Of a DNA stretch of 39,956 nucleotides, positions 1 through 39,956 are shown in pieces; positions within the stretch are counted from its first letter, which is position 1, and each line of letters starts with the position of its first letter. Source of the DNA: Methylococcaceae bacterium (lineage in GTDB: Bacteria; Pseudomonadota; Gammaproteobacteria; Methylococcales; Methylomonadaceae); the NCBI GenBank assembly GCA_947505105.1, contig CANNKG010000028.1:1-39956 (forward strand). Direction: 5' to 3'. A model generated the notes under the pieces. The model saw nothing but the letters and a program-made list of their open reading frames with translations. It ran no database searches and was not told the DNA's origin. The translations under genes were made by a program, and so were the position numbers.

Positions 1-48
1 CTGGTATCTTAGTGCTTGGGTTAACTGATGGTAGTCTTTCAAGTTCAT
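1..48 (-). CDS. IS30-family transposase, N-terminal fragment (runs off the window)
   Basis: Sixteen codons are visible, starting at the ATG at 48 and reading MNLKDYHQLTQALRYQ. This is the typical opening of IS30 transposases, where a K-Q-L-T-x-x-x-R-Y-Q pattern precedes the helix-turn-helix. A weak GAGA ribosome-binding site lies just upstream. The catalytic DDE core is outside the window. It is cut by the window edge, not by mutation. The C-terminal fragment at the other end of the window has the same orientation and probably belongs to another copy of the same element. Confidence 0.75.
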   Translation of the reverse strand, partial: MNLKDYHQLTQALRYQ

Positions 49-148
49 TCTCGTCTTTAGTCGGATAGAAAAAAGCTTGGCACTATATCAGTTAGCCTTC
101 CTTAATATCCTATTATTGGCGATTGCACTTCGGAGTTGAATCCGCCAG
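1..148 (-). mobile_element. IS30-family insertion sequence, left-edge copy (5' end only)
   Basis: The terminal inverted sequence at 121-148 is a perfect 28-bp inverted match to 39808-39835. The first 26 bp (121-146) are the likely repeat proper and the last two bases may be target-site sequence. The outer tip points right, so the element lies to the left. Inside it, on the minus strand, begins a transposase N-terminus. Only the first part of the element is in the window. Confidence 0.85.
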
Positions 149-429
149 TATCAAAAAGACAACTTTATTGAATCAAAAATAAAGTGAGCATTGTATAAAT
201 GATAGCCCCAAAAAATCAATCTTGATCTAAATAGTTTGAGGCCACATACAGAATATGTGCAATCAGGTAGTTTCAATGACAAATTGAACGGTATTTTTGG
301 TATCAAAATCAAGTATTTTTCTGATTCAATCCTCCCCATAAACCCGATCACCACCGTATCAAACAATAACCACCTTCGGTGTCTAAAAGGACATACAGAA
401 ATTCGAGAGAACTTACCTCTGACCAAGTT
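149..429. other. 281-nt stretch with no gene seen
   Basis: This AT-rich stretch lies between the IS tip and the end of the PfkB gene. Short open frames exist on both strands, but none has a ribosome-binding site, a recognisable domain or a convincing composition. A short palindrome (CACATA...TATGTG, about 242-258) is the only structure noted. Confidence 0.5.
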
Positions 430-1374
430 TTAAAGGGACCGAATCACAACATGTTCGCTTATTTCAGACAGTTGAACCTGATCAAAACGCCCCGGTTCGA
501 TTGAAAATAAATTAGCGGTTGCGCAACTTAGCGCGAGTTTGATGCTTTCCAGTAATGTAAATTGGCGTAATTTTGCAACTGCCAACCCGCCCACCAGCGC
601 ATCGCCACACCCGATGGTCGTCACGATTTTGTGCGGCAAGTTATTTACATAGGCTTTTAGAATAATGTTGTTATCGGCAACAATTAATAGCCCTTGCGCC
701 CCTCTTGAAACAATCACCATTTCGCTGCCCAGTTTCAGTAAATCATAAGCGGCATGTACAATGTCCTGCTCTTGCAAGAGTGGGTTTCCGGCAAATTCTT
801 CAAGTTCGATTTGATTAGGTTTGACCAGATTGGGTCTGGCTTGTAGTCCCTGGCGAAAGCTTTCACCGCTGCTATCTAAAATGCTACTGGCTGATTTTCG
901 ATGTGCTAATTCAATTAATTCGGCATAAAAATCAGCAGGTGCGCCTGGAGGCAAACTTCCGGACAGAATCAAAATATCATCGGGTGCCAGAAGAGCTTCG
1001 ATTTGATTGTGTAACTGTTTGCAATATGCCGGCGTCACCGTGAAACCAGTCGTTCTAATATGTGTTTCTGCATGGCTTGATTGGTCAAAAATGGTCAGAT
1101 TAGTGCGGGTTTGACCACTCACCTGCACAAAATTAGTCAGTAACAATTGAGTTTGCAATCGGTTAAAGAGGCCGATGGATTGTTCACCAACAAAGCCGAG
1201 CACATGCACAGGACAATTTAAAGACTCAATGGTTCTAGCGACATTAACGCCCTTTCCAGAGGGAAACTGTTGGTTATGTGTTGCCAGCAGATTGCCTCCC
1301 AAAACGAGTTGATCGACTTCAATCACATAATCAACTGCAGTATTAGTGGTAACGGTAACGATTTTTGAGGCCAT
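430..1374 (-). CDS. PfkB-family hexose-phosphate kinase (1-phosphofructokinase-like)
   Basis: Soluble ribokinase-superfamily kinase of 314 aa, the usual length for FruK/LacC-type enzymes. Visible signatures are the sugar-binding G-G plus SGKGVN segment (residues 26-44), SGSLPPG (138-144, typical of the 1-phosphofructokinase/tagatose-6-phosphate kinase branch), KPNQIELEE (185-193), and the C-terminal TTIGCGDALVGG motif (252-263). In that motif Asp258 would be the catalytic base, and the usual GAGD anion hole is GCGD. Family knowledge says it phosphorylates a sugar phosphate with ATP; fructose 1-phosphate, fructose 6-phosphate or tagatose 6-phosphate are all possible. No PTS gene is adjacent, so fruK is not assigned. 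It is monocistronic, read towards the left IS copy. Confidence 0.85.
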   Translation of the reverse strand: MASKIVTVTTNTAVDYVIEVDQLVLGGNLLATHNQQFPSGKGVNVARTIESLNCPVHVLGFVGEQSIGLFNRLQTQLLLTNFVQVSGQTRTNLTIFDQSSHAETHIRTTGFTVTPAYCKQLHNQIEALLAPDDILILSGSLPPGAPADFYAELIELAHRKSASSILDSSGESFRQGLQARPNLVKPNQIELEEFAGNPLLQEQDIVHAAYDLLKLGSEMVIVSRGAQGLLIVADNNIILKAYVNNLPHKIVTTIGCGDALVGGLAVAKLRQFTLLESIKLALSCATANLFSIEPGRFDQVQLSEISEHVVIRSL

Positions 1375-1492
1375 AAAGGTGAACCGGCAAAAAAGTACAT
1401 TGTGGAGTTTAAGTTATAGCAAAACCACGCAATATTGCCAGTTCACGCTTAGGTAAATCGTTTAGGGTGCAACTTATTATTTAGCGAACAGC

Positions 1493-1639
1493 TTACTGAC
1501 CTTTTTTGTTTTTACGGATAGCATAGTAACCGACACCAATCGCTCCAACTACAAGCAGCAGCATCAGGATAGGATATTGATAAAACGAGTCAATAAATGA
1601 CCCCATGCCTTGAGAAGTGCTTCGATAATATGGGCCCAT
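1493..1639 (-). CDS. 48-aa single-pass membrane protein
   Basis: A short frame runs from the ATG at 1639 to TAA at 1493, preceded by a strong AAAGGGGA ribosome-binding site 6-8 nt upstream. The product begins MGPYYRSTSQGMGSF, then has one hydrophobic helix (roughly residues 22-40, rich in Leu/Val/Gly) and a basic tail ending KNKKGQ. The charge pattern predicts the N-terminus outside and the C-terminus in the cytoplasm. I do not recognise a family. It stands alone, between the PfkB gene and the divergent amidohydrolase gene. The good ribosome-binding site and the clean membrane-helix composition argue that it is real. Confidence 0.6.
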   Translation of the reverse strand: MGPYYRSTSQGMGSFIDSFYQYPILMLLLVVGAIGVGYYAIRKNKKGQ

Positions 1640-1852
1640 AATTTTCCCCTTTCAAGATAGTGGTTAATACGACAATTTGTCGAGCTTATCACGGAACTTA
1701 AACTTGTCCAGAAACCCAGCAAGTCTTTGGTATTTATTGCGACTACAGCGGAGAACGCGCCAAGTTTAGGTGGTCTATGTGAATGATAAAAGATGCGTAA
1801 TTTTTGCTAGACTTATCTAATCAGTTAGTAAAATATCAACCAGGAATAAGCC

Positions 1853-3088
1853 ATGGAAACGCCCACTAATTTTACCGCCTCTCGTATTGCGCGTCGTCGA
1901 TTTTTGAAATTGCTGACGCTTGGGCTTGTGACTGGCAGTTCTTCTGCATCGGCGTTGTTCAGATTAAGCAATGCTTGTCTTGATCCGCATGCGACGCCAA
2001 ACTCACCGCTTGAAGCTTCTGCCTGGCAGGGAATTGATCCTCAACAATGGTGGGATTGTCATACCCACATTGTCGGTTCGGGCGACGGTGGCAGCGGGAT
2101 CATCTTAAGTGATGAAATGCAAGCGCCGCTTCAGCATCCGATTCAAACTTTACAATATTGGGCCTATGTGAATGCCGCTTGTACCGGACATAGCGGTCAG
2201 GATGCAGCATTCGTCCATCGAATTCGCGCATTGCTCGAAAGCATGCCTAAGGGATGCAAGGCCATGTTATATGCTTTTGATCAAGCACATACACTTGGAG
2301 GAGAGCCCGATCACGCGAGTAGCGCATATTTTGTACCGAATGCTTATGCGCAATCGCTTGCCAAGTATTACCCGGATCGTTTTGAGTGGGTTGCCAGCAT
2401 TCATCCCTATCGGCGCGATTGTGTCTCGGTGCTAAAGCAAGCCGCTGAACAAGGCGCTCGAGCTGTCAAATGGTTACCGCCGGCAATGGGAATAGATCCG
2501 GCTTCCGCGGAATGCGATCGATTCTACAAAGCAATTGCTGAACTTAAGCTGCCGATTATTAGCCACGCCGGTGAAGAACGCGCTTTACATGGGGCCAGCC
2601 AGCCTGAATTCAGCAACCCTCTGCGCTTGCGTCGGGCCTTGGATATGGGGGTGCGCGTGGTCATTGCTCATTGCGCGACCTTGGGGTCGTTTGACGATCA
2701 AAACGGTCGAACAATCAGGAGTTTCGATTTATTTGGTCAGTTGATGGCTGAGTCGCAATGGCAAGGACTGTTGTTTGGTGATATTTCCGCGATTATCTTA
2801 CGCAATCGCGATCCGGAGGTTATCAAAACCCTGCTGACCGAAACCGCTTGGCATGATCGCTTGCTCAACGGCTCCGACTATCCATTGACCGGCGTGTTAC
2901 CGTTAATCTCGGTGCGTAAATGGGTCGATGCCGGAATTCTTGCTGAAGAAGCGATTGCACCATTAGTCGTATTACAGGATTATCATCCGTTCCGTTTCGA
3001 TTTTGTGTTGAAGCGTAGTCTGAATTGGCAAGGCAAACGCTTTGCTGCCCGAGTGTTTGAAACACGGCGCTTTTTTGAGGCCAAGTAA
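1853..3088 (+). CDS. Tat-exported amidohydrolase-family metal-dependent hydrolase
   Basis: The 411-aa protein begins with a twin-arginine signal (S-R-I-A-RRRFLKLL at residues 10-21) and a hydrophobic stretch, so it is probably folded and loaded with metal in the cytoplasm and exported to the periplasm. The mature part looks like the amidohydrolase-2 TIM barrel: DCHTH (68-72) gives the first HxH metal pair, Lys206 lies in GARAVKWLPP, His238 in IISHAGE, His273 in VIAHCAT, and Asp342 in LLNGSDYP. Substrate is unknown; family members are hydrolases or decarboxylases. An AGGAATAAGCC ribosome-binding region precedes the ATG. The gene stands alone and is followed by large stem-loops. Confidence 0.75.
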   Translation: METPTNFTASRIARRRFLKLLTLGLVTGSSSASALFRLSNACLDPHATPNSPLEASAWQGIDPQQWWDCHTHIVGSGDGGSGIILSDEMQAPLQHPIQTLQYWAYVNAACTGHSGQDAAFVHRIRALLESMPKGCKAMLYAFDQAHTLGGEPDHASSAYFVPNAYAQSLAKYYPDRFEWVASIHPYRRDCVSVLKQAAEQGARAVKWLPPAMGIDPASAECDRFYKAIAELKLPIISHAGEERALHGASQPEFSNPLRLRRALDMGVRVVIAHCATLGSFDDQNGRTIRSFDLFGQLMAESQWQGLLFGDISAIILRNRDPEVIKTLLTETAWHDRLLNGSDYPLTGVLPLISVRKWVDAGILAEEAIAPLVVLQDYHPFRFDFVLKRSLNWQGKRFAARVFETRRFFEAK

Positions 3089-3101
3089 ACTTGCGTTTGG
3101 C

Positions 3102-3163
3102 AAGCTTCCTCCGCAATTCTCAATTTGAAGCCAAACTGTCCAAATTGAGAATTGCGGAAGCTT
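3102..3163. terminator. long stem-loop after the amidohydrolase gene
   Basis: Perfect 17-nt arms at 3111-3127 and 3141-3157 enclose a 13-nt loop. The stem extends by pairing AAGCTT (3102-3107) with AAGCTT (3158-3163), leaving a 3-nt bulge. A short CCTTTTG follows. The hairpin is very stable but the T-run is short, so it may be a terminator or a dispersed palindromic repeat. Confidence 0.5.
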
Positions 3164-3215
3164 CCTTTTGTCGCTACCGGTTTCACATAATTCGGAGTAG
3201 AATTTTTCCTTTACC

Positions 3216-3239
3216 CCGAATCGATATTCGGAATTTTTT
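3216..3239 (+). terminator. short intrinsic terminator or attenuator-like hairpin
   Basis: CCGAAT (3216-3221) and ATTCGG (3226-3231) form a 6-bp stem with a CGAT loop, followed by AATTTTTT. It lies 24 nt before the start of the Cys-rich protein gene, so it could end amidohydrolase transcription or attenuate the DUF1289/dhaL transcript. Confidence 0.45.
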
Positions 3240-3262
3240 CTAAAGTTTAAATGAGGTGGTGT

Positions 3263-3475
3263 ATGAAATTTAATCCCTGTGTTTCAAAAGGTCGCTGTAC
3301 AGAAGACGGTACCCATTGCAAAGGCTGCGGCAGGTCGCATAGAGAAATTGCCGAAACCAAACAAGTGGTCATGCAGGTTGTGAAGTTTGCCCATAAAATG
3401 GGTTATGAGAATATTGAAGATTTTGCCGATTTTATTGGTAAAACAGTGCTTAAAAAGTTACAAGCTACGCTGTAA
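3263..3475 (+). CDS. small Cys-rich protein, DUF1289-like
   Basis: The 70-aa product has a Cys cluster near its N-terminus (NPCVSKGRC, THCKGCGR), with spacing C-x5-C-x6-C-x2-C followed by S-H-R-E-I. This resembles the short DUF1289 proteins, which carry a C-x-G-C-G-R-T-x-x-E-I motif and are presumed metal or Fe-S binding. I chose the ATG at 3263 because AGGTGG lies at the right distance before it. The in-frame ATG 12 nt upstream at 3251 overlaps that site. Only 23 nt separate it from dhaL, so the two are probably cotranscribed. Function unknown. Confidence 0.7.
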   Translation: MKFNPCVSKGRCTEDGTHCKGCGRSHREIAETKQVVMQVVKFAHKMGYENIEDFADFIGKTVLKKLQATL

Positions 3476-3498
3476 TTAACCCTGAGGAGTCGTTCACC

Positions 3499-4134
3499 AT
3501 GTCTTTTACCCCTGTTTTGTTACCGGAAATCCTGCAAGCCATTGCTGCTGTGATCGAAAGTAATGCCGAAGAAGTGACAGCACTCGATCAAGCGATCGGT
3601 GACGGCGATCATGTGTTTAATTTGCAGCGAGGACTGAATGCCTTGCTGCCGTTGGCAGAAACCTTGGCACAAATGGAGTGGAGCGCGGCATGGCAAAAAA
3701 TCGGCATGACCATGATGTCTACAGTAGGCGGCGCTTCAGGCTCGCTTTATGGCACCTTGTTTCTGGCGATGAGTAAAGCTGCTACGAGTCAGCCCGCAAC
3801 CTTGGCTGGTTTTGCAGAGATTTTTAACGCTAGCGTCGAGGCGGTTAAACATCGAGGTAAAGCCGAACTGGGCGAAAAAACCATGCTTGATGTATTTATC
3901 CCGGTTGCCCAGTGTTTAAGACAAACCGCCGAAGACGGAACAGCTTTAGCAAAGGCACTAGAACAGGTTAATCAAGTAGCGCTAGCAGGAATGGAATCGA
4001 CTCGCGATATGCTGGCAACCAAAGGCCGCGGCTCGTTTCTTGACGAGCGCAGCCGGGGACATATTGATGCCGGGGCCAAAACCGGACAATTAATGATTTC
4101 TGCGATTATTGCGGTGTTGTTAAAGCATTTGTAA
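3499..4134 (+). CDS. dhaL: dihydroxyacetone kinase ADP-binding subunit DhaL
   Basis: The 211-aa protein is the usual length for DhaL. It has the Mg-nucleotide signature L-D-x4-GDGDH (Asp30, Asp35, Asp37, His38) and GGASGSLYG (77-85), and ends with the expected AGAKTGQ region. The usual G-x-N-M after the histidine is V-F-N-L here. DhaL carries the nucleotide that phosphorylates ketose bound covalently to DhaK. The partner dhaK lies 2.8 kb away on the other strand instead of adjacent, and no DhaM-type PTS protein is seen. ATP exchange as in ATP-dependent enzymes is therefore more likely than PTS phosphorylation. A GAGGAG ribosome-binding site precedes the ATG. Confidence 0.88.
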   Translation: MSFTPVLLPEILQAIAAVIESNAEEVTALDQAIGDGDHVFNLQRGLNALLPLAETLAQMEWSAAWQKIGMTMMSTVGGASGSLYGTLFLAMSKAATSQPATLAGFAEIFNASVEAVKHRGKAELGEKTMLDVFIPVAQCLRQTAEDGTALAKALEQVNQVALAGMESTRDMLATKGRGSFLDERSRGHIDAGAKTGQLMISAIIAVLLKHL

Positions 4135-4155
4135 GTCCATTTCGCCTTGAGTTGC

Positions 4156-4179
4156 GCGGATCGTTATTCAGCGATCCGC
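4156..4179. terminator. stem-loop between convergent dhaL and rhlE
   Basis: GCGGATCG (4156-4163) and CGATCCGC (4172-4179) form a perfect 8-bp GC-rich stem with an 8-nt loop. No clear T-run follows on either strand. Its place between two converging genes suggests a shared transcription end. Confidence 0.45.
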
Positions 4180-4189
4180 CCGTAAGGCA

Positions 4190-5320
4190 TCAAAATCCGC
4201 TAATCTGCTGCCGAGGTATTTTGGAGCCGAGCAGTTTTTCAACCAATTTCAAAGCCGAATATTCATCTTCCGAAACCAGCGAGACTGCCTGACCATTGAG
4301 TCCAGCGCGTCCGGTGCGACCGATACGATGAACGTAATCGCTCGATGAGCGCGGGAGTTCGAAATTAACCACATGGGGTAATTGGGCGATATCGATGCCG
4401 CGCGCGGCGACATCAGTGGCAACCAATACCCGAATCTCACCGGCCTTAAAACCCGCTAAAGCACTAGTTCTGGCCCCCTGGCTTTTATTGCCGTGAATCG
4501 CGGCGGCTTTAATCTGGGCGGTGTTGAGTTTTTCAGTCAGCCGGTTCGCGCCATGTTTGGTACTGGTAAATACCAGCACTTGTTGCCAATCGTTGCTTTT
4601 GACCAAATGGGTCAATAGCGCAGTTTTGGCGGTTTTATTGACGGTATAGACAATCTGTTCAACAGTATCTGCGGCAGCATTTTCGGCCGCGACCTCAACA
4701 GTCACCGGATTGACTAATAATCCTTCAGTCAGTTTGCGAATTTCAGCCGAAAACGTTGCTGAAAATAACAAGTTTTGGCGTTTTTTCGGCAGCAATGCCA
4801 AAATTTTATGCAAGTCTTTGCTAAAGCCCATATCGAGCATACGATCAGCTTCATCGAGCACTAAAATCTCGACATTGTTGAGTTTGACCGCGTTCTGGCT
4901 GACTAAATCGAGCAAACGTCCGGGCGTTGCCGTTAAAATATCGACCCCGCCGCGTAAGCGCATCATCTGCGGATTGATTTTAACCCCGCCGAACACAACC
5001 TCCGATTTTAAGCGCGGCGCTAAATGCTGGCCGTATTTAACGACAGATTCGCCGACTTGGGCCGCAAGTTCACGGGTTGGCGTCAGGATTAACGCGCGCA
5101 CCGGTCGATTGCGCTCAATCACTTTTTGCGAAAGACGCTGCAAGATCGGTAAGGTAAAGCCGGCGGTTTTGCCGGTACCGGTTTGGGCCGCGGCCAGTAA
5201 ATCACGTCCACTTAACACTGCTGGAATGGCTTTTATTTGAATCGGGGTCGGCGTTTGATAGCCGGAATCGGTGACGGCAGCGATTAAAGGCGCTGCTAAA
5301 CCTAAGGTCGAAAATGGCAT
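4190..5320 (-). CDS. rhlE: DEAD-box RNA helicase, RhlE type
   Basis: A complete DEAD-box core of 376 aa with almost no C-terminal extension. Motifs in order: Q motif around PTPIQ (24-28), [10 protein letters not shown] (43-52), PTRELA (80-85), TPGR (131-134), DEAD (155-158), SAT (186-188), and HRIGRTGR (330-337). The order and sequence fit the RhlE branch, which unwinds RNA in ribosome assembly and RNA decay. The protein ends soon after the RecA-like C domain, so it lacks the long basic tail that many RhlE proteins have. It is monocistronic and convergent with dhaL. Confidence 0.92.
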
Positions 5321-5638
5321 GTAAATCTCAATGAGGAAAAAAAGGAAGTGGCGCTGTTGGTTATAAAAATGTCGGTATTGGCCACGTTACCGACCTTTCA
5401 AAAGGCTGTACCCGCTTCGCTGGATATTTATGCGGAACGGGGTATTATCGTTTTTGCTAAATTTTTCAATATTATAGCTTAAATATTGAATTTGAGGGGA
5501 GTAATTAAGTATTAAGTCATTTAACAACAATTGTGGGCGGGGCTTTTAGCCGCGATCTGGTGTACTGGAAAACGCATCACTCGCGAACGATGCGCCTCCT
5601 GGCGTCGGCACATCCTATATCATTATTTTATATATATT
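5321..5638. other. 318-nt intergenic region: rhlE leader plus palindromic repeat
   Basis: The rhlE leader contains a 7-bp hairpin (GTCGGTA 5371-5377 with TACCGAC 5388-5394). A TATAAT-like -10 candidate reads on the minus strand at 5471-5476, inside a CAATATT...AATATTG palindrome, but no good -35 is visible. A palindromic unit at 5533-5615 has arms CGCATC 5573-5578 and GATGCG 5589-5594, and shares the core CGCATCA-C/T-TCGCGA with the hairpin at 6861-6897. No gene is seen. Confidence 0.45.
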
Positions 5639-6096
5639 TTATTGAGTTTTATCATCCTCCGATAAGCTATTTTGATACTTGTGTTGATAATACGCCGGTA
5701 GCAGAGTCACGGTTAAGACGATGATGGTAAACGTGCCGTAATAAATAAAACCGGCACCAAGACCTAAAAACGATGGAGTAATGCTCGTCAGTATCGACAA
5801 CAACACTTGAAAAATCACTGCGGCACAGTGCCAAAACAATTGATAATTTTCATAAAAACGGTCACTTCGAAAACATTTTTAACATATAACGGCAAAGTTA
5901 TAAACATCGCTAACAGCAAGGCATACCATAGGCTGGATAACACGATCCGCGTTGAGTCGGATAACCTGATGGGTTCATGCGGAAATGCGATCCATTCATA
6001 GGGAGCAATCGGAAATTCAAGACGACAAGCCGTTAAGCTACTGTTGATCACCACCATGATAATGATGCGATAGTGAAAACACCTATTGTTGGTCAT
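5639..6096 (-). pseudogene. small multi-pass membrane protein, frameshifted (downstream paralog)
   Basis: Two overlapping frames together give one protein of about 152 aa if one base is restored in the four-base homopolymer at 5833-5836. The first frame (from ATG 6096) carries LEFPIAP, then STRIVLSSLWYALLLAMF and VFEVT. The second frame resumes at CFWHCAAVIF, continues with further membrane segments and ends YQHKYQN followed by a polar tail. The same order of features is found in the gene just upstream, so they are paralogs. The start ATG overlaps the TAA of the upstream gene's restored frame (TAATG), which supports this start and translational coupling. Family not recognised. The break could be real decay or a homopolymer sequencing error. 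Confidence 0.65.
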
Positions 6097-6660
6097 TATT
6101 TGGCCTGTTTTGATGGGTGAATAGTCGGACGATTTTTACCACGATGCTGGAAAACCGCCGGCCCCACGGTAAAAAACACAATAAAGGCAAAGCCCGTGCA
6201 ATAATAAATTATGAATTGATAAAAAGGTGAAGAGGAAACGGGGGGACTAAATAAATATAAATTAAAGAGCATCCCAAATTAAAGATAAAAACACCAATGC
6301 GCCAACACACCAAAATTTTTTGTATTCCAAATAAAACTGGGTATTTTCAAAGCACTTATTAAAATAAAACGGAACCGTCGCAAACATTGCGATAAATAGA
6401 AGATAATAAACTACCGAAAAGATTATTCTTGTGGGATTAGGCAAAAAAAATAGATTTTGGAAGATACCAAAAGAGTCCAAATCTTCAATTGGAAACTCAA
6501 AAAATGATGCCTTATCTAAACCCCAATATTTTGGTAAATAGATCGGACCCAACGCAAATACACCAATGACCAATAATGAAATAAGCCAAGTTATCACTAA
6601 CACTATGGTGAGCGAAATAGTTCGAGCAGAGGAGCGGTTGCAAGCATCAGTCATCATCAT
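6096..6660 (-). pseudogene. small multi-pass membrane protein, frameshifted (upstream paralog)
   Basis: The first frame (ATG 6660) encodes a hydrophobic helix (about 16-40), FFEFPIEDLDSF, PTRIIFSVVYYLLFIAMF and CFENT, and stops early at FLSLIWDAL (6262). If one G of the GGG at 6273-6275 (minus strand) is removed, the frame continues through LFNLYLFSPP and a fourth membrane segment to PAVFQHRGKN, and ends in a TAA at 6096-6098 that overlaps the next ATG. The restored product is about 187 aa. It shares TRI-x-x-S-x-x-Y-x-LL-x-AMF with its neighbour. Needing a deletion here and an insertion there shows the two breaks are independent. Function unknown. Confidence 0.65.
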
Positions 6661-6860
6661 TTTCCACAGAATTGATTAACATTGAACAACCACATTGCGT
6701 TCAATCGAAAGCAATGTGGCGAGTGTAATAAAAATTTTAAATTCTCAAGACCTGGGTTTAAACACAGTGGGTTGTTTTATCGTTAACGAATAGGTGTAAA
6801 CGCCTGGAACGTTGAGGTTTTCCTGCTGCAAACTACCGGTCAGAGAGATAGGATGTGCTG

Positions 6861-6902
6861 AACGGAGGGAAGCGCATCATTCGCGATACCCTCCGTTTTT
6901 TT
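6861..6902 (+). terminator. strong hairpin with T-run, also a palindromic repeat
   Basis: AACGGAGGG (6861-6869) and CCCTCCGTT (6889-6897) form a 9-bp stem, followed on the plus strand by seven Ts (6896-6902). The loop holds CGCATCATTCGCGA, nearly the same as a segment at 5573-5586. No plus-strand gene lies upstream, so it may be a mobile palindromic repeat that also stops antisense transcription into dhaK. The surrounding 6661-6956 has no gene, only another 9-bp hairpin (CCACATTGC 6690-6698 with 6711-6719). Confidence 0.55.
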
Positions 6903-6956
6903 GTACACGTTAATAAATTTTCACTCCTAAACGCTGACGCAGCCAAAAAACCGGCT

Positions 6957-7946
6957 TTAACACCCCCAACGCAATGCCGCCGTATGCACTGGCGCATCCC
7001 AGAGTTCGAGCATTTCCGCATCAAGCAAGCTCAGCGTAATGGAGCAACCCGCCATGTCGAGCGAGGTGGTGTAATTGCCTACCAAGGATCGGCATAGCTT
7101 GACGCCGCGTTGTTCCCAATATTGAGCCGCCAACTGATAAATCAAATGCAATTCGAGGAGCGGTGTTCCACCGAAGCCGTTAATATGCAGCAAAGCAGTT
7201 TGACCAAGGGCGGGCTTGAGTTCATCCTGAATAATATCGGCAATATGCTCAACGATTTCACTCGCATGTGTTAAGGGCAGGGTCGAGCGACCGCGTTCGC
7301 CGTGAATGCCGACGCCCATTTCCATTTCGTTTTCGGCAAGCGTAAAGGTTGGTTTGCCGAGTGCCGGAACTGTGCAACTGGTGAGCGCGACGCCCATTGA
7401 GGCAGTATTTTGATTGACGCGCTCACCGAGCGCTTGGCAGGCCATTAAATCGTAGCCGCGCTCGGCTGCTGCGCCGACGATTTTTTCAACGATCAAAGTG
7501 CCGGCGACACCGCGTCTCCCGGTGCTGTGATCTTTGGCTAACGAAACGTCATCATTGACTAGCACCGTGGCATTTGGGCAGTCGAGCATTTCGGCGGCGA
7601 TTTCAAAGTTCATCACGTCGCCAGCATAATTTTTAACGATAAACAACACGCCGCCACCGCTTTCAACGGTTTGCGCAGCAGTCAACATTTGATCGGGTGT
7701 AGGTGAGGTGAAAATCTGGCCGGGGCAAGCAGCATCGAGCATTCCAGTCCCGACGAAACCGCAGTGGAGCGGTTCATGGCCTGAGCCGCCGCCGGAAATC
7801 AGCGCGACTTTACCGCTCGGGGTCGGCTTGACGCGGCTGATAATGTGAGGATCGGCGTTGTAGTTGACAATATCGGCATGCGCTTTGGCGAAGCCTTGTA
7901 AACTTTCTTCAAGCAGGCTATCGATGTTATTTATGAATTTTTTCAT
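6957..7946 (-). CDS. dhaK: dihydroxyacetone kinase substrate-binding subunit DhaK
   Basis: The 329-aa length is normal for DhaK. Motifs seen: GGGSGHEP (52-59, with His57), KNYAGD (105-110, with Asp110), and GIHGERG (213-219), in which His215 would form the hemiaminal with dihydroxyacetone. It works with DhaL to make dihydroxyacetone phosphate; related kinases also act on erythrulose or glyceraldehyde-type substrates, so the substrate is inferred. The gene is monocistronic with a GAGGA ribosome-binding site, and is separated from dhaL by rhlE and two membrane-protein genes. In many bacteria the two are adjacent. Confidence 0.9.
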   Translation of the reverse strand: MKKFINNIDSLLEESLQGFAKAHADIVNYNADPHIISRVKPTPSGKVALISGGGSGHEPLHCGFVGTGMLDAACPGQIFTSPTPDQMLTAAQTVESGGGVLFIVKNYAGDVMNFEIAAEMLDCPNATVLVNDDVSLAKDHSTGRRGVAGTLIVEKIVGAAAERGYDLMACQALGERVNQNTASMGVALTSCTVPALGKPTFTLAENEMEMGVGIHGERGRSTLPLTHASEIVEHIADIIQDELKPALGQTALLHINGFGGTPLLELHLIYQLAAQYWEQRGVKLCRSLVGNYTTSLDMAGCSITLSLLDAEMLELWDAPVHTAALRWGC

Positions 7947-8279
7947 GAACTGTTTGTCCTCGGTGGTGGATTATCGTGATAGGGAGGCCGTCCGGGAATG
8001 GAGCGCTTAGGGTCGAGAATTGCTCAAAACCCAGTATCGCAACCTTGATTGGTTGCGTCAAGCCTGTCAAAGTAAAATGAATGCGGTTATGCAAGCTTAT
8101 GTTATTTGATGAAGTTTGGCGTTAATTTTTTGAAAAATGTGCGCTATGCTCTATTCTATGAAGCACAATTTCTTTTTTGTGATTGGGTGAAGAGGATAGT
8201 GGTTCTTTGCTTTAATATCCTGCGGGCCCCCTTTCAATTTCTTAAATAACGCTAAAAAGCCAATAACTTAAGCTGATGC
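7947..8279. promoter_or_regulatory. 333-nt divergent control region of dhaK and the eight-gene operon
   Basis: No gene is seen. A perfect 7-bp inverted repeat (CGCAACC 8038-8044 with GGTTGCG 8051-8057) lies about 92 nt upstream of dhaK and could be an operator or leader hairpin. On the plus side an AT-rich tract around 8120-8160 contains TTGAAA with only a poor -10 at suitable spacing, so I do not assign a promoter with confidence. No close ribosome-binding site stands before 8280. Confidence 0.35.
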
Positions 8280-10199
8280 ATGATGGATGAAACCATAGAC
8301 AACTTTTATTTTAAACAGAATTTTTCGGCGGAATGCCGTTTGCTGGATGAACTGCGTGTTGCCTTGACTACCGACAGCGACCCCGTTTTTACCCTTCCTC
8401 AAAATATTCAGTCACTATTCGATCCAGCCTATTCGCAGCTTTACATCACGCTATTTCAACGTGGCTTAAAGCCGTTGCGCTGGGGTGCCCGCAAAGCTGA
8501 TTTGGCAGAAACCTTGCGGCGGGTAGTTTTTAAGCTTAAATCATTGGCTGATTTTGAGTTATTTGAAGTCGCTGATGCTAGTCAATGTCGGATCATGTTT
8601 GAAATGGTGATCGGGGAACGGGAGTGTGCGATCCGAAATCTAACCGGGCATGCGTTTACCAAAAACCGCTTTGAGCCAGGCATTACTGGTTTTAAATACA
8701 CCTATAAAGATACGACTCGCTATTTTATGCCGACCGATGCAGTTGTCCAAAGCATCATGAGCGTTGCGCAATTGTTGAATTTTCTGGCCAAAAAAACCGG
8801 GCTTGCAAAACGAACCGTGAGTATTACCGAACGTGGCAATTTGATGCGCCATGAACCGATCAAATACAAATTTATCAAGAGTATCGCGTTTATTTCGTTT
8901 CAGGAACGGGTATTACCCTTGTATCGCGGCTACCCCGTTCCAGTAACCGCCGATAAAGAAACCATTCTGGAGAGTACGCTGAAAAGTGTTGACTGGCTGG
9001 TGCGTAACATGAACGAAGATGGCAGTTTTCTGTATTTTTATGACGGCTGTCTCGATACCGTCGTGGATTTTGATCATCCCAAAATGATCGATCCTCTGTA
9101 TAACAATATTCTGCGGCATAGCGGCGGAACCATAACGCTGATCAGAGGCTATGAATTAAGCCAAAATGACGTTTATTTGCAGGCGGCCAAAAAATCGCTG
9201 GGTTTTCTGATTTCGACGATTAGGGAGCATGAGTATCAAGGACAATATGCCTGCTATCCGTTCGACAATAAAAAATCTAAACTCGGCGGGGCAGGAATCG
9301 GCTTGGTAGCGATGATGCATTATTATCGCCATACCGGCGATGAAAGCTATCGCAAATATCTTGACGGCTTGGTGAGACATATCTTGTCGCGCGTTGATGC
9401 CGACGGCGAAATGATTGGCTACTACCTTCATCCTAAATTTAATGATGGTCAACCCTTGATCGACCCTCCCGACGAGATCAAAAAACAGTTGTTTTCATTT
9501 TATTACCCGGGCGAAGCGCTGCTTGGTCTCGTCTTGTATTACCAGCATATTAAAGATATCGATCCGGACTTACGCACCGAAATCCTCGACAAGAGTCAAC
9601 GCGCGCTGGATTTTCTGGTTGACATCCGGCCTATCAAATATCGTGAATTATTTTTGGCCTTGCCCGCCGATGCCTGGCTGATGCAGGCAATTGAAGAATG
9701 GGTCAAGATAGAGGGTTTTCGCAAACAAAGTTATATCGATTTTGTATTCATTGACGCCCAAACCATGATTAACCAAATGTACACCGAGGCTAACGTCGAG
9801 TATTTTGACTATTATGGTGGCTTTTACTATGTCTATGGCGATCATGTTTATCATGACGCTTCACGTTGTGAAGGCTTGATTGCCGCCTACCATCTGGCAA
9901 TTTTTCTGGGCGATCAAAATCGGGCGCAAGCGATTATGGAGGCCATGCTGATTTCGGCAAAAGGCTTGATGTATACCCGCCATACCGAGGAATCGACTTA
10001 TGCCCATAAATATCCCGAAAAAAGTATTAACAGCTTTCGCTTTAAATTAACTCGGCAATGGGTCAGAGTTGATTCGGTCCAGCATGCCGGCTGTTTTCTG
10101 GCTAGATTGTACGGGGTTTGGCCGGAACACCCCAGGCCATTACTCGACGACACCAAATTTTCGCTCGAAAAATTGACGTCATTGAACGCTCTTAGCTAA
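8280..10199 (+). CDS. alpha/alpha-toroid protein of unknown function, first gene of the operon
   Basis: A 639-aa protein without signal peptide, so predicted cytoplasmic. Residues 1 to about 205 form an unrecognised domain. From about 228 onward there is a series of amphipathic helix pairs of the kind found in (alpha/alpha)6-7 barrels: SVDWLVRNMNEDGSF, GGTITLIRGYEL, GIGLVAMMHYYRHTGDE, YYPGEALLGLVLYYQ, and near the end ASRCEGLIAAYHLA and DSVQHAGCFLARLYG. Such folds occur in glycosidases, lyases, epimerases and cyclases. I cannot choose one; no catalytic pair is obvious, though Asp, Glu and His residues cluster in the loops. An alternative ATG lies 3 nt downstream. Next gene begins 19 nt after. 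Confidence 0.7.
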   Translation: MMDETIDNFYFKQNFSAECRLLDELRVALTTDSDPVFTLPQNIQSLFDPAYSQLYITLFQRGLKPLRWGARKADLAETLRRVVFKLKSLADFELFEVADASQCRIMFEMVIGERECAIRNLTGHAFTKNRFEPGITGFKYTYKDTTRYFMPTDAVVQSIMSVAQLLNFLAKKTGLAKRTVSITERGNLMRHEPIKYKFIKSIAFISFQERVLPLYRGYPVPVTADKETILESTLKSVDWLVRNMNEDGSFLYFYDGCLDTVVDFDHPKMIDPLYNNILRHSGGTITLIRGYELSQNDVYLQAAKKSLGFLISTIREHEYQGQYACYPFDNKKSKLGGAGIGLVAMMHYYRHTGDESYRKYLDGLVRHILSRVDADGEMIGYYLHPKFNDGQPLIDPPDEIKKQLFSFYYPGEALLGLVLYYQHIKDIDPDLRTEILDKSQRALDFLVDIRPIKYRELFLALPADAWLMQAIEEWVKIEGFRKQSYIDFVFIDAQTMINQMYTEANVEYFDYYGGFYYVYGDHVYHDASRCEGLIAAYHLAIFLGDQNRAQAIMEAMLISAKGLMYTRHTEESTYAHKYPEKSINSFRFKLTRQWVRVDSVQHAGCFLARLYGVWPEHPRPLLDDTKFSLEKLTSLNALS

Positions 10200-10218
10200 C
10201 TGATTGAGTAAACATAAT

Positions 10219-11418
10219 ATGAAGTTTCGCTTGATATTCAAGATTATTCTACTGCTTAGCGTTTGCTTGCCCGGACTCCTTGCAGCAAAGGATTATACCG
10301 ATGCGCTAAAATTTATCGGTAATCCCTACCTTAATCGTTATGCCACACCAGAACAGGCTTATGCGAGAAATATCTGGAATATGCAAGTGTTTGATCATAA
10401 AATTTTTCTGGCAGCGGGTAATAGTAGTAACCGAGGTCCGGCAAGTAACGCAGGTCCCGTGCCGATAATGACGCTGGACCCTGCTACCGATCAATTTGCC
10501 GAAGAGGGACAGGTAAATGATGAACAAATCGGCAGTTTTGTAATATTGAACAAGCAACTCACCATCCCGGGACATGATCCACGTGAGGATTGGTCGGCCG
10601 GCAATTATTATCAACGCTTGGAAAAGGGGTTTTGGCTCAAGACGCGCAATATTCCGAATGCCTTGCATAATTACGCCATGGTCGAACATGGCGGGATATG
10701 GTTTGCCGGCCTGGGATTAAATGATGGCGGAGCGATTGTGGCCTCTTATGATCAGGGTAAAACCTGGAAAACCAGCCTGCAAACGTCGGCCCGGGTCTAT
10801 AATTTTTTTCAGGCGGACAAGAAACTTTATGCTGTCAATAGTCTAAAGGTTGAAGACGGCGGGGTTTTTATTTTTGAACATCATGATGATCAAGGGTTTG
10901 TGGCGCGTGGCGATTTGACGCCGAAAGTCATGTTTCCGGAAACGGAGCTTATCTCTAAAAAGAAGCTCAAAATTATTCGGGCACAGAGCTTTAAAAATCA
11001 GCTGATTTATATTGGCGCTTATGCTCATAATGATCATCAAGATCTGCCGTTTGGCGTCTATTTTGCCGAATCACTAAGCTCTGGAAAATTAAACATAAAA
11101 AAGGTGACGCTTCCTGAGACTAGCATTCCGTGGGATATTTTGCAGGATGCTCAACAGCTATTTATTCTGGCCAGCGCCGACGATATTTATCACCCACCAA
11201 TTACCAATTACGTGTTTCGGGCGTCTTTATCCAAAGTACCGGAATTCAGCACTCATGTGCAGTTTTCCGCCGAGAGCTTTGCACGCTCGTTTGAATGGGT
11301 GAATCAAACTTTTTATTTTGGTTTGGGAGCTGAAATTGCCAATTCGACGCGCTGGAACGTTTCCGAATTGAGCAGTCATGCCGGTGATATTTTAAAGCTG
11401 AAGCCCGTAATTCAATAA
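10219..11418 (+). CDS. exported beta-propeller-like protein
   Basis: The 399-aa product starts with a clear Sec signal peptide (MKFRLIFKIILLLSVCLPG, cleavage probably after LLA near residue 22). I chose ATG 10219 because a TTG start 15 nt upstream would only add five residues before this signal. The mature part is rich in short beta strands with repeated aromatic and Gly turns, including an Asp-box-like S-x-D-x-G-x-T-W (SYDQGKTW), typical of sialidase-like and other propeller folds. It is the only clearly exported protein in the operon. No catalytic site is recognised. It could bind or act on the pathway product in the periplasm. Confidence 0.7.
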   Translation: MKFRLIFKIILLLSVCLPGLLAAKDYTDALKFIGNPYLNRYATPEQAYARNIWNMQVFDHKIFLAAGNSSNRGPASNAGPVPIMTLDPATDQFAEEGQVNDEQIGSFVILNKQLTIPGHDPREDWSAGNYYQRLEKGFWLKTRNIPNALHNYAMVEHGGIWFAGLGLNDGGAIVASYDQGKTWKTSLQTSARVYNFFQADKKLYAVNSLKVEDGGVFIFEHHDDQGFVARGDLTPKVMFPETELISKKKLKIIRAQSFKNQLIYIGAYAHNDHQDLPFGVYFAESLSSGKLNIKKVTLPETSIPWDILQDAQQLFILASADDIYHPPITNYVFRASLSKVPEFSTHVQFSAESFARSFEWVNQTFYFGLGAEIANSTRWNVSELSSHAGDILKLKPVIQ

Positions 11419-11450
11419 TGCGTTAATTTTTACAATCTAAGGTAATCGAT

Positions 11451-14400
11451 ATGTCCAGTATGGAATTTTTGAAACAATTCGATAAAGAACAACTGTTCCG
11501 CTTTTTTGTAGATGGCCGGTTTCAAAAGAAATACGCGGGCTGGGTGGGCTATGAGGCCGGTGAGCGCGGTTCCGTACAAGCATTATTGAACGGTTTTGCC
11601 TTTATGCTCGATAATTTCGATTTATCGCAGGGGCTTCGCGCGACCTATTTGTTGGAACTGCATAAAGTCTGCATGATGAGTATCGAAACGCAGAACATTA
11701 AGAGTTCGCCAGGCGATCTGCGGTTTTTGAACGCCGGCATGCCGTTTTTTTCAAAAACCACTACTCTGGAAAATCTGCACGAAATTCTCGCCATGCGCAA
11801 AGATGATGGAACCGCGGTTTTCAACAACAAACAATTCGGCAAAACCGCTAATGAACTCGATGCCGAAACCATTTATCAATATATTCAAAAAGAAGGCAAA
11901 ATCAATTATCGCAATTGGTATCCGGTACTGGATGTCAAAACGCAGCACGCACTGGAAAAAAAAGCCTCGCTGCATGAGTTTTATCAGGCGAAACATCATG
12001 TGCAGATGTTGTTTGTGGATAAGGTTGAAGAGATTGTCGCACGCTACAATTGCAGCATGCAGGAGGCTAACTCCGATGATCAACGCTTACGCAGTATTGC
12101 CTTGGTAGTTAGAGAGCTAGAGTTGTTACACCCGTTTCCGGATGGCAATTGCCGAACCTTTGCCTGCGTATTGTTGGCCCAAATGTTGTTGTATTACGGG
12201 TTTTATCCGGCCATTTTGAGCAACCCCAATCTCGACGGCGAATATTCACTCGACCAATGGATTGCCGAGATCAAAAGCGGTATGGAATGTACCAAGGTGC
12301 TGTTGGCGACCCCTGAAGCTCGGCTTTATGATTATTCGATTCTGGATGCCAAGCCTGAAGATCGGACGACATTTTTGAGCATGGCCAAGGGACTGATCGA
12401 AAAAATCGACAGTTTTAAGGAAATCTATCTAACCCCACAGCGCCTGCTGCGTTATACAGGTGGACAATGGTTAACGGACTGCGATCCGTTTTTAACCTTT
12501 ACGGGGGTCGGCACTTACAACACTTATAGCGCGGGTAATCTTTACTTTGTTTTGCAAATTGATGATTGGCTGAACGAAAAACTTGAGGTCAGCACCGAGC
12601 TTATTAAAATTCTCCAAAAAGGCGTTAAAGCGGTGGTCTTAGACCGGCCCGAATATGCCAAAAGCTTGAATATTCCGGTGTTGCTCGTCGACAATGCCTT
12701 TGCGGCCTTCAAGCTGGCGGCTATCCAAGTCCGTCAGGAACTTGACTGCTACACCATTCTGGTCACCGGCACCGAAGGCAAGACCGGCGCGAAGGTGCAA
12801 TTGCATCACTTATTGAAACATCAAGCGCGCACCCATGCGGTTATCAACAGCGCCAATACCGAAATTCCCGTGTTGCGCTCGCTGATTAATTTGGGTGTCG
12901 GCGATCAAATCGAAATCAACGAGGTGTCAGTCGGCTCCGATGAAGATTATCGGGTCGAACGGACCAAGATGGTCAATCCGAATATTTGTTTGTTTACCAA
13001 TATCGGCCCGAATCACATGGATATGCACAAGACCATGGAGAATTTGCTTCGGGCTAAATCTTCAGTCGTCGAAGGCTTACGTGACGGCGGCGTCTGCATC
13101 GTCAATGCGGCTAATGAATATTATGCAGGACTCGTCGGTGCGATTCGCGAACGTAGGCCGGAAGTTACGATGTTCACCTATGGTACCGATCCACAAAACC
13201 ATGCCTATCTTGAAAGCGCCGCCATTAATCAACAACGCTTGGGCTGGGATGTAGTTGCGGTGATTGAAGGTGATCGTCTAGAATATTTTTTGCCCTTGTG
13301 TCAACAACATGCCCCACTGATGAGCGTTGGTATTTTATTGACCATCAAAAAAGCCGGTTACGACATTCATCAGGCCGCCCAGCATTATGTTGATTTGCAG
13401 CCGTTTGAAACCATGGGCCGCCTGCTGAATATTCACAAGAATGGGGGCGAAGTATTGTTTTATGATCAGAGTCGGCGCGGCGGCATTCAGGGCATGCGCT
13501 CGGCCTTTAACGATCTTAAGAACTTTAAAGTGACCGGTAAAATGGTCGCCTTGGTGGGTGGCGTTTCGGTTAAAAAAGATAGTGACTGGACTCAAGAAGT
13601 GCATCGACAATTGGCGGAGTTGATCAATGACAGCCAAATCGACCGACTCTATACCACCGGCAATTACATGGAATATGTGCATCGCCATTTGCAGAACAAA
13701 GCGCGTCTGGTGCGTCATGTCGATGATATTGATGAATTAGCCGACGCCTTGATGACTGAAATTCAGCCCGGTGATTTATTGTTTATTATCGGCAGCGCCT
13801 ATTTATATTTGGGCCGGGTATCGGACAAACTGCTGAGTTACAAAACAGTGACGAACAAACCTAAAAGACTGGCGGAGGACAAATTCGATCGGAGTATCGA
13901 GCAATACGCATTGTCTGCGGATGATCTCCTGCAATATCGGGTGCTGTTAGTTTTTGAAGCGATTCAAAGTGGCGTTCAAGTGGCTACCGCCTGCGCCCGT
14001 TACGCCATTAAAGAAGCGGATTATTTACAATGGCATGCGCATTTTGCCAATTATCGAGAATTTAGAACCACCCTGCTAACGCATTTTTTTACAGCGCTCG
14101 ACAAATTAGTCGAAACCGAACACATTAAAAACATTAATAAACCGATCGGCGATAGCGGTTATAAGAGTTATGTACAATCTCAGGACTATTGCCATCGCTG
14201 GTTTAACAATCATGATCAAATTAAAAATGAACCGGTTAAACAATTATTCGGCAATTTCTATGATTTTGGTCATGCGCGTTACCTGCTGCATATTGAGGTC
14301 GCTACCAAAAACCTCCACATCGGTTTGGTTGAATATCGCCAGCAAGACGATCATTATGAAATCGTAAAAATATCCGAAGCAGGACTGGTCGAGCTTCAGC

Positions 14401-14588
14401 AAGAATTTCCTTTTCCTGTCACGCTAAAACTTCAGCAGCGCACCTGGGGTTTGGGCTGGGCAAGTGTCGATTGCGGTAATTTTATCGATCCTTGTGAGGC
14501 TTCTACCTATTATGCCTTGACCGATTTGAGCAACAGTCCCTTGTATAAAACCATCATCCAGCCTATGGTGATGGCATTGAATCACTGA
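11451..14588 (+). CDS. Fic/Doc domain fused to a MurF-like amide ligase
   Basis: A 1045-aa fusion. Residues about 60-300 hold a Fic/Doc fold with the core motif HPFPDGNCRTFA (227-238): the catalytic His and D-G-N-x-R are kept, but the second Gly is Cys and the last Arg is Ala, closer to Doc (D-A-N-K-R-T-A) than to classic AMPylating Fic. Residues about 325-435 resemble the MurE/MurF N-terminal domain. The central ATPase has VTGTEGKTG (438-446, Lys444), FTNIGPNHMDMH and a probable carbamylated Lys536; the C-terminal Mur domain has YDQSRRGGI. Residues about 820-1045 are unrecognised. Inference: ATP-driven amide formation with an added nucleotide- or phospho-transfer domain. TAAGG ribosome-binding site; 16 nt to the next gene. 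Confidence 0.85.
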   Translation: MSSMEFLKQFDKEQLFRFFVDGRFQKKYAGWVGYEAGERGSVQALLNGFAFMLDNFDLSQGLRATYLLELHKVCMMSIETQNIKSSPGDLRFLNAGMPFFSKTTTLENLHEILAMRKDDGTAVFNNKQFGKTANELDAETIYQYIQKEGKINYRNWYPVLDVKTQHALEKKASLHEFYQAKHHVQMLFVDKVEEIVARYNCSMQEANSDDQRLRSIALVVRELELLHPFPDGNCRTFACVLLAQMLLYYGFYPAILSNPNLDGEYSLDQWIAEIKSGMECTKVLLATPEARLYDYSILDAKPEDRTTFLSMAKGLIEKIDSFKEIYLTPQRLLRYTGGQWLTDCDPFLTFTGVGTYNTYSAGNLYFVLQIDDWLNEKLEVSTELIKILQKGVKAVVLDRPEYAKSLNIPVLLVDNAFAAFKLAAIQVRQELDCYTILVTGTEGKTGAKVQLHHLLKHQARTHAVINSANTEIPVLRSLINLGVGDQIEINEVSVGSDEDYRVERTKMVNPNICLFTNIGPNHMDMHKTMENLLRAKSSVVEGLRDGGVCIVNAANEYYAGLVGAIRERRPEVTMFTYGTDPQNHAYLESAAINQQRLGWDVVAVIEGDRLEYFLPLCQQHAPLMSVGILLTIKKAGYDIHQAAQHYVDLQPFETMGRLLNIHKNGGEVLFYDQSRRGGIQGMRSAFNDLKNFKVTGKMVALVGGVSVKKDSDWTQEVHRQLAELINDSQIDRLYTTGNYMEYVHRHLQNKARLVRHVDDIDELADALMTEIQPGDLLFIIGSAYLYLGRVSDKLLSYKTVTNKPKRLAEDKFDRSIEQYALSADDLLQYRVLLVFEAIQSGVQVATACARYAIKEADYLQWHAHFANYREFRTTLLTHFFTALDKLVETEHIKNINKPIGDSGYKSYVQSQDYCHRWFNNHDQIKNEPVKQLFGNFYDFGHARYLLHIEVATKNLHIGLVEYRQQDDHYEIVKISEAGLVELQQEFPFPVTLKLQQRTWGLGWASVDCGNFIDPCEASTYYALTDLSNSPLYKTIIQPMVMALNH

Positions 14589-14604
14589 TAAATGGGATAC
14601 CAGA

Positions 14605-15681
14605 ATGACTAACGCAGCAGAACAATATTTATTTACGCCGGGGCCGGTGAAGATTCCGACCGACATACTGGCCTTGGGGGCGATGCAAACACCTTATTTT
14701 CGTAATCAGGCATTTTCTGAAGTGGTTTTCGAATGCGAAAAGAATTTATTGGCGCTCACCAATGCGCCGGAAGGCAGTCGAGCAATCTTTATCACCGCCT
14801 CCGGTACGGCCGCGATGGAAGCAGTGGTGCTGAATCTCTTGGATACTCAAGAACAGTGCATTGTGATTAATGGCGGCACCTTCGGGCAGCGCTTTGTCGA
14901 TATTTGTCATTTACATCAACGACCTATTTTTAACGTCAAGGTCAGTAATACCAATCTGGCAAATACGGATAGTCTGGAAAACTTTCAAACCGCGAGCGCT
15001 TTGCTGGTGAACGGACATGAGACCAGTATTGGCTTACTGTATGACTTGCATGCCTTGGGGAATTTTTGCTTAACACATGGCATGTTGCACATCGTTGATG
15101 CGATCAGTATGTTTGTCACCGATGAACTCGATATGCAAAAGTGTGCGATTGATGCCCTGATTCTATCTTCACATAAAGGTTTGGCGTTGCCGCCTGGCCT
15201 TGCAATGGTCATTTTATCGCCCAAGGCGCTTAGAAGAATCAAACACGCCCAAACTTACTATCTGAATTTTAAAAACCATCTGGAAGATGGCTTACGTGGG
15301 CAAACACCATTTACCCCGGCAGTGACGATTATTTTGCAATTACAATTACGTCTTGCGCAACTTATGGCACAAGGCTTAGCACACCAGCAACAGCGCGCGA
15401 AAGCGATTGCGGAATATTTTCGGGCGGCGATCAAACCCTTACCGCTCAAGACTTATTCGGCCTATATGCCGAATGCCTTGACTGCGTTGAGTCCAACCGA
15501 TTCGCGCAAGGCCTCCGAAATTGTAGCTGAGCTGGAGCATCAATACCATGTGGTCGTCGCACCGAATGGCGGCGAATTGAAAGACACCTTATTCAGAGTG
15601 GCACACATGGGCGATATCGACGAGGCCTATACCGATGTATTGATTAACGCCTTGTTTAATTACTATCAGGTGACACGATGA
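14605..15681 (+). CDS. class V PLP-dependent aminotransferase (AGXT / AEP-transaminase-like)
   Basis: The 358-aa protein has the class V fold-type I pattern: FTPGPVKIP at the N-terminus, ASGTAAMEAVV, NGHETSIG, VDAISMF, SSHKGLALPPG with the PLP Lys at 191, and FTPAV later. The motif around Lys191 is more like alanine/serine-glyoxylate aminotransferases than PhnW (which has S-A-N-K-C-I-Q-G-V-P-G). 2-Aminoethylphosphonate-pyruvate transaminase is nevertheless in the same family and fits the following gene. It overlaps that gene by 4 nt (ATGA), so the two are translationally coupled and probably act on the same metabolite. Confidence 0.85.
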   Translation: MTNAAEQYLFTPGPVKIPTDILALGAMQTPYFRNQAFSEVVFECEKNLLALTNAPEGSRAIFITASGTAAMEAVVLNLLDTQEQCIVINGGTFGQRFVDICHLHQRPIFNVKVSNTNLANTDSLENFQTASALLVNGHETSIGLLYDLHALGNFCLTHGMLHIVDAISMFVTDELDMQKCAIDALILSSHKGLALPPGLAMVILSPKALRRIKHAQTYYLNFKNHLEDGLRGQTPFTPAVTIILQLQLRLAQLMAQGLAHQQQRAKAIAEYFRAAIKPLPLKTYSAYMPNALTALSPTDSRKASEIVAELEHQYHVVVAPNGGELKDTLFRVAHMGDIDEAYTDVLINALFNYYQVTR

Positions 15682-16394
15682 AAGTGTTAATTATGGCCGC
15701 AGGCGTCGGTAGTCGAATTAGTCGGCATTTGCAAAATCAACCTAAATGCTGCGTCGATGTCGACGGCAAGCCACTGATTAAATATACCTTTGAACTACTT
15801 AATCGAAAAGGCATTACCAATATCGCGATCGTGACCGGCTATCAGGAAAAATACATCCATCAGGCCCTCGAAGGCTTCCAATATGCACGTTTTTTCAATC
15901 CTTTCTATCGTGTTGCAAATTCGATTTCATCGGCTTGGTTTGCGCGGGATTTTCTAGTCGGTGACGACTTATTGATCATGAACGGCGATGTCTACATGGA
16001 AGATGCCATTCTCGACGCCTTGCTGCACGATCCCAATTCACCGGTACTCTTGAGCGATAGTACCCGCATTAATGACGCAGATTATCGCTTCCAATGGCAA
16101 GGCAATCTGCTGAAAAAATATGGCAAACAACTCAGTAATGAAGAAACCACCGGTGAATATGTCGGGATCGGTAAATTAAGTCAGCAGGATGTGATGCTGT
16201 TTAGACAGCAGGTGATCGATGCGGTTTCCTCCGAGGATTATGGCTGCTGGTGGGAAGAGGTAATTTATCGTAGCGTGGAAACGGGGCGCGAGGTCTATGT
16301 GCATGACATCGCTGGAAAATTCTGGGCCGAAGTCGATTACATCGAAGATTATGAACGCATCAAAGCCTTTGTCAAAAGACTTAAGCAAGCCTAG
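15678..16394 (+). CDS. LicC/PntC-like nucleotidyltransferase (probable cytidylyltransferase)
   Basis: A 238-aa Rossmann-like NTP transferase. Motifs: MAAGVGSR (6-13), KCCVDVDGKPLI (23-34) with Lys23, NGDV (102-105, metal-binding Asp104), GEYVGIGKLS (159-168), WWEEV (191-195), and FWAEVDYIEDYER (215-227) with Asp220. This set is characteristic of phosphocholine and 2-aminoethylphosphonate cytidylyltransferases (LicC, PntC) and related sugar-phosphate enzymes. The product would be an NDP-activated, most likely CDP-activated, small amino compound. It begins inside the aminotransferase stop codon and ends 5 nt before the next gene. No choline kinase or PEP mutase is in the window. Confidence 0.82.
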   Translation: MKVLIMAAGVGSRISRHLQNQPKCCVDVDGKPLIKYTFELLNRKGITNIAIVTGYQEKYIHQALEGFQYARFFNPFYRVANSISSAWFARDFLVGDDLLIMNGDVYMEDAILDALLHDPNSPVLLSDSTRINDADYRFQWQGNLLKKYGKQLSNEETTGEYVGIGKLSQQDVMLFRQQVIDAVSSEDYGCWWEEVIYRSVETGREVYVHDIAGKFWAEVDYIEDYERIKAFVKRLKQA

Positions 16395-16399
16395 CGCTC

Positions 16400-19237
16400 A
16401 TGAAGTTAACGCAACAAAACATCCTCCACCAAGGCACACTACTGGTCAAAGACGATGCCACAGATTCTTATGAGCGTGTCTTGATCTACCAGCACTTTCG
16501 GTTTTTTTTCTCGCTACGCGAAACGCAGTATTCTCCAGCCGATCTAAGCGATTCTGACCAGGATGGCGTTCCCGATTATGTTATTCACCTCTTGCATAAA
16601 GTGGTTGTCGCCTATGCAATTTTAGTCGATGGACTTGGATTTCAGGATTTGTTCGCAGGCTTATGGCTTGATGCGCAAAAGGTGCATTTTCTCGATATTT
16701 ATCTTCAAGACATTGCGGTAGAACATGGCATTGCCTCTGCATCGATTTATGATTTTAATCCCGAAGTCGTGCAGGGCTCACTTTATGTGGGCAATTCGTT
16801 GCGCTTGATTTTCCATCGTAACTTGCATGCAGGAACCGCGACGCCGATTCACGAACTGGTGCATCTGTTTCAGTTTTCCTATGTGCCTTTCAATAACATC
16901 TGGTTCATGGAAGGCGTGGCGCGCTGGGGGCAGCGTTTCATGCAAACCAATCCAGGCAAAACCGAACCATTGCCCGCCACTCAAGAACAACTCGAAGCCC
17001 TGCTTAAAAAATGGCATGATGCCGAACATTTTTGGAATCGTTTGGTGGAACTGAGTTCCCCGAACAGCGTCCTTGAAGTTCCGGAATCGCTTCGGGACTG
17101 TGGCGTTCCAATCCAGGCGAACTGGAGCGATGGTCGTTTCATGCGTTTTTTTTTGGAACGATGCACAAAAAATGTCGCGCTACTGAGTACCGAACAGCGC
17201 ACGCGTGATCTTCCCTCGTATGGTCAATGGAATCGTGAGGAAAAACGCTCGGCCAACAACAACAAATATATTCTCAAAAGCATCCTCGAAGCACTTGTCT
17301 TGTGCCAAGCGCCAGCGCATCCTGAACTCGATGCCTTTATCGATCTCGTAACACCGCTGATCCGAATAAATACCGACAATTTCGCCGATCCTGCCGTGCA
17401 AAAATTCATGTGCGTCTTACAAAAATACGCCTTGGGAAAAGTCACGGTCAGCCCCAAAGCCGTTCTATATAGCGATTATTTTGATTTGGCTACCGGCACC
17501 CTCTCGATACAAACCGTCGATTTTTCAGGCCTGAAACTGAGCAACGCCGAATTGGATACCTTCAAGGTTGTCCGGCACCTTATCGGCTCGTTGAAATTCG
17601 AAGATAATCCGGATTTGACCTCTCTAGCGGGCCTTGAAAATCTCCAGGCAATTGAAGGCAGTTTGACGATCAACGCTACCGGAATTCGCCATCTTAACGG
17701 TCTGACCCTTTTAGAGCGGGTCAAAGGACATATCGAAATTCAGAAGAATAGCCAATTACGGTCCATCAATGGATTCACCGCCTTGGAGGTTATCGATACC
17801 CAAGTCACGCTTGCCAATAATGAAGCATTGACCATTATCAATGGCTTCAACAGTTTGCGTCAGATCAAAAAAGGTGCCCTGACGATTGAAAATTGCCCGC
17901 AACTGATCAACATCAATGGCTTCAATAGTCTGGCGCAAGTGAAACACTTACTGCTGAATCGCTTGGGGATTACTCAAGCGAATTTTTTAAGTCACTTGAT
18001 CAGACAACAACCTGAGTTCAAAGGCCATATCAAAATCACCAGCTGTCGCTTGCAGAATCTGGATTGTTTTACACCGTTGACCGGTGTCAACTCGTTTTAT
18101 TTATTTGACAACAAACTCAAAAACTTGCGGGGTCTGGAAAACCTTCGCCATGTAGAGGCGAGTTTTTCACTATCGACTAATCAATTAAACGATATTTCGC
18201 AATTGGCAAGGCTTGAAAGCGTCGACGGCATGCTTGCGCTTGCGCATAACCAATTAAGTTCCCTGCACGGCCTGGAACAGTTAAGGCAATTGAAAACAGT
18301 GAGTTGGAACGGCCAAAATCGCACCCTGGTTCTGAATGATAATCCGCATTTACAGGACATTGCCGCGCTAGCGAATCTTCAGACCCAGGATAATTATCTG
18401 ATCATTCTGGCGGATGATTACCGGCAGTATCAGCACAAACCCGACTCGCAAGCCGATTTTCATAAGAACATCATCGAATGGCATGATTTGACGGCCAAAC
18501 GCATCATTCCCAGCTATCGATTCGTTAACAAGCCGGTTCATGACTACGCTAATTTTCGCAAGACCACCCATAATCGCTTATTGAAATATCTGCTCGACTT
18601 CGAAACGCCCGCCGATACGCTAATTCTTTCCTTTACCGGCTTCAACGGCAATCTCGGCGGAGTGTTTTATAACCGCTTTCCCTGGATCGTCGACGGCATC
18701 AATACCCATAAAATTTTTATGAACGATACTCAGAATATCTGGTATCACAAGGGGATTCCGCCAATCACCAAATCCATGAATGAAACCATTGAACTGATTC
18801 GTCAGCTGATGGATCAGTATTCCTATCGAAAAATTCTCTGTATCGGCACTTCGATGGGCGGCTATATGTCGCTGTTGATTGGTTATCTGTTGGAAGCGAC
18901 GGATGTCATTGCGTTTGCGCCGCAGATTTTTCTGGACCCAGCTAATCGAAGCCATTACGGCGATACCCGCTGGACGGGTGCGTTAAAATCCATGCCCACT
19001 CAAGTCAATCCCAAATATCTGGATCTGGGCCTGTTGTATCAAGATCGAAGCAATCTGAAGACGCAAATCCAGATTCATTATGGTCGGCATCTGGAACTCG
19101 ACCACCAACATATCGAACACTTGGGGGAATACCCAAATGTTCAGTTGTTTCCTTACGATGTCGAAGATCATTACATCCCAAAATATCTCGATAATTTGGG
19201 TTTGCTCCACAGTATCATTGCCGACACCATACGTTAA
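16400..19237 (+). CDS. metallopeptidase-like / leucine-rich / alpha-beta hydrolase fusion
   Basis: A 945-aa three-part protein. The N-terminal part has a Ca-binding D-S-D-Q-D-G-V-P-D (51-59) and a gluzincin site HELVH (151-155) with Glu171 in W-F-M-E-G-V-A-R-W, resembling the MXAN_6640-type putative metalloproteases. Residues about 355-700 are leucine-rich, receptor-L-like repeats (SLAGLENLQAIEG, SINGFTALEVI, IINGFNSLRQI). The C-terminal part from about 733 is an alpha/beta hydrolase with nucleophile elbow GTSMGG (Ser818) and a late His924 (EDHYIP). There is no obvious signal peptide, although the first domain is of a type usually exported. Function unknown; possible maturation, trimming or cyclising enzyme. 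4 nt to the next gene. Confidence 0.8.
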   Translation: MKLTQQNILHQGTLLVKDDATDSYERVLIYQHFRFFFSLRETQYSPADLSDSDQDGVPDYVIHLLHKVVVAYAILVDGLGFQDLFAGLWLDAQKVHFLDIYLQDIAVEHGIASASIYDFNPEVVQGSLYVGNSLRLIFHRNLHAGTATPIHELVHLFQFSYVPFNNIWFMEGVARWGQRFMQTNPGKTEPLPATQEQLEALLKKWHDAEHFWNRLVELSSPNSVLEVPESLRDCGVPIQANWSDGRFMRFFLERCTKNVALLSTEQRTRDLPSYGQWNREEKRSANNNKYILKSILEALVLCQAPAHPELDAFIDLVTPLIRINTDNFADPAVQKFMCVLQKYALGKVTVSPKAVLYSDYFDLATGTLSIQTVDFSGLKLSNAELDTFKVVRHLIGSLKFEDNPDLTSLAGLENLQAIEGSLTINATGIRHLNGLTLLERVKGHIEIQKNSQLRSINGFTALEVIDTQVTLANNEALTIINGFNSLRQIKKGALTIENCPQLININGFNSLAQVKHLLLNRLGITQANFLSHLIRQQPEFKGHIKITSCRLQNLDCFTPLTGVNSFYLFDNKLKNLRGLENLRHVEASFSLSTNQLNDISQLARLESVDGMLALAHNQLSSLHGLEQLRQLKTVSWNGQNRTLVLNDNPHLQDIAALANLQTQDNYLIILADDYRQYQHKPDSQADFHKNIIEWHDLTAKRIIPSYRFVNKPVHDYANFRKTTHNRLLKYLLDFETPADTLILSFTGFNGNLGGVFYNRFPWIVDGINTHKIFMNDTQNIWYHKGIPPITKSMNETIELIRQLMDQYSYRKILCIGTSMGGYMSLLIGYLLEATDVIAFAPQIFLDPANRSHYGDTRWTGALKSMPTQVNPKYLDLGLLYQDRSNLKTQIQIHYGRHLELDHQHIEHLGEYPNVQLFPYDVEDHYIPKYLDNLGLLHSIIADTIR

Positions 19238-19241
19238 TCCA

Positions 19242-21812
19242 ATGAAAATTAAGGTTCTATTCGAAAATAACTGGCGCGCAGCATTGAAAAAATGCACTTG
19301 GTTGGACGCGCATCATCTGTACTTCGATGACGTTGAAAAAATTATTAGTTATTGTCACGAACATCAAATTCAAATCATTTTTGGCAACAATTATCGCGCA
19401 CAAAATTTTCTGGAGCTCAATCAAGCGTGTTTGCGACAGGCAAATCTGCAATTTCTGGTCAATAGCCGCTACGTACTCGATCATTTCGTCGATAAGCGCA
19501 AATTTGATCTGTTCATGCGCGAGCAGGGCTTTGCTGACTATGTACCGCGAAACTATGAGACGGTATGCGACATTGAATATCCGTGCATCATCAAACCGAA
19601 ATCCGGCGGCGTGGGTAAAGGCGTGCGCATTGCTTTTGACGAGGCCGATTTAGGTGATATCGATACTAATAAATATTTGGTTTCCGAGTTTCTCGAAGGC
19701 GATGAATATGCCAGCAGTATTTTTTATCACCGAGGAGAAATCATTAGCCATTTTTCCTATGTTAAGAGCGTGCAACAAAGCCATTACGTCTTGCAACAAG
19801 TCGACAAGCGCGATTTACATGAAGCGGCCTGCCCTACCGCGTTTTTGGAGCTATTTCTGGCAATCCTGCAGGCGGCCAACCCGAGTCAAGAAACCTGTCA
19901 GTGCAGCATCAATTTCAAAATTATCAACGGTATTCCTAAAATTTTCGAAATCAACTGCCGCATCGGTTATACCTTGGCTGGCTATCCCGACGACTTCAAA
20001 GTGTTTTTCGATCACTATTTGGCTGCGTTGCATGAAACTCAATCAGCTTCGGAAAACGATAATTTCTTTTCGCTCGCCGAACTTGCTGAGATCACTAAAG
20101 GCCGGTGGGAAAATTTACACGCGGATTTTCAGATCAATCAGGTCGAATACATTTATAAATACCTGCAAGCAGGTGATCTTTATGTCGTGCGCCATGAGGG
20201 ATGGCCTAAAAGTGTCGGCTACACTCCGAATGAGCATCTAGCACCCAAGGTTTTGAACAAACCCGTCGCCGCGCTGATGGTTAACGAAACCTTCGCTCAG
20301 GTGCTCAAAAAACCGATGCTGAGGGTCGAAAATACCTACCGGGCGCTTGAAATGCTGGCATCGCGAACCAGTCAGACTTCCAAAGCCAGACGAATCCTGA
20401 TTGTCGGCAGCTATGGCAAAACCGGCCTCAAAAACAGTTTGTATCATATTTTGCACGACAAACTCGCCATCCATGCCCGTTTAACCAGCGCCAATTATTC
20501 GGCCTCGACCTATTGCAGTCTAGCCTCCTTAAAAAAATCGCATCAACTGTATATTGTCGAGTTACCGATCGCCAATAAAACCAAGATGCTTAAACGCGCA
20601 GCACTAATTGCACCTGATATTTGCGTTCTGACTGGCATTGGCCATGATCATATCGAACGCTTCAAAACCATCGACCGAATCATCGAGCATAAGGTTTCTG
20701 TCGCCCAAGGTTTGGCTCCGGGAGGGAAGTTTATCATTCCTCGGGAAAGTCTTTATCTTGACCAAATTCTGCACCACTTACAAAATTACCCGCATATCGA
20801 GATTCTGAGTTTCGGTTATCAAGCCGATTGCGCCGCGCAAATTCTGTTTCAGCAGTATCGCAATTTCGGCTGGGACGTTATTGCCCGAATATCGACTCAA
20901 TTGCTCTGCTATCGCCTGCCGTTTCCCGAAACTCACGCGCCGTTATCCTCGCTGCCAGTGTTGTTGACCGCTTATCTGCTAGGATTCGAGCTTACCGAGC
21001 TCGTCGAACAGCTGGGAGAGTGTGAGAATTTTAAGAGCAGCGGCCGATTGCAAAGGTTTGACTACCAAGGAAAACAATTCTATCTTTACGACCAGAGTTA
21101 TCGGGGCGGTATAGAGAGCTATCAGTCTTTTTTCGAAACCTTAGCCTATTTCAAGCCGCAGGGTAAGGGCAAAAAAATCGTTTTGAGTTCTGAATTCGTC
21201 GATTGCAAGGATAATGAACAAGCCTTGATCGATCATACGCTATTTCAAAATCTGATTCGACAAGCCAAGATCGATGAATTCTATAGCGTCGAAAATTTCT
21301 GTGAACATCTACAGGTCTTACCCGATAAACATTTCTGGAAAAATCACGCCAAAGATTTCGATACCTTGAAAGATCAAATCGTCAATAATCTCGAACAAGA
21401 TGACATACTCTGTATCAAAGGAATTTTCGAAAGCCAGTTACCCAAATTCGTCGCCTATCTACATGCCTTACCGGGTTTAACCCAGTTAAACTATAGAACG
21501 GGGTTGCCTAATCGTTATCGGGCACTTGCTGATTTGACGCATATTACTTATGCACAAATCGAGGGCTTGTTGAACGGTCGCCTTGATTCAAACCGAATAA
21601 AGGCGCTCTATCTAAATACAAGCACTGCCGATGCTTTAGCTGGCCAATGGTTGATCGGCGACTGCCAGGAGGTCTGCTGTTTATTTTTATTACGTCTTAA
21701 ACCGCTACTCCACCTGGAATTTGTTGATTGTTCAAGCGCTGAGCTGAGTGGTGGGACCTTGCACTATATTGAGCAAAAGTTAATGCTGTTTAATCACCTC
21801 AATGAGGAATGA
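19242..21812 (+). CDS. ATP-grasp ligase fused to a MurF-like amide ligase
   Basis: An 856-aa fusion. I chose ATG 19242, 4 nt after the previous stop; an upstream in-frame ATG would overlap the hydrolase gene by 158 nt. Residues about 1-265 are ATP-grasp: CIIKPKSGGVGKGV (115-128), EFLEGDEY (149-156), and FEINCRIG (235-242) with metal-binding Glu/Asn. Residues about 280-375 look like a MurE/F N-terminal domain, then the ATPase VGSYGKTG (388-395, Lys393), TGIGHDH, probable carbamylated Lys484, and a C-domain YDQSYRGGI. The last 100 residues are unrecognised. The ATP-grasp plus Mur order recalls cyanophycin synthetase, but the sequence motifs differ, so a different amino-acid polymer or peptide is inferred. 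Confidence 0.85.
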   Translation: MKIKVLFENNWRAALKKCTWLDAHHLYFDDVEKIISYCHEHQIQIIFGNNYRAQNFLELNQACLRQANLQFLVNSRYVLDHFVDKRKFDLFMREQGFADYVPRNYETVCDIEYPCIIKPKSGGVGKGVRIAFDEADLGDIDTNKYLVSEFLEGDEYASSIFYHRGEIISHFSYVKSVQQSHYVLQQVDKRDLHEAACPTAFLELFLAILQAANPSQETCQCSINFKIINGIPKIFEINCRIGYTLAGYPDDFKVFFDHYLAALHETQSASENDNFFSLAELAEITKGRWENLHADFQINQVEYIYKYLQAGDLYVVRHEGWPKSVGYTPNEHLAPKVLNKPVAALMVNETFAQVLKKPMLRVENTYRALEMLASRTSQTSKARRILIVGSYGKTGLKNSLYHILHDKLAIHARLTSANYSASTYCSLASLKKSHQLYIVELPIANKTKMLKRAALIAPDICVLTGIGHDHIERFKTIDRIIEHKVSVAQGLAPGGKFIIPRESLYLDQILHHLQNYPHIEILSFGYQADCAAQILFQQYRNFGWDVIARISTQLLCYRLPFPETHAPLSSLPVLLTAYLLGFELTELVEQLGECENFKSSGRLQRFDYQGKQFYLYDQSYRGGIESYQSFFETLAYFKPQGKGKKIVLSSEFVDCKDNEQALIDHTLFQNLIRQAKIDEFYSVENFCEHLQVLPDKHFWKNHAKDFDTLKDQIVNNLEQDDILCIKGIFESQLPKFVAYLHALPGLTQLNYRTGLPNRYRALADLTHITYAQIEGLLNGRLDSNRIKALYLNTSTADALAGQWLIGDCQEVCCLFLLRLKPLLHLEFVDCSSAELSGGTLHYIEQKLMLFNHLNEE

Positions 21813-21816
21813 CACC

Positions 21817-23418
21817 ATGAATAGATTACATAGTTTTTCTCAAGCGCCGATTTGGGAATTACAAAAAAACTATTATCAACACTTAGGTATCGAAACTTGG
21901 AGCAATGCGCTCGTGCCCTTCAATGCCACAAGTAACGCTTTTATTGCCCATCATTATGCGGCAGTGATTCGTGCCTACATCATTGATCTATACGCCAAGT
22001 ATGGCTCAGCAAGCCTCTTTCCACTCAATATTCTAGAATTGGGCGTTGGTCACGGACGCTTCAGTTTCATGTTATTGCAGGCGCTGGAAAATATACTCGC
22101 CGACCTCGATTTCGCTGAAGGTCATAATTTTTATCGCTATATCATGACCGATGTCGTCGAAGCCAATATTGAAGTCTGGCGCACCCATCCTCGACTTAAA
22201 CCCTTTATCGAAGCCGGTAAGCTGGATTTTGCATTTTTTGACGCTCAACATCCCAATGACGCGCGGTTGAGTATTATGCAACAGTCCTGCGCCGAATATC
22301 TTCAACATCGGCCCTTAGTGATCGTCGCTAATTTCATGCTTGATGTCCTGCCCTACGATTTGTTTTATGTCGAGCATGAAACTTTACATGCCTGTGAAGT
22401 CCGTTATGATTTGCCCGCCGACATTCCCTTGGATCAAAATCCGGAACAACTGATCAAAGCGTCCAGTTTCAATTATTACCGGCATAAGATCGTTATGCCT
22501 TATTATGCCGATGACACGCTCGATGACATTCTCCTGGACTATAGTCAACATTTGACGCAGACAGTTTTTCAATTCCCGATCGTCGCCATCGAGTTGTACC
22601 GCTTTTTTGCTGACCTGACTCCTGATCAATTATGGTTGGTCAGCGAGGAAGCGGATACCGAATGGGCGCAACTCGAAGGTAGAAATGATGTCGGCCTTAA
22701 AAAAGCCGGATCGTTTACCAGTCGGGTCAATCTACATGCCTTGTTTGAATATGCCAAGCGTCATGGCGCCAAGTGTCTCTCACCGGATTGGTCTGATGCC
22801 CGCTTTGACAGTTTTGCAATCACAACAGGTCTCGAATATTCTCCACAGGCCCACATTTGGGCAGCAATCAGGCATTATCTGTTTGATTTTGGCCCGAAGG
22901 ATTATTTCCGCCTCGTGGTATCGCTTTACAAAAATGAGGTGGAATTAGATACCAATGGCTGTATTTCACTGTTGGAATTAGGCTATGCCGATCCTTACCT
23001 GATTTTCAGACTGCGTAAAATGCTGATCAAAGCCTGTATTAATCTAACCGGTTTTAAACGCATAGCCTTTGAGCGAACCTTGATCCGAAGTTGGGAAAAT
23101 TACTACAATTTAGGTGAGGAGTTTGATTACGCTAACTTGTTAGCGACCCTACTATTCAAATTAGGCAATTATGAACAGGCCTTGATATTTTTCTCAAAAT
23201 CGTTGGCATTGAAAGGAAAATCTGCCGAAACTTTTTATCAAATGGGTAAATGCGCACAGTATCTTGAGGATTTACCGCTGACGGTGAAGTTCTATCAGCA
23301 GGCGCTCGCCCTCGCGCCCAATCATCATAAAGCGCAGCGACGTCTTGGCTTGCTGCATGGATTCGTTAATTCGGAAATACTTCAGGAGTTGCGTGACCAA
23401 TTTGTTATTAATGATTAA
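21817..23418 (+). CDS. SAM-dependent methyltransferase-like protein with C-terminal TPR
   Basis: A 533-aa protein, last gene of the operon. I prefer ATG 21817 since AGGA lies 8 nt upstream; ATG 21802 is also in frame. The N-terminal half carries a class I SAM-binding motif, LELGVGHGRF (73-82), then ILADLDF and MTDVVEANIEVW, and a VIVANFMLDVLPYD segment like motif IV of protein and small-molecule methyltransferases. The C-terminal 110 residues form two or three TPR units (KLGNYEQALIFFSKSLAL, YLEDLPLTVKFYQQALAL). It probably methylates the pathway product or a protein carrier, with the TPR holding the partner. No terminator is seen after it. Confidence 0.75.
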   Translation: MNRLHSFSQAPIWELQKNYYQHLGIETWSNALVPFNATSNAFIAHHYAAVIRAYIIDLYAKYGSASLFPLNILELGVGHGRFSFMLLQALENILADLDFAEGHNFYRYIMTDVVEANIEVWRTHPRLKPFIEAGKLDFAFFDAQHPNDARLSIMQQSCAEYLQHRPLVIVANFMLDVLPYDLFYVEHETLHACEVRYDLPADIPLDQNPEQLIKASSFNYYRHKIVMPYYADDTLDDILLDYSQHLTQTVFQFPIVAIELYRFFADLTPDQLWLVSEEADTEWAQLEGRNDVGLKKAGSFTSRVNLHALFEYAKRHGAKCLSPDWSDARFDSFAITTGLEYSPQAHIWAAIRHYLFDFGPKDYFRLVVSLYKNEVELDTNGCISLLELGYADPYLIFRLRKMLIKACINLTGFKRIAFERTLIRSWENYYNLGEEFDYANLLATLLFKLGNYEQALIFFSKSLALKGKSAETFYQMGKCAQYLEDLPLTVKFYQQALALAPNHHKAQRRLGLLHGFVNSEILQELRDQFVIND

Positions 23419-23592
23419 ACTTATTGTCAAACTACAGATAAGAAAGCTAATAAAGCGACATCTTGCGCCCTCTGCCTATGGGAGCGCGCTCGGATGAGGA
23501 GGAGTAGACATTCAGCTTTATCACTTACACCTCTATAGCTCTAGCTGGGTTTTTACCCCATTGTTTCAATGACACCTCAAGCAGGAGATAAA

Positions 23593-23844
23593 ATGGAAAT
23601 CATCACCATGCCCCGTTCGATGCGCTGGATTTGGGCCAGCTTAGGCGCTTACTGGCTCGCGCATATTATTCATCCGGGTTTTGTATCCATTGCGATTATG
23701 GCCTTACTGATGATTCCGCTTTTGATTGCCGATCTCATGTTTCCGCCGCGCCCACCCGTTCCGGTTAAGCATTCAGCAGAGGAATCTGACGAGGAACAAA
23801 TTCCAGGCGCCGAAACTGAAGAAGATCAGCAAAATTCCCCCTAA
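23593..23844 (+). CDS. small membrane protein with acidic tail
   Basis: 83 aa. ATG 23593 is preceded by AGGAGAT at ideal distance, which decides against the ATG 24 nt upstream. The product has two hydrophobic helices (about residues 11-30 and 31-49), then a Pro-rich stretch (FPPRPPVPV) and a strongly acidic Glu/Asp/Gln tail. I do not recognise a family. It lies alone, convergent with the SDR gene. Confidence 0.65.
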   Translation: MEIITMPRSMRWIWASLGAYWLAHIIHPGFVSIAIMALLMIPLLIADLMFPPRPPVPVKHSAEESDEEQIPGAETEEDQQNSP

Positions 23845-23851
23845 AATTTGA

Positions 23852-24685
23852 TCACACTTTTCGAGCCAAATAATCCATCCAGCCCGTCGGTAAAATGCGC
23901 TTGAGATAGCCAAACAAATACGTCGGAAACGTCACATAGTAACGAAATCTGGGTTTATCGGCCTCAAGCGCATGAATTACTTTTTTGGTAACAGCTTCCG
24001 GCGGCAAGGTAAACGGCACCGCCGCCCCTTCTTTTTCAAGACGCTCCAGCATTGATTGATAAATATCTTTATGGAAACTATGTTCCGGATCAATATTTTC
24101 ATAAAACAAGGCCAGCGAATTTTGTCTGAAATGGGTCAAAATCGGCCCTGGCTCAATCAAGCTGATTTGAATATTCGTCCCATACAATTCCAGGCGCAAG
24201 GTATCGACCAAGCCTTCCAACGCAAATTTCGTCGCGTTATAAGCGCCCCGATAACGCATCGCCACTAAGCCCAACACCGAACTATTATAGATAATGCGTC
24301 CATGTCCTTGCGCTCGCATCACCGGAATAATCAGATTGGTCAATTCATGAGTACCGAACAGATTAGTCTCGAACTGCTGACGCAACACCTCGCGGCTTAA
24401 ATCTTCAACTGCACCGGGCTGGCCGAAGGCACCATTGTTAAACAAGGCATCCAGTTTACCGTCAGTCAAGGCCAGCACTTGCCTGACCGCGCCTTGAATA
24501 CTGGTGCTATCACTTAAATCGAGCTGCACCGCTTCAAATCCCAACTCTTCTAGTTTGACGACATCGGCGGGTTTTCGTGCCGAGGCGATCACGCGATGAC
24601 CACGATTTTTCAGTTCAATAGCCGAGCTATAGCCGATACCGCTTGAACAGCCGGTGATTAAAACGATTTGTGTGCTACGTTGCAT
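23852..24685 (-). CDS. short-chain dehydrogenase/reductase
   Basis: A 277-aa classical SDR. The nucleotide-binding TGCSSGIG (11-18) is next to the N-terminus, followed by NNGAFG (83-88), Ser135/Ser136 and the catalytic Y-x-x-x-K (Tyr149, Lys153). The Rossmann TG-x3-G-x-G and the D-L-D segment suggest NADP(H) or NAD(H)-dependent oxidation or reduction of a hydroxyl or keto group; substrate unknown. I chose the internal ATG at 24685 because a GAGGAA ribosome-binding site stands before it. A longer TTG-started frame (to 24778) would add 31 residues unlike any SDR start. Divergent from the MoxR operon. Confidence 0.85.
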   Translation of the reverse strand: MQRSTQIVLITGCSSGIGYSSAIELKNRGHRVIASARKPADVVKLEELGFEAVQLDLSDSTSIQGAVRQVLALTDGKLDALFNNGAFGQPGAVEDLSREVLRQQFETNLFGTHELTNLIIPVMRAQGHGRIIYNSSVLGLVAMRYRGAYNATKFALEGLVDTLRLELYGTNIQISLIEPGPILTHFRQNSLALFYENIDPEHSFHKDIYQSMLERLEKEGAAVPFTLPPEAVTKKVIHALEADKPRFRYYVTFPTYLFGYLKRILPTGWMDYLARKV

Positions 24686-24879
24686 GGTCTGGAATTCCTC
24701 TATGGGTGGATTTTTAGATAATAACCTATTGATATTCGCAATTCCATCACCATATTGAAGGCAACTTGGCGATTGCAAAACGCCCGCCGATTAGCCGATT
24801 CGTGTGCTACGAATTAAGGTAAAATGCAAAAAGTATTTAAAATTATGTACCTGACTGTCAAAAAAGAACGGAATTATTC

Positions 24880-25872
24880 ATGACTACCACGAGTTTATCG
24901 ACGACTACAACCCAAAATGCCTTGCAACAACTACGCAGCTATATCAGCAGCCAGATCATCGGCCAGGAGGTCTTGGTCGAACGGATGTTGATTGCGCTAT
25001 TAGCGGATGGTCACATCCTGGTTGAAGGTGCGCCGGGTCTCGCCAAAACGCGGGCGATCAACGTGTTGAGCAAGGGGATTGAAGGCAATTTTCATCGCGT
25101 CCAGTTTACCCCTGACTTGCTGCCAGCCGATTTGACCGGCACAGAGATTTATCGTCCTCAACAAGGCACCTTTGAATTCCAAAAAGGCCCGCTATTCCAC
25201 AATCTGGTCCTGGCCGACGAAATAAACCGTGCGCCCGCCAAGGTACAAGCGGCGTTGCTTGAAGCGATGGCTGAACGGCAGATTACCGTTGGAGGCGCGA
25301 CTTATCCGCTGCCTAAGCTGTTCATGGTAATGGCAACACAAAATCCAATCGAGCAAGAAGGCACTTATCCCCTGCCCGAAGCGCAACTTGATCGCTTTTT
25401 ACTGCACATCAAAATTGATTATCCGCATGCAGCGCACGAAAAAAGCATTTTGCAATTGGCTAGAGACGAAGCAAAATCCTCTACCTTGGTCAAAACCTCC
25501 CAGTTCCAGCCGCTAGCGCAACAAACTCTATTTAATGCGCGCAACGAAGTGCTGGATATTTACATGGCCGAAAGTCTCGAAAATTATCTATTGCAAATTA
25601 TCCTTGCAACTCGCAATCCGGGGGCTTATGGCGCTGATCTCGCCTCTTGGCTGCAATATGGTGCAAGTCCGCGCGCAAGTATCGCCTTAGATCGCTGTTC
25701 ACGCGCCAAAGCTTGGCTCGAACAACGCAGTTTCGTCGGTCCAGAAGATATTCAAGCACTCGCACTTGACGTTCTGCGCCATCGCTTGATTCTGTCCTAC
25801 GAAGCCGAAGCCGAAGGCATCACGACCGATCATTTTATTAATGAATTAATTGCGAGAATCCCTGTGCCTTAG
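24880..25872 (+). CDS. MoxR-family AAA+ ATPase
   Basis: 330 aa with Walker A GAPGLAKT (50-57), Walker B LVLADEINR (109-117), and the sensor and arginine-finger regions expected of MoxR proteins (TQNPIEQEGTYPLPEAQLDRF follows). MoxR ATPases act as chaperone-like factors with von Willebrand A proteins, here the BatA/BatB proteins encoded downstream, often helping to mature metal-containing or periplasmic complexes. It is the first gene of the operon, but 123 nt without a clear terminator separate it from the DUF58 gene. Confidence 0.92.
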   Translation: MTTTSLSTTTTQNALQQLRSYISSQIIGQEVLVERMLIALLADGHILVEGAPGLAKTRAINVLSKGIEGNFHRVQFTPDLLPADLTGTEIYRPQQGTFEFQKGPLFHNLVLADEINRAPAKVQAALLEAMAERQITVGGATYPLPKLFMVMATQNPIEQEGTYPLPEAQLDRFLLHIKIDYPHAAHEKSILQLARDEAKSSTLVKTSQFQPLAQQTLFNARNEVLDIYMAESLENYLLQIILATRNPGAYGADLASWLQYGASPRASIALDRCSRAKAWLEQRSFVGPEDIQALALDVLRHRLILSYEAEAEGITTDHFINELIARIPVP

Positions 25873-25995
25873 GCTTTCGATAACGCTATTAGCCTAATGA
25901 TGACTACTTTATTGTAACGGTTAAATGTTTCACAATTTTGAAGCTACCCAAGTATTTGAAACTCATCAATCAATTCACCCAACCCACAAACCCTA

Positions 25996-26883
25996 ATGAT
26001 TCAGACGAGTGAAGACCTAGTTAAGGTTAACTTAAAAATGCTGATCAACTTGGCGCAGGCTGCCAATACTGTGAAATTACAGTATATGGCGCCTAGAGCA
26101 ATGCATGCGGGCGGCTATGTGTCACGTTTCAAAGGACGCGGCATGGAATTTGATGAAGCCCGCCCCTATCAGCCCGGCGACGATATTCGCCATATCGACT
26201 GGAAATTAACCGCACGCAGCGGCAAAGCGCATACCAAAATTTTTCGCGAAGAACGCGAACGCCCGGTGTTTATTTCGGTTGATCAACGTGCCGCAATGCA
26301 GTTTGCAACCCGTGGTGTTTTCAAGTATGTGCAGGCCGCCAAATTTGCGGCGCTTCTTGCCTGGGCCGCCCAACAACAAGGTGATCGGATCGGCGGTCAG
26401 TTGTTTTCAGAACAGCAATGTCTGGAAATGAAACCGCAAAATGGTCGTCTGGCGGTGTTGCGCTTTCTGAACATGCTGGTGCGCCCGGCGGAGATTGGTT
26501 CAACCGTGTTCAGCTTTGAACATGTCTTGGCACGCCTGATCGAACACGTCCGCCCCGGCAGCCGAGTCTATTTGATCAGCGATTTTCGAGGCTTGAACGC
26601 TCAGGCCGAACAACATCTGATTAAACTTGCGCGCCATTGTGAAGTGGTAATGATCATGATTTATGACCCGCTTGAAAAATCTTTGCCTACCACCGAAGGC
26701 CGTTACCGTTTTACTGATCGGCAGCGAGATTTGGTCGTCGATACCGGTGACCGACTACGTTTCAAACATTATCAGCACCGTTTTGCCGAGCATCAACAAC
26801 ATCTGGAGCAACTCGCCAAGAAAATGCGTATCGCGTTCATGAGTTGCGATACTCAGACCGATCCCCTCAGTAGGTTACGTTAA
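25996..26883 (+). CDS. DUF58 domain protein of the MoxR/Bat operon
   Basis: 295 aa. The conserved DUF58 block is plain at residues 48-72 (GRGMEFDEARPYQPGDDIR, then HIDWK), followed by a degenerate von Willebrand A-like domain (VFISVD, SRVYLISDF). No membrane helix, so cytoplasmic, probably a partner of the MoxR ATPase. Its stop is immediately followed by the start of the next gene (TAAATG), indicating translational coupling. Confidence 0.9.
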   Translation: MIQTSEDLVKVNLKMLINLAQAANTVKLQYMAPRAMHAGGYVSRFKGRGMEFDEARPYQPGDDIRHIDWKLTARSGKAHTKIFREERERPVFISVDQRAAMQFATRGVFKYVQAAKFAALLAWAAQQQGDRIGGQLFSEQQCLEMKPQNGRLAVLRFLNMLVRPAEIGSTVFSFEHVLARLIEHVRPGSRVYLISDFRGLNAQAEQHLIKLARHCEVVMIMIYDPLEKSLPTTEGRYRFTDRQRDLVVDTGDRLRFKHYQHRFAEHQQHLEQLAKKMRIAFMSCDTQTDPLSRLR

Positions 26884-27378
26884 ATGCCGACTACCGATCT
26901 TCCGTTAAAAGATATTCATTTACCCGCCGCAATCGAATGGTGGCCACCCGCATTGGGCTGGTGGCTAGTGCTGATCTTAGGTCTTGCCGTGCTGGTCGGC
27001 GCAATTTGGCTAGTCCACCGGGCAATGCGTAAAACCGCGCTTAAAAGCGCTAAAAAGTTACTACTGGCCCTACAACGCAACCAAGATCTTAACGAGTTAC
27101 AGCAATTGACCGAGCTGTCGATGTTACTGCGCAGAACCAGCATCAGTCTCTACCCGCGTAGTGACACGGCAAGCTTGACCGGAGACGCTTGGCTAAAATT
27201 TTTAGATCGGTCGATGCAAGGCAAACCCTTTAGTGAAGGCGTCGGTCAATGTTTGAAAGATGCTCATTACCGCAAGTTCGCGCCTGGAACGCTTGAACTA
27301 AGCGAATTGTATCGGCTCTGTTCCGACTGGCTTAATGCGCAGGCTCGCGCATCCTCCTCGCATCAACGCAAAAAATAG
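26884..27378 (+). CDS. DUF4381 membrane protein of the MoxR/Bat operon
   Basis: 164 aa with one membrane helix at about residues 20-47 (LGWWLVLILGLAVLVGAIWLV after a WWPP motif) and a cytoplasmic helical tail containing the typical DUF4381 pattern: L-R-R-x-x-I, then L-T-G-x-x-W-L-x-F-L-D near residues 97-110. It sits between the DUF58 and BatA genes, as in other Gram-negative bat operons, and probably links the soluble MoxR/DUF58 part to the membrane BatA/BatB complex. Next gene 6 nt downstream. Confidence 0.85.
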   Translation: MPTTDLPLKDIHLPAAIEWWPPALGWWLVLILGLAVLVGAIWLVHRAMRKTALKSAKKLLLALQRNQDLNELQQLTELSMLLRRTSISLYPRSDTASLTGDAWLKFLDRSMQGKPFSEGVGQCLKDAHYRKFAPGTLELSELYRLCSDWLNAQARASSSHQRKK

Positions 27379-27384
27379 AACCCT

Positions 27385-28365
27385 ATGTTACATTTTGAAT
27401 GGCCTTGGTTACTTCTGGCATTACCCTTACCCTTGCTGATTCGCCTGCTATTGCCAGCACATTTATCGGTGCAGCAATCGGCCCTACGTGTGCCCTTTCT
27501 CGATGACTTCAACGACCTGCAAACTCAAAGCGTTAAGCCTCGGCAGCGCTGGCCGTTATTAGTCGCTGTATTTGCCTGGTTGCTACTGGTGATTGCAAGC
27601 GCTCGTCCACAATGGCTGGGCGATCCGATTGAACAGGCGATCAGCGGTCGCGACTTAATGCTGGCGGTCGATTTATCGGGAAGTATGCAGGAACAGGATT
27701 TTATGATCAATAATCAGCCGGTCGACCGCTTGACTGCCACCAAACAAGTCGCAACTCAATTTATCGAACGGCGAGTCGGCGACCGTCTTGGACTGATTTT
27801 ATTTGGTACCCAGGCCTATTTGCAAACTCCGCTGACCTTTGATCGAGCAACCGTCAACACGCTGTTACTTGAGTCAGTCATCGGCCTAGCCGGGGATAAT
27901 ACTGCAATTGGCGATGCGATTGGTTTAGCGATTAAGCGCCTGAAAAAAGAGTCAGCCAAAAGTCGAGTGCTGGTTTTAATGACCGATGGCGCCAATACCG
28001 CTGGCGAAGTCACGCCCCTCAAAGCGGCAGAATTGGCCGCCGAAAATCAGCTTAAAATCTACACCATTGGCGTAGGCGCGGATGAAATGATCGTGCGCAG
28101 TTTTTTCGGGGCGCGCAAGGTTAATCCCTCGATCGATCTCGACGAGAAAACTCTGAGTGCAATCGCCGAAAAAACCGGCGGTCGCTATTTTCGCGCACGC
28201 AATACCGATGAACTCCAAAAAATTTATCAATTGCTTGATGAACTCGAACCCGTCGAAAAAGATAAACAATTTTTCAGACCGCGCGCCGAACTTTATTTCT
28301 GGCCGCTCGCCGGTGCATTAATCCTGGCGAGTATTTTGAGCATCGGTGCAAGGAGAGCGCTATGA
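27385..28365 (+). CDS. batA: BatA-type von Willebrand A membrane protein
   Basis: 326 aa. Two N-terminal membrane helices (about 5-23 and 56-73) precede a von Willebrand A domain with an intact MIDAS D-L-S-G-S (96-100), the later Thr, and TDGANTAGE; a C-terminal helix (about 305-322) anchors it. The architecture is that of BatA, an inner-membrane protein with a large periplasmic or cytoplasmic metal-binding domain, linked in Bacteroides and other bacteria to aerotolerance or stress. It overlaps the next gene by 4 nt (ATGA). Confidence 0.9.
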   Translation: MLHFEWPWLLLALPLPLLIRLLLPAHLSVQQSALRVPFLDDFNDLQTQSVKPRQRWPLLVAVFAWLLLVIASARPQWLGDPIEQAISGRDLMLAVDLSGSMQEQDFMINNQPVDRLTATKQVATQFIERRVGDRLGLILFGTQAYLQTPLTFDRATVNTLLLESVIGLAGDNTAIGDAIGLAIKRLKKESAKSRVLVLMTDGANTAGEVTPLKAAELAAENQLKIYTIGVGADEMIVRSFFGARKVNPSIDLDEKTLSAIAEKTGGRYFRARNTDELQKIYQLLDELEPVEKDKQFFRPRAELYFWPLAGALILASILSIGARRAL

Positions 28366-30191
28366 ATCTTACCGATTTTCATTTTCTAAGACCTCTATGG
28401 TTACTGGCAGCGCTGCCGACTGCCGCCCTCCTGATCAGCTTAATTCGACGCCAGCAAGCCCAAGGGCTTTGGTCGAGCGTCTGTGATTCGGCGCTGTTAC
28501 CTTATATTATCGATCAAAAACCCAGCACTCAACGTCGCTGGCCATTATGGCTTGCCAGTCTGGCCAGCATGCTGACCATCGTTGCTTTGGCAGGCCCAAC
28601 CTGGCAACGCTTGCCCACGCCCGCGTTCCGAAATGATGCGGCGTTGGTGATTGCGCTCAATCTATCAACCTCGATGAATGCCGCCGACGTTAAGCCCAGT
28701 CGGCTTATTCGGGCACGTTACAAAATCTCCGATTTGTTAAAACAGCGCAAAGACGGCCAGACCGCCTTACTGGTCTATTCCGGTGCTGCGTTTACGGTGA
28801 CCCCCTTAACCAATGATAGAGAAACTATCGAAAATCAGCTATCGGCGCTGACCACCGACATCATGCCCAGCGAAGGCAACGATACCGCACTGGCGTTGCA
28901 AAAGGCCGGGGCCTTATTACAACAAGCCGGTTTGCAAAATGGTCAAATATTGTTAGTGACCGATGCGGTTGATACGGCCAAAACTCTGGGCGCGGTCAAA
29001 AAACTCAGCAATTACACCATTTCGATACTGGCGGTCGGTACCGAGAATGGCGCGCCGATTCAAGCCCCTCAGGGCGATTTTGTCAAAGACGCCAATGGCA
29101 GCATCATCATTCCTAAATTGAATCTTGATTCGCTCACCCAAGTTGTCAAAACCGGTCATGGGCAACTTGTCCAACTGAGCGATGACAATGCCGATACCGA
29201 AAGTCTGACCCGCTTTTTTGAACACGCGGTGCAAGAGCAAGGCGCTACCAACGACAATTTGTTGTTGCAGCAATGGGTCGACCAGGGTCCCTGGCTGGTT
29301 TTATTAGTGCTCCCGCTGGCCGCGCTGTTTTTTCGAAAGGGGTTGCTGGGCTTAGCGTTGTTAATTTTCTTGCCAATCCCCAAAAATAGCTACGCCTTCG
29401 AATGGCGGGATTTATGGCAAACCAAGGATCAACAGGCGCAACAGGCTTTTCAGCAACAGGATTACAAAACCGCCGCCGAACAGTTCCAAAATCCGGAATG
29501 GCAGGCGGCTGCAAATTACAAGACCGGCAATTATCAGCAAGCACTCGACAATTTAAAAGATATTCACAGCGCAGATAGCTTTTACAATCAAGGCAATGCC
29601 CTGGCTAAAAACGGTCAATTGCCGGAAGCGCTCAAAGCTTACGAGCAAGCCTTAAAACTAAAGCCCGATGATGCCGATACTAAATTCAATAAAGCACTGG
29701 TAGAAAAAGAGCTCGAAAAACAAAAACAGCAGCAAGATCAGCAGAAACAACAGGATTCGAAAAATCAGCAAGATTCTAAAGATCAAAAGGATCAGCAATC
29801 GAAACAAAATAAAGATCAAAATCAGCAGGATCAACAAAACAAATCTTCCGATCAAGACCAGGACCAGGACCAGGACCAGGAAGATAAGTCGCAAAACTCA
29901 CAGGATCAAGCTGACCAAAAACCTGATCAAAATAAAGAAAATGCTGAGCAGACTGAGCAAAAGCCTGAGGATAAACAAAAAGAGGCTCAAGCGGCCAAAC
30001 CTGAGGCGCAAAAGTCGCCTGAAGATGCCAAAAAACCGGAGCAACAAAGCCAAGTTCCTTCAGACGAACAACCCAAGGATGAAACCACGCAAGCAAATGA
30101 GCAATGGTTAAAACGGATTCCGGATGATCCGTCCGGATTGCTCCGGCGCAAATTTAAATACCAATATGGCCAAGGACAGCGCCAACAATAA
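28362..30191 (+). CDS. batB: BatB/BatC fusion: von Willebrand A plus TPR and low-complexity tail
   Basis: 609 aa. Two N-terminal helices, then a von Willebrand A domain whose MIDAS reads N-L-S-T-S (100-104) in place of D-x-S-x-S, followed by LVTDAVDT. A third membrane segment lies at about 310-345. After it come TPR units (QQDYKTAAEQF, then SADSFYNQGNALAKNGQLPEALKAYEQALKL), which in other species form the separate BatC protein. From about residue 460 a long Gln/Asp/Lys-rich tail (about 120 residues) leads to a conserved-looking end (QWLKRIPDDPSGLLRRKFKYQY). The Asp-to-Asn change suggests weakened metal binding compared with BatA. Confidence 0.88.
   Translation: MNLTDFHFLRPLWLLAALPTAALLISLIRRQQAQGLWSSVCDSALLPYIIDQKPSTQRRWPLWLASLASMLTIVALAGPTWQRLPTPAFRNDAALVIALNLSTSMNAADVKPSRLIRARYKISDLLKQRKDGQTALLVYSGAAFTVTPLTNDRETIENQLSALTTDIMPSEGNDTALALQKAGALLQQAGLQNGQILLVTDAVDTAKTLGAVKKLSNYTISILAVGTENGAPIQAPQGDFVKDANGSIIIPKLNLDSLTQVVKTGHGQLVQLSDDNADTESLTRFFEHAVQEQGATNDNLLLQQWVDQGPWLVLLVLPLAALFFRKGLLGLALLIFLPIPKNSYAFEWRDLWQTKDQQAQQAFQQQDYKTAAEQFQNPEWQAAANYKTGNYQQALDNLKDIHSADSFYNQGNALAKNGQLPEALKAYEQALKLKPDDADTKFNKALVEKELEKQKQQQDQQKQQDSKNQQDSKDQKDQQSKQNKDQNQQDQQNKSSDQDQDQDQDQEDKSQNSQDQADQKPDQNKENAEQTEQKPEDKQKEAQAAKPEAQKSPEDAKKPEQQSQVPSDEQPKDETTQANEQWLKRIPDDPSGLLRRKFKYQYGQGQRQQ
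29856..29879 (+). repeat. tandem hexamer GACCAG x4 in the batB tail
   Basis: Four perfect, contiguous copies of GACCAG encode the (DQ)n part of the low-complexity tail of BatB. Hexamer slippage would change length without breaking the frame. Confidence 0.8.
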
Positions 30192-30278
30192 GTAAGGAAT
30201 GCCGCATTCTTTATGGTATTTTTATGCTTCCGGCATCCCTAAGCTATTTAATGCTTGTCCTTAGCCCAAAAAATTGTC

Positions 30279-30299
30279 GGATTAGCTTGACGCTAATCC
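30279..30299. repeat. REP-like palindrome between batB and batD
   Basis: GGATTAGC (30279-30286) and GCTAATCC (30292-30299) form a perfect 8-bp stem with a TTGAC loop, followed by AACCTACG. The sequence resembles the dispersed palindrome family (GGATTA-n-TAATCC with AACCTACG) common between gammaproteobacterial genes. A weaker ATGCCG...CGGCAT pair lies just after batB. It may dampen read-through into batD. Confidence 0.6.
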
Positions 30300-30335
30300 A
30301 ACCTACGAAACTTTTTATTTTTTATCGTGATCGTT

Positions 30336-32018
30336 ATGAAAACGTTGATATCGTTATTTTTAATGTTGAATATTCTGTCGGCTCAAGCGGCAATTGAAGC
30401 AGCAGTGGACCGCAACCCTATAAATCTGAACGATTCGGTACAACTGACGTTTACCGCATCAGATCGACCCGATGCCGATCCGGATTTTGAACCGCTCATG
30501 GTTAACTTTGATATTGTAAACCAGAGCCACAACAGTCAATCATCCTGGATTAACGGGCATAGTTCCGAAAAAATTCAATGGGTGTTGCAATTAATGCCTA
30601 AACATGCCGGAACCATCATAATTCCTGCAATCGCTTTTGGCAGCGATAAAAGTCAGCCAATCTCGCTTGAGGTTCAAGAGGCGCCAAGCTCAGGTCAGAT
30701 CAACAACGATGCCGAACTGTTCCTGCAAGTTGAAGCGACGCCCAAAGATCCCTATGTCCAAAGTCAGGTGTTATATACGCTACGTTTCTATCGGAGAGTC
30801 AATATCACTCAAGCACGTCTCGATGAACCGACCATGACCGATGCGCTGGTACAAAAACTGGGCGAAGACAGCAATTACAATACTCAGCTAAACGGCGTAG
30901 ATTATGTGGTGACCGAGCGAAAATATGCGATTTTTCCACAAAAAAGCGGCACCCTTACGATTGCGCCCTTAACCTTGACCGCCGAAGTGGTCAGTCCACG
31001 CCAACCCAATTTTAACGGTTTTTTTAATTCGCAAATTACCCATAGTCAGCGGGCCTCATCCAATACCATCACGCTGAATGTGCGCCCCGCCCCAACGGCG
31101 GCTCAAAATAAATCCTGGCTGCCCGCCGAAGAATTGCAACTGCAACAAAGCTGGTCCGGCGACATCACCCAGATGCAGGTCGGCGAACCTTTGACTCGCA
31201 CGATTAGCCTGATTGCCAAAGGCGCAACGGTCGGGGTACTGCCCGAACTCAACAGCAAGGTAGCCGATCCCGCGCTTAAAAATTATTCCGATCAACCGAC
31301 GATCAAGGAGCTGCAAAAACCTGAGGGCGTGTACGCAATGCGTGAGGAAAAAATCGCTTTGATCGCCTCAAAAGCCGGAAGTTATACCCTGCCGGAAATT
31401 GTGGTGCCCTGGTTTAATACTAAAACTCAAACGATGCAAATTGCACGAATCCCTGCAACGACGCTGACCGTCCAAGGCGGCGCGACTGCCAACCACACCC
31501 AGCCAATGACCGCGACACCGATCACCGGTTCTCAACCCGCGCCGAATATCGCGCTACAGCCAGCCTCGGACCTACATCATGACGACAATACGCTCTGGTT
31601 ATGGGTGGCGCTCTTTCTAGGATTGGGTTGGTTAACGACGTTATTTTATTTTCTGTCACCCAAACGGCGCTCACCGAAACCCGTTGCGCAAACGAAAGCC
31701 CCATCAACGCCTGATTATAAAAAGCTATTGAAACAGGCGTGTCAGACTAATGATTTGCAACTCGCTAAACAAGCCTTGTTGCAATGGGGCGCGATAAACT
31801 ACCACGTCAACAGTTTAGGCACCTTAGCGAGATATTGTGAAGATCCATTGCGTCAAGAAATTGAGCTGGTCAATCGCCTGCTCTATGCCCAAACCTTTGA
31901 CGATCCGGGTTTATGGCAGGGCAATCTGCTATATGAAGCCTTTAACAACGCACAACCCAGAGCCTCCAAAACCGGCAAAACGCCGGACGAGCTACTCGAA
32001 CCTTTGTTCAGACTATAA
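30336..32018 (+). CDS. batD: BatD-type membrane protein
   Basis: 560 aa. A Sec signal peptide (MKTLISLFLMLNILSAQA) is followed by AIEAAVDRNPINLNDSVQLTF, the characteristic start of BatD (oxygen-tolerance family), repeated Ig-like beta domains in the periplasm, and one C-terminal membrane helix at about residues 425-445 (WLWVALFLGLGWLTTLFYF) with a cytoplasmic helical tail. I prefer ATG 30336; a GTG 9 nt upstream is also in frame. It is 144 nt from batB, with a REP-like palindrome between, but is clearly part of the same functional unit. Confidence 0.88.
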   Translation: MKTLISLFLMLNILSAQAAIEAAVDRNPINLNDSVQLTFTASDRPDADPDFEPLMVNFDIVNQSHNSQSSWINGHSSEKIQWVLQLMPKHAGTIIIPAIAFGSDKSQPISLEVQEAPSSGQINNDAELFLQVEATPKDPYVQSQVLYTLRFYRRVNITQARLDEPTMTDALVQKLGEDSNYNTQLNGVDYVVTERKYAIFPQKSGTLTIAPLTLTAEVVSPRQPNFNGFFNSQITHSQRASSNTITLNVRPAPTAAQNKSWLPAEELQLQQSWSGDITQMQVGEPLTRTISLIAKGATVGVLPELNSKVADPALKNYSDQPTIKELQKPEGVYAMREEKIALIASKAGSYTLPEIVVPWFNTKTQTMQIARIPATTLTVQGGATANHTQPMTATPITGSQPAPNIALQPASDLHHDDNTLWLWVALFLGLGWLTTLFYFLSPKRRSPKPVAQTKAPSTPDYKKLLKQACQTNDLQLAKQALLQWGAINYHVNSLGTLARYCEDPLRQEIELVNRLLYAQTFDDPGLWQGNLLYEAFNNAQPRASKTGKTPDELLEPLFRL

Positions 32019-32026
32019 TAAATATT

Positions 32027-32680
32027 ATGCAACTTCGATTCTTATGCTTAATCTGTCTAAGCTTACTCAGCGATTCGTCAATAGCTGAACAACGCTTAGT
32101 CGTCGGTGAATTTTCAGCGGGACGCCTTGAAAACTGGGAAGCGCATGAATTCGAACAACTAACCGATTATCGACTCGTTGAAGATGGCCCTGGCAATCGA
32201 GTCTTAAAAGCCGAAAGTCGCGCAAGCGCTTCTGGTCTGTATCACAAACAACGTATCGACCTCGAAAAAACTCCATTTATGCATTGGCGCTGGAAAGTTG
32301 TCCAGCCCTTGAGTAAAAAGGTTCAGGAGCGCACCAAAGCCGGTGACGATTATGCGGCGAGATTGTATGTCTTGGTCGATGGTGGCTTGCGCTTCTGGCA
32401 AACCAAAAGCATCAATTATGTCTGGGCAAGTAATCTTCCGCAAATGACGGTCTGGCCAAATGCCTATGCTGGAAACTCGGTTATGATGCTGGCATTACGC
32501 GCCCGAGAAGCACAATTGAATACCTGGTATAACGAAACCCGCAATGTCCGTGAAGACTTCAAACAACTTATGGGTCAGGAGTTTCGTTTTATTGATGCCG
32601 TCGCGCTGATGACAGATACCGACAATAGCCGGGAAGCAGCCACCGCGCTGTACGGCGATATTTACTTTAGCGATCAATAG
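32027..32680 (+). CDS. DUF3047 exported protein
   Basis: 217 aa with a short Sec signal peptide (MQLRFLCLICLSLLSDSSIA). The mature protein has the DUF3047 hallmarks: HWRWKV (94-99 region), AGDDYAARLYV, INYVWA, and a late I-D-A-V-A-L-M-T-D-T-D-N-S. Function is not established in general; the fold is predicted to be a beta-sandwich. It follows batD by 8 nt, so it probably shares the operon transcript. Confidence 0.85.
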   Translation: MQLRFLCLICLSLLSDSSIAEQRLVVGEFSAGRLENWEAHEFEQLTDYRLVEDGPGNRVLKAESRASASGLYHKQRIDLEKTPFMHWRWKVVQPLSKKVQERTKAGDDYAARLYVLVDGGLRFWQTKSINYVWASNLPQMTVWPNAYAGNSVMMLALRAREAQLNTWYNETRNVREDFKQLMGQEFRFIDAVALMTDTDNSREAATALYGDIYFSDQ

Positions 32681-32835
32681 CCAAACCAATCATCCGAAAG
32701 CTTTTTAGGTTTACATTACAGCACCATTTTTTCGATCAAATCAGCTGTAACTCATTACAATAAGGTTTTTAGATCGATTTTATGCCTTAATTTTATCGAA
32801 TCTTAAACACACCTCTAGCCTAAGGTCTGCTTCAA

Positions 32836-33627
32836 ATGAGTTTATTTGATTTGCTTTTTCGTAAAAATCGCCAAAATATGCGTAATTTAGGGATTAGCAT
32901 ACCCAAAAATTTTATTTTGCATGATCATGAGTCTATTCTGAAACGCTTGGATGAATTACTCAACAGTCGAGCGATCATTAATGCGTGCACCTCCGACGGT
33001 GCCTCTTATCAAACTTTAATTCTTGAAATAGATCGAAAAAATAAACGTCTCATTGTTGACTGTGCTGCCGATACCAAAATGAATAATCTGCTCTTAAAAG
33101 CAGAATTCGTACATTTTTTTGGTGAATTTCAGGGGGTTAAGTTCTCGTTTTTCATTCAAAATATGGCTGAATGCACCTTCGAAAATGAAGCGGCTTTTTT
33201 GCTGCAACTCCCCAAACAATTAGACTGGATGCAGCGCCGACAAACCTACCGGATTAACATTCCGCTCGCCCATACCGGAACCTTATGTCAAATTCAACCA
33301 AGTGAAATGGGAGTGATTAGCCCCAATTACCTGAATTTACATCTTGTTGATCTTAGCGTTAAAGGCTTCCTAATGATCAATAAGGGTCAGCAATTTTTGA
33401 AAGCTTTCAAACTTGGCAATAGTTTGCACGGCTTGCTCTATCTCCATAATGGCCAACATGGGGCTATAAAATTTACAGTTCAGTATATTAAAGAGAACAC
33501 CCTTCGCTCCAAAGAGATTGTTCAACATATTGGCTGTCATTTCGTCGGACTGGACCCTTATCTGGAACGATGGATACAATTTTATGTCCAATCTATACAA
33601 GTTCAGCGACGCCGGACTTGCAAATAG
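32836..33627 (+). CDS. PilZ-domain c-di-GMP receptor, YcgR-like
   Basis: 263 aa. The N-terminal half resembles the YcgR N-terminal (flagellar brake) domain. The PilZ domain shows R-x-x-x-R in WMQRRQTYR (131-139, Arg135 and Arg139) and D-L-S-V-K-G (172-177), the two c-di-GMP-binding motifs. It should bind c-di-GMP and act on flagellar or twitching motility or on exopolysaccharide. No motility gene is in the window. The gene stands alone, in a 155-nt gap after the DUF3047 gene, and converges with the adaptor gene. Confidence 0.85.
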   Translation: MSLFDLLFRKNRQNMRNLGISIPKNFILHDHESILKRLDELLNSRAIINACTSDGASYQTLILEIDRKNKRLIVDCAADTKMNNLLLKAEFVHFFGEFQGVKFSFFIQNMAECTFENEAAFLLQLPKQLDWMQRRQTYRINIPLAHTGTLCQIQPSEMGVISPNYLNLHLVDLSVKGFLMINKGQQFLKAFKLGNSLHGLLYLHNGQHGAIKFTVQYIKENTLRSKEIVQHIGCHFVGLDPYLERWIQFYVQSIQVQRRRTCK

Positions 33628-33642
33628 GTTCTTCCCTGTAAT

Positions 33643-34752
33643 TTAATTATCATCCCCGTCATCTTCGGTCGGAATAATCGCTCTATACTCCTGAGAGAGT
33701 AACAATTGAGCACCGGTAATCACTACCTCGACTCGATCAGGCAAAGCATCGGCAATGAAATAACCTTCTTTAATCGGACTCAATTGAGTAATCGTCTGCC
33801 GCATAAATTGTTCCGGCGCGGTTTTGAGATACAACGCCGCTTGGCCTGCATGCCAAATAAGCGCACTGACCGGCACAACATAACCTTTACGCGCACCACC
33901 CGGTGCCGTAATCCAGGCGCTTAAATGCATACCGGTTCTGAGCCCGGCTTTTGGTGTCCGAAAAAAATAGGTTTCACCTTGACTGATGTCGCTGCCTTTG
34001 GGGGCCTTGGAGATAAATTGCGCCACTTGTGCCTTTTGTCGCTCACCATTTGGCTCGACTTCGATGTGAGTTGCAGGCTCCGGCAAATGCTGATTTGCGG
34101 GCAAGGTCAGCAATAACAAGGCTTCACGACCATTCACCAGATTTCTAAACTGGACATTATCTTGAGCTTTGATCCATTCAGCCAGCGGATTTCCCCAATT
34201 CGCCACCAAATTATCATTCAAACTTTGCAAACGATATTGGCTACTGTTCAAGCGAGCCTGTTCAACACGCAATTGCATTTGCAGATTCTGAAATTGCCGT
34301 TGTGAATTAACGCCATTTTGATACAAGGCCTCAGTTCGGTTCAAGGTTTGTTGCGCAAAATTTAAGGCCGCTGACGCACTTTGCTGCTCAGCGAGCGCCG
34401 TCAGGTATTGACCTCGAATCTCAAGCAGTCCTTGTAAATCGATCACATTGGCCTGCGCTGGAAATTCAGTCGGTAATTGTGCAGGTTCGAATTGACGAGT
34501 GACGATGCCCGCTTGAGTCTGAGCAGTTGAACTCAAATAAACGCTCGCCCGAACTTGCGACGATTGAGTGGTCGCAATAGCTTCATCGTCATGAGTTGAG
34601 GTCACAGACTGCTTAATTGGCGCTGAATCCGTGTGCGCAACGGCAGCACATGCAGCGATGCTTGGCATTAATAAACTTAAACCAAAAATAACGCCCAGTA
34701 ACAAACTGACTGGTGTGTTGATACGAACAAGAGTAAGTGGCGCAATAGACAT
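33643..34752 (-). CDS. RND-type efflux adaptor lipoprotein (membrane fusion protein), orphan
   Basis: 369 aa from ATG 34752 (a TTG 12 nt upstream is also in frame). An N-terminal hydrophobic helix ends in a lipobox-like I-A-A-C, suggesting a lipoprotein. A short coiled-coil hairpin follows (about 110-190, ALAEQQSASAALNFAQQ, ALYQNGVNSQRQFQNL), then beta-barrel and membrane-proximal domains (GLRTGMHLSAWI, GYVVPVSALIW). This is the order of CusB/HlyD-like periplasmic adaptors. No inner-membrane pump or outer-membrane channel gene is adjacent. There is an acidic tail ending TEDDGDDN. Confidence 0.75.
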   Translation of the reverse strand: MSIAPLTLVRINTPVSLLLGVIFGLSLLMPSIAACAAVAHTDSAPIKQSVTSTHDDEAIATTQSSQVRASVYLSSTAQTQAGIVTRQFEPAQLPTEFPAQANVIDLQGLLEIRGQYLTALAEQQSASAALNFAQQTLNRTEALYQNGVNSQRQFQNLQMQLRVEQARLNSSQYRLQSLNDNLVANWGNPLAEWIKAQDNVQFRNLVNGREALLLLTLPANQHLPEPATHIEVEPNGERQKAQVAQFISKAPKGSDISQGETYFFRTPKAGLRTGMHLSAWITAPGGARKGYVVPVSALIWHAGQAALYLKTAPEQFMRQTITQLSPIKEGYFIADALPDRVEVVITGAQLLLSQEYRAIIPTEDDGDDN

Positions 34753-34893
34753 GATGGTGTACAAATAAGATAACTTCCGAAATTATATTAGCTTGCACTC
34801 GCCCACGATAATTTATTTGCTCGACCTTAATAATTTAACGCTGGGCTTGATAGAATGATGCTTTATGATAAAGCTAATCTTGAGAGTACCTTT

Positions 34894-35274
34894 ATGAGTC
34901 ACATTCCAAACAATTTAAAGTATGCCAAAACCCATGAGTGGGCAAAACCGGTAGGTGATCATCTGATCCAGGTCGGTATCAGCGATTTCGCTCAAGAAGA
35001 ATTGGGCGATTTAGTCTTTGTGGAACTCCCCGAAGTCGGTCGAAAGGTAAGCGCTGGCGAACAATGCGCGGTCGTAGAATCGGTAAAAACCGCGTCCGAC
35101 TTATACAGTCCGGTAAATGGCGTGGTCACCCAAGTCAACACCGCACTTGCAGATGATCCGAGCCTGCTGAACCAGGATGCTTATACCCATTGGATCTTCA
35201 CCCTGGAAGTCGAAGATGCCTCGCTGGCACATTTACTCGATGCCGCAAGCTATCAAGCTCAAATCGAAACATAA
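34894..35274 (+). CDS. gcvH: glycine cleavage system H protein
   Basis: 126 aa, the normal length. The start at 34894 gives the typical MSHIPNNLKYAKTHEW; an upstream in-frame ATG at 34855 would add 13 residues. The lipoylated lysine is Lys65 in ESVKTASD. It shuttles the methylamine group between the P and T proteins. The P and T genes are not in the window, so gcvH is unlinked from its partners here. Confidence 0.93.
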   Translation: MSHIPNNLKYAKTHEWAKPVGDHLIQVGISDFAQEELGDLVFVELPEVGRKVSAGEQCAVVESVKTASDLYSPVNGVVTQVNTALADDPSLLNQDAYTHWIFTLEVEDASLAHLLDAASYQAQIET

Positions 35275-35407
35275 GCCGTATATTCCTTTACAGGTGCAAC
35301 GATATTGTTAGTGTAATGAACATTGCCAATTGCGTTTGTTCCGTTATGTTTAATCTTCAAAGACATTAATGCATCGATGATGGATCAAATTCAGGTCTGT
35401 CATGAAA

Positions 35408-35459
35408 TTGACAAGTTCACTTGATATTTTCGATACTGTTCCCCCAATGCGGTGGGAAC
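35408..35459 (+). promoter_or_regulatory. sigma-70 promoter and start-site hairpin of dgkA
   Basis: TTGACA (35408-35413), an 18-nt spacer and GATACT (35432-35437) make a good promoter. Immediately downstream GTTCCC (35438-35443) and GGGAAC (35454-35459) can pair, placing a 6-bp hairpin at the predicted 5' end of the mRNA. Confidence 0.5.
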
Positions 35460-35513
35460 TTATCCACCATGCACTTTTGACTTTAGATATTTTTTCTTAC
35501 CTTGAGGATAACG

Positions 35514-35873
35514 ATGGCGTACCAGAATGTTAAAGGGATTAAACGGATTATTAATGCAATGTTCTTCTCGTTCGCCGGATTTAAGGCGACTTGGCAGCAC
35601 GAAGAGGCATTCAGACAGGAAGTTTTGTTATTTTTGATCACCACGCCGGTCGCGTTATGGCTTGACCGTAGCCCAGTAGAAACACTGCTAATGATCGGCA
35701 GCATGATTCTGGTTTTGCTTGTCGAACTACTAAATTCTGCGGTTGAAGCCGTGGTTGATCGAGTCGGCCTTGAACATCATGAATTATCAGGGCGCGCTAA
35801 AGATATTGGTTCGGCGGCAGTAATGTTATCATTAGTCTGGGCCGCTATAACATGGGCGGTAATTTTACTTTAA
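35514..35873 (+). CDS. dgkA: diacylglycerol kinase, DgkA type
   Basis: 119 aa with three membrane helices. The DgkA signature E-L-L-N-S-A-V-E-A-V-V-D (71-82) contains the catalytic Glu78 and metal-binding Glu71/Asn74; AKDIGSAAV lies near 95-103. It phosphorylates diacylglycerol released by membrane-derived glycan synthesis. ATG 35514 is chosen because GAGGATAACG precedes it; a TTG 12 nt upstream belongs to this ribosome-binding site. First gene of a three-gene operon. Confidence 0.93.
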   Translation: MAYQNVKGIKRIINAMFFSFAGFKATWQHEEAFRQEVLLFLITTPVALWLDRSPVETLLMIGSMILVLLVELLNSAVEAVVDRVGLEHHELSGRAKDIGSAAVMLSLVWAAITWAVILL

Positions 35874-35883
35874 GAGGAACACA

Positions 35884-36822
35884 ATGAGTGCATTGATATG
35901 TGGATCAATGGCGTACGATACCATTATGGTATTTCACGATAAATTTAAAAATCATATTTTGCCGGATAAGGTGCATATTCTAAATGTATCATTTCTGGTG
36001 CCGGTAATGCGCCGGGAATTCGGTGGCTGTGCCGGTAATATTGCCTATAATTTGAAACTATTGGGCGAAGAACCATTGATCATGGCAACCGTCGGTCATG
36101 ACTTTGAACCCTACGCGCAGTGGCTTAGTCAGTGTCGCCTGTCTAGCCAATACATCAAGGTACTGAGTGATAATTATACCGGGCAAGCCTACATCACCAC
36201 CGATGAAGACGATAATCAGATCACCGCTTTTCACCCAGGAGCGATGAGTTTCTCGCATTTGAATTCAGTACCACTCGAAGCCAACAGCGGCATCAGCATT
36301 GGTATTGTCTCACCGGACGGCAAAGACGGTATGACGGCTCATGCTGCGCAATTTGTAGAAGCCGGAATTCCGTTCATCTTCGACCCTGGTCAAGGCATGC
36401 CGATGTTCGATGGTGATGAACTGAAACAGTTTATCAAACAAGCCACCTGGGTAACCTTAAACGACTATGAATCCGAATTGCTACTCGAACGAACCGGATT
36501 AACTGTCGAACAAATCGCCGAACAGTTGGAAGCGTTAATTATCACGCGTGGCGCTCAAGGTTCGCAAATTTATACCGGTGGTCAATGTATTGATATTCCA
36601 AGCGCGAAACCCGAAGCTGTGATTGATCCAACCGGTTGTGGTGATGCCTATCGCGCCGGCTTGTTATTCGGCATTATGAACGAATATGAATGGCCGGTCA
36701 TTGGACGGATTGCCTCACTGATGGGCGCCATTAAAATCGAACAGCATGGTACTCAAAATCATAGTATCAATATGGAAGGCTTCAAGATGCGTTATCACGA
36801 AAATTTTGGATCCTTCTTTTGA
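35884..36822 (+). CDS. PfkB-family kinase (adenosine kinase-like)
   Basis: 312 aa. Sugar-binding FGGCAGNIAYN (46-56) near the N-terminus and the catalytic DPTGCGDAYRAG around Asp254 mark a ribokinase-superfamily enzyme. The MSALICGSMAYDTI start and the overall pattern match proteins annotated as bacterial adenosine kinases; substrate assignment remains inference. It lies 10 nt after dgkA and overlaps mazG by 4 nt. Confidence 0.82.
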   Translation: MSALICGSMAYDTIMVFHDKFKNHILPDKVHILNVSFLVPVMRREFGGCAGNIAYNLKLLGEEPLIMATVGHDFEPYAQWLSQCRLSSQYIKVLSDNYTGQAYITTDEDDNQITAFHPGAMSFSHLNSVPLEANSGISIGIVSPDGKDGMTAHAAQFVEAGIPFIFDPGQGMPMFDGDELKQFIKQATWVTLNDYESELLLERTGLTVEQIAEQLEALIITRGAQGSQIYTGGQCIDIPSAKPEAVIDPTGCGDAYRAGLLFGIMNEYEWPVIGRIASLMGAIKIEQHGTQNHSINMEGFKMRYHENFGSFF

Positions 36823-37619
36823 AGTTAGCACAGACCCAAAAACTGCTGGAAATCATGACTTCCCTGCGTCACCCTGAAACGGGGTGCGCTTGGGATCTCC
36901 AGCAGGATTTCAAAAGCTTGATTCCCTACACCATCGAAGAAGCCTATGAAGTCGCCGATGCTATTGAACGCCAGGATTTTGATGAATTGCGTTCAGAACT
37001 CGGTGACTTATTACTGCAAGTAGTTTTTCACTCCCGGATCGCCGAAGAACAAGGCTTATTCGACTTTGAACAGGTCGCGGAAGCCATAAGTGACAAACTT
37101 ATTCGTCGCCATCCGCATGTCTTTGGTGGCGTCACCTATGCCAATGACGCTGAACGTAAACAAGCCTGGGAAGCCGCTAAAGCCGAAGAACGCAAAGCCA
37201 AAAAAGCCGATGAGCATTTTAACAGCGTGTTAGATGGGATCGCCGGTAACTTACCAGCTTTAGTGCATTGCGAAAAAGTGCAAAACCGCGCAGCAATCCA
37301 CGGTTTTGACTGGCCGGAAGTGGAACCGGTCTTTGACAAAGTGCTGGAAGAATTGGCCGAAGTTCGAGAGGCATGGGAATCGAACGATCAAGTGCATATT
37401 CAGGAAGAAATCGGTGATTTATTACTGGTAGCGGTCAATCTGGCCAGACATCTGAATGTCGATCCGGAAGTTGCGTTGAAAGAAAGCACCCGCAAATTTA
37501 CGAGGCGCTTTCAATATATCGAAGCGCAAGTAAAATCACGTAATCTGGAATTGCTGGATTGTGAACTTACAACACTTGACGCGTTGTGGAATGAGGCAAA
37601 GCAGGCGTTAAAACCCTAA
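36819..37619 (+). CDS. mazG: nucleoside triphosphate pyrophosphohydrolase MazG
   Basis: 266 aa, full-length tandem-domain MazG. Two E-E-x-x-E metal sites are seen: IEEAYEVADAI with ELGDLLLQVVFHSR in the first half, and LEELAEVREAW with EEIGDLLLVAVNLAR in the second. It starts with TTG overlapping the previous stop (TTGA), so it depends on translational coupling. It hydrolyses NTPs and may modulate ppGpp and damaged-nucleotide pools. Confidence 0.93.
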   Translation: MKLAQTQKLLEIMTSLRHPETGCAWDLQQDFKSLIPYTIEEAYEVADAIERQDFDELRSELGDLLLQVVFHSRIAEEQGLFDFEQVAEAISDKLIRRHPHVFGGVTYANDAERKQAWEAAKAEERKAKKADEHFNSVLDGIAGNLPALVHCEKVQNRAAIHGFDWPEVEPVFDKVLEELAEVREAWESNDQVHIQEEIGDLLLVAVNLARHLNVDPEVALKESTRKFTRRFQYIEAQVKSRNLELLDCELTTLDALWNEAKQALKP

Positions 37620-37630
37620 CGTCCTCCCGG

Positions 37631-38179
37631 TTACTCTCTCACCGGACGTTTCTCCAGTTTGCGTTGCAAAGTCCTCCGGTGCATGTTTAATGCCCGCGCG
37701 GCGGCTGAGATATTGCCGTCGTGTTGCATTAGCACTTTTTGCAAATGCTCCCACTCCAGTCGTTTTACCGAAAGTGGGTTATCGTTAATCGGCACCGACG
37801 AGTCACCTTCGTTTTTATACAACGCACTGACAATTTCATCGGCATTGGCCGGCTTGGTCAGATAATGGGTAGCGCCAAGTTTAATCGCCTCCACGGCGGT
37901 CGCAATACTGGCAAAGCCGGTTAGAATGACAATCTGGGTATTGCTATCCAGAGCGATCAAATTTTTAACCATTTCAAGCCCTGATTCGTAGCCAATGCGT
38001 AAGTCAATCACCGCATACTCCGGCTCGATTTCTTTCGCCAACGCAGTCCCTGACATGACATCATTCGCAACATAAACCTCGAAATTGCGCTTTGCCAAGG
38101 CTGACTTCAAGACATTACAAAAAGTTTCGTCATCATCGACGACGAGTAAATGCGGTTTATCGGTGACTAATTCATTCAT
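37631..38179 (-). CDS. regA: redox response regulator RegA/PrrA/ActR type
   Basis: 182 aa. Receiver domain with acidic pocket (Asp15-17), phosphoacceptor Asp59, Thr87 and Lys109. The C-terminal Fis-type helix-turn-helix (SVKRLEWEHLQKVL, NISAAARALNMHRRTLQRKL) is close to the highly conserved RegA/PrrA/ActR/RegR DNA-binding helix. It should bind targets when phosphorylated by RegB. It overlaps regB by 8 nt. Confidence 0.93.
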   Translation of the reverse strand: MNELVTDKPHLLVVDDDETFCNVLKSALAKRNFEVYVANDVMSGTALAKEIEPEYAVIDLRIGYESGLEMVKNLIALDSNTQIVILTGFASIATAVEAIKLGATHYLTKPANADEIVSALYKNEGDSSVPINDNPLSVKRLEWEHLQKVLMQHDGNISAAARALNMHRRTLQRKLEKRPVRE

Positions 38180-39527
38180 TCGGAAGATCTTCAGTAATTA
38201 ATAGCGGCAATTCAATATTAACGCTTGTACCGTTCGGCGACACCGGTTCAAAGTTTATGGTACCGTTTAGGCGCTTAATTGTAGAACAGGTTAAAAATAA
38301 TCCAACCCCAAGTCCTTGTTTATCGCTATTGACAGGATGTTGACCGATCGAATCCAAAATATTTTCCGGAATTCCAGGACCGTGGTCACGTATTTTAAGC
38401 GTTAAAACCTGCTGATCCCATTCGGCTTGAAAATCAATGCCCAGTTTGACCGATGAAACTTCTGCGGCATTATTCAAAATATTCAGTATGGCATGAGTCA
38501 AGGTTTGTTCGGCAACAATCTTGGCATTCACCAGATTGTTCGGATTAATGATTAAATTTAGTTTGGTACTCGGATTGTGCGCCCGCCATTGATTAATAAT
38601 ACTGTCGATATAATTAATTACCGGCATCATCTGACCGGATTCCGCGCGCATTTTACCTCCCGATAGCGACATCATCGACAACGCTTCCTTACAGCGGGTA
38701 ATTTGCTGCTGCATAATTTGCAAGCGTTCATACAAAACCGGGTTGCGATGCTCTGGATTTTCCTGCAAGAGTTCGTGGGTCAAAATTGCCATCGTGCCCA
38801 ATGGCGTCCCCATATCATGCGCGGCACTGGCAGCCAAAGTTCCTAACGCCACAATTCGTTCATTGCGTAAATTATTTTCGCGCGCTTCCGCCAAACGCCT
38901 TTCCCGTTCACGCAGGGTTTTGGCAAGTTCGACGACGAAAAAAGCGACGATACCCGCACTAAACACAAAGCCAAACCACATACCGAAAATATGCAGATTA
39001 AAATAATGCTTGTCCTGGAGCGAATGCAACTGATGCATGGTGACTGGAGATACCAGATCCGACTTAATCACATGCGGCTCGATTGAGGGTAACGGAATGT
39101 TATAGCCAACCAGCAAGGTATACATCGTTGTGGTCATAATCACCATGTACCAAGCGTAAGATTGCGGCAGAATAATGGCCGTAATAATCAGCGGGACTAA
39201 AAAAACCCAGGTAATCGGATTAGACGCTCCACCCGTCATATATAACAGTGAAGTAATTGCGAGGACATCAATACATAATTGAGAAAACAATTCGAGCTCA
39301 GTGACCGGATCGTCGGTCTGCAGACGCATCCAGGTATATAGATTAACTGCGCTGATCGATAAAATCGCCAACCACAATTGTTCCTGCGGCAAATTGATAT
39401 TGAGTCCATACACCGTAATGACAATCAACACCGACTCGGCAGCCAGCATAAAATTACGCAGGATAAACAGCCAGTTAAGATTTTCGCGCGCCAGAATCTC
39501 TGATTTAGGTATGACTTGTGAGAGCAT
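38172..39527 (-). CDS. regB: redox sensor histidine kinase RegB/PrrB type
   Basis: 451 aa with six N-terminal membrane helices. The quinone-site GG-x-x-NP motif (GGASNP, 99-104) lies between helices, followed by the H-box ASAAHDMGTPL with phosphoacceptor His237, the redox-switch Cys279 in ITRCKEAL, and C-terminal ATPase motifs (NILNNAAE, DHGPGIPE, GLGVGLFL). All elements of a functional RegB are present, with Ile replacing Phe after GGASNP. In related bacteria it senses respiration and quinone redox state. Confidence 0.93.
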   Translation of the reverse strand: MLSQVIPKSEILARENLNWLFILRNFMLAAESVLIVITVYGLNINLPQEQLWLAILSISAVNLYTWMRLQTDDPVTELELFSQLCIDVLAITSLLYMTGGASNPITWVFLVPLIITAIILPQSYAWYMVIMTTTMYTLLVGYNIPLPSIEPHVIKSDLVSPVTMHQLHSLQDKHYFNLHIFGMWFGFVFSAGIVAFFVVELAKTLRERERRLAEARENNLRNERIVALGTLAASAAHDMGTPLGTMAILTHELLQENPEHRNPVLYERLQIMQQQITRCKEALSMMSLSGGKMRAESGQMMPVINYIDSIINQWRAHNPSTKLNLIINPNNLVNAKIVAEQTLTHAILNILNNAAEVSSVKLGIDFQAEWDQQVLTLKIRDHGPGIPENILDSIGQHPVNSDKQGLGVGLFLTCSTIKRLNGTINFEPVSPNGTSVNIELPLLITEDLPNE

Positions 39528-39650
39528 CTAATTTATGAAGTTAAATAATTAGTAAACTAATCTAATTTGGCAAAAAATGAAATATTTAATTGTTAAAATG
39601 AGATAAAAAAACTTATCTAATAATATTATATTTCATAATATTTGCTGAAA

Positions 39651-39675
39651 ATTATACCTGCGACAATATGTCACA
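39651..39675 (-). promoter_or_regulatory. RegA/RegR-box-like palindrome over the regB promoter
   Basis: On the plus strand TGCGACAATATGTCACA (39659-39675) is an imperfect palindrome. Its core 39660-39674 matches 9 of the 11 fixed positions of the published RegR box GNGRCRTTNNGNCGC. On the minus strand a perfect TATAAT (39656-39651) lies directly next to it without a good -35, so the box would cover the spacer and -35 region of a regB promoter. It also lies just upstream of the TTGACA of the divergent small-RNA promoter. Confidence 0.45.
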
Positions 39676-39682
39676 TTTTCAT

Positions 39683-39712
39683 TTGACAGGCATATGCTAA
39701 TATTAATACAGT
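39683..39712 (+). promoter_or_regulatory. promoter candidate for the small RNA
   Basis: A perfect TTGACA (39683-39688) is followed by TACAGT (39707-39712) at 18-nt spacing or TAATAC (39704-39709) at 15. No protein-coding gene follows, but an intrinsic terminator lies about 90 nt downstream. Confidence 0.4.
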
Positions 39713-39714
39713 TT

Positions 39715-39805
39715 TTTAGCTTTTCCATATAAACAGCTAAAAGTTGCGTTATATATTTCTCCTAAATATACCTTAAAGGCAGTTTGCTTAACTGCCTTTT
39801 TTTTT
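39715..39805 (+). ncRNA. candidate small RNA (about 90 nt) divergent from regB
   Basis: Between the TTGACA promoter and the terminator there is no open frame with a ribosome-binding site. The RNA would have a 5' hairpin (TTTTAGCT 39714-39721 with AGCTAAAA 39735-39742), an AU-rich linker holding TTCTCCT (39757-39763, complementary to Shine-Dalgarno sequences) and a 3' terminator hairpin. This is the layout of many Hfq-type trans-acting small RNAs. It resembles no RNA I can name. Confidence 0.4.
39775..39805 (+). terminator. strong intrinsic terminator
   Basis: AAAGGCAGTT (39775-39784) and AACTGCCTTT (39790-39799) pair perfectly over 10 bp with a TGCTT loop, and a run of nine Ts (39797-39805) follows. 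It ends 2 nt before the IS30-like repeat sequence. Confidence 0.85.
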
Positions 39806-39807
39806 GC

Positions 39808-39956
39808 CTGGCGGATTCAACTCCGAAGTGCAATCCTAGTTGTCATGCGGCCTTCGGCAAAGATTCTGCAAAAAAGACTGAATGAGGTGTTTTATAGTTA
39901 AGGCTTTTCCGTGGTCGATGGTTAAGTTTTTTCATCACCTCCTCGACATCCTTATC
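39808..39956 (-). mobile_element. IS30-family insertion sequence, right-edge copy (3' end only)
   Basis: The terminal repeat at 39808-39835 (proper repeat probably 39810-39835) is the exact inverse of 121-148. The outer tip points left, so the element lies to the right and beyond the window. The transposase C-terminus is encoded 8 nt inside the repeat. Confidence 0.85.
39843..39956 (-). CDS. IS30-family transposase, C-terminal fragment (enters from outside the window)
   Basis: Thirty-seven codons and a TGA stop (39843-39845) are visible. They contain LNHRPRKSLNYKTPHSVF, the strongly conserved end of IS30 transposases (L-N-x-R-P-R-K-x-L-x-x-x-T-P-x-x-V-F). The reading direction is the same as for the N-terminal fragment at 1-48. 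Confidence 0.85.
   Translation of the reverse strand, partial: DKDVEEVMKKLNHRPRKSLNYKTPHSVFFAESLPKAA

What the first reader, a model, noticed from the sequence alone, without database searches (positions are those of the whole stretch)
19242..21812. Second MurF-like ligase in the same operon, fused to ATP-grasp
Both ligases share a matching Mur part: a P-loop ending GKTG (TGTEGKTG and VGSYGKTG, not TG-T/S-NGKT), and a C-domain signature YDQS-x-RGGI where known Mur enzymes have a D-Y-A-H-N-P type segment. They are therefore paralogs of one unusual Mur branch. The ATP-grasp/Mur order is like cyanophycin synthetase, which uses the two sites alternately. Two such ligases suggest at least three amide-forming sites in one pathway.
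Basis: partly seen in the sequence, partly recalled or inferred. Interest (0 to 1): 0.68.

Follow-up and report, generated by a model that had tools for sequence, protein, structure and literature searches.

The report
Mur ligases decorating repeat adhesins
Two cell-wall-type ligases found side by side in a methane-oxidising bacterium appear, from gene neighbours across many bacteria, to belong to a widespread and apparently undescribed toolkit that chemically decorates the long aspartate-rich stalks of surface adhesion proteins before export.

Summary
The ORF at 19242-21812 is an ATP-grasp domain fused to a MurF-like ligase; 11451-14588 carries another MurF-like ligase behind an AnkX-like Fic domain. 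A 46-row tree puts both Mur modules in one clade (100/99) on the MurF side, apart from MurC/D/E, FolC and the genome's own MurF. The motif YDQ[S/C]xRGG is in 18 of 19 modules and 0 of 25 comparison ligases. The cyanophycin analogy fails: this ATP-grasp is fused to Mur in 2 of 10 loci.

The operon recurs in 13 genomes. Its first gene, an (alpha/alpha)6 'barrel', gives the lead: in 12 of 15 plasmid records read, barrel genes share a neighbourhood with adhesins bearing long (Asp-x)n stalks, x = Ala, Ser or Thr. Among 151 relatives, all 7 barrel genomes have such repeats; 3 of 144 others matched the repeat query, and none of those 3 shows a run on reading. Where x is Ser/Thr, Fic or a glycosyltransferase is present; where x is mostly Ala, none was found nearby, and 7 of 10 records have Mur or ATP-grasp ligases.

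Best reading: the ligases form amides on the Asp side of the stalk and Fic adds a phospho-group to Ser/Thr. The substrate link is well supported; the chemistry is inferred.

The parts
8280..10199 (+). 'barrel' protein: N-terminal part without a match, plus (alpha/alpha)6 barrel (residues about 223-618)
   Evidence: AF2 model pLDDT 72.9; VIA Z 28.6 to GH76 6shd, 28.0 to sugar epimerase 3vw5; homologues near (Asp-x)n adhesins
10204..11418 (+). conserved protein of unknown function in the operon ('prop'); begins with a hydrophobic, signal-like stretch by eye
   Evidence: no Pfam match at E 1 and no NCBIfam match at E 1; homologues in other loci
11451..14588 (+). Fic-Mur: AnkX-like Fic domain (residues about 4-331), MurF-like ligase (about 322-800), C-terminal domain of unknown function
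   Evidence: PDB AnkX 6.6e-22, NF043028 6.7e-33 and TIGR01143 1.2e-44, both below their cut-offs; 13 loci
14605..15681 (+). class V aminotransferase, PhnW/AEP-transaminase-like
   Evidence: TIGR03301 8.2e-46, below cut-off; Aminotran_5 8e-18
15678..16394 (+). LicC/PntC-like nucleotidyltransferase
   Evidence: PDB LicC 1jyk 1.2e-15, PntC-AEPT 6pd1 1.7e-8; N-G-D and C-W-W-E positions
16400..19237 (+). HExxH metalloprotease-like N-terminus, leucine-rich repeats, alpha/beta-hydrolase-like C-terminus
   Evidence: NF045524 9.7e-9; Recep_L_domain 1.7e-15, UPF0227 3.4e-4
19242..21812 (+). ATP-grasp-Mur: ATP-grasp (about 1-263), second MurF-like ligase (about 273-745), C-terminal tail that aligns to part of the LPG-synthase-like region of its relatives
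21802..23418 (+). SAM-methyltransferase-like plus TPR protein, overlapping the ligase gene
   Evidence: Methyltransf_28 9.5e-4 (below cut-off), TPR_1 2.5e-10; it was among the BLAST queries and shows among none of the listed best hits in the 12 loci

Best explanation
The operon is a modification toolkit for a secreted adhesin whose stalk is a long alternating (Asp-Ser/Thr)n polymer. Most likely working: in the cytoplasm, before export, the barrel protein acts on or holds the Asp-rich stalk; the Mur modules and the ATP-grasp use ATP to join amines to carboxylates of the stalk (Asp side chains, or groups already added there); the LicC/PntC-like enzyme makes a CDP- or CMP-linked amino compound whose amine comes from the class V aminotransferase; and the AnkX-like Fic domain moves its phospho-group to the Ser/Thr hydroxyls. 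Shown by sequence: the domains, the kinship of the two Murs, the recurrence of the set, and the association of the barrel with (Asp-x)n adhesins. Inferred: that the adhesin is the substrate of this operon, which residues are modified, the order of steps and the chemical groups.
For: (1) Barrel genes lie next to, or a few (mostly secretion) genes away from, (Asp-x)n adhesins in unrelated bacteria: S. aureus, S. haemolyticus (DA/DS), S. epidermidis (DS), Listeria, E. gilvus, Nitratireductor, three Agrobacterium plasmids, Sulfitobacter (DA), Rhizobium BG4 (DA/DS), Klebsiella (DS), and three genomes of the window's family in 1-2 contigs (DT). (2) In 151 relatives, 7 genomes have the barrel. The repeat query matched 6 of 7 of these and 3 of 144 others; Fisher 3.9e-8, by genus 4/4 against 2/43, p 8e-5. 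On reading, the 6 and the own genome have real runs and the 3 others none. (3) 8 of 13 Fic-Mur genomes have D-S/D-T runs; in Methylobacter and one Sulfurimonas the repeat gene adjoins the operon, in Arcobacter a related adhesin N-terminus ends the same contig; type I secretion genes lie upstream in 4 Sulfurimonas loci. (4) Asp is the constant residue; nearly pure Asp-Ala repeats occur with Mur or ATP-grasp ligases. (5) x is at least 98% Ser/Thr in 13 records with Fic, GT41, an SdgB-like or a GT4 enzyme, and 60-100% Ala in 10 records where tblastn with those enzymes found none.
Against: In the window the adhesin is not beside the operon: a repeat frame starts contig C36, and no D-x run lies in the 39,956-base window. 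5 of 12 Fic-Mur genomes gave no repeat hit, and 3 of 15 barrel neighbourhoods read in plasmid records had no run (A. baumannii, Variovorax, Thioclava). The records of point 5 are not independent: all Fic cases are one lineage and the three GT41 genomes one genus; absence of a transferase was judged only inside the fetched stretch, with four queries. G146 has DA/DS repeats and a barrel on another contig whose neighbours were not read, so it is in neither set. The repeat query was a (DT)n protein, so other genomes with Asp-Ala repeats alone may have been missed. The barrel fold resembles sugar epimerases and glycosidases, which suggests a sugar rather than Asp as its substrate. Listeria, E. gilvus and Rhizobium BG4 have the barrel near such repeats with no ligase seen in the stretch, and three genomes have barrel plus glycosyltransferase without Fic-Mur, so the ligases are optional. 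No chemistry was tested.
Confidence: 0.55

Rival explanations
1. The Mur modules and the ATP-grasp build a small peptide on a soluble CDP- or CMP-linked carrier, as MurC-F do on UDP-MurNAc, and the Fic domain then transfers the finished group to the adhesin Ser/Thr. The adhesin is still the target, but the ligases never touch it.
For: Mur is fused to Fic in 13 of 13 loci; MurF-side placement; aminotransferase and nucleotidyltransferase seen in 12 and 11 of 13.
Against: Barrel-associated Murs occur with Asp-Ala repeats and no Fic found in the stretch (Agrobacterium, Sulfitobacter, Nitratireductor), where no such carrier is evident.
Confidence: 0.25
2. The operon makes a secondary metabolite or a capsule or storage polymer (cyanophycin-like peptide synthesis) and is only incidentally found in genomes with repeat adhesins.
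For: Ligase, aminotransferase and methyltransferase genes are common in such pathways (recalled); domain shuffling between loci is strong.
Against: No polyketide or non-ribosomal synthetase among the eight operon proteins; barrel-repeat association p 3.9e-8 in relatives, and shared neighbourhoods in Gram-positives and Gram-negatives.
Confidence: 0.1
3. Ordinary MurF paralogues that alter peptidoglycan (for example a different dipeptide at the stem end).
For: TIGR01143 is the best profile for both.
Against: Both score about half the family cut-off (134 and 153 bits against 288.6); a separate clade; the C-domain motif is changed; the genome has its own MurF.
Confidence: 0.05

Closest known systems
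SdgA/SdgB glycosylation of staphylococcal serine-aspartate repeat adhesins (PMC3794999, outline and abstract seen)
   Same: Dedicated enzymes covalently modify a long Ser-Asp dipeptide stalk; an SdgB-like gene (764 bits, cut-off 800) lies next to a barrel gene and a DS adhesin in S. epidermidis.
   Different: Sdg enzymes add GlcNAc; here amide ligases (Mur, ATP-grasp), a Fic domain and a barrel are present, and relatives go with Asp-Ala repeats that have no hydroxyl.
MurF (UDP-MurNAc-tripeptide--D-Ala-D-Ala ligase)
   Same: Best profile match; P-loop; same side of the tree.
   Different: Below cut-off, own clade, YDQSxRGG in place of the DDxYNANP-type segment, fused to Fic or ATP-grasp.
Cyanophycin synthetase CphA
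   Same: ATP-grasp followed by a Mur ligase in one chain.
   Different: CphA profile not among the best 25; the fusion is present in 2 of 10 loci. No true CphA sequence was compared.
AnkX phosphocholine transferase (PMC7228754, passages seen)
   Same: Fic domain similar over about 310 residues; the 4 PDB sequences matched at E 0.01 are all AnkX; a LicC-like nucleotidyltransferase is encoded nearby.
   Different: No ankyrin match in Pfam; fused to a Mur ligase; by context not an effector.
PntC-AEPT (phosphonate tailoring, PMC6697681, passages seen)
   Same: LicC-like nucleotidyltransferase paired with a class V aminotransferase.
   Different: No PEP mutase match in the own genome or in 6 other Fic-Mur genomes, though 4 of 13 have a match over the cut-off; pocket positions differ.
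Paracoccus denitrificans BapA (PMC5588039, passages seen)
   Same: [quoted passage not shown] runs above 300 kDa although calculated 212 kDa; the authors do not exclude post-translational modification.
   Different: The passages name no modifying enzyme; whether a barrel gene is present there was not testable here.

Membership tests
MurF | NCBIfam TIGR01143 score above cut-off (288.6 bits) | tested here: not met
   134.3 and 152.9 bits; the genome's own MurF scores 437
MurF | C-domain segment of DDxYNANP type | tested here: not met
   YDQSYRGGI and YDQSRRGGI instead; own MurF has DDTYNANP
MurF | groups with MurF rather than MurC, MurD, MurE or FolC | tested here: met
   the 99/97 branch holds MurF and all these modules, which form a clade of their own in it
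Cyanophycin synthetase CphA | match to TIGR02068 | tested here: not met
   not among the 25 best of 34 families for 19242-21812; E 6.1e-5, 21 bits against a cut-off of 850, for 11451-14588
Cyanophycin synthetase CphA | ATP-grasp and Mur in one chain | tested here: met
   true in the window and G002 only, 2 of 10 loci with this ATP-grasp
AnkX-type Fic transferase | Fic motif HxFx(D/E)xNxR (form recalled) | tested here: met
   HPFPDGNCR, identical in the 3 copies aligned
AnkX-type Fic transferase | ankyrin repeats after the Fic domain | tested here: not met
   Pfam at E 1 shows Mur domains, no ankyrin family
AnkX-type Fic transferase | use of CDP-choline or a like donor | not testable with these tools
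   needs enzyme assay
PntC/AEP pathway | PEP mutase in the genome | tested here: not met
   no PF13714 match in the own genome; none in 7 of 13 Fic-Mur genomes (own included), over the cut-off in 4 (G155, G156, G158, G160), below it in 2; the family also rings in E. coli, so a match alone does not show a PEP mutase
LicC or PntC | head-group pocket residues (Asp/Asp in LicC, Glu/Glu in T. denticola PntC) | tested here: inconclusive
   Asn and Glu at the positions I read as equivalent
SdgA/SdgB system | glycosyltransferase in the operon | tested here: not met
   no glycosyltransferase family among the Pfam matches of the eight operon proteins
SdgA/SdgB system | Ser-Asp repeat protein in the genome | tested here: met
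   DS/DT frame at the start of contig C36; its export was not tested
GH76 / sugar 2-epimerase-like (alpha/alpha)6 fold | fold of the barrel | tested here: met
   Z 28.6, 302 residues, rmsd 2.6, 13% identity to 6shd; fold only, no function implied

The most novel reading that the evidence does not exclude
Every residue of the alternating stalk is modified: Fic puts a zwitterionic phospho-amino group on each Ser/Thr while Mur and ATP-grasp ligases amidate each Asp, turning a polyanionic protein stalk into a teichoic-acid-like brush before secretion. This would be the first Mur ligases known to act on proteins (to my recall) and a protein-polymer decoration system spread across several phyla.
Probability: 0.22. 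Interest if true: 0.93.

Novelty: new variant of a known kind. Interest (0 to 1): 0.77.

Why it matters
If true, Mur-type ligases have been recruited from cell-wall synthesis to protein modification. It would also explain why some of the most repetitive adhesins keep Asp at every second residue, and it gives a testable role to a barrel family that records call 'hypothetical' or 'poly(glycerol-phosphate) alpha-glucosyltransferase' in Staphylococcus, Listeria and Klebsiella. A first prediction: stalk chemistry can be read from the neighbouring genes, with hydroxyl-modifying enzymes for Ser/Thr stalks and amide ligases for Asp.

Tried and rejected
Cyanophycin-like reading: rejected on profile scores and on the loose fusion. 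A CphA row for the tree: 2 of 101 genomes matched TIGR02068 at 1e-100, below its cut-off; these frames have no Mur P-loop, so no true CphA or CapB row is in the tree. Aminoethylphosphonate: not supported for the window because no PEP mutase was found there. The AF2 model of 19242-21812 was poor (pLDDT 51.9, pTM 0.32) and was not used. The first genome-contig scan, with one sequence, found nothing; the second, with the Fic-Mur alignment, worked. In the first tree a Klebsiella row was taken for a Mur; it is a barrel-GT4 fusion, so the tree was rebuilt without it. L015's second Mur has an internal stop and was left out of the tree, as were the partial Arcobacter Mur frames. Staph_Mur has a long branch (2.23) and its place is unsure; the tree program also warned of meeting long branches at Mpl. 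A. baumannii, Variovorax and Thioclava barrels show no D-x run within 36.6, 48 and 17.4 kb. Three relatives without barrel matched the repeat query (G020, G117, G149), but their matched stretches hold no D-A/S/T run of 8 units. Papers: no paper in the held library has 'serine-aspartate repeat' + 'glycosyl' + 'Mur ligase', or 'Mur ligase' + 'adhesin' + 'type I secretion', or the five terms; of 39 papers with two of phosphocholine transferase, Fic domain and Mur ligase, none of the 20 listed holds 'Mur ligase'. Most subscription papers are not held.
Full report
What is there. Eight genes run in one direction from 8280 to 23418: barrel protein, a conserved protein without family match, Fic-Mur, class V aminotransferase, LicC/PntC-like nucleotidyltransferase, HExxH-LRR-hydrolase protein, ATP-grasp-Mur (the finding), and a methyltransferase-TPR protein. 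The start at 19242 is right: the previous gene stops at 19237.

The two Mur modules. Both match MurF best (5.3e-39 and 1.2e-44) but far below the family cut-off. The genome's own MurC, MurD, MurE, MurF, Mpl and FolC were found and named. In a 46-row tree 13 first-type modules, 6 second-type modules and 2 extra Arcobacter Murs form one clade (100/99). First-type modules form a clade (100/99), second-type modules another (100/100), so the duplication is older than the spread of the operon. The clade lies on the MurF side (99/97), near Murs that accompany barrel proteins in Thioclava, Sulfitobacter, Agrobacterium and Nitratireductor (the exact order is open). The two Arcobacter extras have GKTG but not the second motif.

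The ATP-grasp fusion is not cyanophycin-like. Found in 10 loci, this ATP-grasp is fused to the second Mur only in the window and G002. In G017, L015, L018, L019, L020, L022 and L024 it ends the LRR protein, and in L023 it is a separate gene next to the Mur gene. A second Mur was found in 8 of 13 genomes; a whole-genome search with Fic-Mur at 1e-6 found none beyond Fic-Mur, its C-terminal domain and MurF-type matches in G017, G155, G157, G159 and G162. In Sulfurimonas L014 the second Mur carries an LPG_synthase_C domain (2.3e-11), and two Arcobacter proteins carry the same domain; in L023 a GNAT domain takes that place. The window protein's tail aligns to part of that region.

The operon is widespread. 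A scan of genome contigs with the Fic-Mur alignment gave 12 loci out of 207 pattern matches: Methylococcaceae, Methylobacter, five Sulfurimonas, Arcobacter, Gallionellaceae, Alcaligenaceae, Geobacteraceae and an unplaced gammaproteobacterium, by their record titles. Two of them are G002 and G017 (same contigs by length and identity), so with the window there are 13. Among 151 relatives, the own genome included, 3 have the ligase at 1e-30. The aminotransferase is seen in 12 of 13 and the nucleotidyltransferase in 11 of 13, with L014 and L015 cut by contig ends.

The Fic domain. Its only PDB matches (4 of 4 sequences, E <= 0.01) are AnkX. AnkX uses CDP-choline to put phosphocholine on a Ser of Rab1 (PMC7228754, passages). 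The neighbouring nucleotidyltransferase is closest to LicC, then to PntC, which in Treponema is fused to a class V aminotransferase. No PEP mutase family match was found in the window genome, nor in G002, G017, G152, G153, G161 and G162; G155, G156, G158 and G160 have matches over the cut-off and G157 and G159 below it, and that family also rings in E. coli. So the head group is probably not aminoethylphosphonate in the window. The pocket has Asn and Glu where LicC has Asp/Asp and T. denticola PntC Glu/Glu (my reading of the alignments), so the head group cannot be named.

The lead to adhesins. G017's barrel-Fic-Mur fusion directly follows the end of a (DS)n RTX protein; in Sulfurimonas L018 a (DT)n protein follows the nucleotidyltransferase gene. 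Four Sulfurimonas loci have type I secretion genes just upstream (Pfam in L014; BLAST kin in L015, L022 and L024). A staphylococcal barrel 39% identical to G017's sits with a Mur ligase gene beside an SdrD-type adhesin. In three genomes of the window's family (1-2 contigs each) that lack Fic-Mur, a barrel gene 68-69% identical to the window's lies near a (DT)n adhesin, its secretion genes and a TPR gene that is a GT41 glycosyltransferase by Pfam in the one tested. A search of plasmid records with the Agrobacterium barrel found 54 records. I read 14 of these, chosen for diversity, plus Thioclava from the Mur search. Runs of eight or more D-A/S/T units lie in the stretch in 12 of the 15: S. haemolyticus, S. 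aureus, S. epidermidis, Sulfitobacter, A. pusense, two A. tumefaciens, Klebsiella, Listeria, E. gilvus, Nitratireductor and Rhizobium BG4; none in A. baumannii, Variovorax and Thioclava. Often the secretion genes stand between adhesin and barrel. A small control, 30 loci around Mur genes of four cluster genomes (101,726 bases, the operons' own Murs included), had no such run.

Statistics. In 151 relatives the barrel occurs in 7 genomes (6, 1). One (DT)n query at 1e-10 matched 6 of these 7 and 3 of 144 others, p 3.9e-8; by genus 4 of 4 against 2 of 43, p 8.4e-5. On reading the matched stretches, the 6 hold real runs, the 3 others (G020, G117, G149) none, and the own genome, missed at that limit, has a DS/DT run at the start of C36. 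Of the 12 Fic-Mur genomes reached through loci, 7 have such repeats; with the own genome 8 of 13. Several repeat frames end at contig ends, so misses may be assembly gaps.

Which residue does what. The invariant residue is Asp; x varies. In 13 records with Fic (8 genomes), GT41 (3 genomes of one genus), an SdgB-like enzyme (S. epidermidis, 764 bits against a cut-off of 800) or a GT4 domain fused to the barrel (Klebsiella), x is at least 98% Ser/Thr within these runs. In 10 records where tblastn with Fic, GT41, SdgB-like and GT4 queries found nothing at 1e-4 in the stretch, x is 60-100% Ala: S. aureus 60%, Rhizobium BG4 74%, S. haemolyticus 77%, E. gilvus 88%, the other six 98% or more. The ligase partners of these 10 are Mur in six (two Agrobacterium, Sulfitobacter, Nitratireductor, two Staphylococcus) and ATP-grasp domains fused to the barrel in one (A. 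tumefaciens Tul002); Listeria, E. gilvus and Rhizobium BG4 show none. G146 (65% Ala, barrel on another contig) is in neither set. Counting lineages (my grouping), this is 4 against 5. It fits ligases acting on Asp and Fic or glycosyltransferases on Ser/Thr, but does not prove it.

The barrel. An AlphaFold2 model (pLDDT 72.9) matches GH76 mannanases and sugar 2-epimerases best, Z up to 28.6 over residues 223-618. Fold does not tell function. Since barrel genes are the most constant partner of the repeats and stand without a ligase in Listeria and E. gilvus, the barrel is probably the first enzyme, or the stalk-binding partner, of the set.

Literature. Sdg glycosylation of SD stalks is known (PMC3794999, outline and abstract). 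P. denitrificans BapA, with 891 Asp-Ala repeats, is needed for biofilm and runs much larger than calculated; its authors leave modification open (PMC5588039, passages). I found no paper that links Mur ligases or Fic domains to such adhesins, within a library that lacks most subscription papers.

Limits. The window's own repeat protein is on another contig; no experiment supports any step; the fold of the ligase was not obtained; no true CphA or CapB sequence was in the tree.

Noticed in passing
L148:11980-16962 (A. tumefaciens Tul002 plasmid): A 1660-aa protein joins the barrel to ATP-grasp domains (YheCD type, and two stretches of RimK/GSH-synthetase type) in a neighbourhood with a BapA-prefix adhesin holding about 250 Asp-Ala repeats.
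   Followed up: partly
L142:11986-16138 (Klebsiella aerogenes record): Barrel fused to a GT4 glycosyltransferase, followed by an HExxH protein that by eye is like the N-terminus of window 16400-19237, near type I secretion genes and DS runs upstream of genes called 'clumping factor'.
   Followed up: partly
L143:9689-13560 (Listeria monocytogenes record): An LPXTG protein with over 130 Asp-Ala repeats is directly followed by a barrel gene with no annotated ligase gene nearby.
   Followed up: no
L018:13125-14621: Radical SAM/SPASM protein fused to a domain related to the C-terminus of Fic-Mur, inside a Sulfurimonas copy of the operon.
   Followed up: no
L019:10871-12073: Class III aminotransferase inside the operon of a gammaproteobacterium, in addition to the class V one further down the contig.
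   Followed up: no
window 11451-14588, residues about 830-1043: The C-terminal domain of Fic-Mur has no family match, but recurs in the aminotransferase frame of Sulfurimonas (L015, L022, L024) and G157.
   Followed up: no
L162 (Arcobacter contig C7, 17000-29240): A second set on the same contig: a Fic frame, two stand-alone Murs (one with YNQSRRGG) and a CapA-like protein (by eye), then the N-terminus of an adhesin at the contig end.
   Followed up: partly
L141/L151 (Acinetobacter baumannii record): Barrel gene directly after a 2031-aa type I secreted protein without D-x repeat: the barrel may act on other stalks too.
   Followed up: partly
window 6957-7946 and 3499-4134: Genes that look like dihydroxyacetone kinase subunits (by eye) lie upstream of the operon; dihydroxyacetone phosphate would be a possible aminotransferase substrate. 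Not tested.
   Followed up: no
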